Program-made: the position numbers and the translations under genes
From: an uncultured Monoglobus sp.
Lineage (GTDB): Bacteria > Bacillota > Clostridia > Monoglobales > Monoglobaceae
DNA length: 64,000 nt
Assembly (NCBI GenBank): GCA_947624305.1
Contig: CANQKC010000002.1
Coordinates: 1-64,000 of the forward strand
Direction of reading: 5' to 3'
Shown: piece by piece, positions 1 through 64,000 of the stretch
How the letters are laid out: the number at the start of each line of letters is the position of its first letter
Numbering within the stretch: the first letter of the stretch is position 1
Notes under the pieces: model-generated
The model's database searches: none
The model's input: only the letters and a program-made list of their open reading frames with translations
What the model was told of the DNA's origin: nothing

Positions 1-46
1 AATTGGTAGTAAATTCAGCTTGAAATCCTGCTTGTATGCCCGTAAA

Positions 47-199
47 TCAAGGCTTTTTTGAGATAATCAACCATTTTTTCTTTAAAAGTTGATATTCAAT
101 TATATCTTTATGCTTGTCACATAAGCTGATTATATCCTCCTTTACTTTCAAGAAAAGCAAATCAGACTGTTCTTCTTGAGTTTTCTTTTCTGTACACAT
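47..199 (-). CDS. Small hypothetical protein, 50 aa
   Basis: This short charged protein starts MCTEKKTQEEQ and has no domain I recognise. The start was chosen because GGAGGTG lies 7 bases upstream of this ATG; a longer reading to base 310 has a low-complexity Ile-rich beginning and no ribosome binding site. It sits at the left edge of the mobile-element region and points away from the polymerase gene. It could be an element-borne accessory protein or a chance reading frame. Confidence 0.4.
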   Translation of the reverse strand: MCTEKKTQEEQSDLLFLKVKEDIISLCDKHKDIIEYQLLKKKWLIISKKP

Positions 200-383
200 A
201 ATAAGGCACCTCCGAATAATCAAAATAATCAAAGAAGTGTTAATTCTTCGATGATGCCCAATCACAATAATCACAGCTTTTATTATATACTTGAATTCAA
301 AATATGTCAATGATTTTTAGGAACATATAAACATATATAAACAGATTTACAAATAAAGCAGACAATATAGTATTGCATATTAC

Positions 384-412
384 TTGAATAATTTGAGTGT
401 ATATGGTACTAT
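384..412 (+). promoter_or_regulatory. Promoter for the Y-family polymerase gene
   Basis: TTGAAT (384-389) and TACTAT (407-412) are separated by 17 bases, about 55 bases upstream of the start codon. I saw no clear Gram-positive LexA box (GAAC-N4-GTTC) here, so SOS control is not supported by the sequence. Confidence 0.5.
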
Positions 413-467
413 ATAAATATTATAAGCAAGATACTAAACTAAATTCGGAATTACAGGAGGCGCAAAA

Positions 468-1970
468 ATGTCAAGTGAAAACAAATATATTGCTATTGAT
501 CTAAAGTCGTTCTATGCCTCGGTGGAGTGCGTGGAGCGCGGGCTTGACCCGCTTGACGCAAATCTCGTTGTAGCCGATGAAAGCCGCACCGCCAAGACCA
601 TATGTCTGGCGGTGTCACCTTCCCTTAAAGCCTATGGTATTTCGGGCAGGGCAAGACTATTTGAGGTGATACAAGAAACGCAGCGTATTAACAACGGCCG
701 CAGATACAAAGCACCGCATCGCACTTTTAGCGGCAAGTCGTATCTTGACAGCGAACTTAAGGCCGACTCGTCGCTTGAACTCGACTATGTAGTGGCACCG
801 CCTAGAATGGCGTATTATATCGAGTACAGCACAAAGATCTACGAGATATATCTTAAGTATATCGCGCCCGAAGATATTTGTGTCTACTCGATCGACGAGG
901 TGTTTATCGACGCCACGCATTATCTCAAAACCTATAAAATGACAGCTCATGAGCTGGCGATGACGATAATACAGGACGTCCTCAAAGAGACGGGCATAAC
1001 CGCCACAGCGGGTATAGGCACAAATCTTTATCTGGCAAAAGTGGCCATGGACGTTGAGGCGAAGCACATTAAGCCCGACAAAGACGGCGTTCGCATAGCA
1101 GAGCTTGACGAGATTAAGTACCGCCGCAGTCTTTGGACGCACCGACCGATAACCGACTTCTGGCGCGTGGGCAAGGGCTATGCCAAAAAACTTGAAAAAT
1201 ATTATATGCACACAATGGGCGACATCGCCCGCTGCTCGATCAATGACGAGGAGATTTTGTATCGTATGTTCGGAGTCAACGCCGAGCTTCTGATAGATCA
1301 CGCTTGGGGCTGGGAGCCCTGTACAATGGCGGACATCAGAGCCTACAAGCCCGAGACAAACAGCATAAGCTCGGGACAGGTGCTTCAAGAGCCTTATCCA
1401 AATGACAAAGCGAGGCTCGTGGTTCGGGAAATGGCAGAAGCGCTGTCGCTTGACTTGGTAGGAAAGAAAAAGGTGACGGACCAGATCGTGCTGACGATTG
1501 GTTATGATATTGAAAACGTCGGCAAAACCGATAAGAGATACAAGGGCGAGATAACCGTTGACCGCTACGGACGCAAGACGCCGAAGCATGCCCACGGAAC
1601 GGGCAATATCGGCAGGTATACCGCATCGACAAAATTAATAATAAACACAGCACTTGACTTGTTTGACAGGATAACCGATCAAAAACTCACGATCCGCAGG
1701 ATAACCATAGTCGCCAATCATGTGATCGACGAAAGCGACGTGCCTCAAAGCGAGGCCTACGAACAGCTCGGTATGTTCACGGACTATGACGAGCTTGAAA
1801 GAAAAGAAAAACGCGAGCAGGAGGAACTGAGGCGTGAAAAGCAGCTGCAGGAAGCCATGCTGAACATCAAGAAAATGTACGGCAAAAACTCGGTGCTCCG
1901 CGGGACCAGCTACAAAGAGGGCGCGACGGCAAAATCAAGAAACAAGCAGATAGGAGGCCACAAGGCATGA
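468..1970 (+). CDS. Y-family translesion DNA polymerase (UmuC/DinB-like)
   Basis: The 500-residue protein begins with the Y-family catalytic signature IAIDLKSFYASVECVERG (about residues 8-25). Around residues 142-147 it has YSIDEVFID, which carries the second acidic metal-binding motif, followed by a helix-hairpin-helix region (TAGIGTNLYLAKVAMD). The C-terminal part is the little-finger and tail region, rich in Glu/Lys/Arg. This family copies past damaged template. The gene overlaps the next one by 4 bases (ATGA), the usual UmuC-YolD arrangement of Bacillota plasmids and integrative elements. It is richer in GC codons than its neighbours, which fits transfer. An AGGAGG site sits 7 bases before the ATG. 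Confidence 0.9.
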   Translation: MSSENKYIAIDLKSFYASVECVERGLDPLDANLVVADESRTAKTICLAVSPSLKAYGISGRARLFEVIQETQRINNGRRYKAPHRTFSGKSYLDSELKADSSLELDYVVAPPRMAYYIEYSTKIYEIYLKYIAPEDICVYSIDEVFIDATHYLKTYKMTAHELAMTIIQDVLKETGITATAGIGTNLYLAKVAMDVEAKHIKPDKDGVRIAELDEIKYRRSLWTHRPITDFWRVGKGYAKKLEKYYMHTMGDIARCSINDEEILYRMFGVNAELLIDHAWGWEPCTMADIRAYKPETNSISSGQVLQEPYPNDKARLVVREMAEALSLDLVGKKKVTDQIVLTIGYDIENVGKTDKRYKGEITVDRYGRKTPKHAHGTGNIGRYTASTKLIINTALDLFDRITDQKLTIRRITIVANHVIDESDVPQSEAYEQLGMFTDYDELERKEKREQEELRREKQLQEAMLNIKKMYGKNSVLRGTSYKEGATAKSRNKQIGGHKA

Positions 1971-2386
1971 GTTTTCCTTATGAGGACATAGTTGATCTTC
2001 CGCATCACGTTTCCCAAAAACATCCGCCCATGTCAAGGCTGAATCGTGCGGCTCAATTCGCGCCGTTCGCTGCGCTCACGGGGCACAGCGCCGCGATCAT
2101 GGAGACCGCAAGGCTGACCGATATAGAAACGGACTTGTCGGACAGCGATATAGAAATACTGAACCGCCGTCATAAGGTCCTGCTTGAACATTTAGACGAA
2201 CAGCCCGAGGCGACGTTTATATACTTCAAGCCCGACGCCCTAAAGTCGGGCGGCGAATACAAAACCAAAACTGGCAGAGTAAAAAAGATAGACGAATACA
2301 AAAAGCAATACATCCTGAGCGACGGCACGATAATCCCGATGGAACATCTGTTTTCAATGGAATCGGATTTGTTTCAGAATTTTTAA
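1967..2386 (+). CDS. YolD-like protein, polymerase partner
   Basis: This 139-residue protein has the YolD-like pattern: an N-terminal RLNRAAQFAPFAALTGHSAAI segment (about residues 24-44) and a C-terminal small beta domain with the reading GRVKKIDEYKKQYILSDGTIIPM. YolD-like proteins are encoded beside UmuC-type polymerases in Bacillota and are thought to act with them, in the manner of UmuD. The start codon overlaps the polymerase stop, so the two are translationally coupled. A strong terminator follows. Confidence 0.8.
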   Translation: MSFPYEDIVDLPHHVSQKHPPMSRLNRAAQFAPFAALTGHSAAIMETARLTDIETDLSDSDIEILNRRHKVLLEHLDEQPEATFIYFKPDALKSGGEYKTKTGRVKKIDEYKKQYILSDGTIIPMEHLFSMESDLFQNF

Positions 2387-2424
2387 TATTTGTATTCATG
2401 TTTGGCTTATTTTAGGTTCATTTG

Positions 2425-2462
2425 AAAAAGCATATCCGCATAAATCCACGGATATGCTTTTT
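2425..2462. terminator. Bidirectional rho-independent terminator
   Basis: Perfect 14-bp arms (AAAAAGCATATCCG at 2425-2438 and its complement at 2449-2462) enclose a 10-base loop. A-rich and T-rich ends make it usable from both strands: it ends the UmuC/YolD pair on plus and the small secreted-protein gene on minus. Confidence 0.85.
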
Positions 2463-2485
2463 GTGTAATTCAATAATATAAATTA

Positions 2486-2809
2486 TTACTTGGCAAGCGC
2501 TGTTGCCGTTACCGCATATCTGATCGCGTTTTGAGATATTGCGGACAATATGCCGTAACCATAGTCGCCCGTTTCTTCGTTTTCGACCGCTTGGCGTATC
2601 AGAGTATTGGCTCGTCCGCTTGCGGCGCCATATCCTAACCCGTCATAAACCTCGTCAAGTATACTTCCCATAATATTCTCGGTGATTTTGACTGCTTCTT
2701 CCGAAGCTCCGTCCGGTGCCGTCTCTCTTGGAATTTCTGCGGCGTAACAAGTTGCCGATGAAACAAAAATAGCGGCAGATAAAACTGTGCTAAGTATCAA
2801 TTTTTTCAT
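2486..2809 (-). CDS. Small secreted protein of unknown function, 107 aa
   Basis: The protein starts MKKLILSTVLSAAIFVSSATCYAAE, a typical signal peptide with a likely cleavage after CYA (about residue 22-23). The mature part is about 85 residues, acidic at first and then with an Ala/Gly-rich end. I recognise no domain. The start at 2809 was chosen over an upstream ATG because GGAGG is 9 bases away from it but touches the upstream one. It lies between the YolD gene and the relaxase gene, inside the element. Confidence 0.6.
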   Translation of the reverse strand: MKKLILSTVLSAAIFVSSATCYAAEIPRETAPDGASEEAVKITENIMGSILDEVYDGLGYGAASGRANTLIRQAVENEETGDYGYGILSAISQNAIRYAVTATALAK

Positions 2810-2931
2810 AATCAACATCCTCCATATATATTTTGATATTTACATTATATCACATATTTATATGGTCGCCCAGCCTTTTGTTTTTAAATAATCGTAGAAA
2901 ATATCCGGTTCAGTCTGTATATAGCGCACAA

Positions 2932-4278
2932 TTATCCGATTTCCTGCGGTTTTTGCTGCCTGTCCTTTTTCGGCTGATTAATTATCATGTCAACATTTCG
3001 TTTGATAGTATCGTATTCTTGAACCGCCTTCCTTGCCTTTTTGTATTCGGAATACAGATGATTTTTTTGTTCGGTCAATCTTTCAAGCCGATTGTTGAGA
3101 CTGTCAACTGTCGGCAGTTTTCCGTCTGTCCGCGATGCCGTAAGCTGCTCGGCCGCACTCTCGTATAACATGATCTCTCGTCTGTGTTTTTCATAAAACG
3201 CGGCCTTGTTTTTGGCTTTTTTGTATGCCGAATATACGGGCTTCATTTCCCGATAGGTCATAATATTTTTTCTCAGAATATGTATATCCTTGATTTGTTT
3301 TTCGACGGATTTCAGTTCATCGGCCGTTTTGTCAAAACCGCTGTTCAGCTCTTCGATCTTGGATTGCAGTTCGCTATATGTTTCTACTCCGTGTGTATTC
3401 AAAAAGCTCATGGTCTTAGCCGCATTTTGCAGATTATATTTTTTAGCCCAATATTCATAGCCCTTACTTTCCTGCGCCTTAATGCTGTTTTGAATATCAA
3501 TAAGCAGGTTAATTTGTTTTCCGTTGTTCAATGACGGCTTTTTAATTTTTGATTTGTTTAAAATCCTATCCGTAATAGCCTCGGCGGTATAATTGCCGCC
3601 TAAAGTTTTTGCACGCGTATATCTTTCCTGACCCGCAGCACGGAACGAAATATATTTGCCTTTCTTGATCTCATATCCGCTTTGTTCCATAAGCCTGAGA
3701 AAATCATCAAAGTCTCTCGCTCTCGGAATAACCGTGTCAATAGTTCGTTTAAGTTTTGCCTTCCAGCTCGTGCCGTTCTTTTCGGCGGTATATTCTTTAT
3801 AGCTCTTGCCTTTGTCTTTTCCGGCCTCTATGGTTGAAAGACCGTATTCTCTGCACAGCCGGTCGCTGGTACGACGGATGAGGTTATATGTTTTTTTGTT
3901 TGAATGATATTTTTTATAGTCAACAAAAGACACGGCGTTAAATATAATATGATTATGAATATTATTTTTATCAACGTGTGTGCTCAAAACAAATTCATAC
4001 TTTCCGCCTAAAACACTTTCGGCCAATTTCATACCGATTTCGTGAGCTTGCTCGGGAGTTGTCTCGTTAGGTTTAAACGATTGTATAATATGCCTCGCAA
4101 GGTTTGAGCCTGAAGCATTTGCAAGTTTTTGAGTCAACTCAAATTCCATATCAGCCGTTTCGGGAGTGCAGCAAAAAGAGCTGACCAAAATACTGTCATC
4201 GGTCTTATCGGGTTTTATAATATATTCGATTGCTTTTTTTAGTGTAGACTTGATAGGATGCGTCTTTGTAACCGCCAA
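2932..4278 (-). CDS. Relaxase / mobilization nuclease (MobP type)
   Basis: The 448-residue protein carries the relaxase fold. A likely catalytic tyrosine lies in IEYIIKPDKT (about residue 18) and the metal-binding three-histidine motif is HVDKNNIHNHIIFN (about residues 101-114). Relaxases nick one strand at oriT and stay bound to it during conjugative transfer. The C-terminal 200 residues are charged and probably coiled coil. The gene overlaps the upstream mobC gene by 40 bases in another frame, so the two form an operon. No type IV secretion genes are visible, so the element would be mobilizable rather than self-transferring unless the missing left part supplies them. Confidence 0.88.
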   Translation of the reverse strand: MAVTKTHPIKSTLKKAIEYIIKPDKTDDSILVSSFCCTPETADMEFELTQKLANASGSNLARHIIQSFKPNETTPEQAHEIGMKLAESVLGGKYEFVLSTHVDKNNIHNHIIFNAVSFVDYKKYHSNKKTYNLIRRTSDRLCREYGLSTIEAGKDKGKSYKEYTAEKNGTSWKAKLKRTIDTVIPRARDFDDFLRLMEQSGYEIKKGKYISFRAAGQERYTRAKTLGGNYTAEAITDRILNKSKIKKPSLNNGKQINLLIDIQNSIKAQESKGYEYWAKKYNLQNAAKTMSFLNTHGVETYSELQSKIEELNSGFDKTADELKSVEKQIKDIHILRKNIMTYREMKPVYSAYKKAKNKAAFYEKHRREIMLYESAAEQLTASRTDGKLPTVDSLNNRLERLTEQKNHLYSEYKKARKAVQEYDTIKRNVDMIINQPKKDRQQKPQEIG

Positions 4279-4568
4279 ATTTCCGCCACCTTTTCTTTGA
4301 TTTCTTCAATATCTTCCTTATAAGCCGAACCGGTTGAATTAACTCGTTTTGCTATTTGATTTATGTTTTTGCCTATGGCTTGAAGCTCTTTGGCGTATTC
4401 TTTTATCGGCGATAAGTCTGTATAGATTATATAACCGTCGATCGCCATTTTGCGCAGGTACGCTCCTATTTTTGATGTTGGCAGCAACGCCATTTTCTGT
4501 TCTATAAGTTTTCGTTCTTCTTCCGTAACAGGACATCTTAACATAATTTTTCTTTTGCGATTGCTCAT
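4239..4568 (-). CDS. MobC-like relaxosome accessory protein
   Basis: This 109-residue basic protein has the MobC pattern: MLRCPVTEEERKLIEQKM, a ribbon-helix-helix-like start, and the later IGKNINQIAKRVNSTGSAY (about residues 68-86), the hallmark of Bacterial mobilization protein MobC. Such proteins bind oriT and help the relaxase nick. It lies immediately upstream of and overlaps the relaxase gene. A GGAGG site precedes the ATG by about 7 bases. Confidence 0.85.
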   Translation of the reverse strand: MSNRKRKIMLRCPVTEEERKLIEQKMALLPTSKIGAYLRKMAIDGYIIYTDLSPIKEYAKELQAIGKNINQIAKRVNSTGSAYKEDIEEIKEKVAEIWRLQRRILSSLH

Positions 4569-5322
4569 TCTTATACCTCCATATTTTTTCTGGGTTTGGG
4601 ATTAGTTCCCAATTTTTTACATTTTTTGCAACACACAGCGAGAAATTAAAAAATCGTAAGTGTGGCTACACTTGCTGTGCTTGCTATTCTACTTTTTTTA
4701 AATTCACCCCTTATATATAAGTAACTGTAAAAACACCCATTTTGCATAGATTTTTTGCATATTTAATAAAAAAACAGTAATATTACACAAAAAACGATTA
4801 TTTATTGAACATTTACACTTATTTTGTCGTATAAATCCTTTTGCTATCTGTCAAATTATGACAATAATTTTAGAGTAAATATTATAAAATACTTGCTAAT
4901 GCAATAAAATCCGTAGAAATACTGTATAAATCGCCGATTTTTTCAACTAAAAACATTCTTACTTAACAAAAATAAGCTGCAATTTTTGAGATATGCGCTT
5001 ACTTTTTTTATACCTAATTTTAGTTACAGAGCTCTGCGGAATGAAAATTTTGTAGGTGGAGGCTACACAATGAAACGTAAAAATTATAATAAAAAAATAT
5101 TTTTTCTTAATCAAAATAAGAAATTTTTTAGATGTCAAAATAACCCAAGATCGCCGCCACAGCGTTGTTTTCGCGGGGTCAAGCTCGAAAAAGCACGAAA
5201 CTTTTTGAAAAGTTTTTTTGAAAAAACCCACCAGTTTTTTGATTTTTTCAGTTACTTATATTAGAGGGACAAATTCAAAAAGCAATTTTATATACTTAAA
5301 TTTTGAGAGGTGTTATTAAAAA
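4569..5322. other. AT-rich intergenic stretch with hairpins
   Basis: No convincing gene. The first 110 bases hold the oriT candidate listed separately. The middle is extremely AT-rich. Near 5199-5220 AAACTTTT and AAAAGTTT form a hairpin followed by T residues, a terminator-like structure on plus. Readings here (such as 4986-5264 on plus) are low in complexity and lack a ribosome binding site. Confidence 0.5.
4634..4680. other. Candidate origin of transfer (oriT)
   Basis: Two nested inverted repeats lie just upstream of the mobC-relaxase pair: a perfect AAGTGT/ACACTT hairpin (4658-4663, 4668-4673) and an outer imperfect pair CACAGCGAG/CTTGCTGTG. Position and structure fit an oriT for the divergent Mob genes. 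The nick site cannot be named from sequence alone. Confidence 0.4.
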
Positions 5323-5742
5323 ATGGACTCAGAAGAAAAACGAATAGCTAACCAATTTGGGAGCTTTTGCATGAGAGTTTTAAAAAATAAATCATATGAC
5401 ATTGATAAGATTAATGCTTTGGAAATAGAACATAACAAAGCAATCGGTAATCTCACTAAAGAAGAATTATTCAATATTAGTGTTCAAGATAAGTATTTTA
5501 CGCAAGAACATATATTTAATGTTTATGAGTTACCGGTAGTAGTAAAAAGCGATATGCTTTCATTTGCCCTTTGTAAAATATCGGAGGAGCACAGAGATAT
5601 TGTTCTTTTATCATACTTTTTAGAATTATCGGACAATGACATAGGAAAAATTTGCAACATGGTTAGACGTACAGTTGTGGATAAACGAAGAGCTGCATTA
5701 AAAAAGCTCAAGAAAATTATAGAAACGGAGGATTTGCTATGA
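5323..5742 (+). CDS. Sigma-70-like regulator (Tn916 Orf7-like)
   Basis: This 139-residue protein ends in a sigma region 4 helix-turn-helix: ISEEHRDIVLLSYFLELSDNDIGKICNMVRRTVVDKRRAALKKLK (about residues 86-131). In Tn916-family elements a protein of this kind sits before orf8, xis and int and activates transfer genes; the same order is seen here. GAGAGGTG lies about 10 bases before the ATG. It overlaps the next gene by 4 bases (ATGA). Confidence 0.75.
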   Translation: MDSEEKRIANQFGSFCMRVLKNKSYDIDKINALEIEHNKAIGNLTKEELFNISVQDKYFTQEHIFNVYELPVVVKSDMLSFALCKISEEHRDIVLLSYFLELSDNDIGKICNMVRRTVVDKRRAALKKLKKIIETEDLL

Positions 5743-5981
5743 AACTGAAAAGAACAAACAAACTAATTCCGATCGAAATTATACGAGCTGCGGTAAACGG
5801 AGACCAATTTGCGCTTGCTTATATTTTAAGAGTATATAGGAATTACATAAAAACCTTATCAACAAAAGTTATAACGGACAAAGACGGCAACGAGTATATT
5901 TGTGTGGATGAGGACAAGCAGACGATATTAATGTCGCAGCTTATATACTGCATAACAAACAACTTCAAGATATTACCGTAA
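5739..5981 (+). CDS. Small helix-turn-helix conjugative-element protein (Tn916 Orf8-like)
   Basis: An 80-residue protein with LIPIEIIRAAVNGDQFALAYILRVYRNYIKTLSTK (about residues 7-41), matching the helix-turn-helix domain of the Tn916 Orf8-type regulators. It is coupled to the sigma-like gene by a 4-base overlap and is followed by a hairpin and a long non-coding gap. Its role is probably regulation of element excision or transfer; this is inferred from the family and order. Confidence 0.7.
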   Translation: MKLKRTNKLIPIEIIRAAVNGDQFALAYILRVYRNYIKTLSTKVITDKDGNEYICVDEDKQTILMSQLIYCITNNFKILP

Positions 5982-5988
5982 GCAAAAC

Positions 5989-6028
5989 GGGAGCGTGTTT
6001 TTTCTGAAACTCTCCTTTCCACGCTCCC
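5989..6028 (+). terminator. Inverted repeat after the Orf7/Orf8 pair
   Basis: GGGAGCGTG (5989-5997) pairs perfectly with CACGCTCCC (6020-6028) around a 22-base loop. It lies directly after the Orf8-like stop codon. There is no clean T tract, so it may be an RNA-stabilising structure rather than a terminator. Confidence 0.45.
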
Positions 6029-6636
6029 GCAGTTGCATTTTATTATTTTATTCCATATCGACGCATTTGAAAAAATGCGTCAATACGGACTAAAAAGTCC
6101 TGCTGACAATTAAATATACCTTTCATCAGATACGTTCTTTCTGACCGGAGCCATGATCGTCCGCGCGCCATGAAGTGTACAGAGCTGTTATATACTTCTG
6201 TTATACTTGTTTTAAGATAGAAATGAACCTCTAATGTTCTCGTTACAAAAGTACACCGAGCGATTAAGCGGCGACAAAATATCGGGCAGCTCCCGATACG
6301 GCCATGATTGTCTGAAAGTATAATGATACTCCCGTCTTGAACTCTTATCGGAATTGGGCGGCTGGATGCGAACCATGCAGGGGTTAGATTCCCGTGATGT
6401 CGGTAGCTGCCGACAGTCTGATGATTGCCTGTCTTGGGGATGTCGTGGACAAATACAAGATACCGTAGAAAATTTTAATATTTATATGCCCGGCGCATAT
6501 CTATGATCTGCGAGATCACTCAATCGGAATGCGTCGGGCATATTTGACAAATTCACATATTTTCAAAAGATATTATATTTTTGTATCTTTTGAAAATGTG
6601 CCGAATACAGCATTTAAACGAAAGGATGAACCCAAA
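6029..6636 (+). ncRNA. Candidate structured non-coding region upstream of xis
   Basis: About 600 bases without a gene between the Orf8-like and excisionase genes, much less AT-biased than other gaps. It holds perfect hairpins GACGCATTT/AAATGCGTC (6060-6081) and GGACT/AGTCC (6087-6100). A similar short string recurs: GCCATGATCGTCC near 6150, GCCATGATTGTCTG near 6301 and GATGATTGCCTGTC near 6420. I do not recognise an RNA family. It may be a leader or regulatory RNA for xis/int, or DNA-binding sites for excision. Confidence 0.3.
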
Positions 6637-6936
6637 ATGACCGCTTTGGAAAAACAAGACTTGATATTGCAATTAACAGCCATGATTAACGATATGCCTG
6701 TTGATGAACCGGCAGAACCCGATAACTCAAAGGAAGAAAAAGTTGAACTGCTCACTATTAAAGAGTGTGTAAAAATGGTTCGCGGACTTTCGGAATACAC
6801 TCTGCGAAAATTAATAAGCAGCGGTAAAATCCCGTACATAAGAGCCGGAGCCGGTGCGAATGGCAAAATGCTTATTTCAAAATCAGTTCTTAAAAGCTAT
6901 TTCGGTGATTTCTTCAAAGATAATAATGTGACATGA
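6637..6936 (+). CDS. Excisionase-family DNA-binding protein
   Basis: The 99-residue protein has a winged-helix excisionase/MerR-like domain: LLTIKECVKMVRGLSEYTLRKLISSGKIPYIRAGAGANGKMLISKSVLKSYF (about residues 38-89). Such proteins bend DNA at attachment sites and steer integrase toward excision. The start at 6637 was chosen because AAAGGATG lies about 9 bases upstream; the frame stays open further upstream without a site. It precedes the integrase gene, as in Tn916-like elements. Confidence 0.8.
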   Translation: MTALEKQDLILQLTAMINDMPVDEPAEPDNSKEEKVELLTIKECVKMVRGLSEYTLRKLISSGKIPYIRAGAGANGKMLISKSVLKSYFGDFFKDNNVT

Positions 6937-6989
6937 ATTATCGTCTCTTATCTAAAATTATATTTTTTGACAAAAGCTAAAATAGGGCA

Positions 6990-7019
6990 TTGACATATTA
7001 TTCAAAACGGCGTTATACT
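6990..7019 (+). promoter_or_regulatory. Promoter for the integrase gene
   Basis: TTGACA (6990-6995) and TATACT (7014-7019) are separated by 18 bases. They lie about 48 bases before the integrase start and after the excisionase stop, so int can be transcribed alone. Confidence 0.65.
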
Positions 7020-7066
7020 TAATATACGATAGCGCCAAGATGAATAATTGGAAAGGAGATTCATCA

Positions 7067-8224
7067 ATGGCATTTATACGAGAAAGAAACAACAGCTATC
7101 AGATATGTGTCAGCTGCGGTTATGATACAGAGGGCAAACAAATTATTCGCACGAAAACATGGAAACCAACGCATAACATGACTAAACGGCAGATTGAAAA
7201 AGAATTAAACCGCCAGACGGTTCTATTTGAGGAAGCTTGCTTAGACGGTTATACCGCATCAAAAGTAAAGCTCGGCGATTTTATGAATCGCTGGAAAGAG
7301 GAATACGCGATACCGAACTTGAAACCGACAACTCTTGATTCAATGGGGAAAATGACAAAACGGATAGACGAGGAAATCGGGCACATGCACCTTGACAAAA
7401 TAAAACGGCGGAATATTCAAATGTTTATTCAATCATTGTACAACGGTAATGATAAGCACAAGCCGTTGGGAGCAAAGACAATCAAAAATTATGTGTCATG
7501 CGTGTCCTCAATAATGAATTACGCAATAAGGCTTGATATGCTGAACTCAAATCCGTGCAGTCACGCGAATATACCGCGTATCAAAGAAACCGAAAGAGAC
7601 ATATACACTCCCGAAGAAGCGCAGATATTTCTTGACAGGCTCACAGAAAAAGCTCCGCTTGTGTATCAGTGTTATTTTATACTTATGATATTCAGCGGAT
7701 TTCGCAGAGGCGAGATGTGCGGACTTACATGGGATGATATTGATTTTGAAAATCATATAATATCAATAAACAAAGCTCTGTATCATACTGCCTATAAAGG
7801 CACGGTAATTGACACTCCCAAGACTGTTACATCAAATCGTAGTTTGAAGCTTTCGGGGGAAGTATTTGAATATCTGAAACGGCTGCAAAAATTTTATGAG
7901 GATGAAAGCGTCAGACTGGGCACAAAATGGCAGGAAAACAATTTTGTGTTTAAAAACCCATATGGCGGTGTTATGTCGCCGCTAACGCCGAGAGATTGGC
8001 TGAAAAGCTTTTGCAAGCGCGAGGGAATAAGGTATGTGACACCGCATTCGTTCCGTCACTTATGCGCTTCGATTATGATAGAGTCGGGAGCAAGCGTTAA
8101 AACGGTTCAGGCGTGCATGGGTCACAGCGACGCGAACACGACGCTCAACATTTACGCCCACGCATTTTCAAGAGCGCAGGCATTGGCGAGCGAAACAGTA
8201 GCGAGCTGTTTTAACTTACGATAA
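7067..8224 (+). CDS. int: Tyrosine integrase of the mobilizable element
   Basis: A 385-residue tyrosine recombinase. An N-terminal arm-binding domain (about 1-60) is followed by a SAM-like core-binding domain (about 70-165) and the catalytic domain. Visible active-site residues include Arg in FSGFRRGEMCGLTW (about 213), the HSFRH box near residue 335, the GHS histidine, and Tyr in TLNIYAHAF. The start at 7067 follows GGAAAGGAG by 7 bases; an upstream ATG at 7040 lacks a site. The gene ends 125 bases from the 3' end of tRNA-Lys, the expected place for an integrase beside its attachment site. Confidence 0.92.
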   Translation: MAFIRERNNSYQICVSCGYDTEGKQIIRTKTWKPTHNMTKRQIEKELNRQTVLFEEACLDGYTASKVKLGDFMNRWKEEYAIPNLKPTTLDSMGKMTKRIDEEIGHMHLDKIKRRNIQMFIQSLYNGNDKHKPLGAKTIKNYVSCVSSIMNYAIRLDMLNSNPCSHANIPRIKETERDIYTPEEAQIFLDRLTEKAPLVYQCYFILMIFSGFRRGEMCGLTWDDIDFENHIISINKALYHTAYKGTVIDTPKTVTSNRSLKLSGEVFEYLKRLQKFYEDESVRLGTKWQENNFVFKNPYGGVMSPLTPRDWLKSFCKREGIRYVTPHSFRHLCASIMIESGASVKTVQACMGHSDANTTLNIYAHAFSRAQALASETVASCFNLR

Positions 8225-8295
8225 GTTATGATAAGTTACATAAAACAATTTGATCATTAAATAACGACCAAATAACGACCAAAACGGATTTTCGG

Positions 8296-8340
8296 AAAAA
8301 ACAAAACCCCCGAAACGCCGTAAAATCGGGCGTTCCGAGG
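8296..8340 (-). terminator. Terminator of tRNA-Lys
   Basis: Read on minus, CCTCGGAACGCC (8329-8340) pairs with GGCGTTTCGGGG (8307-8319) and is followed by TTTTGTTTTT. It lies just downstream of the tRNA-Lys gene, within the presumed element end. Confidence 0.8.
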
Positions 8341-8349
8341 GATGTCATC

Positions 8350-8426
8350 TGGTACACCTTCGGGGATTCGAACCCCGGACACCCTGATTAAGAGTCAGGT
8401 GCTCTAGCCAGCTGAGCTAAAGGTGC
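8350..8426 (-). tRNA. tRNA-Lys (anticodon CTT)
   Basis: The minus strand reads a complete 77-base cloverleaf with a GCACCTT acceptor, an anticodon loop of CTCTTAA, a T arm GGGGTTCGAATCCCC and an encoded CCA end. Acceptor pairing is complete with one G-U at the first position. Its 3' end faces the integrase gene, so it is the likely attachment site of the mobile element. No second copy of the tRNA 3' end is visible toward base 1. Confidence 0.95.
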
Positions 8427-8450
8427 ATATCTCAATTACGCAACGTTAAA

Positions 8451-8479
8451 ATTATACTATGTGTTTTGCCGTTTGTCAA
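8451..8479 (-). promoter_or_regulatory. Promoter of tRNA-Lys
   Basis: Minus-strand TTGACA (8474-8479) and TATAAT (8451-8456) with a 17-base spacer, a perfect sigma-A consensus, about 25 bases before the tRNA. Confidence 0.85.
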
Positions 8480-8528
8480 GGCTTTTTTTGAAAAAAATTT
8501 AATTTTTTCAAAAAATTCGTTAAAGGGC

Positions 8529-8557
8529 TTGATTTTTTGTTTGGGCTGTGATATACT
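8529..8557 (+). promoter_or_regulatory. Promoter of tRNA-Leu
   Basis: TTGATT (8529-8534) and TATACT (8552-8557) with a 17-base spacer, 23 bases before the tRNA start. Confidence 0.75.
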
Positions 8558-8580
8558 TTAAGTCGTGCTAAGGCACATAT

Positions 8581-8667
8581 GCCGGTGTGGTGGAATTGGC
8601 AGACGCGCTGGACTCAAAATCCTGTGGTAGTGATACCGTATCGGTTCGACCCCGATCACCGGCACCA
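8581..8667 (+). tRNA. tRNA-Leu (anticodon CAA)
   Basis: An 87-base class II tRNA with acceptor GCCGGTG/CACCGGC, anticodon CAA in GGACTCAAAATCC, a long variable arm, a T arm with GGTTCGACCCC and an encoded CCA end. Confidence 0.95.
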
Positions 8668-8679
8668 GCGGAAAAATGA

Positions 8680-8900
8680 CCGCCTTTTTACGAAAGTCAT
8701 GCAAAGCATGACTTTCTTTTTTTGGCAGTCATTTTCCCGCTTTTCCCACGAAACGCGCTCCGCCGGCGTTTTGCGGGAATTCTAATTTATCGACAGTTTT
8801 ACGAAGTCTATGCAAAACATAAGTTTCTTTTTATCGTTTTTTAGCCATATTCCTCAGCGCTTTTCCCGCAAAGTCCAAAGGACTTTACGGGAAGCTTGAT
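8680..8900. repeat. Degenerate tandem duplication after tRNA-Leu
   Basis: A unit of about 105 bases, starting at TTTTACGAAAGTC and ending near GGGAATTCTAATTTAT, recurs in diverged form starting at TTTTACGAAGTC and ending near GGGAAGCTTGATTTAT. Each copy has a hairpin plus T run and a second CCCGC.../...GCGGG inverted repeat. Nothing else is seen between here and base 9038. Confidence 0.5.
8692..8723 (+). terminator. Terminator after tRNA-Leu
   Basis: Perfect 11-bp arms GAAAGTCATGC and GCATGACTTTC around AAA, followed by a run of seven T. Confidence 0.85.
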
Positions 8901-9038
8901 TTATTGGCTTGTCACAACAGCATATTGGTTAACAACAATCAAATATATACAGTAAAATTTCTTAAATAATATATTGTACTAGCATACAAAATAACGTATA
9001 TTTACAATCTGTTATTGTCAGTTAACTATCAAAGGTAA

Positions 9039-10580
9039 TTATTCTATTTTATGATTTTGCCAATTTTCCTCGATATACTTCTTTGCATCCTTAATAAAGC
9101 TCCAAATCATGATAATCATAATAATACCAATCGGAAACGCGCTAATTATACTAACGCTCTGAATATTGCTCATACTGCTTTCAGAGAATACCAAAGCTAT
9201 CGGCAGTACTATCAGCAACATACACCACAAAAGCGTAATCATAGAATGAGGTTTTTCATCCTGATTTAACTTTTTATAGCTATAACATGCCGCCGTGTAT
9301 GCAATGGAATCAAACGATGTAGCATAGAATGCGATCATGCATAAAAGAGTCAAAACCAGGATAAATGTTGCACATGGCATTGTGTCGATAATATTCATAA
9401 TGAGGCCATACAGATCGCCGCTTGCCTCATATTGGGCAATAAATTCTGCGGCACCCTTTGTTTGAAGGCTAAGACTGTAGTTACCGAGAATGATAAAACT
9501 GACGATTGTCGAACCAACGCCAAAAAGATATCCGCCTAAAATAGTTTGTTTTATTGTTCTGCCACGGCTGATATTTCCAATAAAAAACGGTGCCGCAATG
9601 CTCCATACCATCCAATATGCCCAATAGTAGATCGTCCAGTCCTGTGGGAAATTATTCGTTCTTGCAGGATCAGTATATGTAGATAGCCCAACAAAGTTCT
9701 GAATCATTTTTCCGAGACTTTGAAATCCATTTTCAATGATATATCTTCCCTGTCCACCTATAAGTAGTACAAAAACAAGCAAACCAAAGAAGAGATAAAT
9801 ACAGAGTTTGGCAAGAAAACCTATTCCTTTAAAGCCGTGCATAACGGCATATGTATATACGGCACAAGTAATCAACAGAATTATGATTGTCACAGTAGTG
9901 CGGCTAATGCTTAGGCCAAAAAGCTTTAAAATAATACTCGCCATTAAAGGAGTGGCAACGGAAAAAGTAGTCGCCGTTCCCGCCAAAAGCGCAAACAGCG
10001 CAAAAAGATCAATGACTCTACCAAGAATCCCATCCGCATGTCTGCCTATCACTGGACGACACGCTTCGGAATAACGCTGTTTATTACGTTTGCGTACATG
10101 AAGCATAAATCCAAAAGCTACTGCCAGTACAAGATAAAACGCCCAAGGAATAAAGCTCCAGTGAAATAACGGGAACACTCCTGCCCATTCGGCAACACTG
10201 CCCATCTCAGTAATATGCGGATTTGTCGCATACATAACCCACTCCGCAAAGGAATAGAATAAAATATCTGCCGCAAGCCCACATGTAAACATCATACTTC
10301 CCCATGTAAAGAAGGAATATCTCGGCTTTTCATTCGGCTCTCCAAGGACAATATTACCATATTTCGAGAATGACAAATATACCGAAATTATCAACACTCC
10401 AAGCCCAATAACCAAATAATATAAGCCGACGGTATCACCAAAAAAGAACCTTACTCGACTTATGACTTCATTTGACTGCTCCGGAAAAATAAATAGTAAA
10501 ATTGCCAATCCCACAATCAGAATAAACGGCACCAAAGTGATCAGCCAGTCAATTCTGCCTTTACTGTCTCTCGTTTTCAT
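9039..10580 (-). CDS. BCCT-family transporter (betaine/choline/carnitine type)
   Basis: A 513-residue membrane protein with about 12 membrane spans. It has the BCCT pattern GPLFHWSFIPWAFY-like (seen as FPLFHWSFIPWAFYLVLAV, about residues 135-153) and the tryptophan-rich signature WTIYYWAYWMVWSIAAPFFIG followed by ISRGRT (about residues 310-337), the substrate-cage helix of this family. It would import a quaternary ammonium compound across the cytoplasmic membrane. It is the last gene of the methyltransferase operon, so its substrate is probably what the MttB-like enzyme demethylates or what the choline kinase phosphorylates. Which of choline, betaine or carnitine cannot be told from sequence. 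Confidence 0.9.
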   Translation of the reverse strand: MKTRDSKGRIDWLITLVPFILIVGLAILLFIFPEQSNEVISRVRFFFGDTVGLYYLVIGLGVLIISVYLSFSKYGNIVLGEPNEKPRYSFFTWGSMMFTCGLAADILFYSFAEWVMYATNPHITEMGSVAEWAGVFPLFHWSFIPWAFYLVLAVAFGFMLHVRKRNKQRYSEACRPVIGRHADGILGRVIDLFALFALLAGTATTFSVATPLMASIILKLFGLSISRTTVTIIILLITCAVYTYAVMHGFKGIGFLAKLCIYLFFGLLVFVLLIGGQGRYIIENGFQSLGKMIQNFVGLSTYTDPARTNNFPQDWTIYYWAYWMVWSIAAPFFIGNISRGRTIKQTILGGYLFGVGSTIVSFIILGNYSLSLQTKGAAEFIAQYEASGDLYGLIMNIIDTMPCATFILVLTLLCMIAFYATSFDSIAYTAACYSYKKLNQDEKPHSMITLLWCMLLIVLPIALVFSESSMSNIQSVSIISAFPIGIIMIIMIWSFIKDAKKYIEENWQNHKIE

Positions 10581-10624
10581 TATACCATTCCTTTCTTTTA
10601 TTATAATTTGATTTTATCAAGTTT

Positions 10625-12061
10625 TTAAAGTACCAATCCATAACTTTCCAGATATTTTTTCAGTTTCATAGCCGTTTCATTTTCCAATATAGGTTTCCCT
10701 TCACTAATGATTTTTTGAACTCTTGCCTCAGCGCGTTTTTCTATATCAGGGTGTTCCTGTTCTTTCCATCTGTCATAGAGATTCCAATCAGAAATAGTAG
10801 CTTGCCATCCATCGTAAAGATGATCCAACGTAGAATCATGCATCAGGAAATTTTCTCCATGTCCAACCTCCATCATTATATCCACCGAAAGAGTTTCGTC
10901 AGAAACTTCAATGCCTTGGATAATCCTTCTTACACGAGCAATAACCTCATCATCGATAAGAGTTTTTTCAAAAGAAATCGTCAGTAAATTTTCCATTGAA
11001 CCGGCAGACTGACTAGTCACATCCACATCCATCAACGCTGTCAAAAGCAGACTCTGCATAGTTTCAAATCCGGCCTGATAATCCAGACATTTTGAACTGG
11101 TTACTCCCGTCTGCGCCCTTGCAGGAAGATTATAATAATCTTTATACATCTGAATCGCCCCGCCCAACATCAATGCAGTATCCGGACTTGCGCATTCCCA
11201 AGATGCGATCGTCAGGTTTCCATATGTAAGCGATGCGGATGGAAGAACCGGAATTCCCGGATTGACACATTGCGCCAGACAAAGGCCGGCAAGCGTCTCT
11301 GTATTTGCCTGAACAATTGTTCCTAAAATATGAACAGGTGAGGTAATACCTGACATAGGCGCGGAAACCAGTGCTACCGGCTGCCCGCTCGCTGCGAATT
11401 CCATAATTGATTCACATGACATCTTATTATACACCAGAGGACTTTCAGGTGTAACAATGCTCCATGTCACATAATGATTTCGCACAAATTCATCGCCAAA
11501 TACAATACGATACATGTCAATTTCCCGTCGTTTGTCTTCCGTTCCTCCAACATCCATTGGCGCAAGCCATGGCTTATCCGTATAAAGCATCGTTTCATAG
11601 AGGCATCTCAGTCCTCTTGTTTCCATCGGCACATCAGACGGTGATAATGGTTGATATCCGGTCATGTCAATATTCTCACATGCCTGATATATTTTTTGCA
11701 GATTAATGAAATCCTGTATCCCGGTCTGTGCGCGTCGTACACCGCCACATTCATTTAAAACGACTTCCCCGCCGGCCGGGTGAATTGTAAGATGTCCCGT
11801 TCCAATGGTGACAGACTTGTTGGGATTCACTGCCTCCATTTTGAATGATTTTGGAACAGTTTTCAAACAAGATTCTACTAATTCGCGAGAAATGTATACT
11901 ATTTCTCCATTAACCTTTACCCCCCCCCGCTTGCTAAAAAGCTCTACTGCTTCCGGAGAGCGGAATACCACGCCCTTATGTTCCAACAGGTAGATGGACG
12001 CTTCATGTATCCGCTGCATTTCCATGTCAGACAAGAATTTCGGTTTTTGAAAAAGGTTCAT
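10625..12061 (-). CDS. MttB-family corrinoid methyltransferase, non-pyrrolysine type
   Basis: A 478-residue protein of the trimethylamine methyltransferase superfamily (COG5598), reading through the whole length with no internal TAG, so it is of the non-pyrrolysine group that includes MtgB (glycine betaine), MtpB (proline betaine) and MtcB (carnitine). Such enzymes move a methyl group from a quaternary amine to the cobalt of a partner corrinoid protein, which is encoded first in this operon. Codons about 44-47 (RGGV) are made from a run of nine G; losing one G gives an immediate stop, gaining one gives a stop four codons on. The exact substrate is unknown. Confidence 0.88.
   Translation of the reverse strand: MNLFQKPKFLSDMEMQRIHEASIYLLEHKGVVFRSPEAVELFSKRGGVKVNGEIVYISRELVESCLKTVPKSFKMEAVNPNKSVTIGTGHLTIHPAGGEVVLNECGGVRRAQTGIQDFINLQKIYQACENIDMTGYQPLSPSDVPMETRGLRCLYETMLYTDKPWLAPMDVGGTEDKRREIDMYRIVFGDEFVRNHYVTWSIVTPESPLVYNKMSCESIMEFAASGQPVALVSAPMSGITSPVHILGTIVQANTETLAGLCLAQCVNPGIPVLPSASLTYGNLTIASWECASPDTALMLGGAIQMYKDYYNLPARAQTGVTSSKCLDYQAGFETMQSLLLTALMDVDVTSQSAGSMENLLTISFEKTLIDDEVIARVRRIIQGIEVSDETLSVDIMMEVGHGENFLMHDSTLDHLYDGWQATISDWNLYDRWKEQEHPDIEKRAEARVQKIISEGKPILENETAMKLKKYLESYGLVL
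11920..11928 (-). repeat. G9 tract inside the mttB-like gene
   Basis: Nine C on plus, so nine G in the coding strand, near the 5' end of the gene. With G9 the frame is open (CGG GGG GGG GTA). G8 reads CGG GGG GGG TAA, a stop; G10 stops at the next TAA. This is a candidate slipped-strand on/off switch. Confidence 0.75.
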
Positions 12062-12086
12062 TGTTATTTCCTCCTATTTTTATTAT

Positions 12087-12797
12087 TTATTGCTTATAAT
12101 GTGCATAACTTTGATCCATTCGGATCAATTCGTCAAGATTATCAATCTCACATATATCATCGGCTTTAATCTCTTTCACCTCCAAATGGTATTTGTTTTG
12201 AAGATTAGCAAGAGGAACCTCATCCCAATAAATTCCAATGTTTCCTTCAACCTCTACCATTTGGCGTATGTCATCCGACAATTTATATCCATCCTCTTTA
12301 TTCCACACTGATATTCCAAAAAGCTGATATCCCGCATCACCTCCATTTTTGTCATAACTCAATATTTTTTTTTCTTTCACATTAAGCTGCCATTCCGTTG
12401 TGGGGTTCCTCCACGATGCCATATATCCGGATCTTTCGGAATTTAAATTGAAGATTTGAGGATTGTTAATTATTATGTCGGCTTCAAGTACAAACGCATC
12501 AGGCAGGTACTGACGAGCGCAATACATGGAAGTTATATTGTTCCCTTTCAGATAATTTGGATTATCAATCAAATGAATATCCGGCATTCCTCCATATATT
12601 TCATAAAATAACTCTTTTTTATAGCCTACCACAATATAAATATCGCGAATTCCATTTGCCCTAAGAGCCTCAATTCCGGTATCAATAATTCTTTTTCCGT
12701 TGACTCGTATCAAAGGCTTCGGCACCTCAAACGTGACAGGGCGCAAACGTTTGCCCTCGCCGGCAGCTATTATAATCGCTCTTTTAATCTTTGCCAT
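12087..12797 (-). CDS. LicC-like nucleotidyltransferase (phosphocholine cytidylyltransferase type)
   Basis: A 236-residue sugar-nucleotidyltransferase fold. The start AIIIAAGEGKRLRPVTFEVPKPLIRVNGKRII (about residues 8-39) carries the nucleotide-binding GxGxRxxP loop and the catalytic Lys in VPKPL. LEADIIINNP (about 123) supplies the acidic metal-binding residues. The nearest family function is LicC, which makes CDP-choline from phosphocholine and CTP. It lies directly after the HTH-LicC-LicA gene, so the operon has two such domains; the second may have a different phospho-alcohol substrate. A run of nine A lies at 12365-12373. Confidence 0.8.
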   Translation of the reverse strand: MAKIKRAIIIAAGEGKRLRPVTFEVPKPLIRVNGKRIIDTGIEALRANGIRDIYIVVGYKKELFYEIYGGMPDIHLIDNPNYLKGNNITSMYCARQYLPDAFVLEADIIINNPQIFNLNSERSGYMASWRNPTTEWQLNVKEKKILSYDKNGGDAGYQLFGISVWNKEDGYKLSDDIRQMVEVEGNIGIYWDEVPLANLQNKYHLEVKEIKADDICEIDNLDELIRMDQSYAHYKQ

Positions 12798-12870
12798 ATT
12801 TATCTCCTTTTTCTATTTGGATATATCTTTACTGATTTAAATAATAACCGATATTATAATTTTTGGTAAA

Positions 12871-14649
12871 TTATTTATACTGAGTGTTCATTATTCTAAT
12901 TAACTCCATTGCATTCTTATAATAATCTTTTGCATATCGATACTGCCTCAGACTATACTCACCAAATTCCACTCCATAATGCCCCTTAAATTCACACCAG
13001 TTTGACCACAAGAGGCCGCACGCAGCGATATAGCAATAAATTTTCGCACGAATCGCAGTCGTACACTCTTCTCCGGCTTCCTCAAAATAAATGTCAATAA
13101 GTCTGTCTACCTGAGATTTACTATACAGACTGTAAATGCAGAACATAGCAATATCTACATGAGGATCCTGCATGCCGGCATATTCCCAATCGGTCAACTG
13201 CAGCGCCTCACCGCCTATGGTATCGTAAAACAAAAAGTTATCGGGCACCGCATCAATATGTGTCAAGCACCAGTCCGATCTTGTTGTCTCCACATAATTT
13301 TGAAGACTAAAGACGTGTTCTTTTGTGGTGGTGTAATCTCTGTAAACGGATTTTTTCCCATTCCATAATGATTCATAAAATTCTATTTGTCCAAAAATAT
13401 CAAATGTGTGAGGAACGATGATATTCATTTTATGAAAATCGGAAAGTAATTTCATACACTTTCTTAATTCACTTTCATTGCCCGTATCACAAACCCTGAC
13501 ATTCTCAAGAAATTTCGTTATTTTATATCCGTTGCGAGGATTAATATATACCGGATCGTCGCATAATCCGCATCCTGAAATGGCCTTGAAAACTATGGCT
13601 TCGTGTTCACGATCAATAAGTTGATCCGTTCCTTCACCGGGAATTCGCATAATATACTTTTCACCCTTTGAACTGAATAAAAAGCTCCTGTTCGTCATGC
13701 CTTTTTTTAGAACACAGATATTTGTGATTTCATCTTCTCTGCACTTAAGCGCATCTGAAATCGCTTTTATGGCATCAGATTTTAGTTGGTTTGAATCCGA
13801 GTCTAAATCACGAAGTTGTTCATAAGTATTAATTTCTACTACATCAGTACTCTTTACAATTCTCGCCCTAACGATCATACGGTCTTTTGCGTATAACGTT
13901 TCCTCCCAGAAACTGTCCGCAAATTTTTCAACATCCATCATCTTGAGTTTATCGCGTACAACAGAAGCTTCAGGCTCTAACAAATATGTAATACCAACCA
14001 TTGAATTTCCGACATTTTTTCCGGAAATAACGGCAAGATCCATCTTTCTGGTAACACGAACATTTGACTCTTCTTCTATAAGATCGCTTACCATGTACCA
14101 ACTATATAGCTCAGTGGAATTAAAGGGATTGGAATCACACCAAATATCACACGGAACAATATAGGTGTTGTGGATACGATCGGCGACAAGAGCGAGCGAA
14201 TGAAGATTGTTTTTTACTGCATATTCTTCGTTTACAACCAATTCAACACCATATTCATCTATAAGATATTCAAATGAATCTTTCATAAAGCCGACTACCA
14301 CAGTAATATCATTCACACCGATCGCTTTGATTTGTTTGATCAATCGGTCAATCAGCTTTTCACCATTTATTTCAAGCAAAGCTTTAGGCGTTGAAAGGTT
14401 AATCGGAACCATCCTCATACCAAAGCCTGCCGCCAAAATAATAGCATTTTTAGGAGCTTTTTCTCTTATTTCCAATCTTGCTTTCTCTGTCAAATGTACA
14501 TTCTCATCAAGATAACTTTTTTCTATCAGAGATCTAAGCGAACGATTAACCATGCCGAGACTATGTCCGGATGTTTCCGCCAAAATACGTTGATTAATAA
14601 ACGGCTCATTCAATAATGTTCGCAACACATCCGCTTCATGTAAATTCAT
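12871..14649 (-). CDS. Fusion: HTH regulator, LicC-like cytidylyltransferase and LicA-like choline kinase
   Basis: A 592-residue three-part protein. Residues 1-65 form a MarR-like winged helix-turn-helix (EADVLRTLLNEPFINQRILAETSGHS). Residues about 66-295 are a LicC-like nucleotidyltransferase (AIILAAGFGMRMVPINLSTPKALLEI). Residues about 300-592 are a choline/aminoglycoside-kinase-type domain with HIDAVPDN (the catalytic HxDxxxxN loop) and TDWEYAGMQDP (metal-binding Asp). It would phosphorylate choline and form CDP-choline, and may regulate its own operon. The start at 14649 follows AAAGGAG by 7 bases; a TTG further up lacks a site. Two TTC(A/G)TGAAC motifs sit at its start. Confidence 0.85.
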   Translation of the reverse strand: MNLHEADVLRTLLNEPFINQRILAETSGHSLGMVNRSLRSLIEKSYLDENVHLTEKARLEIREKAPKNAIILAAGFGMRMVPINLSTPKALLEINGEKLIDRLIKQIKAIGVNDITVVVGFMKDSFEYLIDEYGVELVVNEEYAVKNNLHSLALVADRIHNTYIVPCDIWCDSNPFNSTELYSWYMVSDLIEEESNVRVTRKMDLAVISGKNVGNSMVGITYLLEPEASVVRDKLKMMDVEKFADSFWEETLYAKDRMIVRARIVKSTDVVEINTYEQLRDLDSDSNQLKSDAIKAISDALKCREDEITNICVLKKGMTNRSFLFSSKGEKYIMRIPGEGTDQLIDREHEAIVFKAISGCGLCDDPVYINPRNGYKITKFLENVRVCDTGNESELRKCMKLLSDFHKMNIIVPHTFDIFGQIEFYESLWNGKKSVYRDYTTTKEHVFSLQNYVETTRSDWCLTHIDAVPDNFLFYDTIGGEALQLTDWEYAGMQDPHVDIAMFCIYSLYSKSQVDRLIDIYFEEAGEECTTAIRAKIYCYIAACGLLWSNWCEFKGHYGVEFGEYSLRQYRYAKDYYKNAMELIRIMNTQYK

Positions 14650-14677
14650 GAACTTATCTCCTTTCGTTTTCGTGAAC
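14645..14677. promoter_or_regulatory. Operator-like motif pair at the HTH fusion gene start
   Basis: TTCATGAAC (14645-14653, covering the start codon) and TTCGTGAAC (14669-14677) are 24 bases apart, about two helical turns. The same motif clusters in the operon promoter region (18770-19015). It may be the binding site of the HTH domain encoded here. Confidence 0.4.
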
Positions 14678-14705
14678 AAGCTATCACACAAAATTGATAT
14701 CCTCA

Positions 14706-16199
14706 TTAAAAATCAGCAATACGACTATCAAAGCCTAAATGATCGACAAAGCAATCATTAAAATTTAGATTTCCGCCAAGATTAACAGGCAGTGCCACGT
14801 TAACAATTTGCTGTATCTCCGCACGGCAGTTTTTGTTAAGCAACAGTTTTTCAGCTCCCGCAAGCGCACCATTTCCAATAAAACGCACTTTTGAGCCAAG
14901 TTCACTCGGTATGAGACCAATTTGAACGGCACTGGAAACATTAATATGTCTGCCAAAGCCACCGGATATATACAATTCGGTTATTTGATCAACCTTTACC
15001 TCGGAAATCTTCAATAAGGTTTCTATTCCCGCGGCAATCGCAGCTTTGGCAAGCTGAAGTGATCTAATATCAGCTTTTGTAAGCTTCACTTCCGGCGCCA
15101 AAACTAAAAAGTTATCTTTTATTGCCCCTGTTTCATCAATAACATTAAGATTTAGGAACGCGGCAAGAGCATCCAGCAACCCGGAACCGCAAAGACCCAC
15201 AGGCGGTAATTCGTCTATAGTATGAAACCGTATGCATCCATCCTTTATCCAAACCCTGTCAATAGCACCTTGAATACTACCGCAACCGCATGATATGCCT
15301 GCTCCTTCAAACGCCGGACCCGCAGCAGTAGATGTAACATAGAGTGTTCCGTCATTCCAAAGAGCTATTTCTCCGTTTGTACCAATGTCACATAACATCT
15401 TTGTTTCGTTAGTACGACACATTCCGCTAGAAAGCACAGCACACGAAATATCCGCACCGACAAATGAACTAATGCATGGCGGCAAGTAAACATGCCCGCC
15501 AAGCAATTCCACTTCTTCATCAAACAGCCTGTCCGCTTTGAAAGGCGCACGTGAAAGGCATTCTACATTCTGGCCTAACAATAAATACAACATGGTAGTA
15601 TTACCGGTTATAACAAGCGTGTCTATTTGATCCCCGGATCTTCCCGCATTAAAAAGAATGCGATTAATAATATCTTTAAGTCCATTTATAATCGTGGTAC
15701 GCAAAGACTCTGCATCACCTTCCAAGGCCGCCGATATGCGTCCCACCACATCAGCGGAAAATACGCGTTGCGGATTCTCTTCACCCAATTCTCCAATCAT
15801 TTTTTCAATATTCAGATCGTAAACCCGCACCGCCAAGGTGGTTGTGCCTATATCTATCGCAGCGCCAAGTTTTCCGGCTTCGGGAACAACAACTTCATCT
15901 ATTTTTGCTCCTCCAATCTCTATCTGCTTCAAAGGCGCTGTTTCATGAATACGCACTTCGGCATCACCAAGAATAATTGCCTGACACATAAGGCGTGCAC
16001 CAAAGTATTGTTCCTGTTCATTGGGTTCGGAAACAGCTCCCGTAAGCTCCACTTTACATTTTCCGCAATTACCCCGTCCCCCGCAAGGTTTAGGGACACT
16101 GATGCTTCCTTCTTCCAGAATGTCGGAAAGCAGACTCGGCGCTTCAAAAAACAACTTTTTAGTTTTTCTTCCACTTCGCACAATCAAAACATTTTTCAT
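14706..16199 (-). CDS. Corrinoid-protein reductive activator (RACo/RamA-like)
   Basis: A 497-residue protein with an N-terminal plant-type [2Fe-2S] ferredoxin domain: cysteines in PCGGRGNCGKCKVEL (39, 45, 48) and LMC (about 71). It is followed by the ASKHA ATPase-like core (DUF4445 family) with AAIDIGTTTLAVRVYDL (about 113-129), MLCDIGTNGEIALW and a C-terminal YISGGFGRHI. Members reactivate oxidised Co(II) corrinoid proteins to Co(I), using ATP. Its place between the methyltransferase genes fits that role. It overlaps the UroD-family gene by 4 bases. Confidence 0.9.
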   Translation of the reverse strand: MKNVLIVRSGRKTKKLFFEAPSLLSDILEEGSISVPKPCGGRGNCGKCKVELTGAVSEPNEQEQYFGARLMCQAIILGDAEVRIHETAPLKQIEIGGAKIDEVVVPEAGKLGAAIDIGTTTLAVRVYDLNIEKMIGELGEENPQRVFSADVVGRISAALEGDAESLRTTIINGLKDIINRILFNAGRSGDQIDTLVITGNTTMLYLLLGQNVECLSRAPFKADRLFDEEVELLGGHVYLPPCISSFVGADISCAVLSSGMCRTNETKMLCDIGTNGEIALWNDGTLYVTSTAAGPAFEGAGISCGCGSIQGAIDRVWIKDGCIRFHTIDELPPVGLCGSGLLDALAAFLNLNVIDETGAIKDNFLVLAPEVKLTKADIRSLQLAKAAIAAGIETLLKISEVKVDQITELYISGGFGRHINVSSAVQIGLIPSELGSKVRFIGNGALAGAEKLLLNKNCRAEIQQIVNVALPVNLGGNLNFNDCFVDHLGFDSRIADF

Positions 16200-17221
16200 T
16201 GATTCAAAGCTTCTCCATTGTAGAATTTTGCAACCTCATCGAAAAAAGCATCAATATTTTCCCAGCGCGACATCGGAGGGATATCACAACCGGAAGATAT
16301 AATATAGTTTGGATATTCTCCGCACTCCTCTAAAAGCGTTTTGACCGAGCGTCTGATACTATCGGGCGTTCCATTCCTAAATTCGCCCGCCGGATCTACA
16401 TTGCCCATCACAATTATATTTGACGGAACACGAACGAGAATGTCTTTCATTAAAACAGAGTTCCCGAAATGGTATGCCGCAGCATCAACCGAAAGGATAC
16501 TATCCAAACTCTGCACCGTGTTGTTTCCGCAGTTGTGATAAATCACAAGAAAGTTCTCATCCTGCAGTGCATCTACAATCCGCTTTACATATAAAGATGA
16601 AAATTCATCCATCATACTTGGGGACAGGACACCTGCCAAAGGTTCCGCCATAAGTATTCCATTAGCTCCTGCTTCTTTATATGCCCGGCCATAGGCAATT
16701 AAGAATTCCGTCACTTTTTCAAGCACAAGCTTAACTGTCTCCGGCTCGTCATAACAGAGGAACATAATTTCCGTAACATCCAGAAGCCTTCCCGCCAGAG
16801 AGTATGGGCCGATCATCCCTGCAAACACCGGCCTGTCGCAAATCATCTCCGCAGCTTTCCGAACAGCATCAATATATACACCCGTTCGGCAAACTCCTAT
16901 GGAAGGCACTTCAAGCAATTCAGCCTCTTCTGAAGATGAAATAACCGCCCCTTTTACTGTCGGCACCTCATCATCATTTATAACAATATTTGAGCCAAAA
17001 CATTCAGCCTCTACTGATAAATCCATAAGACTTACTGTAGCTGCGGAATCAACATGTTCGGCAATCAGCCTCATTCCCTCTGCTTGCAAATCACTATTGG
17101 ATATCAATTCTCTTACAGTAATTCCCATCAATTGTACTGCCGGAAAAGATAATATGGGCAAGGCTTTTTTGCTTTTTGCCTGCGCATATTCCTCCAACCA
17201 TTTTTTCATATTTCTGGTCAT
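16196..17221 (-). CDS. UroD-family corrinoid methyltransferase (MtaA/MtbA-like)
   Basis: A 341-residue TIM-barrel protein of the uroporphyrinogen decarboxylase superfamily. It keeps the zinc-ligand pattern of the methyltransferase branch: His and Cys in YHNCGNN (about residue 239-241) and a later Cys in SSGCDIPP (about 318). In methanogens this branch passes methyl groups from corrinoid protein to a thiol acceptor. In a bacterium the acceptor is uncertain; tetrahydrofolate-directed systems more often use an MtrH-like protein, which is absent here. It sits between the DUF2284 and activator genes. Confidence 0.8.
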   Translation of the reverse strand: MTRNMKKWLEEYAQAKSKKALPILSFPAVQLMGITVRELISNSDLQAEGMRLIAEHVDSAATVSLMDLSVEAECFGSNIVINDDEVPTVKGAVISSSEEAELLEVPSIGVCRTGVYIDAVRKAAEMICDRPVFAGMIGPYSLAGRLLDVTEIMFLCYDEPETVKLVLEKVTEFLIAYGRAYKEAGANGILMAEPLAGVLSPSMMDEFSSLYVKRIVDALQDENFLVIYHNCGNNTVQSLDSILSVDAAAYHFGNSVLMKDILVRVPSNIIVMGNVDPAGEFRNGTPDSIRRSVKTLLEECGEYPNYIISSGCDIPPMSRWENIDAFFDEVAKFYNGEALNQ

Positions 17222-17333
17222 ATGTTTATTTCCTCCTCAACATTTTTATCAAAAAAGCAACTAACGTTTATATACTATAGTCAGATAAAATATCAAATTT
17301 CACCATAAAGCATTTTCAACATGTTTGGAGCTG

Positions 17334-17897
17334 TTATATCAGCACAGCTCCAAAATATGTTACCGTATTAGCGCCATTTATATATTGCATATCAGCAGTG
17401 GCGGCCAAAGCAGTCACATCCACCCCATACACTTCCAAAGAAGCCATTGCTCTTTTGGGATGTCGGCATGGTTCGTCGGTTCGAATCGCGCACATCTCGC
17501 ATAGTCTGCATCCGCCTGCGCCAAGATGAAGCGCTTTCACTCCAATCCTGTCTGTCTCATTCCAAAGACATTGTCCTAAATCATTATGTCGCTTTCCGGC
17601 TTTAATCATTCCGTCAAAATCAAAACTGTCCACCAGGGGACTTATGGTTTGGTAAACAAGTGCATTTTTATATGTTCGCAACTTACATGCAAGCTCGTCA
17701 ATTGACTCCACATTCGGAGGACACATATAGTTGGCACCGTAATTTCCACAAGAATTAGCCTCACATAACGCTCTAAAAGATCTATCAATCTTGATGCTTT
17801 GCACAGAAATAATTTCAGCCCTATCAGCGCCAAGAGCAAGCACGGTTTCTTTTAAATAGTTCAAAATTTTTTCTTGAACGCTCATACCTGAGCACAC
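17334..17897 (-). CDS. DUF2284 metal-binding protein
   Basis: A 187-residue cysteine-rich protein with CEANSCGNYGANYMCPPN (about residues 39-56) and GGCRLCEMCAIRTDEPCRHP (about residues 128-147), the pattern of the DUF2284 family, which often accompanies corrinoid methyltransferase operons. The cysteines probably hold an iron-sulfur cluster or metal. The function is not established. The reading frame overlaps the corrinoid-protein gene by 16 bases; a second ATG four codons in is an alternative start. Confidence 0.8.
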   Translation of the reverse strand: MCSGMSVQEKILNYLKETVLALGADRAEIISVQSIKIDRSFRALCEANSCGNYGANYMCPPNVESIDELACKLRTYKNALVYQTISPLVDSFDFDGMIKAGKRHNDLGQCLWNETDRIGVKALHLGAGGCRLCEMCAIRTDEPCRHPKRAMASLEVYGVDVTALAATADMQYINGANTVTYFGAVLI

Positions 17898-18517
17898 AGT
17901 TCCACTGTTTTTTCCGCAGCACTTGCCGCATCCGGCGTATAGGCATCGGCTCCTATTTCCTCACAAAAAGCCTGGGTAACCGGCGCGCCGCCAATCATGA
18001 TTTTTACATGATCTCGAATTCCTGCCGCTTCGGCCGCTTTAACAACTTCTCCCATTACCGGCATAGTTGTTGTCAGAAGAGCAGAAAGACAAATAATCTG
18101 ACAATCCTGATCAATTGCTGTATTAATAAATTTTTCAGGCGCAACATCAGTTCCCAAGTCAATGACTTCCAGTCCTTTGCCTTCAATCATCATCTTTACT
18201 AAATTTTTTCCTATGTCATGCAAATCCCCCTGAACGGTACCTATACAAACTCTGCCTGAAGCTTTTGCGCCTTCAGCTGCTAACAGCGGCTTCAAAAGTG
18301 CGGCTCCCTGATTCATAGCTCTCGCAGCTACAAGTACTTCCGGCACAAAAATCTCATTATTTTTGAATTTAATACCAATCACGTTCATACCGGACATTAA
18401 TCCCTCTTCAAGAATTATCTGCGCGGAAATCCCCTCATCGATGGCCTGTTGAACCAGCATCTTGACTTCCTTTGCTCTTCCCGCTTGAAGTTTAGCCGAA
18501 ATTTCATCCAAAATCAT
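17882..18517 (-). CDS. Corrinoid (B12-binding) methyl-carrier protein, MtbC/MtgC-like
   Basis: A 211-residue two-domain protein. Residues about 1-85 form the helical methionine-synthase cap domain. The Rossmann-like B12-binding domain has GTVQGDLHDIGKNLV (about residues 94-108), whose DLHDIG supplies the cobalt-coordinating histidine, then SALLTTTMPVMGE and IGGAPV. It would accept the methyl group from the MttB-like enzyme and hand it to the UroD-family enzyme. It is the first gene of the operon, about 490 bases from its promoter. Confidence 0.93.
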   Translation of the reverse strand: MILDEISAKLQAGRAKEVKMLVQQAIDEGISAQIILEEGLMSGMNVIGIKFKNNEIFVPEVLVAARAMNQGAALLKPLLAAEGAKASGRVCIGTVQGDLHDIGKNLVKMMIEGKGLEVIDLGTDVAPEKFINTAIDQDCQIICLSALLTTTMPVMGEVVKAAEAAGIRDHVKIMIGGAPVTQAFCEEIGADAYTPDAASAAEKTVELCAQV

Positions 18518-18769
18518 ATTATATCCCGCCTTTCTGTGAACATTTGTATTTTAGCTCTGCATCGTCATTATGCACTCATTTTATTTTCATTCATTTTTAT
18601 AAGATATCCATATATCTTTGTGTTTATAAAGCTCCTCATAATTTCATAGCCAACTACAAAAATAATCATCATATATTTCAATATATGTCATTTAATAAAA
18701 CATTTCAAGTACAATGAGACATGAATACCTATCTCCGGTAAAACGGCCATTGCACTAAAAGTCATATAA

Positions 18770-18807
18770 GAAATTTCATGAACGCCGTTCGTGAAATTCT
18801 CGTGAAC
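18770..18807. promoter_or_regulatory. Clustered inverted-repeat operator candidate
   Basis: GAAATTTCATGAAC (18770-18783) and GTTCGTGAAATTCT (18787-18800) are an 11-of-14 inverted repeat with a 3-base spacer; a third copy CTCGTGAAC follows at 18799-18807. Copies are 11-13 bases apart, one helical turn. A further copy (CATGAAC) lies inside the promoter spacer at 19009-19015. Confidence 0.5.
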
Positions 18808-18893
18808 AAACACATAAAACTAACTTGATTTTATCAACCAACAAATCTTTACAATCATTTTCTCTTGTATATTGAAGTCGAATTTACCATATC

Positions 18894-18906
18894 TTCGTGA
18901 CACGAA
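18894..18906. promoter_or_regulatory. TTCGTG-A-CACGAA palindrome
   Basis: A perfect 6-bp inverted repeat about a single A, between the promoter and the other operator-like repeats. It shares the TTCGTGA half with them. Confidence 0.4.
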
Positions 18907-19001
18907 AACAAAGTATAACGGCAAATTAACCTCAGTCTATGTATAGGCATAAATCATTTTATGTGTAAAAAATATTTCGTTTAATTTCTATATGCGAGTA
19001 T

Positions 19002-19030
19002 AGTATAACATGAACATTCGGACCTGTCAA
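19002..19030 (-). promoter_or_regulatory. Promoter of the corrinoid methyltransferase/choline operon
   Basis: Minus-strand TTGACA (19025-19030) and TATACT (19002-19007) with a 17-base spacer, a near-perfect sigma-A promoter. A CATGAAC motif lies in the spacer, a place where a bound repressor would block RNA polymerase. Confidence 0.75.
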
Positions 19031-19188
19031 GTAATATGCAAAACTTTCTCTCGAAACCGTCAAAATGCATTAATATCCTGCACAAAATTTGATTTTTATA
19101 AGCAATCATCAAATGTGTCAACCGCAAAAATTATTGTATTTGAGTGATTTTCACAGAAAAACCAATATTATAATGATAATAAACACGG

Positions 19189-19521
19189 CCAGTCGCGGAC
19201 GTTTTCGCCCTTGCCGTATACCGGCAGCGGCTTATCGTTCAGCGCGTTCGCCATCATCAGAGGTATCAGATTTTCCGGAAAGTGGTACGGCCCATAATTG
19301 TTTGAACACCTCGAGATCGTCACCGGCAGATTATAGGTTCTGTAGTACGCTTGAACCAGTAGGTCCGCGCTTGCCTTGCTCGCGCTGTAGGGGCTCGAGG
19401 TATGCAGCGGAATCTCCTCGACGAAAAACGGATCCGGCCTGTCAAGCGGCAGATCGCCGTAAACCTCGTCGGTCGAAACTTGGTGATAGCGCTTTATCCC
19501 AAACTCGCGGTATGCGTCCAT
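19189..19521 (-). pseudogene. rmlB': Internal fragment of rmlB (dTDP-glucose 4,6-dehydratase)
   Basis: About 111 codons, nearly identical to codons about 107-217 of the full rmlB at 52285-53298, in the same orientation. Homology begins at [30 protein letters not shown] and stops abruptly after GENVRDW, where the frame runs into unrelated sequence. It lacks both the NAD-binding start and the C-terminus, and no ribosome binding site is seen. It lies at the downstream end of the left polysaccharide locus and is a recombination scar. Confidence 0.9.
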
Positions 19522-19689
19522 TATTAATTACAAAACATAATTGTTGTTACATAATGTGCAGTTTAAGTCACCTGTTTCATTCTATCATGAGCATTATCGT
19601 TTTTATACTCAAACACAACAGCTCAAGTTGCAAATCGTCTTGAGTAAATAGAAAGTGATTTGTATTATTAATAACAATAATTATATTTT

Positions 19690-20469
19690 TTACTCAAAAT
19701 TATAGCCATTTATTTCATTGGCTAAATTTTCACACGCTTCTGTAAAAATTCCTATATCAACACTATAACTTAAATACTGCACCCCAACATCTCTCCATAA
19801 TCTCAGCATTTCCATATTGTCAACAAATGTTCCTATTACTTTTCCTTTTGCTTTTGCCTGATTTATTATTTCTTTCATCTTTTTTATAACAATCGGGTTA
19901 TTTACTTCACCCGTTACTCCTAAAGATTGAGATAAATCATACGGCCCTACAAATAATATATCTATACCTTCTATGTCAAGTATTTCATCTAAATTCGCTA
20001 TAGCTTCTTTTCCTTCAAGTTGAATAATGACCAACATATCATTTGATGTTTCAAAGTATTTATTTCTGTCCATATGCGAATACTCCGCAGCTCTTACAAA
20101 GCGACAAACTCCCCGCATACCCTTTGGATAAAACCTTGCACTGCTTACTACTTGACGGGCTTGTTCCGCGTTTTTCACCTGTGGCACCTGAACTCCAAAC
20201 GCGCCAATATCAAGAGCGGTGCCTATAGTATTCTCATCAGTATTCGGCACTCTTATTATCGGTATCATTCCTGTAAGAACAGCAGCTCTGATATTATTTT
20301 GCTGGCTTTCAAAAGACACCGGACCGTGTTCCATATCGAGTATCACAAAGTCAAATCCGGCATGACCAACTGCCTCAACAAACATCGGATCGGCTGTTTT
20401 CATAAATGGACCATATAGAAATTTGCCGTCATTGATCCTCTTTTTAAACTGTTTTATCAGATTATTCAT
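19690..20469 (-). CDS. HpcH/HpaI-family aldolase
   Basis: A 259-residue class II pyruvate-aldolase-type TIM barrel. It has GHAGFDFVILDMEHGPVSFE (about residues 35-54), IIRVPNTDENTIGTALDIGAFGVQVPQVKN (about 71-100), with metal-binding Glu/Asp in IQLEGKEAIANLDEI and VGPYDLSQSLG (about 173-183). Relatives cleave or form 2-keto-3-deoxy acids from pyruvate and an aldehyde. Last in the left polysaccharide locus and overlapping a CMP-sugar synthetase gene by 8 bases, it may form a keto-acid sugar that is then activated with CMP; that is inference. Confidence 0.85.
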   Translation of the reverse strand: MNNLIKQFKKRINDGKFLYGPFMKTADPMFVEAVGHAGFDFVILDMEHGPVSFESQQNNIRAAVLTGMIPIIRVPNTDENTIGTALDIGAFGVQVPQVKNAEQARQVVSSARFYPKGMRGVCRFVRAAEYSHMDRNKYFETSNDMLVIIQLEGKEAIANLDEILDIEGIDILFVGPYDLSQSLGVTGEVNNPIVIKKMKEIINQAKAKGKVIGTFVDNMEMLRLWRDVGVQYLSYSVDIGIFTEACENLANEINGYNFE

Positions 20470-21130
20470 TTCTTTTTCCTTTCAATATAATGTGATTATA
20501 TATTGCATCGGCTATTTCAAAATCTTCCGCTTCGTCTATGTCTATAGACTCAATTTCGCTCACTTCAACAATATACGGTGTTTCTCCAATTCTACGATTT
20601 AATCCCGTAATAATATTGGATTTATATATGTAAAATCCGCTGGTTTCTTCATAAAACGGCTCTAAATCCTGTGTGCGCGGTATATTATTTAATTCATAAT
20701 TAAAAGGTTTGCCGTCTTTCCATAAAAAATCCTGAAGCTTTTTCGCTGCAAAAGCTGAATCATATTTGCCACTTAAAACTGCATCTAATCCTTTTTCTAT
20801 ACTATTTGCACTTATAAACGGTGCAGTAGTGTGCGTCATAACATATATATCTGCCGGCGCATCATGTGCAAACGCCTTTAGTACTTCGTTCATTTTTGTT
20901 GTATCTTGATCAAGTTCTTTGTCTCTTTTCAAGTATTTAACATCGGCTGGAATAAACTCACATATCTTGGTATTGCTGCAATATACATATACTTCATCAA
21001 TCCGCTTTATTGATAATAATGTTTTTAATATGTAATAACACAAAGCTTGTCCGTTCGTGAATTGTTTCGTGTTTTTTTGCGGTAAACGCTGATTATTCAA
21101 TTTCATCGGTACTACTGCTACTATTTTCAT
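20462..21130 (-). CDS. CMP-sugar synthetase (NeuA-like cytidylyltransferase)
   Basis: A 222-residue nucleotidyltransferase beginning MKIVAVVPMKLNNQRLPQKNTKQF, the NeuA/KdsB loop, with THTTAPFISANSIEKGL (about residues 90-106) and IDIDEAEDFEIAD near the end (metal site). It would activate a sialic-acid-like or keto-deoxy sugar with CTP. The start at 21130 follows GGAGGAAG; upstream residues of the open frame are not expected. It is coupled to the HpaI-type aldolase gene, and no NeuB-type synthase is present in the locus. Confidence 0.83.
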   Translation of the reverse strand: MKIVAVVPMKLNNQRLPQKNTKQFTNGQALCYYILKTLLSIKRIDEVYVYCSNTKICEFIPADVKYLKRDKELDQDTTKMNEVLKAFAHDAPADIYVMTHTTAPFISANSIEKGLDAVLSGKYDSAFAAKKLQDFLWKDGKPFNYELNNIPRTQDLEPFYEETSGFYIYKSNIITGLNRRIGETPYIVEVSEIESIDIDEAEDFEIADAIYNHIILKGKRNE

Positions 21131-21146
21131 TTTACTTCCTCCGTTC

Positions 21147-22544
21147 CTATTCAGTTCGTTTTTTAAATTTTGCAAGTGACTCCACTATAATTTTTTTATT
21201 AATAATTATAAGCACAACGATAATTATTATCTCTGCGTACCACGCCTGCGTATATATCTCGAATAGCGCCTGCATACATAAGGTACCCCATGTAATTAAC
21301 ACTTTCCAGTATTCTTTTACATAGAACTCATTTCTAACAGCCCGTATCCTAAAATAATATATAAGATAACTTGAAATCACCGTTGCGATTGTCGCTCCTT
21401 GAACTCCTATGAGATAAACCAACAATATATTCAACACTATATTAGCGCATGCTCCATATATAGCTGATAAGGCCATTGATTTAGAGTCTTTTTTTGCTGC
21501 CAAAATAGGGCCCACAAACCCGGACGCGCAATTCAGCACGCTGCTTATTAGCAGGAACGGAACATATTGCCATGCAGCATAAAAATCTTTTGCATAAAGG
21601 ATATGAGCCAATGGTTTGGATAAAATAATTAAAACCGCGCAAGCACAGGACATGATTACATTAAGATATGAAAATGTTTTTCCGTAAAAACTTGCCGCAT
21701 TTTCTCCTCCATATTCTTTAATTGCCGATATCTGCCAGGCTTGTGTGAAAATTCCCTGCAATGTACTAATGATGCTTGGGATTTTATATGATACAGACAA
21801 AAGCCCGTTCGCGGCAACACCGCAAATGAAAGCTACCGTATATTTATCCGCAGTGCTGTTTGCCCACCATCCCAGAACAGTACAGATTAAGGGTATACAA
21901 TATAACAACATTTCCTTTTCCAACGGATTATGTTTTCCAACGCGTTTCACCATATTCCAAAATCGCAAACGAATAAAATAGTAAAGGACAGGTATCGCCT
22001 GAGCTAATATGTTAGCAGCAAAAAATCCAGCTAACCCTTTTTTTAATATGAGCAAGAATACTATATTCGCAGCAAGCATTACTATGGTGCTTATAACACC
22101 GGCTATCCCCATATCTTTAACACGCTCCAACCCTTTTGCAAGCTGAATAAAATATTGGTTAAAAACATAAAAAATATAATAAAGGAAAACGTATGGTCTC
22201 AGGCCATCCAAATTTGATATAGCATTTAACCGATAGGATATCAGCAATCCTACACCGACTACTACTATACTGACAACGATATATTTTATTCCAATAGATG
22301 CTGTTTCTTCATTTTTATATATCTTTTCCATGGAAAAGCGCATGACAGCATCAACAATATTGGCAGTCAAGATCGGATACAGAAGCGTAACCGTAGAAGT
22401 AATAAGATCATACATTCCATATTCCGATGTAGAAAGAACACTTGTATATAAAGGCACAAGAAGGAAGACCAGCACTTTTGAAGAAAAGTTGCTGATGGCC
22501 AATATTCCTATATTCTTAAACAAATATTTTGAACGCTGCATCAT
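21147..22544 (-). CDS. Polysaccharide flippase (Wzx/MATE-like)
   Basis: A 465-residue protein with about 12-14 membrane spans beginning YLFKNIGILAISNFSSKVLVFLLVPLYTSVLSTSEYGMYDL, the standard start of the Wzx/RfbX family. It would move lipid-linked repeat units across the membrane. It resembles the flippase of the middle locus (45687-47087), sharing DKYTVAFICGVAANGLLSVSYKIPSI-like regions. It lies between the cytidylyltransferase and GT52-like genes of the left locus. Confidence 0.88.
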   Translation of the reverse strand: MMQRSKYLFKNIGILAISNFSSKVLVFLLVPLYTSVLSTSEYGMYDLITSTVTLLYPILTANIVDAVMRFSMEKIYKNEETASIGIKYIVVSIVVVGVGLLISYRLNAISNLDGLRPYVFLYYIFYVFNQYFIQLAKGLERVKDMGIAGVISTIVMLAANIVFLLILKKGLAGFFAANILAQAIPVLYYFIRLRFWNMVKRVGKHNPLEKEMLLYCIPLICTVLGWWANSTADKYTVAFICGVAANGLLSVSYKIPSIISTLQGIFTQAWQISAIKEYGGENAASFYGKTFSYLNVIMSCACAVLIILSKPLAHILYAKDFYAAWQYVPFLLISSVLNCASGFVGPILAAKKDSKSMALSAIYGACANIVLNILLVYLIGVQGATIATVISSYLIYYFRIRAVRNEFYVKEYWKVLITWGTLCMQALFEIYTQAWYAEIIIIVVLIIINKKIIVESLAKFKKRTE

Positions 22545-22582
22545 TTCTTGATTTAACCACCCTTAAAAAACTGTTAACATAT

Positions 22583-23656
22583 TCATAATTCCTCAACGCT
22601 TTTTATTACCTGAACATTTTTTAGATACTTTCTATAGTTATCAGACTGCAACAATATTTTTAAATTATGTATCGTATTTTGAGCCGTAGGGTTTGCTTGA
22701 TAATGGCAACATTCATATGCAAACACAGTCTTGGGCATTGGATCAATCAACATATTAACTGACAATACACTGCCGGAATTTACTGTGATAAACACTTTAT
22801 CTGTACAGTCTATATTTAATTGAATGGCTTCCCACGGCAATTTTGAGTTTCGGTCAACATGAAATTTCTCATCTTCATATACCATTCTTTTATCTCGGGG
22901 ATGAACTTTTATAAGCAAATTATCGTTTCCTACACAGTCTCTGATAGATCTCACAAGTTCAAGTTCCCCAATAGATTCTCCGCCTTCGAAATCATATACG
23001 CTACTGAAATAAATATATTTTTCATTGTAAACCAAATCATTATCTTTTAAGTCAAATATATACTTCATAACATTGACTATAGGACCCGACACATCAATTC
23101 TGGGCACTTCGATAGTTTTTAAACTGCCTCGGTATAAAGACGGATAACAGCAGTAAAAAGTTTTTGTCCTTTGCAAAATAGATTTCTTTCCCAATAGGTT
23201 CCGTAAAAAATAACCACAACTAAATTTAGCACATGAAGACAAAGGATTATTATATGTTAAAATCCCTTCTTCGTATCTTGCGCATTCAATGCTTTCATTT
23301 GCTCTATATAAATCCGCAAAAAGCGCCTGTGTAGTCATATCCAAATTGTAATATATTAACAAATCATATTTATCATGAGTAATACCTGTAATGTTCTTTC
23401 CTTTGGCTATGTCTATAACGTCCAATAATTTCCCCTTAATTGTTCTTTTCTGTTGGCAATAATTTACGGATTTTGCCAAAGAAACTTCATTAAAATAACC
23501 AAGCGAACTCACTCTTTTGCGGATTGCTTCGTCCATAGGAGATTTATCTGTCATAACCACGCTAATTTGATCGTCAGCAAAGATTGTATTTTTAAATTGT
23601 ATGGCCATTAACAACTGAAAAAAAGTATTGCATATAACTATAATATTTTTGTTCAT
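22583..23656 (-). CDS. Glycosyltransferase, GT52-like (sialyltransferase-type fold)
   Basis: A 357-residue protein beginning NKNIIVICNTFFQLLMAIQFKN, the start seen in GT52 capsule and LOS sialyltransferases. A later IKVHPRDKRMVYE (about residues 243-255) and VFITVNSGSVLSVNML (about 287-302) fit the CMP-sugar-binding half. It probably transfers the CMP-activated sugar made by the neighbouring synthetase. The start at 23656 follows GGAGGG by about 8 bases; it overlaps the end of the polymerase gene by 4 bases. Confidence 0.65.
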   Translation of the reverse strand: MNKNIIVICNTFFQLLMAIQFKNTIFADDQISVVMTDKSPMDEAIRKRVSSLGYFNEVSLAKSVNYCQQKRTIKGKLLDVIDIAKGKNITGITHDKYDLLIYYNLDMTTQALFADLYRANESIECARYEEGILTYNNPLSSCAKFSCGYFLRNLLGKKSILQRTKTFYCCYPSLYRGSLKTIEVPRIDVSGPIVNVMKYIFDLKDNDLVYNEKYIYFSSVYDFEGGESIGELELVRSIRDCVGNDNLLIKVHPRDKRMVYEDEKFHVDRNSKLPWEAIQLNIDCTDKVFITVNSGSVLSVNMLIDPMPKTVFAYECCHYQANPTAQNTIHNLKILLQSDNYRKYLKNVQVIKSVEEL

Positions 23657-24900
23657 ACTGGGACCCTCCTTATTTTTTCTTTTTGTGGAATAAGATAATA
23701 CTGACATAACGGAATTACAAAATATACCATCTGTGTTCCGGCATAGCTGAAAGTATTATCTGTTAAGTAAAGGATAAACATATATGTTGTTATCAAAAGA
23801 TAACACTCTGCAATTTTACTTCCAAAATGATTTTTTAAACTTTTAACTTTTACGTTAAATGAATAAAAAATCCATCCAACAGTTAATATAAAACCATTTT
23901 CGATATAAAAGATCAGTATATCACTATGAAGAGTTGCCGCTATTACATGTCCGTTAAGTCGAAATCCACTATTATGTAATTCTCCCCACATCCTTTTGAA
24001 GGCAGTAAATCCTGTACCCATATACCATGGTGAAAACCTGAAGTAATTGCTTGAGAACGAATAATAATTTATCCTTCCCATTGTATTAATTGATAGTGCA
24101 TTGCATATTTCTTCTAAAATACCTGATTTGATGATATAAACATATCCCAAACAAAGTATTAAAAAACATATTGCAATAAATGTTGCTCTATAGTGTATAG
24201 TTTTTCCCCATTTTAGCAATAAATAATAAATTACAATTGCTGCAGTTAAAGCCAGTATTTCTATTCGCTTTAGTCCAAATAAAATCAAAAGTATAGAAAG
24301 TATTATTTTTCCATATTTTTTCTTCCTTTTGTCACAGAAAGTGTAAAATAAGAAAAATAAACCCATTGCAAATGTCAAATCATGCACTTCCATTATATAT
24401 TCAGCTAATTCAGTATTTTCAATCCCCAAAATCAGATTCCATATATATATAGCAAAATCGTTAAAGCCAAATCTCCAAATAAAGCATACAATTGACCCTA
24501 AAACATATGATAGTATTCCCGCAATAAAAATGTAGTCTATTACTTTATCCTTGAACAGATAGTAACCACTGGCTCCAAACCCCCATGCAAACAAAAGTTG
24601 CAAACATGTACTGATTAGCCTAGTATAATTACGCAATTGTATATCTGAATTAAATGCCCAAATAATCATAGCATATGCTGCCATTACTAATATAGGGATA
24701 GATATTAATTTATAGTTAAGTGCAATATTCTTCTTGCAAAAGCTATTGTTGCTAACTGCCCAATTTGCTAATAAATACAACGTCCATAGAGCCTCGATAC
24801 CAATCTGAAAATAAAATGAAATATTCATCCCCCAAAATCTCATATTTACTGTTATCGATGCCGATATAATAAATAATGCCGCTTTAAAATTGTTTCTCAA
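23653..24900 (-). CDS. O-antigen-polymerase-like membrane protein (Wzy)
   Basis: A 415-residue protein with about 10-12 membrane spans and a large loop holding ATLHSDILIFYIENGF (about residues 320-335), then YMFILYLTDNTFSYAG. The middle-locus polymerase has the matching GVHSDLIKMYAENGF and IFMFILYATDNT, so the two are distant paralogs. Wzy proteins join repeat units outside the membrane. No ribosome binding site is obvious at the chosen start. A 420-base gap lies upstream. Confidence 0.7.
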   Translation of the reverse strand: MRNNFKAALFIISASITVNMRFWGMNISFYFQIGIEALWTLYLLANWAVSNNSFCKKNIALNYKLISIPILVMAAYAMIIWAFNSDIQLRNYTRLISTCLQLLFAWGFGASGYYLFKDKVIDYIFIAGILSYVLGSIVCFIWRFGFNDFAIYIWNLILGIENTELAEYIMEVHDLTFAMGLFFLFYTFCDKRKKKYGKIILSILLILFGLKRIEILALTAAIVIYYLLLKWGKTIHYRATFIAICFLILCLGYVYIIKSGILEEICNALSINTMGRINYYSFSSNYFRFSPWYMGTGFTAFKRMWGELHNSGFRLNGHVIAATLHSDILIFYIENGFILTVGWIFYSFNVKVKSLKNHFGSKIAECYLLITTYMFILYLTDNTFSYAGTQMVYFVIPLCQYYLIPQKEKIRRVPV

Positions 24901-25322
24901 AAGATATCCACACTCCTTTATGAACGTTGACTTTTAAAATTTTGTTTGCAACATCGTATATACCAACTCCTACAGTTTTAAATGTATAGAAATGCTATAT
25001 AATGGTTTTGGTTTAATTTTCATGTTATGAGTTATAGGTTACATCTGATCATACATATAATTTCATTTACATGTTTTTTATTCACAACTGAAAATTTTGA
25101 GTCAATATTAACCTTAAAACTTCTATAATATTATTTATATGCTTTTGATTAATTCCATTGTTTATGGTTTATAACCTAACTCATTGTATTTATACACACA
25201 TAGTTTTCTATTTTCCTGTTTGGTTACCAATAATTCAAAATTAGAAAATATTTAAATATTATTCTTTTCAAATTATTATTTTGACTTCTTTTTTATTGCC
25301 AACTACAATAAAAAGTCATTAA
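24901..25322. other. AT-rich gap in the left polysaccharide locus
   Basis: About 420 bases, very AT-rich, with no gene and no clear promoter or terminator. A loose inverted repeat of ATGAGTTATAGG-type sequence occurs near 25026 and 25165. It may be the relic of a lost glycosyltransferase gene. Confidence 0.4.
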
Positions 25323-26372
25323 TTATTTCCCCCGACCGTATCTAATCTGTAAAAGTAAATATATTGCATTCGTCCATCTTTGCTTTATGGCAAAGTACAA
25401 TAATCGCTTCGTAAATTTTTCTTTTTTAATATCTATCTGGCGAATAATCAATTGTAAATCATTATCATTAATTATTTTGTTCAATGCAAGTTTCTTATTT
25501 TTAATCGATAGGTTTGAAACAATATACCCATGTAACACCCAAATAACATAATTCATGTGCAAATATGCCAATCTATCTTTAACTTTTTGATTGTATCCAA
25601 GTTCATCGCATTTTTCCTTACAAGCATTATAAAGTTTCTTATACTGTTCATAACGATCCGAACGAAAAGTACGCGACAAGGAATTTTGATTTTCACAGTA
25701 ATAATAGAACGCCTCAGATATTATTGCGAAACTCTGAACGTCATTCATTAGGCATAAAAGCGAATAATGATCCTCTGAAATGAATTTACGTTCAGACACA
25801 AACCTCCAACCGGTTCTAAGTATCAATGAATGGCTAAAAGCTTTCGAGCAAGCATTTAAAGGCAAGTGCATCTTTGTGCCTTGAAGATCTGTTGCAATCA
25901 TATTTGGCAGAATAATATCCAAGATTTCTTTACCCCTATAAATTTCATTTTTCATATTTGGTATATTTCTGCTTTTAATAATATTATTTTTATCTACATC
26001 AAAGCTGCCAAACTGGATAATCTCTGCATTTGTTCTTTCTGCAATTTTCATAATTTTTTCAACTGTATCAAGCGCAATATAATCATCGCTGTCAATAAAA
26101 AACAAATATTCTCCAACAGCATAATCTATTCCTGTATTTCGAGCATATCCAAGACCGGCATTTTGTTTGTGTATCACCTTAATTCGCCTATCATTAACAG
26201 CCCACCGTTCGCAGATTTCAGGGCATTTGTCCGTTGACCCATCATCTACAAGTATGATTTCAATATTCGCATATGTCTGATTTACAAGGCTTTGTAGGCA
26301 CCGTTCCAAATATTGTTCTACATTGTATACCGGAACAATTATAGATGCCAGTTTTTCTATCACAAACAACAC
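25323..26372 (-). CDS. Family 2 glycosyltransferase
   Basis: About 345 residues with the GT-A start ASIIVPVYNVEQYLERCLQSLVNQTYANIEIILVDDGSTDKCPEIC (about residues 9-53) and the metal-binding FFIDSDDYI (about 92-100). It transfers a sugar from a nucleotide donor onto the growing repeat unit at the inner membrane. Residues 130-349 are the variable acceptor part. The start is uncertain: a TTG at 26372 or a GTG two codons on; GGGTGTG is the only nearby site. Confidence 0.88.
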   Translation of the reverse strand: MLFVIEKLASIIVPVYNVEQYLERCLQSLVNQTYANIEIILVDDGSTDKCPEICERWAVNDRRIKVIHKQNAGLGYARNTGIDYAVGEYLFFIDSDDYIALDTVEKIMKIAERTNAEIIQFGSFDVDKNNIIKSRNIPNMKNEIYRGKEILDIILPNMIATDLQGTKMHLPLNACSKAFSHSLILRTGWRFVSERKFISEDHYSLLCLMNDVQSFAIISEAFYYYCENQNSLSRTFRSDRYEQYKKLYNACKEKCDELGYNQKVKDRLAYLHMNYVIWVLHGYIVSNLSIKNKKLALNKIINDNDLQLIIRQIDIKKEKFTKRLLYFAIKQRWTNAIYLLLQIRYGRGK

Positions 26373-26478
26373 ACCCTTCCGTTATTAATTGCTATTATAC
26401 TGTCAAGAATTTTTAAAATACTTTGTGATACAAAATTTTTGATTTTGCAACTTATACTTTTGTAATATAAACTGTTAT

Positions 26479-27450
26479 TTAATTTAAAACATTTTTAATT
26501 ACAACGGTATAAAAAGTATTAGGCTTATTAACTATACTCATTTCTTCATTATTTAATTTCCAAGATAATTTATGAAATGCTGTCATTTCTTTTGTGGCCT
26601 CCCAAATCCGCTTATCATATGCATCAAATAATCTAAGCAATAATATGTGCGGTATCGAATTGCTCACAGGAACCACTTTCATCCATTCATTAGGATAAGC
26701 CTCTATTACAAGCTCCATAAAATCATGGAATAAAAAATAATCAATAGCGTTTTCATGTGTTCTCCAGTATTTATACAATAATGCTTTCATTAACAAAACA
26801 AAAGGATGGTTTGTATGTGCAGTTATAAACCAGTTTGATATTCTGGTTGCATGTCCGTCTAATCCGGGTTTCATGCATTGATAAATAAAGAAATCAGAAT
26901 TCCAAATATAATTTGGAATATTCTTCCCACTGCAGAAAACTGTTGCATCTATCCATGTACCACCATAATGTTCTAACAGTTCCAGACGAAGGAGATCAGT
27001 CATATGTGCATGTCCAATTGTTTCATTGTCGATCTTTTTTTGAATATAGTCCGGGAAAGTCACCCAATCTTTGTAATTCTCATTTGTCAACAGGACTATT
27101 TCTCTGTCATCAAGGTTATCCAATAGCGACTTATAGCATTTCTTGACAATTTCGGGCGCGTTTTCCATTCCTTGCAGCCAACAAACCCATACCTTGTTAC
27201 TGTGTTTATGCGGAAGCTTCTCCCTTTCGGCATCTGACTTTTTAAATTCATCAATAAACGGAGCGTATTTTTTCCGAAGTCTTTTTATAATTCTATTACT
27301 TACGGATTCCCTCACCAACTCCAGTGATTTTTTCGATGTTCCTTCTATTGCCGTCATCATAAGAGCATGGAAAAGCACATGTGCTTGTGCATATTCCTTT
27401 AATACCTTTCCGCCATTTACCTTTTTAAATATTTTTTGAAATTCGTTCAT
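26479..27450 (-). CDS. Capsule-type glycosyltransferase (GT32-like, Caps_synth)
   Basis: A 323-residue protein with KVWVCWLQGMENAPEIVKKCYKSL (about residues 86-109) and HMTDLLRLELLEHYGGTWIDATVFC (about residues 148-172), the DXD-like sugar-nucleotide motif of this family. It probably adds a hexose to the repeat unit. It begins 2 bases after the LicD stop, so the genes are coupled. Confidence 0.85.
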   Translation of the reverse strand: MNEFQKIFKKVNGGKVLKEYAQAHVLFHALMMTAIEGTSKKSLELVRESVSNRIIKRLRKKYAPFIDEFKKSDAEREKLPHKHSNKVWVCWLQGMENAPEIVKKCYKSLLDNLDDREIVLLTNENYKDWVTFPDYIQKKIDNETIGHAHMTDLLRLELLEHYGGTWIDATVFCSGKNIPNYIWNSDFFIYQCMKPGLDGHATRISNWFITAHTNHPFVLLMKALLYKYWRTHENAIDYFLFHDFMELVIEAYPNEWMKVVPVSNSIPHILLLRLFDAYDKRIWEATKEMTAFHKLSWKLNNEEMSIVNKPNTFYTVVIKNVLN

Positions 27451-27452
27451 TT

Positions 27453-28271
27453 CTAATCCACTTCTTTAACATTATGACGATTTCTCAGTTCCATTGGAGG
27501 AGGTGTCATATAATCCGGATACCAACATCTCAAATATGTATCATAATCATCAGGTCCGATAGCGTAAATGTCTTCAAATTTATATTCTGTCCCTTTTCCA
27601 TAAACTTTTTTGGGAACAATTCCCTCAAGACGATCATCTGTTTGAAATGATGCGACCTCTTCCGCCTCATCATACGGAATTCTGCTGATAAGTTTATGAT
27701 ATTTCTCTCCACACTTTATACCATCAAGAAACTTTTCTATTCTTGATATCTGAGCAAACTTAATAACCGCTTTTTCATACCAAGGTCTTTTCTTTTGCAA
27801 ATTAACAATTTCGTCAAAATGTGCTAACTGACACATAGTCCGACGATACATATATTTTATAAAAAAGATTTTCCTTGCCATACCCGGCTTTGGTGCTCCA
27901 TCTATCGCTAATACATCAATCCATGCTCCGGTTCTTATGACTTTATTGGCATTATTTAATGTGTAAGCTTTGTTTTTATTTATTATCATCGAAGACAATG
28001 TAATATGCTCTGCGCCCAACTTATATGTACTGTAATATAAATCCGAAGGCAGTACTTTGTTCGCTATCTGCCCAAAACGTTCATAATCCGGACGCGGCAT
28101 AGCTACATCAATGTCATCGTCCCATGGAACAAATCCCTGATGACGAACTGCACCAATCATACTTCCATAGCAAAGAAAGTAGCGTAGGTGGTTTTCTTCG
28201 CATATTCTTATAAATATCTTAAGAATTTCAAGCTCTGCCTCTTGCAATTTACTAAGTTTATGTTCTGACAT
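27453..28271 (-). CDS. LicD-family phosphocholine transferase-like protein
   Basis: A 272-residue protein with the LicD hallmark LRYFLCYGSMIGAVRHQGFVPWDDDIDVAMPRPDYERF (about residues 24-61). LicD proteins transfer phosphocholine from CDP-choline to sugars of surface polymers. The window encodes both the kinase and the cytidylyltransferase needed for CDP-choline (12.1-14.6 kb), which supports phosphocholine as the substituent, though other phospho-alcohols are possible. Confidence 0.88.
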   Translation of the reverse strand: MSEHKLSKLQEAELEILKIFIRICEENHLRYFLCYGSMIGAVRHQGFVPWDDDIDVAMPRPDYERFGQIANKVLPSDLYYSTYKLGAEHITLSSMIINKNKAYTLNNANKVIRTGAWIDVLAIDGAPKPGMARKIFFIKYMYRRTMCQLAHFDEIVNLQKKRPWYEKAVIKFAQISRIEKFLDGIKCGEKYHKLISRIPYDEAEEVASFQTDDRLEGIVPKKVYGKGTEYKFEDIYAIGPDDYDTYLRCWYPDYMTPPPMELRNRHNVKEVD

Positions 28272-28366
28272 TACTATCGTTTTCCTTTCCCATTTTACAT
28301 GAGCCGACTTTACACATTGTACTTAATTTATCAGCTAAATGTTTAAAGCCAACAAAATACTTAAAT

Positions 28367-29548
28367 TTATTTTTTCATCTGTTTAGCAATATCCTCGTTC
28401 ACAATTTCTTCCCCTGTCTTATCTTTCAGTTGCTCCTGACTTGCGGCGCTTAAACCATTATTGATAGCGGCGCACATGTCACATGTTGAACATTTGTCAA
28501 GCTGCTCCTTTGTGATTTTGCCGTCTCTGTAGTCGCGGCATATCTTATTTTCATACATATTGTACGGTTTACTCGTAAACAGGCTTTTTATTTTGTGTTT
28601 TATGACCCACCACGCCGGTTTCCATATATATTTATGCATAGCAGGACTCACCGAGCCGATCATCCAACACTGCCGGTCGCAATGCCGAACCTTTGATCTG
28701 ACTTTTTCGGCCTCCGGGCTGTTCCACAGCTCGTCCCACGTCTGCTCGTTCAGATTTCCCATAACTTCCTTATCTTTTGTTCCGTTGCACGGCATGACAT
28801 CACCGTATGGATCAATGAAAAAAGTGTCAAAGCTCATATCACACGGAAGCAGCCTCGGCTGACCGTAAATATAGTTGATCAGTCCGTGATTGAAATATGC
28901 CCTGAACCACTTCTTCGGACTGTTACTTTTCAAAAGTTTATTGACAAGGTTTTCAAAGTTCTCCGCCACCATCGGGCGATCGTGAATGATATTCTTTGCC
29001 TCCACAAAATAGAAACTGTTATGAAGCGACGCGGTGGCAAATTCCATACCCATTTCATCCGAAATATCATACAGCGGCACGAGATCCGGCGCGTTCTTGT
29101 CTTGCACTGTCATGCCGAAACCGACGTCCTTCATACCCATCTCGCGCAGCGTTTTAAGCGTTTGGTACCCGCGCTGATAGCCATTATCAAGACCGCGTAT
29201 CTCGTTATTTGTCTGCTCAAGGCCCTCAATCGAGATGCGTATGCCCACCTGAGGGAATTCCTTGCATAAATCCACAATGCGGTCAGTGAAATATCCGTTT
29301 GTGGAGATCACTATGCGGTCTGACTTTTTATATAGCTCGCGCACAATATCCTTCAAATCGGTACGGATAAAAGGCTCGCCGCCGGTGATGTTCGTGAAAT
29401 ACATCGGGGGCAGCTTGCGGATGGTTTCGATGCTGATTTCCTCTTCCGGTTTCGACGGAGCTTTGTATCTGTTGCACATCGTACACCGCGCATTGCAGCG
29501 GTATGTTACTATTACTGTGCCATTAAGTTTTTTTTCTTTTGAAGCCAT
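28367..29548 (-). CDS. Radical SAM protein with SPASM-like C-terminus
   Basis: A 393-residue protein with the [4Fe-4S] motif CNARCTMCNRYKAPSKPEEE (about residues 14-33), FTNITGGEPFIRTDL (about 52-66) and extra cysteines downstream: LPCDMSFDTFFIDPYGDVMPCNG (about 236-258), HCDRQCW and a final CSTCDMC (about 357-363). It lies between LicD and acyltransferase genes. Radical SAM proteins in polysaccharide loci are thought to modify sugars; no reaction can be assigned. Confidence 0.82.
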   Translation of the reverse strand: MASKEKKLNGTVIVTYRCNARCTMCNRYKAPSKPEEEISIETIRKLPPMYFTNITGGEPFIRTDLKDIVRELYKKSDRIVISTNGYFTDRIVDLCKEFPQVGIRISIEGLEQTNNEIRGLDNGYQRGYQTLKTLREMGMKDVGFGMTVQDKNAPDLVPLYDISDEMGMEFATASLHNSFYFVEAKNIIHDRPMVAENFENLVNKLLKSNSPKKWFRAYFNHGLINYIYGQPRLLPCDMSFDTFFIDPYGDVMPCNGTKDKEVMGNLNEQTWDELWNSPEAEKVRSKVRHCDRQCWMIGSVSPAMHKYIWKPAWWVIKHKIKSLFTSKPYNMYENKICRDYRDGKITKEQLDKCSTCDMCAAINNGLSAASQEQLKDKTGEEIVNEDIAKQMKK

Positions 29549-29551
29549 TTT

Positions 29552-30565
29552 TTATTTCCTCTCAAACGATGCCTGAATCCGTTTTTGCAATATGTTCCAG
29601 CAAAATGCCGCGGCAATTGCGCCGGCTATAGTCACAACAGCAATCAGGCTGTAATTTACTATTTCATTTCCGGTTATATGTATCAAATTCAGCTTTTCAA
29701 AAATTCTATATACAAACATGTGGCATAGGTATATCTCCATGCTTAAACCGCCGATAAAGCGGACAACTTTGTTTTGCAGCAAGGTCTCCGATATACCCCC
29801 CCCCGCTGAAATTCCAACTATTGTAAACAAAGTGAAGAGCAGGAGCAAGACAATCGCTGATAGCGAAGCTCTTGTCACAAGATAATAGGCTGCCAGCACT
29901 GCAACAGTCGCTATTCCGACAGCTGTCTTCTGAATTTTATTTATATTTCTCAAACTGTATCTATATAGATAAACAAGTCCACCGGCTACAAAAAATATTG
30001 AGCTGTTTATGATATTCTCTCTTCCATTTGCTCCTTCAAATCTCACAATACACAGAATATGCAAAATCAGGCATACACCCATTACAAACCACGCACGTTT
30101 CTTGTTCTTCATCAGAAACACAAAGAATGGAAAGATCATATAGAAAACGAAAATCGTTCCCAAGAACCAACCCACACCGACAACCTCAATTCCGTTATTT
30201 GGGATTAACCCAAACGCAAGTGTAATATCTGCAAACCACTCATAAAGAGCATTTAAACTGTGGTCAAATATCAGCTCAACGGTGCAAAGCAGAGCGAAGA
30301 ACGGCCATATGCGCTGATAGCGTCTCTTATAGAACCGTTCAAGGCTGATCGTTCCATTTTGGAAGCGCTCATAATAACCGCAGCACATCGAAAACGCCGA
30401 CAGCAGCATGAAAAGCAATGTGAAGTTTGTAAATGACGGAATGAGTTTTTCAAACACGAAACCGGTCAGACCGAAATTCCCGTTTGCGAGAACATGCATC
30501 AGCACTATGCCGACACAGGCGTATGCTCTTATTCCGTCAAGGTTTTCATACCGCTCTTTTGCCAT
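29552..30565 (-). CDS. Membrane acyltransferase (acyltransferase 3 family)
   Basis: A 337-residue protein with about 10 membrane spans, starting RYENLDGIRAYACVGIVLMHVLANG; the His of LMHV is the family's catalytic residue. These proteins acetylate or otherwise acylate sugars using acyl-CoA. Codons for SAGGGIS (about residues 252-258) are made of nine G; G8 and G10 both shift into stops within 35 codons, losing the last quarter of the protein. So acylation of the polymer is potentially phase variable. Confidence 0.87.
   Translation of the reverse strand: MAKERYENLDGIRAYACVGIVLMHVLANGNFGLTGFVFEKLIPSFTNFTLLFMLLSAFSMCCGYYERFQNGTISLERFYKRRYQRIWPFFALLCTVELIFDHSLNALYEWFADITLAFGLIPNNGIEVVGVGWFLGTIFVFYMIFPFFVFLMKNKKRAWFVMGVCLILHILCIVRFEGANGRENIINSSIFFVAGGLVYLYRYSLRNINKIQKTAVGIATVAVLAAYYLVTRASLSAIVLLLLFTLFTIVGISAGGGISETLLQNKVVRFIGGLSMEIYLCHMFVYRIFEKLNLIHITGNEIVNYSLIAVVTIAGAIAAAFCWNILQKRIQASFERK
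29796..29804 (-). repeat. G9 tract inside the acyltransferase gene
   Basis: Five plus four C on plus, so nine G in the sense strand (GCG GGG GGG GGT). The present length keeps the frame open. Slippage by one gives a truncated protein lacking about 80 residues. Confidence 0.7.
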
Positions 30566-30623
30566 TTTTTATCCTTTCTTTATTAACTTTCGCGGAAAAA
30601 CTACAAAGCAAAGGTTACTTTCA

Positions 30624-31745
30624 CTATTTATATACCTCCAAGGTTTTCTCAACCACATCATCCCAGTTAAATTTTTTAACTATGTAATCCGCCGCGGTTT
30701 CCTTATATTTCTCAACCGTCTTGCTGTTATTTATCAAACCCTGCAGCTTGTCCCTAAGATCGTCAACGTCGCCTTTTTTAAATGTTGCCGCTTTGTCTCC
30801 GACAACTTCCGCGCACTCGTCAATGTCACTTGTAAGGCAGCAGTTGCCATAACTCATTGCTTCCAGCAGACTCAGCGGCATACCTTCTAAATCGCTTGGA
30901 AGGCAGTAAACATATGCGTTGCTGTAAAGCTCATGTTTTAATCTTCCCTGAACAAAATCCGTGAAAATTATTCTGTCATCGCCTCTCGCAAGAGCTTTGA
31001 GTTCTTCCATATAATCATTTGTATCTGAACTGCCTCCTGCAATTACAAGCTTTTTATCGGTTTCAATGGTTTTAAAAGCTTCTATTAAATAATGTATACC
31101 CTTCTCCGGCACAATTCTTCCGAGATAAAGGATATAATTATCTTTCTCAAGCCCCCATTTTTCTTTTATCTGTTCGGCGGGTCTTATCGGTTTTCTGTTC
31201 ACGCCGTTCGGTATATACATCGTCTTTCTGCCATATGTATCCGAAAAATATTTCTGTACTCCACGACTGAGAACAATTATCTCGTCGGCGTATTTCACCG
31301 CGTTTTTTTCACCCTGCATTATGTACCAGCTTGCAAAATGTCCCCATTTTGCCCTTTGATGATCAATGCCGTGGATAGTCACAACAACCTTTTTCCCGAA
31401 CAGCTTTGGCAGCCAGCACATGAATGACGGGCCCTCGGCATGGAAATGCACAACGTCATACTTTCCGAATGCCGCCTCTATTGCCGCGAATACGGATGCG
31501 CTCATAGCGGCGTAACCTTTATGATTTATCGTGAAAACGGTTTTCAGCCGCACTCCTTGGTACTCGTCAGATTTTTGTCTATCAAACTCACTGCCGCTTA
31601 CATGATGGCCGCCTCGGTTGAAACATGTCACTTTATCTCCATGCTGAACCATGCGGGTGCTCAGTTCTTCAACAACTACTTCTATACCGCCTTCCCGAGA
31701 AGGCACTCTTTTATGGCCGAGCATTGCTATTCGTAAATTACTCAT
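30624..31745 (-). CDS. Family 4 glycosyltransferase, rhamnosyltransferase-like
   Basis: About 373 residues. The start LRIAMLGHKRVPSREGGIEVVVEEL resembles the DUF1972 domain of WchF/Cps2T rhamnosyltransferases, and the C-terminal GT-B half has LYLGRIVPEKGIHYLIEAF (about residues 207-225) and the donor-binding SDLEGMPLSLLEAMSYG (about 291-307). It follows the NTP_transf_5 gene and so may add the second sugar of the left repeat unit. The ATG at 31745 was preferred to a TTG two codons upstream; the ribosome binding site is weak. Confidence 0.87.
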   Translation of the reverse strand: MSNLRIAMLGHKRVPSREGGIEVVVEELSTRMVQHGDKVTCFNRGGHHVSGSEFDRQKSDEYQGVRLKTVFTINHKGYAAMSASVFAAIEAAFGKYDVVHFHAEGPSFMCWLPKLFGKKVVVTIHGIDHQRAKWGHFASWYIMQGEKNAVKYADEIIVLSRGVQKYFSDTYGRKTMYIPNGVNRKPIRPAEQIKEKWGLEKDNYILYLGRIVPEKGIHYLIEAFKTIETDKKLVIAGGSSDTNDYMEELKALARGDDRIIFTDFVQGRLKHELYSNAYVYCLPSDLEGMPLSLLEAMSYGNCCLTSDIDECAEVVGDKAATFKKGDVDDLRDKLQGLINNSKTVEKYKETAADYIVKKFNWDDVVEKTLEVYK

Positions 31746-31760
31746 TTTCAATCACATCTT

Positions 31761-32918
31761 TTAACGTATATTAAGCTCTTTGAGCCGGTTTTTTCTTTCT
31801 GTTCCGTATTCAAGGCTTTCCCTCAAACCGGATACCATATCCTTTACGGAAAACTTTCTTACAAATACGGCGTAAAAAAATCTGTGCATCCATGCGATCG
31901 GCAGCAGCAGCGGTGATTTTTTTACATATTGATACTTGTGCTGTATCATTTTTCGCGGCGGAAAAAATATCCGTCTGAGCGGACCCACGCTGCTTCCTTC
32001 TCTCCGCACCACCTGGCCGGCGAGTATTTTACCGTCAAGCTCTCTGCCGAACACTCCGTAACTTAACAAAAACTCTAAAAATTTGTCGGGGTCCGGCATT
32101 GTTTTGTCATATCCAATATCTATCTCAAACCACTTCTTTGCGGCGGAAAGAAAATATAGAAAAATTCCTTCATATTTTTGAGATTTACATATTTCATAAA
32201 CCTTGCCGAAATTAATGTCTTTTATCCTGTGTTGTAATATTAATGCGACGTCCAGCATATTTCTGATGCCGCAGCCCTCGCGAGTCATATGCTTAGAGGC
32301 ATGGACAACAACATATGTCAGTTCAAATGTCGGGTCAAGAACCCGCAGGCCTTTATGATTTGTTACAGCATGCTTTTCCAGTTCACGGTTCCAACGTAAA
32401 GGATCATCGCGAAAATCATCCTCAAGCGATTCAAATATTTCCCAATGTGCCGTTCCGTTATCAAGCGCGGAAAAAAGAGTGTTCCTGTTTATCTTATATC
32501 CGTTATTTTCAAAGACTGCCTCCGCAGTCTTGCGCTGTTGTTTTTCTATCAACACATCAAAGTCGCCCATGACTCTTAGGGCGGGGTCGGGATACAGGTC
32601 TTTCAGGACGCAGCCTTTGAGACAGATCGGGTCGATTTGGTTTTCTTTGAGTTTTGCTGACATTCTTTCAAATTCGGCGTTTTTTTGGCTCATGATGACC
32701 ATTGTCTGTATCATAATGCTCCGCCATTGAGCGGCATTGGGCGGCTGCTTGTCCTTCGGCAGCTTCAAAATCGTGCTCGCGAGGAGGCCGGAGATGTTTT
32801 GTTCATATGCCTTATTCCATATATATTGCCAGTCAATATCCTCCGGCGGCAAAGGCGGATCTTCATCAAAAACAGCGGAGCGCGACAGCATGATAAAAAA
32901 TTCTTGCTCCGCCGTCAT
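31761..32918 (-). CDS. Nucleotidyltransferase-family protein leading the left locus (NTP_transf_5)
   Basis: A 385-residue protein with LKGCVLKDLYPDPALRVMGDFDVLIEKQQRK (about residues 101-131), a nucleotidyltransferase-like D-x-D pattern of the PF14907 type. No reaction is established. It is a paralog of the proteins at 34394-35545 and 62746-63909, nearly identical to the first over residues 16-131 and again near RIFFPPRKMI...KYQYVKKSPLLLP. Each starts a polysaccharide locus. GGGAGG lies 8 bases before its ATG. I see no promoter of its own in the 80 bases before the recombination site; transcription may depend on switch inversion. Confidence 0.75.
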   Translation of the reverse strand: MTAEQEFFIMLSRSAVFDEDPPLPPEDIDWQYIWNKAYEQNISGLLASTILKLPKDKQPPNAAQWRSIMIQTMVIMSQKNAEFERMSAKLKENQIDPICLKGCVLKDLYPDPALRVMGDFDVLIEKQQRKTAEAVFENNGYKINRNTLFSALDNGTAHWEIFESLEDDFRDDPLRWNRELEKHAVTNHKGLRVLDPTFELTYVVVHASKHMTREGCGIRNMLDVALILQHRIKDINFGKVYEICKSQKYEGIFLYFLSAAKKWFEIDIGYDKTMPDPDKFLEFLLSYGVFGRELDGKILAGQVVRREGSSVGPLRRIFFPPRKMIQHKYQYVKKSPLLLPIAWMHRFFYAVFVRKFSVKDMVSGLRESLEYGTERKNRLKELNIR

Positions 32919-32998
32919 ATCTTAAGCCTCCCTTTCCACGCCTTAAAATCCACTTAAAATTTCACGCATTTACGACTGCACGCAATATTTTAAGCAAC

Positions 32999-33019
32999 TT
33001 TAAGTAATTAACTTAAAAC
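32999..33019. repeat. Left inverted repeat of the invertible segment
   Basis: A 21-base sequence that is the exact reverse complement of 34270-34290. Each site is itself nearly palindromic, with ACTTAAA/TTTAAGT arms about a short TAATT-type centre, as expected for tyrosine recombinase core sites. It lies 80 bases before the left-locus start codon. Confidence 0.85.
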
Positions 33020-33129
33020 TTAAATGAAAAATCAAATTTAGGGGAATTTATGGTAAAAGCTTTTGAAATAAACAATCTGACACACAAAAAATTCATAAAA
33101 AGCCCGTAATAGGCGCACAAAAATAAATA

Positions 33130-33142
33130 CCCATGCTATGGG
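33130..33142 (-). terminator. Weak terminator after the recombinase gene
   Basis: On minus, CCCAT-AGC-ATGGG forms a 5-bp hairpin followed by TATTTATTTTT, 33 bases past the recombinase stop. It would limit read-through toward the left locus. The stem is short. Confidence 0.35.
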
Positions 33143-33174
33143 CTGAAATGAGAATATTAAAATTTTGTCCGAAC

Positions 33175-34101
33175 CTAAATCTTAAGTAAATTCATAAACT
33201 TACGTTTCATTTCTATTGAAGAATGAACATATCTGTTTAGGGTCATTGTAACATTGGAATGTCCCAATATTTCACTCAATGACTTTATATCAAATTCCAG
33301 TTTTACGCACTCCGTCGCAAACGAATGACGCAAATCATGAAATCGAATATCTTTAATCCTGCATTCTTCCGTAATTTGCTTGAAATACCGCCGCAGCTTT
33401 GCGGGCTCCGGCGGCCTGGCGGTTTCGGAGGCTATGTAGGTTTCATTGGATTTTTTATACCGCTTTAACACCTCATAAAGAAAGTCCGGCAGCGGAATTG
33501 TTCTCACGGAACTGGCCGTTTTGGGCTCGCCGATTAACAGGCGCGTACTGCCGTTGTTATCGGAAACACGCTGAACGGTGCGCCTAACATGTATCAGTTT
33601 ATCGTTTTCGTCAAAATCTCCCCATGTCAGGCCGCAAATCTCGCCTATCCGAAGCCCAGTGTACATTGAAATCAATATTCCGAAGTCATATCCCGACGGG
33701 TCTGTCATAAGCCGCTTTGCCAGACGGGCGCGCTCGCTTCCTTTTAAAACACGCGTTTCCCGACGCTCGGAACGGATTTTACAGTGCACTTTGTTCGGTA
33801 TATCATACATTTGCGCGGCATATTTTGCTACCGAGCGAATGATCGACACAATATCCTTAAGATATTTCCTGGAAAGCTGGCCTTTGCCGCGAAGCCTGCC
33901 GTTCTTCAGCTTATTTTCGACAAAGCAGTTGACTTTTTCCGGGCTGAGCCTTCGCATATCAACATCTCCGAAGATTGGCAGAATGTGGCGGCGCAAAAGA
34001 TAACGATAGTTTTCCAAAGTTGACGGTTTAACACGAAGTTCGACATCATTAAGCCAATTTTGAGCAATTTGCTCAAATGTAATCTTATGCTTTTTAGACA
34101 T
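33175..34101 (-). CDS. Tyrosine recombinase of the promoter switch
   Basis: A 308-residue tyrosine recombinase with a SAM-like core-binding domain (about residues 8-105) and a full catalytic set: Arg151 (TGLRIGEICGLTW), Lys194 (GEPKTASS), His255 and Arg258 (HDLRHSFATE), His281 (LGHSNV) and Tyr291 (NRYVH). It lacks the arm-binding domain of the element integrase at 7067, as expected for an invertase working on simple sites. It lies inside the inverted repeats that flank it, so it would flip with the segment. AAGGAGG precedes the ATG by 7 bases. Confidence 0.92.
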   Translation of the reverse strand: MSKKHKITFEQIAQNWLNDVELRVKPSTLENYRYLLRRHILPIFGDVDMRRLSPEKVNCFVENKLKNGRLRGKGQLSRKYLKDIVSIIRSVAKYAAQMYDIPNKVHCKIRSERRETRVLKGSERARLAKRLMTDPSGYDFGILISMYTGLRIGEICGLTWGDFDENDKLIHVRRTVQRVSDNNGSTRLLIGEPKTASSVRTIPLPDFLYEVLKRYKKSNETYIASETARPPEPAKLRRYFKQITEECRIKDIRFHDLRHSFATECVKLEFDIKSLSEILGHSNVTMTLNRYVHSSIEMKRKFMNLLKI

Positions 34102-34124
34102 AATTATACCTCCTTATTTTGGAA

Positions 34125-34154
34125 ATTATATCATATTCTTACAAATATTTACAA
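34125..34154 (-). promoter_or_regulatory. Promoter of the switch recombinase
   Basis: Minus-strand TTGTAA (34149-34154) and TATAAT (34125-34130), 18-base spacer, 24 bases before the start codon. Confidence 0.65.
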
Positions 34155-34224
34155 GATTTCTCGTTTTATTTATCTCATATTCCCTAACAAATTCAGGATG
34201 GCGTAAAAAAACAAAAAAAAGTAC

Positions 34225-34253
34225 TTGCAATTGTTGCGTTATTGTGGTATCAT
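34225..34253 (+). promoter_or_regulatory. Outward promoter of the invertible segment
   Basis: TTGCAA (34225-34230) and TATCAT (34248-34253) with a 17-base spacer. Transcription would start near 34260, cross the right inverted repeat and enter the middle polysaccharide locus. In the flipped state it would read into the left locus. Confidence 0.65.
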
Positions 34254-34269
34254 ATCAAGAGTATTGACG

Positions 34270-34292
34270 GTTTTAAGTTAATTACTTAAAAC
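34270..34292. repeat. Right inverted repeat of the invertible segment
   Basis: GTTTTAAGT-TAATT-ACTTAAAAC: 9-bp arms about a 5-base asymmetric centre. Bases 34270-34290 are the exact reverse complement of 32999-33019. Confidence 0.85.
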
Positions 34293-34302
34293 ACCGGCCG
34301 GC

Positions 34303-34543
34303 GAGGGGCGGCCAGGCGGCGCTTGCCGCAGGACCGCAAAAGCCTGTCAATCGGCTTTTTCTTTGTCAGTCGGACGCGTAAGGTGGTGTTTCTTTGTCTC
34401 CCGAACAGACATATATAATAGCCCTGTCCAAGGCGGCGATCTTTGATGAAGATCCGCCTTTGCCGCCGGAGGATATTGACTGGCAATATATATGGGATAA
34501 GGCATATGAGCAAAACATCTCCGGCCTGCTCGCGAGCGCGATA
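34303..34543 (+). repeat. Long repeat: leader and 5' end shared with the right locus
   Basis: About 240 bases (leader plus the first 50 codons of the NTP_transf_5 gene) recur as an inverted near-identical copy at 63760-64000; only about five differences are seen in the first 100 bases. The copy is cut by the window end. Confidence 0.9.
34338..34360 (+). terminator. Possible attenuator in the middle-locus leader
   Basis: AAAAGCC (34338-34344) and GGCTTTT (34353-34359) form a hairpin followed by T residues, between the outward promoter and the first gene. The same hairpin is kept in the copy at 63.9 kb. A GC-rich hairpin just before it (34316-34329) is not fully conserved. Confidence 0.45.
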
Positions 34544-35545
34544 TTGAAGCTGCCGAAGGATAAGCAGCCGAACAATGCCGCTCAATGGCGGAACATTATG
34601 ATACAGACAATGGTCATCATGAGCCGGAAAAACGCCGAATTTGAAAGAATGTCAGCAAAACTCAAAGAAAACCAAATTGAGCCGATTTGTCTCAAAGGCT
34701 GCGTCCTGAAAGACCTGTATCCCGACCCTGCCCTAAGAGTCATGGGTGACTTTGATGTTTTAATAGAAAAACATCAGCGCAAGCAGGCTGAGGAAATTTT
34801 TGCTCAAGAGGGATACATGATCCGCAGAGACACATTGTTTATCGAAGTTACCAAAGGAAATATAAACGGGGAACTGTTTGAATCCCTTGAGGCGGAATTA
34901 AAACATGAGCCGCAAAAGTGGAACAATATCCTGAAAAATAACGCGATATACGCGGACGGGAAACGGATATTAAACCCGACATATGAATTTGCGTTTTCGA
35001 TAATACATACCGCGAAGCATTTGATCGGAGTAGGCTGCGGATTGCGAAGCGTACTTGACGCGGTGTTGATGCTGAAGCACAGGCGGAACATTGACTTTGA
35101 AAAGGTAAATGAAGCGTGCAAGGCTCAAGGTTATGAAAGAGTTCTTTCATATATTATAACCATTGCCGAACAATTTTACGGTCTTCGGACCGACGACGGC
35201 ATTGAGAGAATTGACTGTGAGAAATTACTGGAATACATGCTTGACGGCGGAGTGTTCGGTCATACGGATGAAAGCAATGTTCTAATACAACAGGTCGCCA
35301 AGCAGGGAGGCGAGTCCGTAGGAGCGATACGCCGGATATTTTTTCCGCCGCGGGAGATGCTGGCGTATAAATATCAGTATGTGAAAAAATCTCCGCTGCT
35401 CCTGCCGGTTGCATGGGTACACAGATTTTTCACAGCCGTTTTTGTAAGACGCCATTCGATCAAAGGAATGGCCGCAAACATAAACGAAAGCGTCAAATAC
35501 AGCAAAGAACACGACGAAAAGCTTAAAGAACTGGGATTGATATAA
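34394..35545 (+). CDS. Nucleotidyltransferase-family protein leading the middle locus (NTP_transf_5)
   Basis: A 383-residue paralog of the left and right leading genes. The conserved core is ICLKGCVLKDLYPDPALRVMGDFDVLIEK (about residues 98-126), with the D-x-D nucleotidyltransferase pattern. Residues 1-50 match the right-locus copy, and residues 16-131 match the left-locus copy, so it is a mosaic of both. It starts with TTG after AAGGTGGTG. The function is unknown; its fixed first position suggests a common early or regulatory step for all three polymers. Confidence 0.75.
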   Translation: MSPEQTYIIALSKAAIFDEDPPLPPEDIDWQYIWDKAYEQNISGLLASAILKLPKDKQPNNAAQWRNIMIQTMVIMSRKNAEFERMSAKLKENQIEPICLKGCVLKDLYPDPALRVMGDFDVLIEKHQRKQAEEIFAQEGYMIRRDTLFIEVTKGNINGELFESLEAELKHEPQKWNNILKNNAIYADGKRILNPTYEFAFSIIHTAKHLIGVGCGLRSVLDAVLMLKHRRNIDFEKVNEACKAQGYERVLSYIITIAEQFYGLRTDDGIERIDCEKLLEYMLDGGVFGHTDESNVLIQQVAKQGGESVGAIRRIFFPPREMLAYKYQYVKKSPLLLPVAWVHRFFTAVFVRRHSIKGMAANINESVKYSKEHDEKLKELGLI

Positions 35546-35604
35546 ATTTAGTGTAATGAAAATAAGCTAATTCTGCAAAAACAGAAAATAAAGGAGAAAA
35601 CATA

Positions 35605-36054
35605 ATGAAGGTTTGTCTTGTAGGGTCATCCGGCGGACATTTAACGCATCTGTATATGTTAAAGTCATTTTGGGAAAAAGAAGAACGTTTCTGGGTAACT
35701 TTTGATAAAGAGGATGCGCGCAGCCTTTTAAAAGGCGAAACTATATATCCGTGCTATTATCCGACAAACAGAAATATTAAAAATTTAATACGAAATACCG
35801 CTCTTGCAGCAAAAATATTAAAAAAAGAAAAACCGGATTTAATAATTTCATCCGGTGCGGCGGTAGCGGTTCCGTTTTTCTATTTAGGAAAAATTATGGG
35901 ATCAAAACTGATATATATTGAAGTATTTGATCGTATAGACAAGCCAACCATGACGGGAAAAATGGTATATCCGATTACAGACAAATTTATTGTTGAATGG
36001 GAAGAAATGAAAAAGGTTTACCCTAAATCTGTAAATCTCGGAAGTATATTTTGA
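35605..36054 (+). CDS. Glycosyltransferase subunit, PssD/Cps14F-like (Alg14 type)
   Basis: A 149-residue membrane-anchoring subunit with MKVCLVGSSGGHLTHLYML (residues 1-19) and PDLIISSGAAVAVPFFYLGKIMGSKLIYIEVFDR (about 77-110). Alg14-like proteins bring the catalytic Alg13-like partner, encoded next, to the membrane, where the pair adds the second sugar to a lipid-linked unit. AAAGGAG lies 8 bases before the ATG. Confidence 0.9.
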   Translation: MKVCLVGSSGGHLTHLYMLKSFWEKEERFWVTFDKEDARSLLKGETIYPCYYPTNRNIKNLIRNTALAAKILKKEKPDLIISSGAAVAVPFFYLGKIMGSKLIYIEVFDRIDKPTMTGKMVYPITDKFIVEWEEMKKVYPKSVNLGSIF

Positions 36055-36065
36055 GGAATGATAGA

Positions 36066-36560
36066 ATGATATTTGTTACAGTAGGCACTCATGAACAACA
36101 GTTCAACCGACTCCTTGAGTGTATTGATACAATGAAACGAAACAATGAAATTCCGGATGATGTTGTTATACAGACGGGATTTTGCACTTATAAGCCTACA
36201 CACTGTCAATGGGCAAAGCTTTTGCCTTATCAGCAAATGGAAGACAACGTACAAAACGCCCGTATAGTTATAACCCACGGCGGACCGTCGAGCTTTATAA
36301 TGCCGCTGCAACGCGGAAAAATACCTATTGTGGTTCCGCGGCAAAAACAATACGGTGAACATGTAAATGATCATCAAATGGATTTTTGTATAGCCGTAGC
36401 CGAGAGATTTGGCAATATTATTGTAGCTGATAACAATGATGAACTAAGAAACGCGATAATTAATTATGACTCAATAGTAGAGTCAATGCCGAAAAAAATT
36501 ACCAGCAACAACGAATATTTCAATAAGCAATTTAAAGAAATGGTAACAAGTCTGTTTTGA
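36066..36560 (+). CDS. Glycosyltransferase catalytic subunit, PssE/Cps14G-like (Alg13 type)
   Basis: A 164-residue GT28 C-terminal domain: MIFVTVGTHEQQFNRLLECID at the start and VITHGGPSSFIMPLQRGKIPIVVPRQKQYGEHVNDHQ (about residues 67-103), which binds UDP-sugar. The ATG at 36066 follows GAGGAA by about 8 bases; a TTG at 36051 overlapping the partner gene is less likely. Partner of the preceding Alg14-like protein. Confidence 0.9.
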   Translation: MIFVTVGTHEQQFNRLLECIDTMKRNNEIPDDVVIQTGFCTYKPTHCQWAKLLPYQQMEDNVQNARIVITHGGPSSFIMPLQRGKIPIVVPRQKQYGEHVNDHQMDFCIAVAERFGNIIVADNNDELRNAIINYDSIVESMPKKITSNNEYFNKQFKEMVTSLF

Positions 36561-36570
36561 GGTGATATAA

Positions 36571-37674
36571 ATGCTTAAGGCCGGAATAATGTCTATGCAG
36601 AGAATATTGAATTATGGTTCATTTTTACAGGCCTACGGACTCAAAAAAATACTTGAAGAATTAGGTTGCAAAGTAGAGTTTGTTGATTATCATAAAGGAG
36701 ATTGTCTTGTAAAATCTGCCGACAACGGTGTCATAAGAGATCTGGGCAAAGTTGCCGAGGTCTTCGGATGTCACGCGACAATAAAGGATAAATTGCGTTT
36801 TATAAAATATAAAAAGAATTATGCGAAAAATTATTATCCGGTTCTTGATATAAATCAAAATATGAATTTTACACCCGAGCTTGATTTGTTGCTCATAGGA
36901 AGTGATGAAGTATTTAATTGTACACAATCAAATACCAATGTCGGTTATTCACCGGAATTATTTGGAGCAAACAACAGGGCTAAGCGACTTATTTCATACG
37001 GTGCCTCATTCGGCAATACAACACTTGTAAAGCTTAACTCCTATGGGATTAAAAATGAGATCAGCGCTTGGTTAAATGAATTTGATGCCTTGTCTGTCCG
37101 CGATGTTAATTCGGGGAAAGTTGTCAGAGATTTAATTGGTATTGAACCCGAATATCACCTTGATCCGGTTTTAATATATGATTTTTTAAGGAAAGAAAAA
37201 ATACCGGATACGGTTGATGAAAAAGGGTACATAGTATTATATGGTTACACAGGCCGTTTCAGTGTTGATGAATGCAGAGCAATTCAAAAATATGCAAAGA
37301 AAAATGGATTAAAGATACTTTGTATTGGTGGTATTCAACACTGCTGTGACAGGTTTGTAGACTGTTCACCATTTGAGGTGATTTCCTATTTCAAAAATGC
37401 TTGGGCAATTATAACTGATACATTTCACGGAACAATTATATCGGTTATTACACATCAAAGATTTATAACTATTGCACGCAGGAATGATAATATGGAAAAA
37501 CTTATTGATCTAATGCATCGACTTAATTTAAAAGGACAATTACTGATAAATTGGGATGAACTTGATAATAAAATTTGTAACAGTATAGATTATAGCAAAA
37601 TTGATTTATTAATAAAACGTGAGCGTCAAAGGTCTTATGATTATCTTGAAAGGGAAATAAAGTTGTGTATATAA
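36571..37674 (+). CDS. Polysaccharide pyruvyl transferase family protein
   Basis: A 367-residue protein of the PF04230 family, with MSMQRILNYGSFLQAYGLKKIL (about residues 6-27), LLIGSDEVFN (about 106-115), SYGASFGN and AIITDTFHGTIISVITHQRFI (about 284-304). Members add ketal-pyruvate to sugars using PEP. PEP is also the substrate of the phosphonate branch in this locus. It is followed by an F420-hydrogenase-beta-like gene, a common pairing in polysaccharide loci. Confidence 0.85.
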   Translation: MLKAGIMSMQRILNYGSFLQAYGLKKILEELGCKVEFVDYHKGDCLVKSADNGVIRDLGKVAEVFGCHATIKDKLRFIKYKKNYAKNYYPVLDINQNMNFTPELDLLLIGSDEVFNCTQSNTNVGYSPELFGANNRAKRLISYGASFGNTTLVKLNSYGIKNEISAWLNEFDALSVRDVNSGKVVRDLIGIEPEYHLDPVLIYDFLRKEKIPDTVDEKGYIVLYGYTGRFSVDECRAIQKYAKKNGLKILCIGGIQHCCDRFVDCSPFEVISYFKNAWAIITDTFHGTIISVITHQRFITIARRNDNMEKLIDLMHRLNLKGQLLINWDELDNKICNSIDYSKIDLLIKRERQRSYDYLEREIKLCI

Positions 37675-37714
37675 AATAAAACACTGTACTTTATAAGATA
37701 GTGGAGGCGTGTTT

Positions 37715-38857
37715 GTGAATACAGTATGTAAAGAAAATTCCTGTACGGGTTGTATGGCTTGTCTGGATGTTTGTCCGAAAAGTGCAATTACAATTAAAGA
37801 CTTGCTTAATACATATAATGCTCAAATAAATGAAGAGTTATGTATTAAGTGCGGGCAATGCTATAAGGTTTGCCAATGTATAAATCCGGTTAGTAAAACG
37901 AATTCTATAAAATGGTATCAAGGGTGGGCTGCTGATAATGACATAAGAATGAGCTCTTCTTCCGGTGGCGTAGCAAGAGCTTTGTCGGAAACAATGATAA
38001 AAAATGGCGGCCTTGTATGCAGTTGTATATTCGAAAAAGGAGAGTTTCGATTTTATATAGCTAAAACACTTGATGGATGTGAAAAATTTAAAGGCTCAAA
38101 ATATGTAAAAAGCAATCCTCGGGGAATATATAATAAAATACAAAATTATCTGAAAAAAGGTGAAAAAGTTTTATTTATAGGATTGCCTTGTCAAGCTGCG
38201 GCATTAAAAAACTATTTAGGAAACAATTATGAACAAAACCTATACATTGTTGACCTTATATGCCATGGAACGCCGTCTCCTAAATTGTTAGATATTTTTA
38301 TGAGACAGCATGGTTATGTACTAAAAGACTTAAAAAATATAATGTTTAGAGAAAAAAGTGATTTTAAAATAAAAAATAAAAATAATGATAATAAGTATAT
38401 CGGGATTGCAAAAAATAATATTAGAGATACTTATATGATCGCTTTTTTAAAAGGCTTATGTTATACCGAAAATTGTTATCATTGTACATATGCGAATAAA
38501 GACAGAGTTTCAGATGTTACTATCGGGGATTCTTGGGGCAGCAAATTGAATATAGAAGAGCAAAAAAGGGGAATATCTCTAATTTTATGCCAAACACAAA
38601 AAGGTGTTGATTTAATTAATCAATGTGATTTACATTTGGAAGATGTAGATATCGAAAAAGCAATTGCTGCTAATAATCAGTTAAAAAAACCTTCTTTGAA
38701 AAACAAGAAAACAGAATGGTTTTTTGAAAGAATAAAAAATGGAGGTAATTTTGATAATTTAGTTAATAAAATATATCCGTTTGAGCATATGAAACAAATA
38801 ATTAAATGGATAATGAGAAAAATTTGCGTATATAAACATGTATGTAAATACGAATAA
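37715..38857 (+). CDS. Ferredoxin-like F420 hydrogenase beta-subunit family protein
   Basis: About 380 residues. Two [4Fe-4S] motifs occupy the N-terminus: CTGCMACLDVCPKSAI (about residues 10-25) and CIKCGQCYKVCQC (about 42-54). A FrhB-like domain follows, with SSSSGGVARALSE, KYVKSNPRGIYNK and GLPCQAAALKNYLG. In polysaccharide loci these proteins accompany pyruvyl transferases; they may be redox enzymes acting on sugars, but no reaction is established. GTG at 37715 was chosen because GGAGG is 7 bases away; the GTG at 37709 touches it. Confidence 0.82.
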   Translation: MNTVCKENSCTGCMACLDVCPKSAITIKDLLNTYNAQINEELCIKCGQCYKVCQCINPVSKTNSIKWYQGWAADNDIRMSSSSGGVARALSETMIKNGGLVCSCIFEKGEFRFYIAKTLDGCEKFKGSKYVKSNPRGIYNKIQNYLKKGEKVLFIGLPCQAAALKNYLGNNYEQNLYIVDLICHGTPSPKLLDIFMRQHGYVLKDLKNIMFREKSDFKIKNKNNDNKYIGIAKNNIRDTYMIAFLKGLCYTENCYHCTYANKDRVSDVTIGDSWGSKLNIEEQKRGISLILCQTQKGVDLINQCDLHLEDVDIEKAIAANNQLKKPSLKNKKTEWFFERIKNGGNFDNLVNKIYPFEHMKQIIKWIMRKICVYKHVCKYE

Positions 38858-38894
38858 AAACAGGATAGATAATTAGATATGGAGGTGATCTATT

Positions 38895-40058
38895 TTGTTT
38901 AAACATATTTTTATAAAAAAGGTTCTTAAAAACTCGGTTTTTAAGGTGATGAATATAATTAATGTATTAACACCTAAATTACAAACCAATATATTGCTTT
39001 ATGCATCTAATAAAGGATTGGGTAACAATTTAATCCCTTTAAGAGATGTTTTAACTAAAGATAAATATAAAGAAAAATACAGAGTTATTTGCGGCATAGA
39101 GAATAAAAAGTATAAAGATATGGAAGCGGACAATATTGTTTACACCACGCCGGTAAAGTCTGTTATTTATTTTTTATTTTCGAAAACCGTATTTTATACA
39201 AACGGACAAATACCTGTTAAGCCGACAAAAAAACAGAATGTCGTCTATGTGTGCCATGGAATAGGCGGATTGAAACTTGATGCAAAATTGTTAAAAGTTG
39301 ATGTAGGTTATGGTAATTATTTTAATCATTTTCTGGCAACCGCTGACATATATACGCCTATTCTTGCAAAGGAATTTGATTGTGACGAGAAAGATATATT
39401 TGTATGTGGCGAGCCCGTAACAGATGTATTTTTTAGGGAAAATATAACTAAATATGATTTAGGTGATTTTAAAAAGGTTATCCTTTGGGCTCCTACGTTC
39501 AGACAATCAGACTATCTTGGATATGTTGATTCCTCGTCCAATGAATATCTTCCTTTGTTTGATGATAATGATTATGAGGAATTGAACAATGTGTTAAAAA
39601 AGCATGGGTTTCTGTTAATTGTAAAACTTCATAGCGCTCAAAATACAGAGGCACTTAAAAAATGTATGTTTTCAAATTTGAGAATATATACACATGACGC
39701 GTTTGAGGAAGCGGGTTATTATTTATATGAATTGCTGCCACAGATAGATGTGTTATTGGCAGATTATTCATCAGTATATAACCAATTTTTATTATTAAAT
39801 AAACCTATCGGCTTTGTGATTCCGGACATTGAAGAATATGCCGAAAAACGAGGATTTATATTTGAAGATCCCGAACGATATATGCCGGGAGAAAAAATAA
39901 AGGATAAAGACTCGTTGTATCGTTTTTTTGATGATATTGATAATGGAATAGATAAATTTGAAGCGGAAAGATTAGCGGTTAAAAACCTTCTGCATAAATA
40001 TCAAGATGGAAATAACTGCAAAAGAATATTTGAAAGGTTTAACATAAAGGCGGATTAG
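38895..40058 (+). CDS. CDP-glycerol glycerophosphotransferase-like protein (TagF/TagB family)
   Basis: A 387-residue GT-B-like protein. VVYVCHGIGGLKLDAK (about residues 117-132), VILWAPTFRQSDYLGY (about 195-210), IVKLHSAQN and DVLLADYSSVYNQFLLLNKPIGFVIPD (about 287-313) match the PF04464 family, which transfers glycerol or ribitol phosphate from CDP-alcohols. In this locus the CMP-linked donor could instead be a phosphonate; that is inference. TTG start, 4 bases after a full GGAGGTGATC site. Confidence 0.85.
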   Translation: MFKHIFIKKVLKNSVFKVMNIINVLTPKLQTNILLYASNKGLGNNLIPLRDVLTKDKYKEKYRVICGIENKKYKDMEADNIVYTTPVKSVIYFLFSKTVFYTNGQIPVKPTKKQNVVYVCHGIGGLKLDAKLLKVDVGYGNYFNHFLATADIYTPILAKEFDCDEKDIFVCGEPVTDVFFRENITKYDLGDFKKVILWAPTFRQSDYLGYVDSSSNEYLPLFDDNDYEELNNVLKKHGFLLIVKLHSAQNTEALKKCMFSNLRIYTHDAFEEAGYYLYELLPQIDVLLADYSSVYNQFLLLNKPIGFVIPDIEEYAEKRGFIFEDPERYMPGEKIKDKDSLYRFFDDIDNGIDKFEAERLAVKNLLHKYQDGNNCKRIFERFNIKAD

Positions 40059-40156
40059 ACCTTGTGAACTTTTAAGAAGATAAATAATATAGAATGAGGG
40101 CAGTAAAATTACGCTAATATTTGTATTTAAGCAGAATGAAAGGTTGATTATTAACT

Positions 40157-41005
40157 ATGAACTTTTTATCAAAATGTAAAACTTATTTTTCTGGAGGCGA
40201 ATGGTATGTTTTGTATAAGAAGATAAACGAAAAATCTTTCAAGGAATTGCATGGCAGTAAGAATTATTGGTATGCGGATCCATTTTTGATTGATTATAAT
40301 AAAAATACATACCTTTTTACAGAGGCGTTCAATGAAAAAACTCAAGTTGGTGAAATTGCTGTTTCAGTATTACAAAATGGCAGTTTTTCAACTCCGGAAG
40401 TAATAATAAAAAATAAGTATCATATGTCATACCCTAATGTATTTGTGTATGATGATGTTGTTTATATGCTTCCTGAAACGGGAGAAGGACATATGCTCGA
40501 GTTATATAAAGCCGTCAATTTCCCGAATAAGTGGGAAAAATATATTTTAAAATGTAATGCTGTATTTGCTGATTCTACAGTATTTATAGCGGACAATATA
40601 ATATATATTTTAGCTTATGATGATATAAAAAATATAACAGAGTTATATATATTAAACATAAAAAATAAATCTATTGATTGTGTTGGACGAAAACAACATA
40701 TTGATAAAAATAAAAGGCCTGCAGGTAATTTGTTCTATTCAAACGATATATTATATAGGCCTACGCAAAATTGCAAAAAAAAGTATGGAGAAAGCATAAT
40801 AATTAATAGAGTTGAAAATTTCGAAAAACAAGATGAGGTGTTCGTTCAAGAAATAACCGCAAATAAAATAGGGATTAGTTATTCCCGAGTACACACATTA
40901 AACTTTAGCAATCGATATATGGTTGTTGATGCATACGCAGAAAAAGCGGGAATTGACTGTTTCATAAAAAGGGCAAAAAGAAAATTGCATAAATTAAAAA
41001 TATAA
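40157..41005 (+). CDS. Beta-propeller glucosamine-transferase-like protein (GINT1-N type)
   Basis: A 282-residue protein with NYWYADPFLIDYNKNTYLFTEAFN (about residues 34-57), MSYPNVFVYDDVVYMLPETGEGHMLELYK (about 92-120) and RPAGNLFYSNDILYRPTQNC, the repeated-blade pattern found at the N-terminus of glucosamine inositolphosphorylceramide transferase-like and formyltransferase-fused proteins in polysaccharide loci. The biochemical role in bacteria is not known to me. Confidence 0.65.
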   Translation: MNFLSKCKTYFSGGEWYVLYKKINEKSFKELHGSKNYWYADPFLIDYNKNTYLFTEAFNEKTQVGEIAVSVLQNGSFSTPEVIIKNKYHMSYPNVFVYDDVVYMLPETGEGHMLELYKAVNFPNKWEKYILKCNAVFADSTVFIADNIIYILAYDDIKNITELYILNIKNKSIDCVGRKQHIDKNKRPAGNLFYSNDILYRPTQNCKKKYGESIIINRVENFEKQDEVFVQEITANKIGISYSRVHTLNFSNRYMVVDAYAEKAGIDCFIKRAKRKLHKLKI

Positions 41006-41060
41006 AAGAATATGTGTAAAAATATTATATCGCTATGTTAATTGGGGATTAAATTTAGAA

Positions 41061-42149
41061 ATGAAAAAAGTATTAATAATAATAACAACCGGATTTGCCT
41101 CCTACGGAGGTTTGACTACGGTTATGATGAATTATTACCGCGCAATGGACAAGTCCGGATTAAAGATAGATTTTGCCTCGACAAACGAAGCAGCTGATGA
41201 TTTAGTCGAAGAATTAAACCGGAACAGCTCTCGGTATTTTTGTTTAGGAGACAGGAAGAAACATTTATATAAGTATATAAAGAATTTGCGGAGTTTGCTG
41301 AAAAGCGAACAGTATGACGTAATTCATGTAAACGGCAACAGCGCCACAATGTGTCTTGAATTGTCGACCGCAAAGCACTGCGGCGTGAAAACTCGCATTG
41401 CTCACGGACACACAACCGGCAGCAGCTATAAAGCTATTGGATTTGCGCATAAGTATTTGCAAAGCTACTTTAAAAGTTTATGTAATTATCGTCTGGCTGT
41501 TTCCGATTATGCAGGAAAATGGTTATACGGCGATGATTATGAGGTTATAAACAATGCCATTGAAGTAAGCAAATATGCGTTCAATGATGATGTTAGAATA
41601 AGCTGCCGGAAAAACTTACAAATTGAAAATCAATTTGTGCTTGGGCATCTGGGAAAGTTGTATGAACCTAAAAATCATGAATTTTTATTAAAGGTTTTTT
41701 GTGTGCTAAAACAAAAATGTCCTGACACTGTGCTTTTGTTAGTTGGCGGGGGTCATTTGGAATCAAAGCTTAAAGAACAATGTAAAAATTTAGATATAAA
41801 AAAGAGTGTTATATTTACGGGTATGGTTGACAATCCGAGCGAATATCTGCAGGCAATGGATGTATTTGTGTTTCCGTCGCTGTATGAAGGATTTCCGCTT
41901 TCCTTGATTGAGGCCCAAACAAACGGTCTTCCTTGTATAGTTTCGGACACGATCACACGCAACGCTAAAATTGCAGACAACGTTGTATATAAATCGCTTA
42001 ATGATGGAATAGATTCATGGGCGGAAAAGGTTTTGTCAATTATAAATGCAGGCTGTAAAAGAAACATAAACGCCCGTAAAGATGTTAGCGAACATGGTTT
42101 TGATATAAAAAAAGAGGCGGGAAAATTACTAAAAATATATTTGACATGA
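41061..42149 (+). CDS. Family 4 glycosyltransferase
   Basis: A 362-residue GT-B enzyme: FASYGGLTTVMMNYYRAMD (about residues 11-29), YDVIHVNGNSATMCLE, LGHLGKLYEPKNHEFLLKVF (about 194-213) and FVFPSLYEGFPLSLIEAQTNGLPCIVSD (about 272-299). It is related to the right-locus enzyme at 61645-62742 (shared YAGKWL.G and INNAI elements). It adds one sugar of the middle-locus repeat unit. Confidence 0.9.
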   Translation: MKKVLIIITTGFASYGGLTTVMMNYYRAMDKSGLKIDFASTNEAADDLVEELNRNSSRYFCLGDRKKHLYKYIKNLRSLLKSEQYDVIHVNGNSATMCLELSTAKHCGVKTRIAHGHTTGSSYKAIGFAHKYLQSYFKSLCNYRLAVSDYAGKWLYGDDYEVINNAIEVSKYAFNDDVRISCRKNLQIENQFVLGHLGKLYEPKNHEFLLKVFCVLKQKCPDTVLLLVGGGHLESKLKEQCKNLDIKKSVIFTGMVDNPSEYLQAMDVFVFPSLYEGFPLSLIEAQTNGLPCIVSDTITRNAKIADNVVYKSLNDGIDSWAEKVLSIINAGCKRNINARKDVSEHGFDIKKEAGKLLKIYLT

Positions 42150-42161
42150 AAGGACAGTATC

Positions 42162-43184
42162 ATGGATCTTATATCGGTTATAGTACCAATATATAATGTG
42201 GAAAAATATTTGCGTCAATGCTTGGACAGTGTTTTGTCGCAAACATATAAAAACATCGAGGTTATCATGGTAGACGACGGTTCGCCTGACGGATGCGGCA
42301 TAATATGTGATGAATATGCCTCCAGATACGCTAATTTCAAAGTTATACATAAAGAAAATGCCGGCCTCGGCATGGCGCGCAACACCGGATTGGAACATGT
42401 AACAGGAGAATATGTAATGTTTTTGGATTCGGATGATTATATAGATAAAAACCTGATAGAAATTTTGTATAAAAATATATATGAAAAGAAGGTTGATGTA
42501 TGTAAATGCGGATTTCGTCGGATAAATGATGACGGGTTAACGTCATCGGAAAGAAAATACGATGATGAATTTTTCCCCGGGATCCGCGCAAAAACGGAAT
42601 TTTTGCCGCGTTTAATAGGTTCTGCGCCGAATAAAAAGGACAGCTTTGAGATGTCGGTATGGGCATCTCTATATAAAGTCGAGCATATAAAAAATCATAA
42701 TATATGCTTTCCCTCAGAACGGGAATTACATGCTGAGGATATGGTATTTAATATTGAGTATATGCAATATGCAAAAGGAGTCTGCGTAATAAGTGATATT
42801 GGATATAATTACAGAATAAACATGATTTCGCTTACAACAATCTATCATCCTGAAATGTTTGAGAAGTGTATTAAATTTTATAATTATGTGAAGGATAGAC
42901 TTGAAAGTTTAGGTTATGGTGTTGAAACAATAAACAGGCTTGACAGAATAACGTTTGTAAGTGTGAAATCGTGTATCAATATGGAATGGAGGGCAGCAGC
43001 TTTTAACAAAAAAAGAACTGCAAAAATGAATATTAAAAAAATATGCTGTGACAGCCGATTGCAGGAAATTATTTCCGATTATCCAATCGAAGAACTTGGG
43101 TTCAAACAGAAATTGTTTTTATATATGATTAAATATAAATTATATCAGCTTTTATGCTTTTTTGCGGCTATAAAAATCATATAG
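42162..43184 (+). CDS. Family 2 glycosyltransferase
   Basis: A 340-residue GT-A enzyme with MDLISVIVPIYNVEKYLRQCLDSVLSQTYKNIEVIMVDDGSPDGCGIICDEYASRY (residues 1-56) and MFLDSDDYIDKNLIE (about 86-100). AAAGGA is about 9 bases before the ATG. Close to the left-locus GT2 and the right-locus GT2 in its N-terminal half. Confidence 0.9.
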   Translation: MDLISVIVPIYNVEKYLRQCLDSVLSQTYKNIEVIMVDDGSPDGCGIICDEYASRYANFKVIHKENAGLGMARNTGLEHVTGEYVMFLDSDDYIDKNLIEILYKNIYEKKVDVCKCGFRRINDDGLTSSERKYDDEFFPGIRAKTEFLPRLIGSAPNKKDSFEMSVWASLYKVEHIKNHNICFPSERELHAEDMVFNIEYMQYAKGVCVISDIGYNYRINMISLTTIYHPEMFEKCIKFYNYVKDRLESLGYGVETINRLDRITFVSVKSCINMEWRAAAFNKKRTAKMNIKKICCDSRLQEIISDYPIEELGFKQKLFLYMIKYKLYQLLCFFAAIKII

Positions 43185-43233
43185 AACAAGTGTTTATCAA
43201 TTAAATAAAAAACGTGAAGGGAGTATCTGTGTT

Positions 43234-44406
43234 ATGAATAATATAATATTCTTACTGACAAAGGATTGTATGGCGTGTGAGAGTCTGCCTGTATACGGCA
43301 ATAAATACTGGAACACGCCAAATATTGATGAGCTTGCCGCAAAGGGAACCGTGTTTTATAAGCACTATACAGCCGGAGCTTCTACGGCAATGGCTCTAAG
43401 CGCTATGTTGTCCGGACATTATCCTTACGAATTTAAAAATAGAAAAATTTATATAAAAGTTGAGCCGTCGGAATACCCGAGTGTATTTGACGATATGCAG
43501 AAAAAAGGATACGAATGCCATTTGATATGGGATGCTTTTTGGATGGAGACGGCGTGGAAGTTTATACGCGAATTTGGCGATGAAAGAAAAACGACAATAC
43601 ATAATTTAAGTATTGCGCAGCACACAGGGCATAATACACGGGAAAATCATATCACGAGAAATAACGAGTTTCTTGAAAAAACATATAAACAAATATATGA
43701 AACACTTGAAAGTATAGATCTTGGTAAAAAGCAATTTATTTGGATGCATTTGCCGCATATATTAAAAGGACGTAAATCATGGATGGACGATATGGATGTC
43801 TTTGACAACATTGTCGGATATGTTCGTCGTTTAGTTGGCGATGACAATATATTTATTTCTACAGATCATGGCCATATGAATATGCATAAAGGAATAGCGG
43901 GATATGGATTTCATGTATATGAGCCGATTGTTCATATTCCACTGATAACTCCGCGAATAGACGGAATTTCCGAAGTAAATGATTTGACATGCAACATTGA
44001 TTTGCCGAAGCTTTTAACAGAACGAAAAATAATAAAACGTAAGTATGCAATTGCGGAGACAACCTATTATGCTCAGCCCAAAAGAAAATTAGCCGTTATA
44101 ACAGAGAGATTTAAATATATATATAACAAATCGGATAAGTCCGAGGAACTATATGATCTCAAATGGGATCCCGAGGAAAACTATAATATACTGAAATATG
44201 ATTATTATGATAAGGACAGAAAAAAAAGAATTGTGTATGAGGAGCTATATTTTTATCCATATAAAGATGAAGCTTTGAAAGAATTGCCGCGATTGAGGCA
44301 AATAAAAAATGAGATATGGCGTGATGCGCCAAAATGGTATGAATGGTATGGGATAGTAAGAAAAAAACTTGCTTTTTTAAAAAAATTTATACCAAACCGT
44401 ATATAA
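43234..44406 (+). CDS. Alkaline-phosphatase-superfamily (sulfatase-like) protein
   Basis: A 390-residue soluble sulfatase-fold protein with TPNIDELAAKGTVFYKHYTAGASTAMALSAMLSG (about residues 28-61) and ISTDHGHMNMHKG (about 209-221). The sulfatase Cys/Ser-x-Pro-x-Arg nucleophile box is absent; the STAM region resembles the threonine-nucleophile types that handle phosphoglycerol or phosphoethanolamine. It has no membrane anchor, so unlike LtaS it would act inside the cell. It may process a phospho- or phosphono-substituent; this is a guess. Confidence 0.72.
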   Translation: MNNIIFLLTKDCMACESLPVYGNKYWNTPNIDELAAKGTVFYKHYTAGASTAMALSAMLSGHYPYEFKNRKIYIKVEPSEYPSVFDDMQKKGYECHLIWDAFWMETAWKFIREFGDERKTTIHNLSIAQHTGHNTRENHITRNNEFLEKTYKQIYETLESIDLGKKQFIWMHLPHILKGRKSWMDDMDVFDNIVGYVRRLVGDDNIFISTDHGHMNMHKGIAGYGFHVYEPIVHIPLITPRIDGISEVNDLTCNIDLPKLLTERKIIKRKYAIAETTYYAQPKRKLAVITERFKYIYNKSDKSEELYDLKWDPEENYNILKYDYYDKDRKKRIVYEELYFYPYKDEALKELPRLRQIKNEIWRDAPKWYEWYGIVRKKLAFLKKFIPNRI

Positions 44407-44457
44407 ATTATATGCGTTACGTTTATCATAAATAAATGGAATTTTGAGGGGTATAGT

Positions 44458-45687
44458 ATGCAGATAAGTGTCAAACAAGGTATGCCGATCATATATATTA
44501 TCTCTATGATTGTTGCCTTTACAACAGAATTTGGCAATATTAGGGTTGGGAGAAGCATACAGTGGGCGATAGGAGCTCTCTGGATAGCTTTGGCCGTGAT
44601 TAGTCTGATGTTTGGGCTGCAATCTAAAAAATATAATAAAGATATAGTATTTTTCATCAAACTGTATTTTATTCCGCATGTGATAATACATATGTATACT
44701 ATTATACTTATGATATGCGGTCAAGTTGATTGGAAATACTTAGGAACAAATGTAACTGTATACATACCCACATTGCTCGCTATAACCTCAATATATTTTT
44801 TTGGATACAAAGCAGCAAGATATAATATTATTGCATTAATATGTTCGTATTTTTTATCTGTTGCTTTGAGTGTTATGCTTATAGGACCGCATATAATAAT
44901 TGATGCTATAAGACAAGCATATTTTGATATAGGTGTAAAAAACTATCTGGAACTGCATGATGTGGTTCTGGCCGCCGGATATGCAATAGTCTTTTACATG
45001 TATACAAAAACAGGGTTTACAAAACGAAACATTGCGGTTTTATTTTTAATTGTGTTGATTATGAGTTTAGGAATGAAAAGAGTTTCAATATTGGGCTTGA
45101 TAATCTCGGTTATATTTATTATATTAACAAGATTTGTTGATAATAAAACCAAATATAACATATGTCTGATTGCCGGCATTGTCGGAATTATATTATGTTA
45201 CCTTTTCATATATATAAATAAAACAGGCATTTTTGATGAGTTTTTAAAAGCATATTCTGTAGATTCCAGTGGGCGTAAATATTATTATGACGTTGTAATG
45301 AGTTTAATAGAGTTTAAAGTATCGTTTTTAGGACTGGGCAGAAACGTTGTAGGTGAAATTCTTGCAAGTGAATATAGATATTTGCACGTCGCAGGGGTAC
45401 ATAGCGATTTAATAAAAATGTATGCTGAAAACGGATTTGTTATGTATGGTTTGTGGCTTTGGTATTATTTGTATAAAATTACAACCCTGTATAAAAAGAA
45501 ATACGGATATAATCCTGCAGTATTATATTTTGCATTGACAATATTTATGTTTATTTTGTATGCGACCGATAATACAGAAAATTATTATGTATGCCAGATA
45601 ATATCCATATCCATACCCGCCGCTTATGCAATAAAAAGCAAGGTGGAGAAGGATAAAAACATTATACAAAACAAGGTGCATAAATAA
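44458..45687 (+). CDS. O-antigen-polymerase-like membrane protein (Wzy)
   Basis: A 409-residue protein with about 11 membrane spans, FLGLGRNVVGEILASEYRYLHVAGVHSDLIKMYAENGFVMYG (about residues 297-338) in the large loop. The left-locus polymerase shares the HSD...YxENGF and MFILYxTDNT patterns. GAGGGG precedes the ATG. It shares one base with the next gene (TAATG). Confidence 0.75.
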   Translation: MQISVKQGMPIIYIISMIVAFTTEFGNIRVGRSIQWAIGALWIALAVISLMFGLQSKKYNKDIVFFIKLYFIPHVIIHMYTIILMICGQVDWKYLGTNVTVYIPTLLAITSIYFFGYKAARYNIIALICSYFLSVALSVMLIGPHIIIDAIRQAYFDIGVKNYLELHDVVLAAGYAIVFYMYTKTGFTKRNIAVLFLIVLIMSLGMKRVSILGLIISVIFIILTRFVDNKTKYNICLIAGIVGIILCYLFIYINKTGIFDEFLKAYSVDSSGRKYYYDVVMSLIEFKVSFLGLGRNVVGEILASEYRYLHVAGVHSDLIKMYAENGFVMYGLWLWYYLYKITTLYKKKYGYNPAVLYFALTIFMFILYATDNTENYYVCQIISISIPAAYAIKSKVEKDKNIIQNKVHK

Positions 45688-47087
45688 TGAAGGAAAAATT
45701 CAAATATTTATTTAAAAATGTCTCTGTGCTTTTTATAGGCACATTTTCATCAAGAATACTTGTTTTTCTGATGGTGCCTCTTTACACAAGGGTGTTAAGC
45801 ACTGAGGAGTATGGCAGTTATGATTTGCTTTATGTGACAATTCAAATGATAGCTCCAATTTTGAGCCTGAATATTTCTGAGGCAGTAATGAGGTTTACTG
45901 TTGGGAGTAAAACAAAAAGCAAAAAAGCGTATATGACAGTAGGTATAAAATATATATTTTTTGCCATTATTGTATTTATCGTTGTAGTTACCGCTATGAC
46001 TAAAATATTTGAAATTGATGTATTGAACCAGTATTATACCGAATTTATCGTGCTGTTTGTGGGATATTTATTACATGGTGCTGTCACTCAGTTTGCCAAA
46101 GGCCTTGAGGATATACACGGAATAGCAATATCGGGAGTGCTTTCCACGGCGTGTATGTTAGGATTTAATGTTTTGTTTTTATTGGTGTTTAAGTGGGGAT
46201 TGACAGGTTATTTTTACGCTAACGCTTCGGCTTGGATGATAGCGTCGCTCTTCCTTATAATAAAGGATAAGATGTACAGATTTATTTCTTTTAAAAGAAG
46301 TTTTTTTCACATCAATAAAAATGAAAAAGAAATGATCGCATACAGCGCGCCGTTAATATTAAACACTTTAAGCTGGCAAATAAACAATATTTCGGACAGA
46401 TATATGGTTACGTTTTTTTGCGGCCTTGCTGTGAACGGACTATATTCGGTCGCATATAAAATACCGTCAATATTAAATGCTTTTCAATCGATTTTTATTC
46501 AAGCGTGGCAATTATCTTCCATAAAGGAACGCGGGAAAGAAAAAATCGATGAGTTTTATACCGTTGTGTATAAAGGTACGCGTTTAATAATGATTGTGCT
46601 GTGTTCAACAATTATTATGGCAACGCGATTGCTTGCCAGAGTGTTGTTTGCAAATGATTTTTATAACGCGTGGAGATTTGTTCCAACTTTGCTGATATAC
46701 ATTGTTTTTAATACTTTATCGGGAACGATAGGTGCCGTATTTGGAGCGGAAAAAGACAGTAAAACCCTTGCATATTCTGCAGTGTTTGGTGCCGGAATAA
46801 ATATCGTTTTGAATTTTGTTTTTATTTATTATTTTGCTGCGGAAGGAGCCGCAATAGCGACCACGGCATCAAGCATAGCAATTTGGATAATAAGAACAAT
46901 AAAATCAAGAAAATACGTTAAAATGAAAATTAATTATATAACGGAATGCAGTATGTATTGTATGCTGATATTGCAGGCCGTTATCATGACTTTGTTTGAG
47001 AGTTATATTTCATTCATAGCACAGGCGGCAATATGGATGGTTTTAATAATTATTAATTATTATGAAATAAGGAGATGTATTAAGTGA
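45687..47087 (+). CDS. Polysaccharide flippase (Wzx)
   Basis: A 466-residue protein with about 14 membrane spans, YLFKNVSVLFIGTFSSRILVFLMVPLYTRVLSTEEYGSYDLL at its start. It resembles the left-locus flippase over most of its length. It would flip the middle-locus lipid-linked unit. Start overlaps the polymerase stop, stop overlaps the LicD-like start (GTGA), so translation is coupled. Confidence 0.9.
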   Translation: MKEKFKYLFKNVSVLFIGTFSSRILVFLMVPLYTRVLSTEEYGSYDLLYVTIQMIAPILSLNISEAVMRFTVGSKTKSKKAYMTVGIKYIFFAIIVFIVVVTAMTKIFEIDVLNQYYTEFIVLFVGYLLHGAVTQFAKGLEDIHGIAISGVLSTACMLGFNVLFLLVFKWGLTGYFYANASAWMIASLFLIIKDKMYRFISFKRSFFHINKNEKEMIAYSAPLILNTLSWQINNISDRYMVTFFCGLAVNGLYSVAYKIPSILNAFQSIFIQAWQLSSIKERGKEKIDEFYTVVYKGTRLIMIVLCSTIIMATRLLARVLFANDFYNAWRFVPTLLIYIVFNTLSGTIGAVFGAEKDSKTLAYSAVFGAGINIVLNFVFIYYFAAEGAAIATTASSIAIWIIRTIKSRKYVKMKINYITECSMYCMLILQAVIMTLFESYISFIAQAAIWMVLIIINYYEIRRCIK

Positions 47088-47767
47088 CAATTCAAAGGTT
47101 AAAACAAAAATTAAAAAAAGTAAAATTAATATATATGCCGTATATTCATATACGAAAAAAAATATCATTTTATAAAATGATGAAATCTATGAAAAAATTT
47201 GGGGACGAAACATTTCGCCGCACAGTAGAAGCTTTATCAGAAACAGACCTGTGTTGGTTCTGTGCATTCGGGACACTTTTGGGATTTGTGCGTGATGGTG
47301 ACTTTATCAAATGGGATTTAGACATTGATATTGGAATAATTGATAATGATCTTTTTTCATGGACTATTCTTGAAAATGCAATGGAAAAATATGGGTTTAA
47401 AAAAATTAAGCAGTTTACTTATAAAGACAAAATTACCGAACAAACATATGTGTGGAACAATTGTACGGTTGATTTTTTCCTGTTTATGAAAAAAAATAAT
47501 GGATTATATATTAACAGATATTATAGAGCTATAGGTAAAACGTATAATTCGGATTTAGAGTATTCGTTAAGATATATCTGTGTTCCTGAAATAAAACAGA
47601 CCAAACCTTTATATTTAAAAGGTATGAATTTTCCAATACCGGAAAACTACGAGAAACATTTAGAGTATATTTATGGTAAAAATTGGATGGTGCCGGATCC
47701 TAATTTTAAAAAAGATGTATATGAAGTAAGCGATGAAATTGGATATTGTGAATATTTCAGAGACTAA
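47084..47767 (+). CDS. LicD/fukutin-like phospho(no)transferase candidate
   Basis: A 227-residue protein with LCWFCAFGTLLGFVRDGDFIKWDLDIDIGI (about residues 57-86), the LicD nucleotidyltransferase-like core with its D-x-D-I-D pattern. LicD proteins move a phospho-alcohol from a CDP/CMP donor to sugar. It is coupled to the flippase gene and stands directly before the PEP mutase fusion, so its donor may be a CMP-phosphonate. It starts with GTG. It is shorter and more diverged than the left-locus LicD. Confidence 0.72.
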   Translation: MTIQRLKQKLKKVKLIYMPYIHIRKKISFYKMMKSMKKFGDETFRRTVEALSETDLCWFCAFGTLLGFVRDGDFIKWDLDIDIGIIDNDLFSWTILENAMEKYGFKKIKQFTYKDKITEQTYVWNNCTVDFFLFMKKNNGLYINRYYRAIGKTYNSDLEYSLRYICVPEIKQTKPLYLKGMNFPIPENYEKHLEYIYGKNWMVPDPNFKKDVYEVSDEIGYCEYFRD

Positions 47768-47795
47768 GTAACTATACGAAGGAGAAATAAATATA

Positions 47796-49805
47796 ATGAA
47801 AGTTTTAATATTAAATTCAGGTATAGGAAGTCGTATGGGAGTTCTTACTTCCGAACATCCTAAGTGCATGACAGAAATTTCAAGCAAAGAAACAATTTTA
47901 AGTCGTCAGCTAAGGATGATTTATGAAGCCGGAATAACGGAGGTTGTTATAACCACCGGATTGTTTAATGAAATTTTGGAAAAATATTGCAAACATCTTG
48001 ATTTGCCGCTTGAAATAAAATTTGTAAAAAACCCGATTTATGACAAGACCAATTACATATATTCAATATATTGTGCTAGGGAATATCTCGATGACGATAT
48101 TATTCTTATGCATGGAGATTTAGTCTTCGAAAATTCAGTTTTGGATAATATTTTATCAAGCAAAACGAGCTGCATGACTGTGAGCTCAATGATTGATTTA
48201 CCGGAAAAAGACTTTAAAGCCGTAATAAGCAACGACCATATCTCAAAAGTCGGTATTGAATTCTTTGACAACGCGATGGCGGCACAGCCGTTGTATAAAC
48301 TGCTTAAAAACGATTGGAAAATATGGCTTAATGAAATCATTGATTTTTGTGAAAACGGCAATGTCAAATGTTACGCAGAAAATGCGCTTAATGTCGTATC
48401 AGAAAAACTTGACATATATCCGATTGATGTAAAAAATCTACTCTGTGCGGAAGTTGACGATCCGAATGACTTGGCTGTAGTTTCATACCGCCTTAGAGAG
48501 ATAGAAAATCGAGTAGTGTATATGTGCTTTTCTACGGATATTATCCATAGCGGACATATATCCATTATAAAAAAGGCGGAACGTTTAGGGAAATTGATAA
48601 TTGGAGTTTTGTCGGATGAGGCTCTTATGAGTTACAAACGGTTTCCGCTTTTGCCGTTTGATGAAAGAAAAGCGATGTTTGAAAATATTGCGGGTGTATA
48701 CAAAGTTGTGGAACAAAAAACTTTAAGTTATAAAGAGAATATTAAAAAATATTGCCCCGCGTATATTGTACACGGAGATGATTGGATAACCGGATTTCAG
48801 AAACCCGTACGTGATGAGGTCATTAATTTGATATCTGAATACGGAGGAAAACTTGTTGAATTCCCATATGCGGGAGATGAAAAATACAAGGAACTTGAAA
48901 GCCGTATGCGATCAGAAATGTCTATGCCTGATGTCCGTCGAGCAAGGTTGAAAAAGACGTTGGAAATGAAAGGGCTTGTCACCGCTATGGAAGCGCACAG
49001 CGGCATCACCGGTCTGATCGTAGAAAAAACCATTGTCCATGAAAATGGCGGTTCACGCCAGTTTGATGCAATGTGGATAAGCTCCCTTTGTGACAGCACT
49101 GCCAAGGGAAAGCCGGACATCGAGCTTGTGGATATGACCAGCCGTTTCCGAACCATTGATGACATCATGGAGGTTACAACAAAGCCGATTATCTTTGACG
49201 GAGACACCGGCGGGTTGACAGAACATTTTGTGTATACAGTCAGAACGCTCGAGCGCATGGGCGTTTCGATGGTAATTATAGAAGACAAAACTGGCTTGAA
49301 GAAAAATTCATTATTCGGTACGGAAGTTCAGCAAACGCAGGCTTCAATTTCGGAATTTTGCGAAAAAATAGATGCGGGCAAAAAAGCTCAAAAAACAAAG
49401 GATTTTATGATTTGCGCAAGAATAGAAAGTCTTATTCTTGAGCGCGGCATGGACGATGCGCTTGAACGTGCATTCGCTTTTGTCGAAGCCGGTGCCGACG
49501 CGATTATGATTCACAGCAGAAAAAAAGATCCTTCGGAAATATTTGAATTTGTGGATAAGTTCCGTGCTAACGATAACGCGACGCCAATTGTTGTGGTTCC
49601 GACTTCATTTAACGAAGTGACTGAAGAGGAATTTAAAGCGCGCGGAGTCAATGTTGTCATTTATGCTAATCAGCTCACCAGAACCGGCTTCCCGGCAATG
49701 CAGAACGCGGCTGAAACTATTTTGAAAAATCATCGTGCAAAAGAATGTGACGATATATGTATGCCGTTTAATGAAATAATAAGGCTAATACCGGAGGATG
49801 TATAA
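47796..49805 (+). CDS. Trifunctional fusion: two cytidylyltransferase domains and phosphoenolpyruvate mutase
   Basis: A 669-residue protein. Residues 1-232 form a LicC/PntC-like nucleotidyltransferase (LNSGIGSRMGVLTSEHPKCM). Residues 238-365 form a TagD-like cytidylyltransferase with HSGH at 251-254. Residues 385-669 form PEP mutase, with DGDTGG at 468-473 and the diagnostic EDKTGLKKNS at 496-505. PEP mutase turns PEP into phosphonopyruvate, the first step of nearly all known phosphonate pathways. The next two genes supply decarboxylase and reductase. The cytidylyltransferase domains could make CMP-phosphonate for transfer to sugar. GAAGGAG precedes the ATG. Confidence 0.92.
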   Translation: MKVLILNSGIGSRMGVLTSEHPKCMTEISSKETILSRQLRMIYEAGITEVVITTGLFNEILEKYCKHLDLPLEIKFVKNPIYDKTNYIYSIYCAREYLDDDIILMHGDLVFENSVLDNILSSKTSCMTVSSMIDLPEKDFKAVISNDHISKVGIEFFDNAMAAQPLYKLLKNDWKIWLNEIIDFCENGNVKCYAENALNVVSEKLDIYPIDVKNLLCAEVDDPNDLAVVSYRLREIENRVVYMCFSTDIIHSGHISIIKKAERLGKLIIGVLSDEALMSYKRFPLLPFDERKAMFENIAGVYKVVEQKTLSYKENIKKYCPAYIVHGDDWITGFQKPVRDEVINLISEYGGKLVEFPYAGDEKYKELESRMRSEMSMPDVRRARLKKTLEMKGLVTAMEAHSGITGLIVEKTIVHENGGSRQFDAMWISSLCDSTAKGKPDIELVDMTSRFRTIDDIMEVTTKPIIFDGDTGGLTEHFVYTVRTLERMGVSMVIIEDKTGLKKNSLFGTEVQQTQASISEFCEKIDAGKKAQKTKDFMICARIESLILERGMDDALERAFAFVEAGADAIMIHSRKKDPSEIFEFVDKFRANDNATPIVVVPTSFNEVTEEEFKARGVNVVIYANQLTRTGFPAMQNAAETILKNHRAKECDDICMPFNEIIRLIPEDV

Positions 49806-49806
49806 T

Positions 49807-50922
49807 ATGTCTGAACAAACATTAATAGACGTAACAAACGGATATGAAAAATTAAATGAATATTTACAAATGATTGACGCAAAATCAATATTGTTAGTCC
49901 ATGATGATGCCTTTAAGTATCTGAAAATAAAACAATATTTTGAAACAATACGCAGCATGCAAATCATTCATTTTTGTGATTTTAATCCTAATCCGCAATA
50001 CGAATCAGTCGTTAAGGGTGTAAATATTTTGTGCGAACATAACTGTGACACTATTATTGCGGTAGGGGGCGGAAGCGCGATTGACGTTGCAAAATGTATA
50101 AAATTGTTTTTCGGTATGGATAACGGAGTAAATTTCCTTGAGCAGCAGACAGTGCCAAATAATATTAACCTTATCGCAATGCCAACAACTGCCGGAACGG
50201 GCAGCGAAGCTACGCGTTTTGCGGTGATTTATTATCACGGTGAGAAGCAGTCGGTTTCAGATTATAGCTGTATTCCATCGGCGGTTATTATGGATTATTC
50301 ATCGCTTGAGACATTGCCCATATATCAGAAAAAATCAACAATGCTTGACGCTTTTTGCCATGCGGTTGAGGCATTCTGGTCTGTCAATTCAACAGAAGAA
50401 AGCAAGCATTATTCCAAAGAAGCTATACATTTAATCATGGACAATATGACGTCATATTTGAAAAATGACAAAAACGGAAACCGTAATATGATGAAGGCAG
50501 CAAACCTTGCCGGCAAGGCTATCAATATCACACAAACTACCGCAGGCCACGCCATGTGTTATAAGCTCACGTCTCTATACGGTATTTCTCATGGCCATGC
50601 GGCGGCATTATGCTTGTCAAAATTATGGCCGTATATGATAAATAATACCGATAAGTGCGTTGATTTAAGAGGTGAGAAATATCTCAAATCAATATTTAAG
50701 GATTTAGCACACGAAATGGGGAAAAAAGACCCACAAGATGCAGCTTTTGAATTTGATCAAATAATAAAATGTCTTGATTTGCCGGTTCCACGACCGAAAA
50801 GCAGTGATTTTGAAATATTAAAAAAATCTGTTAATCCTACAAGACTTAAAAATAATCCAATAAAATTGACAATTGAGACAATTGATTATTTATATCATGA
50901 AATTTTAAAGGAGCAGATATAA
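49807..50922 (+). CDS. Iron-type alcohol dehydrogenase, probable phosphonoacetaldehyde reductase
   Basis: A 371-residue group III alcohol dehydrogenase: AVGGGSAIDVAKCIKLFF (about residues 77-94), PTTAGTGSEATRFAVI (about 116-131), and iron ligands in DAFCHAVEAFWS and GISHGHAAALCL. Beside PEP mutase and phosphonopyruvate decarboxylase, the expected substrate is phosphonoacetaldehyde, giving 2-hydroxyethylphosphonate, as with PhpC/FomC. The ATG at 49807 is 8 bases after GGAGG; an ATG at 49798 touches it. Its stop overlaps the decarboxylase start (TAATG). Confidence 0.85.
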   Translation: MSEQTLIDVTNGYEKLNEYLQMIDAKSILLVHDDAFKYLKIKQYFETIRSMQIIHFCDFNPNPQYESVVKGVNILCEHNCDTIIAVGGGSAIDVAKCIKLFFGMDNGVNFLEQQTVPNNINLIAMPTTAGTGSEATRFAVIYYHGEKQSVSDYSCIPSAVIMDYSSLETLPIYQKKSTMLDAFCHAVEAFWSVNSTEESKHYSKEAIHLIMDNMTSYLKNDKNGNRNMMKAANLAGKAINITQTTAGHAMCYKLTSLYGISHGHAAALCLSKLWPYMINNTDKCVDLRGEKYLKSIFKDLAHEMGKKDPQDAAFEFDQIIKCLDLPVPRPKSSDFEILKKSVNPTRLKNNPIKLTIETIDYLYHEILKEQI

Positions 50923-52046
50923 TGAAAGCAGAAAAATTTGTTGAAATACTCAATTCCGATTTCTACACCGGTGTGCCGGACTCGCAGCTGAAGGCACTTT
51001 GCAATTATTTGATGAACACATACGGCATTGACCCCAAACACCATATAATCGCCGCGAATGAGGGAAATTGCGCTGCGATCGCCGCGGGTTATCATTTGGC
51101 TACGGGGAAAATCCCCGTTGTTTATATGCAAAACAGCGGCGAGGGCAATATAATAAATCCGGCCGCGTCACTTTTAAACGAGAAAGTGTACGCCATACCG
51201 ATGATGTTTGTGATCGGCTGGCGCGGTGAACCTGGAGTTCATGACGAGCCGCAGCATATTTACCAAGGCGAGGTAACAGTAAAGCTGCTTGATGATATGG
51301 ATATAAGCTCCTTTGTCGTCGGAAAAGAAACAACGGAGGAAGACCTGAATGCAGCAATGGAGAAATTTCAAAAAATTCTTGACAAGGGAAAGGATGTCGC
51401 GTTTATAATCCGCAAAAACGCGCTTGATTATGATGAAAAGGTTCTGTATAAAAACGATAACATTATGACACGAGAGGAAATAATCCGTCATATCGTTGCT
51501 GTATCGGGCGATGATCCGATAGTTTCCACCACCGGAAAAGCAAGTCGTGAACTTTTTGAAATTCGCGAAGCGAATAAGCAAAGCCATAAATACGATTTTC
51601 TTACGGTCGGCTCAATGGGACACAGCTCATCTATCGCGCTGGGAATTGCTATAAACAAGCCCAATACAAAAATCTGGTGTATTGATGGAGACGGAGCGGT
51701 TTTGATGCACATGGGAGCTATGGCTTTGATAGGAACAAATAAACCGAAAAATTTGGTTCATATCGTCATAAACAACGGCGCGCACGAAACGGTCGGGGGC
51801 ATGCCTACTGCGGCCGGAAACATTGATCTTGTCGCGCTTGCTAAAGCATGCGGCTATCCGACCGCGGTAGGAGTAGATAATTTTGATGATTTGGATCGGG
51901 AGCTCCTAAGCGCAAGATCTCGCGGCGAATTAGCGCTGATCGAGGTCAAATGCTCAATTGGCGCGCGTGAAGATCTTGGTCGACCCACAACCACGGCATT
52001 GGAAAATAAACAAAATTTTATGGAATATTTGAAAAATCAAATGTAA
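50922..52046 (+). CDS. Phosphonopyruvate decarboxylase
   Basis: A 374-residue thiamine-diphosphate enzyme of the phosphonopyruvate/sulfopyruvate decarboxylase family. DFYTGVPDSQLKAL (about residues 13-26), AANEGNCAAIAAGYHLATGKIPVVYMQNSGEGNIINP (about 44-80) with the cofactor-activating Glu, WRGEPGVHDEPQHIYQG, and GDGAVLMHMGAMALIGTNKPKN with the metal-binding GDG (about 249-270). It pulls the unfavourable mutase reaction forward by making phosphonoacetaldehyde. The residues and neighbours favour phosphonopyruvate over sulfopyruvate. Confidence 0.92.
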   Translation: MKAEKFVEILNSDFYTGVPDSQLKALCNYLMNTYGIDPKHHIIAANEGNCAAIAAGYHLATGKIPVVYMQNSGEGNIINPAASLLNEKVYAIPMMFVIGWRGEPGVHDEPQHIYQGEVTVKLLDDMDISSFVVGKETTEEDLNAAMEKFQKILDKGKDVAFIIRKNALDYDEKVLYKNDNIMTREEIIRHIVAVSGDDPIVSTTGKASRELFEIREANKQSHKYDFLTVGSMGHSSSIALGIAINKPNTKIWCIDGDGAVLMHMGAMALIGTNKPKNLVHIVINNGAHETVGGMPTAAGNIDLVALAKACGYPTAVGVDNFDDLDRELLSARSRGELALIEVKCSIGAREDLGRPTTTALENKQNFMEYLKNQM

Positions 52047-52143
52047 GCCGTATTTCAATTTTGAATATAGCTATGAACCCGCAAGCGAAACTTGCTGATC
52101 AGAGAAAAAGAAGCGGTCGCGGCGCAAAAAAGAAGAAAACATA

Positions 52144-52236
52144 ATCTTCGGCGGAAGCTTGGGCGAGTATAAGTACTACGACATGGATGCGGTCATTGCT
52201 GCTGCATTGGAGCGTTTTGAAGCAGAGAAAGTTTAA
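52144..52236 (+). pseudogene. glf': C-terminal remnant of UDP-galactopyranose mutase (glf)
   Basis: Thirty codons reading IFGGSLGEYKYYDMDAV then IAAALERFEAEKV and a stop match the very end of Glf proteins. No start or upstream part is present; the preceding 90 bases are unrelated and unreadable. It marks a deletion or recombination at the end of the middle locus. Confidence 0.75.
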
Positions 52237-52244
52237 ACCTCTCA

Positions 52245-52285
52245 AAAACTCGCGGGGCGTCTTATAAAGACGCCCCGCAAGTTTT
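52245..52285. terminator. Bidirectional terminator between middle and right loci
   Basis: Perfect 12-bp arms GCGGGGCGTCTT (52252-52263) and AAGACGCCCCGC (52267-52278) about ATA, flanked by AAAACT and AGTTTTT. It separates the plus-strand middle locus from the convergent rmlB gene. Confidence 0.9.
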
Positions 52286-53298
52286 TACCTGTTGCCGTAC
52301 ATTTTTTCGTAGTAGTCCATATATTCGCCCGAGATTATAGGCTCCCACCAGGAACGGTTGTTTAAGTACCACTCTATTGTTTTTTTTATGCCGTCCTCAA
52401 ACTTTGTTTCGGGCAGCCAACCGAGCTCGCTGTGGATCTTTTGCGGGTTGATGGCATATCTCAAATCATGGCCCTTGCGGTCGGTCACATAGGTTATCAG
52501 GCTCTCGGGCTTGTTAAGTTCTTTGCATATCAGCTTCACTATGTCAATGTTCCGCATCTCATTATGTCCGCCGATGTTATAGACCTCGCCCTCTCTGCCT
52601 TTGTGGATGATTAGATCAATGGCTTTGCAATGGTCCTCGACATATAGCCAGTCGCGGACGTTTTCGCCCTTGCCGTATACCGGCAGCGATTTGTCGTTCA
52701 GCGCGTTCGCTATCATCAGCGGTATCAGCTTTTCCGGGAAGTGGTACGGACCATAATTGTTTGAACACCTCGAGATCGTCACCGGCAGATTATAGGTTCT
52801 GTAGTACGCTTGAACCAGCAGGTCCGCGCTTGCCTTGCTCGCGCTGTAGGGGCTCGAGGTATGCAGCGGAGTCTCTTCGGTGAAAAACATATCCGGCCTG
52901 TCAAGCGGCAGATCGCCGTAAACCTCGTCGGTCGAAACTTGGTGATAACGCTTTATTCCAAACTCGCGGCAGGCGTCCATAAGTGTCTGTGTGCCGATTA
53001 TGTTGGTCCTGAGGAATATTCCCGGATCCTCTATCGAGCGGTCAACATGACTTTCCGCCGCAAAGTTCACCACAATGTCGGGCTTTTCCGTCTTGAAAAG
53101 TTTAAAGACCGCGTCTCTGTCCGCAATATCATCTTTTACGAACTTTATTTTGTCCATAACAGGCGCGAGCGTCTCAAGATTGCCCGCGTATGTCAGCTTG
53201 TCCAGCACGAGTATCTCATATTCCGGATGTTCTTTTGTCATATAGTGGACAAAATTGCCCCCGATAAACCCGGCGCCTCCGGTTATCAATATCTTCAT
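52285..53298 (-). CDS. rmlB: dTDP-glucose 4,6-dehydratase
   Basis: A 337-residue extended short-chain dehydrogenase. NAD-binding [13 protein letters not shown] (residues 7-19), catalytic STDEVYGDL (about 121-129) and [15 protein letters not shown] (about 149-163), and a C-terminal PFGY-like region. It makes dTDP-4-keto-6-deoxyglucose for rhamnose or related sugars. rmlA, rmlC and rmlD are not in the window. It has its own promoter. A 333-base part of it is duplicated at 19189-19521. Confidence 0.95.
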
Positions 53299-53322
53299 CT
53301 ATGCTCCTCCTCGTTTACGTCT

Positions 53323-53351
53323 ATTTTACATATTTGACTTTTCTTTGTCAA
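53323..53351 (-). promoter_or_regulatory. Promoter of rmlB
   Basis: Minus-strand TTGACA (53346-53351) and TAAAAT (53323-53328), 17-base spacer, about 25 bases before the rmlB start; GGAGGAG precedes the ATG. Confidence 0.7.
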
Positions 53352-53479
53352 TGATTAATCAACATCAAGCAACGACAGCAAATACTGTCCATACTCCGTC
53401 ATATTTAGTTTTTCGCATACAAAAAGAACATTTCATGCTGAAACGTTCTTTTTTGATAGATTTAAAATTGTAGTTAATA

Positions 53480-54958
53480 TCAACTTCTTATGCTATTTAT
53501 TTTTTCGATAAAATAGTTTCGCTTAACATACACAATCATACATATTATTATGATTACAGCATAACGTATGTATATCAAATCGTATACACATAACATCACA
53601 AACATAATAGCAGTTAGGACTATTGATATAATTAATATAAATTTTAAATTATACATCTTTGTCCCCGACGACTTCTTTTTCAGGACCCTAAGATGAAAAG
53701 CGCAATGGGCGAGCGCAAACAATATATAACAAAACAGCGTTGTATAACCGGCCGCAATATATCCAAATATAGGAATAAATATATAATTTAGTACTATATT
53801 CACAAACGCGCCAATCATGGACGCGAACGTTATAAATTTATTTGCCTCAAAATAAAATTCAATATTGGCAAACAACGTATACAAATATGTAAAAAAGATT
53901 GACAACGCAACCGGTGGAATAATCCAACGTGCTTCATAATATTCGGGAGAAGCAAACAATCGAATTATTTCGGGGCCGGCACAAATTACAGCTAAAACTA
54001 AAAAACTGACCAAAAGTAGAAGCATATCCGCGTTTTTACCAATATTACCCGAATTCTTGTCTTTGATTGATTTGTATGTATACGGAACAAATGAACTATT
54101 TATCGCCGATGTTATCAAAACCATCATTTGTGAAATATTATATGCAAGTCCATAAATCGCCGCTTCCGACCTTCCAACCATTCGGTCTATCATAATTCGG
54201 TCTGCTTGTCCGAGAATTGTTAATGATAAATAATGTGGAATAAGCGGTATATTAAACCACAAAGCGTATCTCCAGTATTTTTTGACGCAAAAACTCTTCC
54301 CTTTATAAAAATTTACAAAGCACAATACAATGCCAATGCAGACCTGCACCCCTACATATGATAAAACTCTCGCCTCCGCCTTGTGCTCGGACAACAATAC
54401 AGCCACAACGCCAATTATGGGACTTAGTATAGCTATAACTGCTGTGCATAATATTAACGCCTTATAACTGTAATCGAAGCGCTGCCGCGCGCTCCAAAGA
54501 GAGTATGCCGGAATAAAAAACAGTTCAATAAACATAGCTATTACCAATATTGACGGCAAACCCAATAATTCGTTAAAATAATTATGAGCACAAAGGTATA
54601 TAACTAAAAGTATTGCTGTTGTCGTCATTGATAATCCCAACACTGCAGACGTATACCTATCGCGATCATTCTCATATTTAATCATTCCGTTATTAAACAC
54701 ACCCGCTGATAAATTAAGCGTTGCAAAAATACTGATTACATTGTACCATGATTTATAAACAGTGTACACGCCATATTGTTCGGGAGTTAACAAACGCGTA
54801 AAAATGGGTGTAGTTAAAAAGTCTGCTCCTCTTTGCAGAAAATTACATACGGCAAACCACAGTGCCGCTTTTGCCGGAACCGGAAAGTTATTGTACTTTT
54901 TTAAAAACAATTTAATATTTTTCATTTTTCTGTTCTTTTTGAACACATTATGACGCAT
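53480..54958 (-). CDS. Polysaccharide flippase (Wzx) of the right locus
   Basis: A 492-residue protein with about 14 membrane spans; FPVPAKAALWFAVCNFLQRGADFLTTPIFTRLLTPEQYGVYTVY (about residues 26-69) is the family start. It is not closely similar to the two other flippases. The start is uncertain: the first ATG lies 2 bases after the epimerase stop with no ribosome binding site, and an ATG at codon 12 has only a weak one. Confidence 0.88.
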   Translation of the reverse strand: MRHNVFKKNRKMKNIKLFLKKYNNFPVPAKAALWFAVCNFLQRGADFLTTPIFTRLLTPEQYGVYTVYKSWYNVISIFATLNLSAGVFNNGMIKYENDRDRYTSAVLGLSMTTTAILLVIYLCAHNYFNELLGLPSILVIAMFIELFFIPAYSLWSARQRFDYSYKALILCTAVIAILSPIIGVVAVLLSEHKAEARVLSYVGVQVCIGIVLCFVNFYKGKSFCVKKYWRYALWFNIPLIPHYLSLTILGQADRIMIDRMVGRSEAAIYGLAYNISQMMVLITSAINSSFVPYTYKSIKDKNSGNIGKNADMLLLLVSFLVLAVICAGPEIIRLFASPEYYEARWIIPPVALSIFFTYLYTLFANIEFYFEANKFITFASMIGAFVNIVLNYIFIPIFGYIAAGYTTLFCYILFALAHCAFHLRVLKKKSSGTKMYNLKFILIISIVLTAIMFVMLCVYDLIYIRYAVIIIICMIVYVKRNYFIEKINSIRS

Positions 54959-55888
54959 TTATATATTACATATTGCCCATTCAGTCATTATCTTCATACC
55001 TTCTTCAAGGCTGACTTTCGGTTCCCAACCCAAAGCGTTATATATCTTTTCATATGAGCAGAATATACCAAACTGATCGCCCTTAGTACTGCCTTTGTAC
55101 TCCACGGTTATATCAAACGGCAGATTGCTTTTTATAATTTCAATAAGCTGCTCACAGGTTGTTTTTCTGTTTGTTGCCGTGGTGTACACGTTGAATAAAT
55201 CTTTTTCTTTTCCGTTCGCCGCCATTATGCACGCGTCAACGGTGTCATCAATATACACAAAATCCCTATATCTGTTCTTTGCCCCAAGCACCGGTATATG
55301 CTTGTCCTTTATTGCATAAGCCAAGAAAATACTTACCATGCCCTGTTTCAGATTCTCCATATTCTGACCGGGTCCGTATACATTGTTAAATCTGAGCGCG
55401 GTACACTTTATGCCGTAATTTTCCGAATAAATTCTCATATAATGCTCGCTGGCTAATTTGCCCACAGCGTAAAATGTTTTTGGTTTAATACTATCTCCTT
55501 CTCTCACCGGGCATGGATTCTCATCGCCGTATACCGACATAGAACTTGCGTATACAAAAGTTTTGCAGTCGGTTTTTACGGCATAATCAAGCAGCATTAA
55601 TGTAGAAGTTATATTTGAGTTCATATCATATATAGGATCATCCCAACAGGTTACTCCTCCGCTTTGTCCGGCTATATGATAAATCGCATCAAACTTATAA
55701 TCATTTAGTTTTTCTATTATTTTGCTATCATAAGTATTGCCTTCAATAAAAGTAACGCCTTCCGGTATATTCTCTTTAATACCGGTAGATAAATTGTCAA
55801 CAGTTACAACCTTATGTCCCTCATCAATTAATCTTTTTGCCAGTACAGAACCTATAAATCCTGCTGCTCCTGTTACTAAATAATTCAT
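54959..55888 (-). CDS. NAD-dependent sugar-nucleotide epimerase/dehydratase
   Basis: A 309-residue short-chain dehydrogenase: MNYLVTGAAGFIGSVLAKRLIDEGHKVVTVDNLSTG (residues 1-36), HIAGQSGG, and the catalytic VYASSMSVYG plus YAVGKLASEHY (about 140-150). Specificity (galactose/glucose or uronate epimerase) cannot be set. The start at 55888 follows TTGGAGGAATT; the frame stays open upstream through the cytidylyltransferase end but that part is overlap. Confidence 0.88.
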   Translation of the reverse strand: MNYLVTGAAGFIGSVLAKRLIDEGHKVVTVDNLSTGIKENIPEGVTFIEGNTYDSKIIEKLNDYKFDAIYHIAGQSGGVTCWDDPIYDMNSNITSTLMLLDYAVKTDCKTFVYASSMSVYGDENPCPVREGDSIKPKTFYAVGKLASEHYMRIYSENYGIKCTALRFNNVYGPGQNMENLKQGMVSIFLAYAIKDKHIPVLGAKNRYRDFVYIDDTVDACIMAANGKEKDLFNVYTTATNRKTTCEQLIEIIKSNLPFDITVEYKGSTKGDQFGIFCSYEKIYNALGWEPKVSLEEGMKIMTEWAICNI

Positions 55889-55904
55889 TTTAATTCCTCC
55901 AATA

Positions 55905-56561
55905 CTAAATTCTTGTTTTCTTATACATAAATTCCGCAAAATCAAAATCAATCGGGTTATCAATATCTGTAGCTTCGATTTCGTCAATTCCGTATATGTA
56001 TGGCTGATAACCAACAACATTTTTACATTCGATCATTTTTTCTCTTGATATTATATTAATGGCAAAGTTAAGTGCATATATATCCGGCAAATCCTGACTC
56101 CGTGGCTGATGACGCAAATCGTAATTTATCGGAAGGTTATCCTTAAACATAAATTCCTTTACCAAATGAGCGGAGTTCAACGAATCATATTTTTCATTAT
56201 TCTTTTTATACTCCTCTAAAGCTCTTATTATAGTTTCATCTTTCAAAAGTGGATTAGTAACATTTATGTATGCAATTATGTCACAATCGCAATTTTCGGC
56301 CATATTCTTATAAACATCACTCATCGAAACTGTATTACTTGCGTAATACTCATCACGTTTTACCGTTTGACAATTATATTTTTCTGCAATTGATAACATA
56401 TAATTATCATTTGAGTTAACAATAATTCCTTCAAGCTGCGAGATTCTTTTAAGCTGCTGAAGTTTAATATCAAGCAGCGTACTGCCCGCAAACGGTCTTA
56501 TATTTTTATTTTTTACTCTCATCGAACCGCTCCGTACAGGAACCAATGCTTTAATTTTCAT
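55905..56561 (-). CDS. CMP-sugar synthetase (NeuA-like), second copy
   Basis: A 218-residue NeuA-type cytidylyltransferase: MKIKALVPVRSGSMRVKNKNIRPFAGSTLLD (residues 1-31), INVTNPLLKDETIIRALEEY (about 98-117) and TDIDNPIDFDFAEFMY near the end (metal-binding Asp). Similar to the left-locus enzyme at 20462-21130. Its start overlaps the stop of the preceding cytidylyltransferase (TAATG), so its translation depends on that frame being open past the G9 tract. Confidence 0.85.
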   Translation of the reverse strand: MKIKALVPVRSGSMRVKNKNIRPFAGSTLLDIKLQQLKRISQLEGIIVNSNDNYMLSIAEKYNCQTVKRDEYYASNTVSMSDVYKNMAENCDCDIIAYINVTNPLLKDETIIRALEEYKKNNEKYDSLNSAHLVKEFMFKDNLPINYDLRHQPRSQDLPDIYALNFAINIISREKMIECKNVVGYQPYIYGIDEIEATDIDNPIDFDFAEFMYKKTRI

Positions 56562-57388
56562 TATGCGGCACCCCCTATAGTGTGGTGCCGAAAGTCAATA
56601 TAAATTAGCTTATATTGTACCCCCCCCCGATTTCGTTTTTCGTATTTATTGTTCGGAATCAATCTTATATCATGCATATCCGTATAATTCTCCTTTATCC
56701 ATTCCTTTGCAATATATAAATCTATTTCTTTATGTATATCTATTGACTCATCAATCTTATACGGTACTATCTTATTTCCCATAAATCCCCACGGCTGCTG
56801 TCCTTCCTCACCGGACAAAAGGAACTTGGTATTGAGCACCCAAAAGTTATGTGACAAAAATAAACATTCGGGCAAATCTTGCCTGTTTGTCGATATTTTT
56901 CCCGTAATATTCTTCTCATACATGGAAAGTGTACCGTCATCGTTAAGAGTCTTTGCCCTAAGTGGATGATGATCATTGTCCTCATACACCGGAACAACGG
57001 CTGTTATTGACATATCATCCTTCATAATTTTCACGCATTCATCAATCCAGTCGGATTTTATTGTAACGTTATTCGCTAAAATCACAACCAAGATGTCCGG
57101 AACATTGTTTTCTTGTTTCATAATGTCAATTGCATGCATAATACAATCAATATGCTGCGCCGCAGGAAGTGCAAGCTCTGCAGGTCTGACTATGGGCATA
57201 AAGCCGATTTTTTCGGCAGCGTCAAGTATTTTCCTATCGTCACTGCTGCAATAATAATCATCAATACTGTTCGCTTTTGCTGCCGCATTTGCCGGATAAT
57301 ATAAAACAGGCCTACCTAAAACATTAAGTATATTTTTATCTTTCAGCGTATTATTCCCGCGCCCGGTTAACAGTGCTGTTACTTTCAT
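56561..57388 (-). CDS. NeuA-like cytidylyltransferase with G9 tract near its end
   Basis: A 275-residue protein: MKVTALLTGRGNNTLKDKNILNVLGRPVLYYPANAA (residues 1-36), VVILANNVTIKSDWID and a C-terminal IDIHKEIDLYIAKEWIKEN, the NeuA fold. Codons about 252-255 (RGGV) come from nine G. With G9 the protein runs 17 further codons and its stop touches the next start; with G8 or G10 it stops within 5-8 codons, about 60 bases short of that start. So slippage may mainly change coupling to the next gene. AAGGAG precedes the ATG. Confidence 0.82.
   Translation of the reverse strand: MKVTALLTGRGNNTLKDKNILNVLGRPVLYYPANAAAKANSIDDYYCSSDDRKILDAAEKIGFMPIVRPAELALPAAQHIDCIMHAIDIMKQENNVPDILVVILANNVTIKSDWIDECVKIMKDDMSITAVVPVYEDNDHHPLRAKTLNDDGTLSMYEKNITGKISTNRQDLPECLFLSHNFWVLNTKFLLSGEEGQQPWGFMGNKIVPYKIDESIDIHKEIDLYIAKEWIKENYTDMHDIRLIPNNKYEKRNRGGVQYKLIYIDFRHHTIGGAA
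56620..56628 (-). repeat. G9 tract inside the cytidylyltransferase gene
   Basis: Nine C on plus; sense strand CGG GGG GGG GTA. G8 gives a stop after RGGYNIS, G10 after RGGGTI. Candidate phase-variable tract near the 3' end of the gene. Confidence 0.65.
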
Positions 57389-57400
57389 ATCACTTTCTCC

Positions 57401-58210
57401 TTAGAATAATGTATCAAAATCCACTCTTTCAAACACTTCAAGCTTTCCGCCTCGTGTGGCATTATATATTTTTATGTCATGCTCGTCTGCGTATTTTCTT
57501 GCAGCTTCATATGCGTAGTTTTTTAAATGAGTATTAGGTATAACCGGTAGCTTATAATTATCGGAAAAATGGTTTTTAATATTAGCTTGTTTTACAATAT
57601 TACCATTTTCATCAAAGCTTATTGCGTAATTATTATCAACTCCTAAAAGATAAATTTCTTTAAAGCCCATATAAACTGCTATTTGAATAGCGCTATACGT
57701 TATTGTGCGGCCTTCATAACAGCATTCCGACATATCACTCGAGAACTTTATAACCTTAGGGTCAGAGTTATCAATAACCATTTTAAAATAATGTGCATCT
57801 TTTATGCTCGGATTCATGCGGAAATCAAACAATCCTATGAATTTTTCACAGTCAATTTTATTTTTAATATCTTTCTTAATTAATCTGATTAACTTGTAAT
57901 CCTGTGCACAATAATATGTAGGACGCCATTCAGTTTGTTCAAATATTTCGTATATACCGTTTGTACCGAAACAAATTTCATTTTTAAGTTTATCCAAATC
58001 ATGCGCCTTAAGGCTTGGACCGTTTCCGATTATAAAACAACGTTCTCCGTTATGAATATCTTTCAATGATTTTAAATATTCTCTGCTTTGTGCAAATCTT
58101 TTATTATTAAGTGGTTTATTAATTGCTGCCCTAACAGGCCTTAAAATCCGTTTTAAGACAGACTCGATTTGCTTTATAGAATTATTGGTTTTATTATTGA
58201 TTGAGCACAT
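57401..58210 (-). CDS. MptE-like/DUF115 Rossmann-fold protein, possible glycosyltransferase
   Basis: A 269-residue protein with GERCFIIGNGPSLKAHDLDKLKNEICFGTNGIY (about residues 55-87) and AIQIAVYMGFKEIYLLGVDNNY (about 174-195). The NGPSL loop and LLGVD strand are shared by DUF115/MptE-like proteins and GT42 sialyltransferases (Cst type). With two CMP-sugar synthetases next to it, a CMP-sugar transferase is plausible. GGGAGG precedes the ATG. Confidence 0.6.
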   Translation of the reverse strand: MCSINNKTNNSIKQIESVLKRILRPVRAAINKPLNNKRFAQSREYLKSLKDIHNGERCFIIGNGPSLKAHDLDKLKNEICFGTNGIYEIFEQTEWRPTYYCAQDYKLIRLIKKDIKNKIDCEKFIGLFDFRMNPSIKDAHYFKMVIDNSDPKVIKFSSDMSECCYEGRTITYSAIQIAVYMGFKEIYLLGVDNNYAISFDENGNIVKQANIKNHFSDNYKLPVIPNTHLKNYAYEAARKYADEHDIKIYNATRGGKLEVFERVDFDTLF

Positions 58211-58270
58211 AATAATCCTCCCGTATAATGTTATAATTATATGATTTTAGTTTATCTTCCGTAACACTTT

Positions 58271-59374
58271 TTATATACCCAGAATTTGTGAAGTATATGG
58301 ATATGTAGCGCTGTTACCAAGATATATATAATTAACATACCAAAACAATACTACATATGATATTACCAAAATTTTAACTATTCCTCTTTCTTTTACGTTA
58401 CCAATTTTGCATGCGATTGATAATTCAAAAATTCTTGCTATAGTAAAATACTCTGCAATTCTGCTTGCATATGTTGTTATGCTACCAAGTTGAGCTAGTA
58501 TTAAATCAATCAAAAGAACAATAAACCAATATACATGATATTCATTCTCTTGTTTCATTTGATCATATAATGCCAAAGACAATGCAATTGGCGGAATTCT
58601 TATTATTGTGTGAACAAAAGATACACCGACTTCTTCACCCTCAACATATCGCATATATTTATTACTTACTATTCCGCTAGTAATTGCTAAATTAAATATT
58701 TTTTGATATAATAAAACAAATAAAACCGTTGCCAATATAATGACAGTTTGTTTTAATATTCCGCTTTGTTTTGGCAAAATTAATCTCAATACATATAATG
58801 TCACTGCAATAATAGCCGTTCTGTGAAACAGCATTGCGACAGCTATTGTTAACCCAAATTTCAGAGCATTTTTTTCATATAAATATTTTATTCCAAATAT
58901 TATTATTGCTATTGCCAACCATTGTCGCATAGCATTGTATGACCCCTGATAAAATAAAAAGCAAAATATCAATACGGCTATATTAAATGATATTTCTTCC
59001 CTAACTCTGTACAATCCAATAATAACCCCCGTATTAATAATAAAAGCCGTACTAAATAATATTCCGTTAATAGAACCAAATATTTTTGTTGAAAATAGTG
59101 CTAAAAACATATACCCGGTTTCTATATTTGCAGGATTATCAAATATATACTTCTTTGCCTGTACAAAATCATGAACAAACAATGCGGTTTTATATCGACC
59201 TACAACATAGGTTTTTACATCAGTACCTATTGTACTATCTCTTAAAGCTGCAAGAACAGAAAGCAAAAGTATAGCAGCAAATAATCTTGTTATTACAAAA
59301 AATGATTTGTCTTTTTTGTCCTTTATGTTGTATAACAAAAGTCCGACGATAACATAAACGATAAGATATATCAT
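58271..59374 (-). CDS. EpsG-family polysaccharide polymerase
   Basis: About 367 residues with about 10 membrane spans; RDSTIGTDVKTYVVGRYKTAL (after the second span), SYNAMRQWLAIAIIIFGIKYL and MLFHRTAIIAVTLYVL are typical of EpsG proteins. It would be the Wzy of the right locus, of a different family from the other two. The ATG at 59374 lies 11 bases after AAAGGA; a GTG eight codons upstream is an alternative. Confidence 0.8.
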   Translation of the reverse strand: MIYLIVYVIVGLLLYNIKDKKDKSFFVITRLFAAILLLSVLAALRDSTIGTDVKTYVVGRYKTALFVHDFVQAKKYIFDNPANIETGYMFLALFSTKIFGSINGILFSTAFIINTGVIIGLYRVREEISFNIAVLIFCFLFYQGSYNAMRQWLAIAIIIFGIKYLYEKNALKFGLTIAVAMLFHRTAIIAVTLYVLRLILPKQSGILKQTVIILATVLFVLLYQKIFNLAITSGIVSNKYMRYVEGEEVGVSFVHTIIRIPPIALSLALYDQMKQENEYHVYWFIVLLIDLILAQLGSITTYASRIAEYFTIARIFELSIACKIGNVKERGIVKILVISYVVLFWYVNYIYLGNSATYPYTSQILGI

Positions 59375-59405
59375 TATTATTGTAATCCTTTCCGGCACTG
59401 CCTAC

Positions 59406-60389
59406 TTATACTATACTTGTAAATATTCTTCCAACAATCCATGTAAATTTTTCACCAAAATATGTAATTACAGCACCTAAACGATTTTTTTGTCTCATTT
59501 TTTTGTTTATATCTGTCAAAACATACTTTCGATATTTCTTTATTTCATTCCATAGTTTATCAGCTGCCTTATCTTTGTAAGAATCAATTTTTATGAACAT
59601 CCCGTAATTTACGGAAAAAGCCCTTGAAGCAGCTGCTTTCTGTAATCTAAGGTCGTATTTACATATATCCATATAAATCATTCGCGATATATCGATTGCT
59701 GATTTTATCTTGTTCTCATTAATTTGACTGCGCAAAATACTGTTAGGTGTAAGTCTTACCGCATATATGCAGGCCGACGTCCTCACTATTTTTTCGGCTT
59801 TTATTATAGCCTTATATACAAACGAAAGATCTTCAGCATATAAATAATTACTCGGACATCTTAAATCTTCAAGGATCTTTCGTTTATATAATCGTCGTAC
59901 CATTCCACACGGCACTCTTTGATATAGTATTAATTCCAACATTTTAAAAGTCGATATTTCATTTATAGTATAGTTTCTATCATCAAACCTAACAGATTTT
60001 TCGCTTTTGCTATTATCGTTAAAAATTATGCCGGATGATGTAAATGAAATATCAGCTTCATTCCGGATTATGCTTTCATAAAGTATTTCAATATAACGCT
60101 CCGATACAAAGTCATCACTGTCTACGAAAGAAATATATTCGCCTTTACAAATATCAATTCCAACATTTCTCGCTTCCGCAGGTCCACGGTTTTCTTTATG
60201 TATAACTCTTATTCGACTATCTTTTTTTTCATATTCATCACAAATAACGCCACAGTTATCAGGCGAACCATCGTCAACAAGTATAATCTCTAAATTTTTA
60301 TATGTCTGCGTAATAATACTGTCAACACATTTTTTTAAATATTTTTCAACATTAAATATTGGAACTATTACACTTATTAAAGGTTCCAT
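59406..60389 (-). CDS. Family 2 glycosyltransferase
   Basis: About 327 residues: PLISVIVPIFNVEKYLKKCVDSIITQTYKNLEIILVDDGSPDNCGVICDEY (about residues 3-53) and ISFVDSDDFVSERYIEILYES (about 85-105). The ATG at 60389 lies 7 bases after GAGGTGG. Its N-terminal half is close to the middle-locus GT2 at 42162-43184. Confidence 0.9.
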   Translation of the reverse strand: MEPLISVIVPIFNVEKYLKKCVDSIITQTYKNLEIILVDDGSPDNCGVICDEYEKKDSRIRVIHKENRGPAEARNVGIDICKGEYISFVDSDDFVSERYIEILYESIIRNEADISFTSSGIIFNDNSKSEKSVRFDDRNYTINEISTFKMLELILYQRVPCGMVRRLYKRKILEDLRCPSNYLYAEDLSFVYKAIIKAEKIVRTSACIYAVRLTPNSILRSQINENKIKSAIDISRMIYMDICKYDLRLQKAAASRAFSVNYGMFIKIDSYKDKAADKLWNEIKKYRKYVLTDINKKMRQKNRLGAVITYFGEKFTWIVGRIFTSIV

Positions 60390-60425
60390 TTTATCAACCA
60401 CCTCAAGCTCTAATTAAAAATGTTA

Positions 60426-61169
60426 TTATTTTGATGCTTTAACTGCTTTCCGTATGTATATAAACAAGTTCACCAGAAAAGCGGAACCATAGAAACATAC
60501 GCAATATATAACAGCTAAATCAAAAAAATGAAATATCGAGGCTAACAAAAATATTACTATAATAAGGTCCAAACCGAACTCTCTATCTATTATAGTTTTT
60601 ATACTTGTGGGTTGATCTCCGTCTGACCTGAAATCTCGTTCGACCGCAACTATACCTTGATCGGCCATTTTTCGTTCGGTGTTTTTGTATTTCTGATAAA
60701 TTAGCCTCATCATAGTGTCAGAGCTTGAAGCAAGTGCGCCAAGAAGTATTATCCACGGATTGCCCTGTTCAAAAAGCAAACCTCCTTCTTGATATGCCGC
60801 AAAACCGGCTGCTGTACACATAAAGCCCACCAAAAGATAGCTGCTGATACTGTCGGCAAACTCACCGAACGGCTGTTTTTGTATCGCTCTCGCCAGGTTA
60901 CCGTCAATACAATCCATAATAAGCCAAATTATCATCATTACAGCTCCGATAATATGAAAAACCGTTCCCGGAATCAAAAACATGCCACAGCTTATTAATG
61001 CAACAATTGCGGAACAATACGAAACGGTATTTGCCGAAATCCCTAAATTCGCCGCCACACTTGCAAGGAAAAAAGACAATGGACGATATATAAACCTTGT
61101 CAGTGTAGAATCCTTTTTCCTTTTCCAAGCAGGCATTGAGTCGTGAAAAAACTTTGTTGTATATTTCAT
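60426..61169 (-). CDS. CDP-alcohol phosphotransferase family protein
   Basis: A 247-residue protein with about 6 membrane spans and the family signature in MDCIDGNLARAIQKQPFGEFADSISSYL (about residues 85-112). The first three Asp and the AR and G positions are kept, but the fourth Asp (catalytic base) is Ser. The TagD-like gene just upstream would supply a CDP-alcohol such as CDP-glycerol. A role in attaching a phospho-alcohol to a lipid or sugar carrier is inferred. GAGAGGTG precedes the ATG. Confidence 0.83.
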   Translation of the reverse strand: MKYTTKFFHDSMPAWKRKKDSTLTRFIYRPLSFFLASVAANLGISANTVSYCSAIVALISCGMFLIPGTVFHIIGAVMMIIWLIMDCIDGNLARAIQKQPFGEFADSISSYLLVGFMCTAAGFAAYQEGGLLFEQGNPWIILLGALASSSDTMMRLIYQKYKNTERKMADQGIVAVERDFRSDGDQPTSIKTIIDREFGLDLIIVIFLLASIFHFFDLAVIYCVCFYGSAFLVNLFIYIRKAVKASK

Positions 61170-61202
61170 TGTTGTAGCACCTCTCTTTTGAAATAGAAAT
61201 CT

Positions 61203-61625
61203 TTAATTTTCTTTCAAGTTTTCCTTAATCATAGTAGTTGATATACTTTTCGTATATGGGAAGTACACTATATCAACACCTATTTTCTTAAAATCCTCTT
61301 CTGTCCTTTTATAACGCTCGCTTCCCTTCCAATCATCACCGGAAAACAGAACATCAAATTTATGTTCCTTCCATTGTTCTAATTTATCAGTATACTTCAT
61401 TGGAACAACTTCATCCACACATTTCAATGCACCTACAATTCTTGCCCTGTCCTTATATGATATAATAGGCTGTTTCCCTGATTCATGTGAGTATTCATCT
61501 GTGCAAACGGCGACAATTAACTTCTCACATTGTGCTTTACATTTTTCTAACAAATTCAAATGACCAACATGAAACAAATCGAACACACCGGTCGTATAAC
61601 CAACTTTATACTTCTTTTCTTCCAT
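61203..61625 (-). CDS. Glycerol-3-phosphate cytidylyltransferase-like protein (TagD)
   Basis: A 140-residue cytidylyltransferase: YTTGVFDLFHVGHLNLLEKCK (about residues 9-29) with the HVGH catalytic motif, LFSGDDWKGSERY (about 92-104) and a final SISTTMIK matching RTEGIST. TagD makes CDP-glycerol from glycerol 3-phosphate; relatives act on other phospho-alcohols. It is paired with the CDP-alcohol transferase gene. Confidence 0.88.
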   Translation of the reverse strand: MEEKKYKVGYTTGVFDLFHVGHLNLLEKCKAQCEKLIVAVCTDEYSHESGKQPIISYKDRARIVGALKCVDEVVPMKYTDKLEQWKEHKFDVLFSGDDWKGSERYKRTEEDFKKIGVDIVYFPYTKSISTTMIKENLKEN

Positions 61626-61644
61626 TTTTGTATATTCCTTTACA

Positions 61645-62742
61645 CTATTTTATACTTATATAACAGTCCAGTAATTCTTGGCTTTGCTTCCTTATATTAA
61701 AACCGTCAATGCTTATGTTTGATGACCTCGGTAATTCATTTGTTTCCGTAATGGTTTTTGCCCATTTTTTTGTGTTGTCTGTGAGGTTTAGCATCACAAC
61801 GCTATCTGTCATTTTTGTTTCTTTTGTCATGGCGTCGGACAACACACAGGGTAGGCCCGCCGCCTGCGCTTCCACACCCACAACAGGCAGGCCCTCATAA
61901 CGCGAAGGCAGAACAAACACGTCCATTGCTTGGTAAAGGCGGTTCACGTCGCTGCGGTTTTGCAGTATTATAACGCTTTGGCCAAGGCTTAGATCATTGA
62001 TTTTCTGCTTTACCTCGTCAAGCAGCTCTCCGCCGCCCACAAGCAATAAGACCGAATTCGGGGTTTGCTTGTGAACTTCTGCAAATATATCTATTAAAAA
62101 CTCATGGTTTTTTTGGAAGCAAAATCTTCCCACGTGACCGACAACGAATTTGTTCTCAATGCCGAGCTCGCGCCGCACTTCGTCTCTCACGGCGGGATCA
62201 AACCTGAACTTGTCAAGGTCGATCGCGTTGTTGAATATCGTGACCTCGCCGCGTTCCATACTCTTCTTTCCAAACAGCCACTCGCCCGCGTATCTTGAAC
62301 ATGCCGCGTAATGCGTGGCGTTTACTTTGGCGAACGGCCTCAAGGCATATTTCATTATGTTCTTTTTTGTCTCGCCCTTTGCGGCCGTGGAATGGTTATG
62401 CGCGATCCTCACCGGCACACCCGCCCGCCTTGCCGCATATAACGGAAATACGCTGAGCGTGTTTAAATGCGAGTGCACGATCTTATATCCGTTCTTTTTG
62501 AAAAGCTTTGTAAGAGCGGGCAAATACTTATTGATCCGCTGATAAGGCGGAACTATGTATATTCTGCCGCCCAAGCTTTCAATTTCCTCTTTATAAGGCA
62601 GCGGATCGACCGAGTCGCTGTCCGCAAAAAAGTCAAACTGCACCTTGCTGCGGTCAATATTCCTGTAATAGTTCATCACAACGGACTCGACGCCGCCGCG
62701 CACCATTTTGCCCATTACATGGGCAACTCGTATCGGTTCCAT
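61645..62742 (-). CDS. Family 4 glycosyltransferase
   Basis: A 365-residue GT-B enzyme: VAHVMGKMVRGGVESVVMNYYRNIDRSKVQFDF (about residues 6-38), VRIAHNHSTAAKGE, VGHVGRFCFQKNHEFLIDIF (about 201-220) and FVLPSRYEGLPVVGVEAQAAGLPCVLSD (about 279-306). It begins 3 bases after the NTP_transf_5 stop and is richer in GC codons than the genes after it, like that leading gene. Confidence 0.92.
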   Translation of the reverse strand: MEPIRVAHVMGKMVRGGVESVVMNYYRNIDRSKVQFDFFADSDSVDPLPYKEEIESLGGRIYIVPPYQRINKYLPALTKLFKKNGYKIVHSHLNTLSVFPLYAARRAGVPVRIAHNHSTAAKGETKKNIMKYALRPFAKVNATHYAACSRYAGEWLFGKKSMERGEVTIFNNAIDLDKFRFDPAVRDEVRRELGIENKFVVGHVGRFCFQKNHEFLIDIFAEVHKQTPNSVLLLVGGGELLDEVKQKINDLSLGQSVIILQNRSDVNRLYQAMDVFVLPSRYEGLPVVGVEAQAAGLPCVLSDAMTKETKMTDSVVMLNLTDNTKKWAKTITETNELPRSSNISIDGFNIRKQSQELLDCYISIK

Positions 62743-62745
62743 TGC

Positions 62746-63909
62746 TTAACCTCTCTTGTCATATAAATCCAAATTTTCCATCCATTTGTCTCGCTTTTTG
62801 GCAAAACTTATGCCGCCTTTTATACCTCGAAGCATTTGTCTGAATGAATATCCGTAATGCGAATGTGCATAGAACACACGATGCACCCATGCAACTGGCA
62901 GTAAAAACGGATATTGCTTTAAGTAGGTATATCTGTAATCAAGCATTTTTACCGTGGGAAAAAATAATTTTCTCACAATGCCCACATTGTCCTCATGCTT
63001 TGACGCCTGGGATATCATTACATTCCCGCTTTTATCGCCGAAAATTCCGCCGGTGAGCATATATTCAATAAATACCTCGGCGTCTTTTTCTTCGATCTCT
63101 GTATCAATTCCGAAAAACTGTTTTACAGCGTTCAGCGTTAGCACATACGCGTTCTCAAAATACTGTTCTTCACAGGCCCTGCGCACAAACTCAAAATCTA
63201 TATCGTTCCGATATTTTCTTACAAACAGGACTATATCCAGCAAACTCCGTATTCCCGCGCCTTCCCGAACCATGTGTTTCCCGAGATGGAGTATAAGGTG
63301 TGCCAGCATATATGTCGGTTCCAGCGTCAGTATGCCGCTATCTGTCCTTATTGTGTGGTTCGGAAAACGCTTGTCCCACTCAAGGCAGTTTACGCGGAAC
63401 TCTTCCTCAAGAGTGAAGAATATCTCCCAGAAGTGACGGCCCCGTTTAGCGTTCATGCCCATACTCTCTGCGGAAATCTCATAATCCTCAGATGCAAAAA
63501 GTTCCTTGACCCCGGAATATTTGTCCTTGCTGACAAAGATGTCAAAATCGCCCATGGTCCGAAACATTGCTTTATCTCCGTAAAGATCTCTCGCGACAAC
63601 AATTCCCTTGAGGCTGATCGGCTCAAGGCCGTTTTGCCTTAAAATATTGATCATTCTGTCAAACTCGTCAAAGCGGTCGCTCATGATCGTGAGGGTTTGC
63701 AGCATTAAAATGTGCCATTCCTGACGGTTAGCGGGTTTTTGCTCGTCCGGAAGCTTTTTTATCGCGCTCGCGAGCAGGCCGGAGATGTTTTGCTCATATG
63801 CCTTATCCCATATATATTGCCAGTCAATATCCTCCGGCGGCAAAGGCGGATCTTCATCAAAGATCGCCGCCTTGGACAGAGCTATTATATATGTCTGTTC
63901 GGGAGACAA
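62746..63909 (-). CDS. Nucleotidyltransferase-family protein leading the right locus (NTP_transf_5)
   Basis: A 387-residue paralog of the genes at 31761 and 34394. Residues 1-50 (MSPEQTYIIALSKAAIF through LLASAI) are identical to the middle-locus protein, after which the sequence diverges sharply, keeping only the core LKGIVVARDLYGDKAMFRTMGDFDIFV (about residues 98-124). TTG start after AAGGTGGTG. The function is unknown. Its promoter region is beyond the window. Confidence 0.75.
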   Translation of the reverse strand: MSPEQTYIIALSKAAIFDEDPPLPPEDIDWQYIWDKAYEQNISGLLASAIKKLPDEQKPANRQEWHILMLQTLTIMSDRFDEFDRMINILRQNGLEPISLKGIVVARDLYGDKAMFRTMGDFDIFVSKDKYSGVKELFASEDYEISAESMGMNAKRGRHFWEIFFTLEEEFRVNCLEWDKRFPNHTIRTDSGILTLEPTYMLAHLILHLGKHMVREGAGIRSLLDIVLFVRKYRNDIDFEFVRRACEEQYFENAYVLTLNAVKQFFGIDTEIEEKDAEVFIEYMLTGGIFGDKSGNVMISQASKHEDNVGIVRKLFFPTVKMLDYRYTYLKQYPFLLPVAWVHRVFYAHSHYGYSFRQMLRGIKGGISFAKKRDKWMENLDLYDKRG

Positions 63910-64000
63910 AGAAACACCACCTTACGCGTCCGACCGGCAAAGAAAAAGCCGATTGACAGGCTTTTGCGGTCCTGCGTCAAGCGCCGCCTGACCGCCCCTC
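63760..64000 (-). repeat. Inverted copy of the middle-locus leader and 5' end
   Basis: The reverse complement matches 34303-34543 nearly base for base, including the TTG start and the AAAAGCC/GGCTTTT hairpin. The window ends inside the repeat. By analogy a recombination site would lie about 10-35 bases further on. Confidence 0.9.

Follow-up and report, generated by a model that had tools for sequence, protein, structure and literature searches.

A probable self-contained invertible promoter cassette, carrying its own tyrosine recombinase, between divergent surface-polysaccharide loci of an uncultured Monoglobus

The Hin/H2 switch of Salmonella toggles one operon. In the sap S-layer island of Campylobacter fetus an invertible segment with one promoter lies between divergent homologs that have conserved 5' ends, and larger nested inversions reach further homologs; these are protein genes, and no recombinase is known to lie within the segment. 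Xer1 of Mycoplasma agalactiae is a recombinase of the tyrosine type. In the vpma system of that organism, this site-specific recombinase brings a unique promoter to one or another of several silent alternatives (PMC5634654). Hin is an example of a recombinase located within the invertible segment, while in Bacteroides fragilis one distant serine recombinase, Mpi, serves at least 13 regions, seven polysaccharide loci among them (PMC5903667). Tyrosine-recombinase switches have also been described in Clostridia, in the form of Clostridioides difficile RecV and of the Clostridia inverton group 139 and invertase group 35 (PMC5903667; PMC11892184).

The segment described here occupies positions 32999-34290 of the window, by which is meant the whole stretch of 64,000 nucleotides that was analysed, and it is very probably a self-contained invertible promoter cassette. 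It is bounded by two inverted arms of 21 nt each, site 1 on the left (32999-33019, plus strand) and site 2 on the right (34270-34290, minus strand), with 100% complementarity; the longest inverted match in 300 first-order Markov shuffles of the region was 14 nt. The site itself is a 19-bp near-palindrome, TTTAAGT-AATTA-ACTTAAA, in which two symmetric half-sites flank the 5-bp core AATTA. This core is the sole asymmetry within the 19 bp, and it is therefore the core that gives sites 1 and 2 their inverted relative orientation. Symmetric half-sites around an asymmetric core are the layout expected of a simple tyrosine-recombinase site. The 1.29 kb between and including the arms contain the recombinase and promoters and nothing else. 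As in an inverton, inverted repeats surround an outward promoter; the sites immediately around the segment are inverted, not direct as for the integrase of an ICE or prophage.

The recombinase gene (33175-34101, minus strand) is an intact open reading frame of 308 aa that matches Pfam families PF00589 (1.4e-27) and PF14659 (2.1e-13), giving a SAM-like core-binding and a catalytic domain. The R-K-H-R-H-Y residues that define the catalytic domain of a tyrosine recombinase are all in place (R151, K194, H255, R258, H281 and Y291), and the nearest solved structures are 6en0, 6emy and 6emz, "Int protein". A putative promoter for the gene, TTGTAA-18-TATAAT with TG ahead of the -10 (34125-34154, minus strand), is divergent from the predicted outward promoter P (34225-34253, plus strand; score 12.3). 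P consists of TTGCAA-17-TATCAT and has an extended -10 TG; it reads through site 2 into the right-hand locus and is the sole strong site in that direction. Both promoters are consensus matches, and over the two strands of the 64-kb window the same matrix reaches 10 or more at 65 positions. At the other extremity, the A-end (33020-33174) is without a notable outward promoter; the recombinase gene is followed there, ahead of site 1, by a terminator-like hairpin (33143-33129, minus strand) that is weak as a terminator, with 6 pairs of which 3 are G-C.

Homologs of the recombinase at E<=1e-52 are present in 21 of the 391 sampled genomes of the class and are mostly repeat-enclosed where checked; the self-contained design, which the preliminary description had taken to be unusual in Clostridia-like genomes, is therefore common in the class and less unusual than first thought. 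Three other genomes of the class each carry several homologs at 45-53% identity. All eight of the closest complete homologs in this range are enclosed by an inverted-repeat pair with the same type of half-site, and the cores of these eight cassettes are mostly different from one another. Most homologs at 31-41% identity lie between near-palindromic repeats of other kinds. In a tree, one branch divides 34 repeat-enclosed and 7 non-enclosed recombinases from 18 non-enclosed integrases, and the group with TTTAAGT-type sites, the window's recombinase included, has full support. Furthermore, in all 34 cassettes the outward promoter score at the recombinase 5' end (the P-end) is higher than that at the A-end (Wilcoxon p = 8e-7). 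The scanned stretch was often longer at the 5' end, a bias somewhat in its favour, but the 5'-end score also exceeds that of shuffles in most of the 34. Among the relatives, the promoter of one (L117) is directed at an operon headed by a helicase-associated-domain protein, and that of four others (L114, L115, L116 and L118), in the opposite orientation, at what was judged by eye to be a terminator-like hairpin. The window's cassette has the features of the recombinase-inside clade: it falls in the same clade, and it has near-palindromic inverted repeats and an outward promoter at the recombinase 5' end.

In the collection of named genomes there were no close homologs and two distant matches only. 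A homologous recombinase of the Ruminococcus albus 7 plasmid pRUMAL02 adjoins a helicase-associated-domain/sugar transferase locus, and one on an Enterococcus raffinosus megaplasmid adjoins a SecA2/SecY2 export locus; the enclosing repeats are of 20 bp for one R. albus copy and of 18 bp for the Enterococcus copy. In a further genome (G376) two cassettes, on contigs C120 and C139, have identical site and core, and their recombinases could therefore cross-act on each other's sites.

Evidence for inversion comes from another cassette of this genome (at about C1:26867-28250), a sister 37% identical to that of the window. When it is compared with its copy on contig C14 of genome G008, which represents another species, 16 kb align at 99.9% identity and only the 1,384-bp segment from repeat to repeat is inverted. 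The adjoining operon starts with a sigma factor and reaches a large subtilase/RCC1-repeat protein; the cassette's promoter is directed towards this operon in G008 and away from it in the present genome. Four more locus pairs were found in opposite states. The fact that the segment is inverted between flanks of such identity shows that cassettes of this family flip in nature. The flipped state that the preliminary description had proposed to look for in related genomes was thus found for sister cassettes; flipping is established for the family rather than for the window's cassette, which has a single orientation in assembly GCA_947624305.1. Another recombinase-inside cassette of the genome, at about C1:184500-186300, adjoins cohesin/dockerin and S-layer-homology surface proteins.

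These observations bear on whether the segment might be a dead relic, the remnant of a mobile element whose integrase and attachment-like repeats have lost recombination. The recombinase does fall in the phage/transposon integrase superfamily, but enzyme and sites are intact and they are accompanied by promoters alone; the association with enclosing inverted repeats extends across the clade, and relatives flip naturally. A relic is accordingly a very improbable explanation.

To the left of the cassette, locus 1 (19690-32918, minus strand) starts about 80 bp beyond site 1 and comprises an NTP_transf_5 gene, glycosyltransferases, LicD, Caps_synth, a flippase and Wzy_C, the last of O-antigen-ligase type and a candidate polymerase. 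Locus 2 (34394-52046, plus strand), which is downstream of P in the assembled state, comprises an NTP_transf_5 gene, PssD/PssE-type transferases, a pyruvyl transferase, a flippase and phosphonate-type genes. It also includes a 409-aa open reading frame (44458-45687) that has no Pfam match and is, by position only, a possible polymerase. Each of the two flanking loci has its own flippase and glycosyltransferases, and its own polymerase, clearly so in locus 1 and probably in locus 2. Their leading genes are paralogs, both PF14907 and 59% identical. A third locus (53480-63909, minus strand), with an NTP_transf_5 gene, glycosyltransferases, EpsG and a flippase, lies further to the right.

Locus 2 has a GC-rich structured 5' leader (34291-34393, plus strand) that contains a terminator-like hairpin (34338-34359) and may regulate read-through into its locus. 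The leader is 97% identical to that of locus 3 across 286 bp. Copies are common to loci 2 and 3 and to the related genome G012 (window 34291-34393, L058 11911-12010 and L082 10416-10520), with folding z values of -3.6 for locus 2, -3.3 for locus 3 and -3.9 for G012. Locus 1 is without this leader, and no Rfam family matched it even at E<=1.

Next to locus 1 are genes for a BCCT choline-type transporter, a trimethylamine methyltransferase and a choline kinase/nucleotidyltransferase (9039-14706); beside a LicD-bearing locus they possibly point to phosphocholine decoration. The same side of the window has a pemK RNA motif (Rfam RF02913; 6320-6397) and a second integrase gene (394 aa; 7040-8224) with two tRNA genes close by (8353-8426 and 8581-8664).

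From this layout, the cassette probably toggles between loci 1 and 2. The recombinase, expressed from its internal promoter, would recombine the two 21-bp sites and so invert the whole segment, its own gene included. P would read through site 2 into locus 2 in the assembled orientation and into locus 1 in the inverted one, and inversion would swap locus 2 on and locus 1 off for locus 1 on and locus 2 off. For the window's own cassette we infer inversion, transcription, exclusive use of the promoter and any use of the third site described below. Scanned with the same matrix, no promoter comparable to P faces locus 1 (best scores of 1.7 outside the left repeat and 4.9 inside the left end), and outside the sites no notable promoter was found for either of loci 1 and 3. 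The preliminary description, which had noted perfect near-palindromic repeats around a complete tyrosine recombinase, an outward promoter towards the right, a left locus lacking one beyond its repeat, and paralogous leading genes, is borne out in each of these respects; its proposal of a self-contained invertible promoter gains support from the family-wide repeat enclosure, the conserved outward promoter and the naturally flipped relatives.

Alternatively, the cassette could be an ON/OFF switch of locus 2 alone, with locus 1 independent, served by its own promoter or by read-through from the recombinase gene. Most relatives appear to be one-sided and hence ON/OFF switches. Further, the recombinase transcript points to locus 1 across the weak terminator. 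However, no notable promoter towards locus 1 lies within or beyond site 1, and locus 1 starts close to that site with a lead gene paralogous to that of locus 2; a switch of locus 2 alone is thus unlikely. Among the cassettes compared, that of the window is the sole clear case with paralog-led loci at both sides, and it is distinguished by facing two loci, as against one locus switched on and off. In another family (L111) an NTP_transf_5-led polysaccharide locus directly adjoins a cassette of the same clade.

Exactly three copies of the 19-bp site are present in the 2.68-Mb genome, and a backward control gave no match. Site 3, at C2:64013-64033, is 13 bp past the end of the window and upstream of the leftward locus 3, so that all three copies head NTP_transf_5-led loci. 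The preliminary description had missed this site, with which the switch may act on three loci instead of two. The sequence of site 3 is complete, its core is identical, and it points the opposite way to site 2; the same enzyme could therefore invert the 30-kb block of loci 2 and 3, which would place locus 3 behind the promoter. The sites would permit four arrangements, given by the orientation of the cassette and that of the 30-kb block, in which the locus predicted to lie behind the promoter is locus 2 in one, locus 3 in one and locus 1 in two. Sites 1 and 3 are directly oriented, and recombination between them would delete the block. A tentative reading is that of a three-position selector, in which a single promoter, packaged with its own tyrosine recombinase, serves three complete surface-polysaccharide loci: sites 1 and 2 would select left or right, and the nested 30-kb inversion between sites 2 and 3 would pick which of two convergent loci occupies the right outlet.

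It is also possible, with chances that we regard as about even, that the cassette is a plain two-position toggle using sites 1 and 2 only, site 3 being the fossil end of an older locus-3 cassette without recombinase or promoter, and locus 3 being silent or served by another promoter. On its gene side, site 3 shares 97% identity over 286 bp with the leader of locus 2, and on its outer side 125 bp match the A-end of the cassette (site and flank) at 89%; such a make-up would also match the OFF-orientation junction of an older cassette. The sister species G012 has a site 3 stub with the same flanks and an intact related locus, and no recombinase of the cassette type was found there at E<=1e-20, so the stub may predate the present arrangement. 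Against this, site 3 is perfect in sequence, core and orientation, the reading frames of the locus 3 genes are open, and no obstacle to the enzyme acting on the site is visible. Taken together, the best explanation, which we hold with good confidence, is a self-contained promoter cassette that toggles loci 1 and 2 and for which site 3 is potentially usable.

Since G012 keeps the locus and site 3 with no such recombinase found, its locus may have an unrecognised promoter; the upstream flank of locus 1 is homologous and locus 1 could therefore have one too. For leftward transcription from the gene to the right of site 3, a stable hairpin and T run lie before the site, so read-through into locus 3 from there is not obvious. 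Positions 1-20000 of the window gave only scattered short matches to G012. An epimerase gene fragment at 19185-19521, the far end of locus 1, is 94% identical to the epimerase gene at 52223-53416, between loci 2 and 3, and in G012 the entire gene has the opposite orientation with respect to the adjoining locus, which suggests that loci were exchanged in the past. The reversed gene is not claimed as proof of a past 30-kb inversion, since the locus genes beside it are different. Numerous short repeats, roughly 30-130 bp in length, lie at C2:77953-81265 and C2:95259-95544, and their expansion differs in G012.

If this interpretation is correct, Clostridia-like bacteria would select whole alternative surface polysaccharides by a compact one-piece switch, in contrast to Bacteroides, in which numerous individual promoters depend on an enzyme encoded elsewhere. 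Each recombinase of the clade encloses itself in its own sites, so its substrate can be read from the genome; phase-variable surface loci would then be predictable from sequence, and the broad clade supplies a series of recombinases paired with sites whose cores are distinct.

With regard to known systems, the cassette is like the Hin/H2 switch in having a recombinase gene and an outward promoter inside the segment. The likeness is in layout only: Hin is a serine recombinase and that of the window a tyrosine recombinase, and one operon is served by the former whereas the latter faces two whole polysaccharide loci. The Mpi capsule switches are likewise invertible promoters of polysaccharide loci, but their enzyme is distant, of serine type and shared by many promoters, whereas that of the window is local, of tyrosine type and within the segment. 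Since the Hin and Mpi families use serine recombinases, the window's cassette is a member of neither. RecV has several distant sites, unlike a recombinase that sits inside its own segment, and the sole group 139 example with coordinates, at about 0.25 kb, is too short for a recombinase. No match for a capsule switch of Clostridia with a tyrosine recombinase embedded in it was found in open-licence papers, which does not show the design to be undescribed. The possible three-way choice resembles both the C. fetus sap island and vpma/Xer1; the vpma alternatives are single lipoprotein genes, and PMC5634654 does not place the Xer1 recombinase inside the inverted segment, whereas the alternatives at the present cassette are whole polysaccharide loci.
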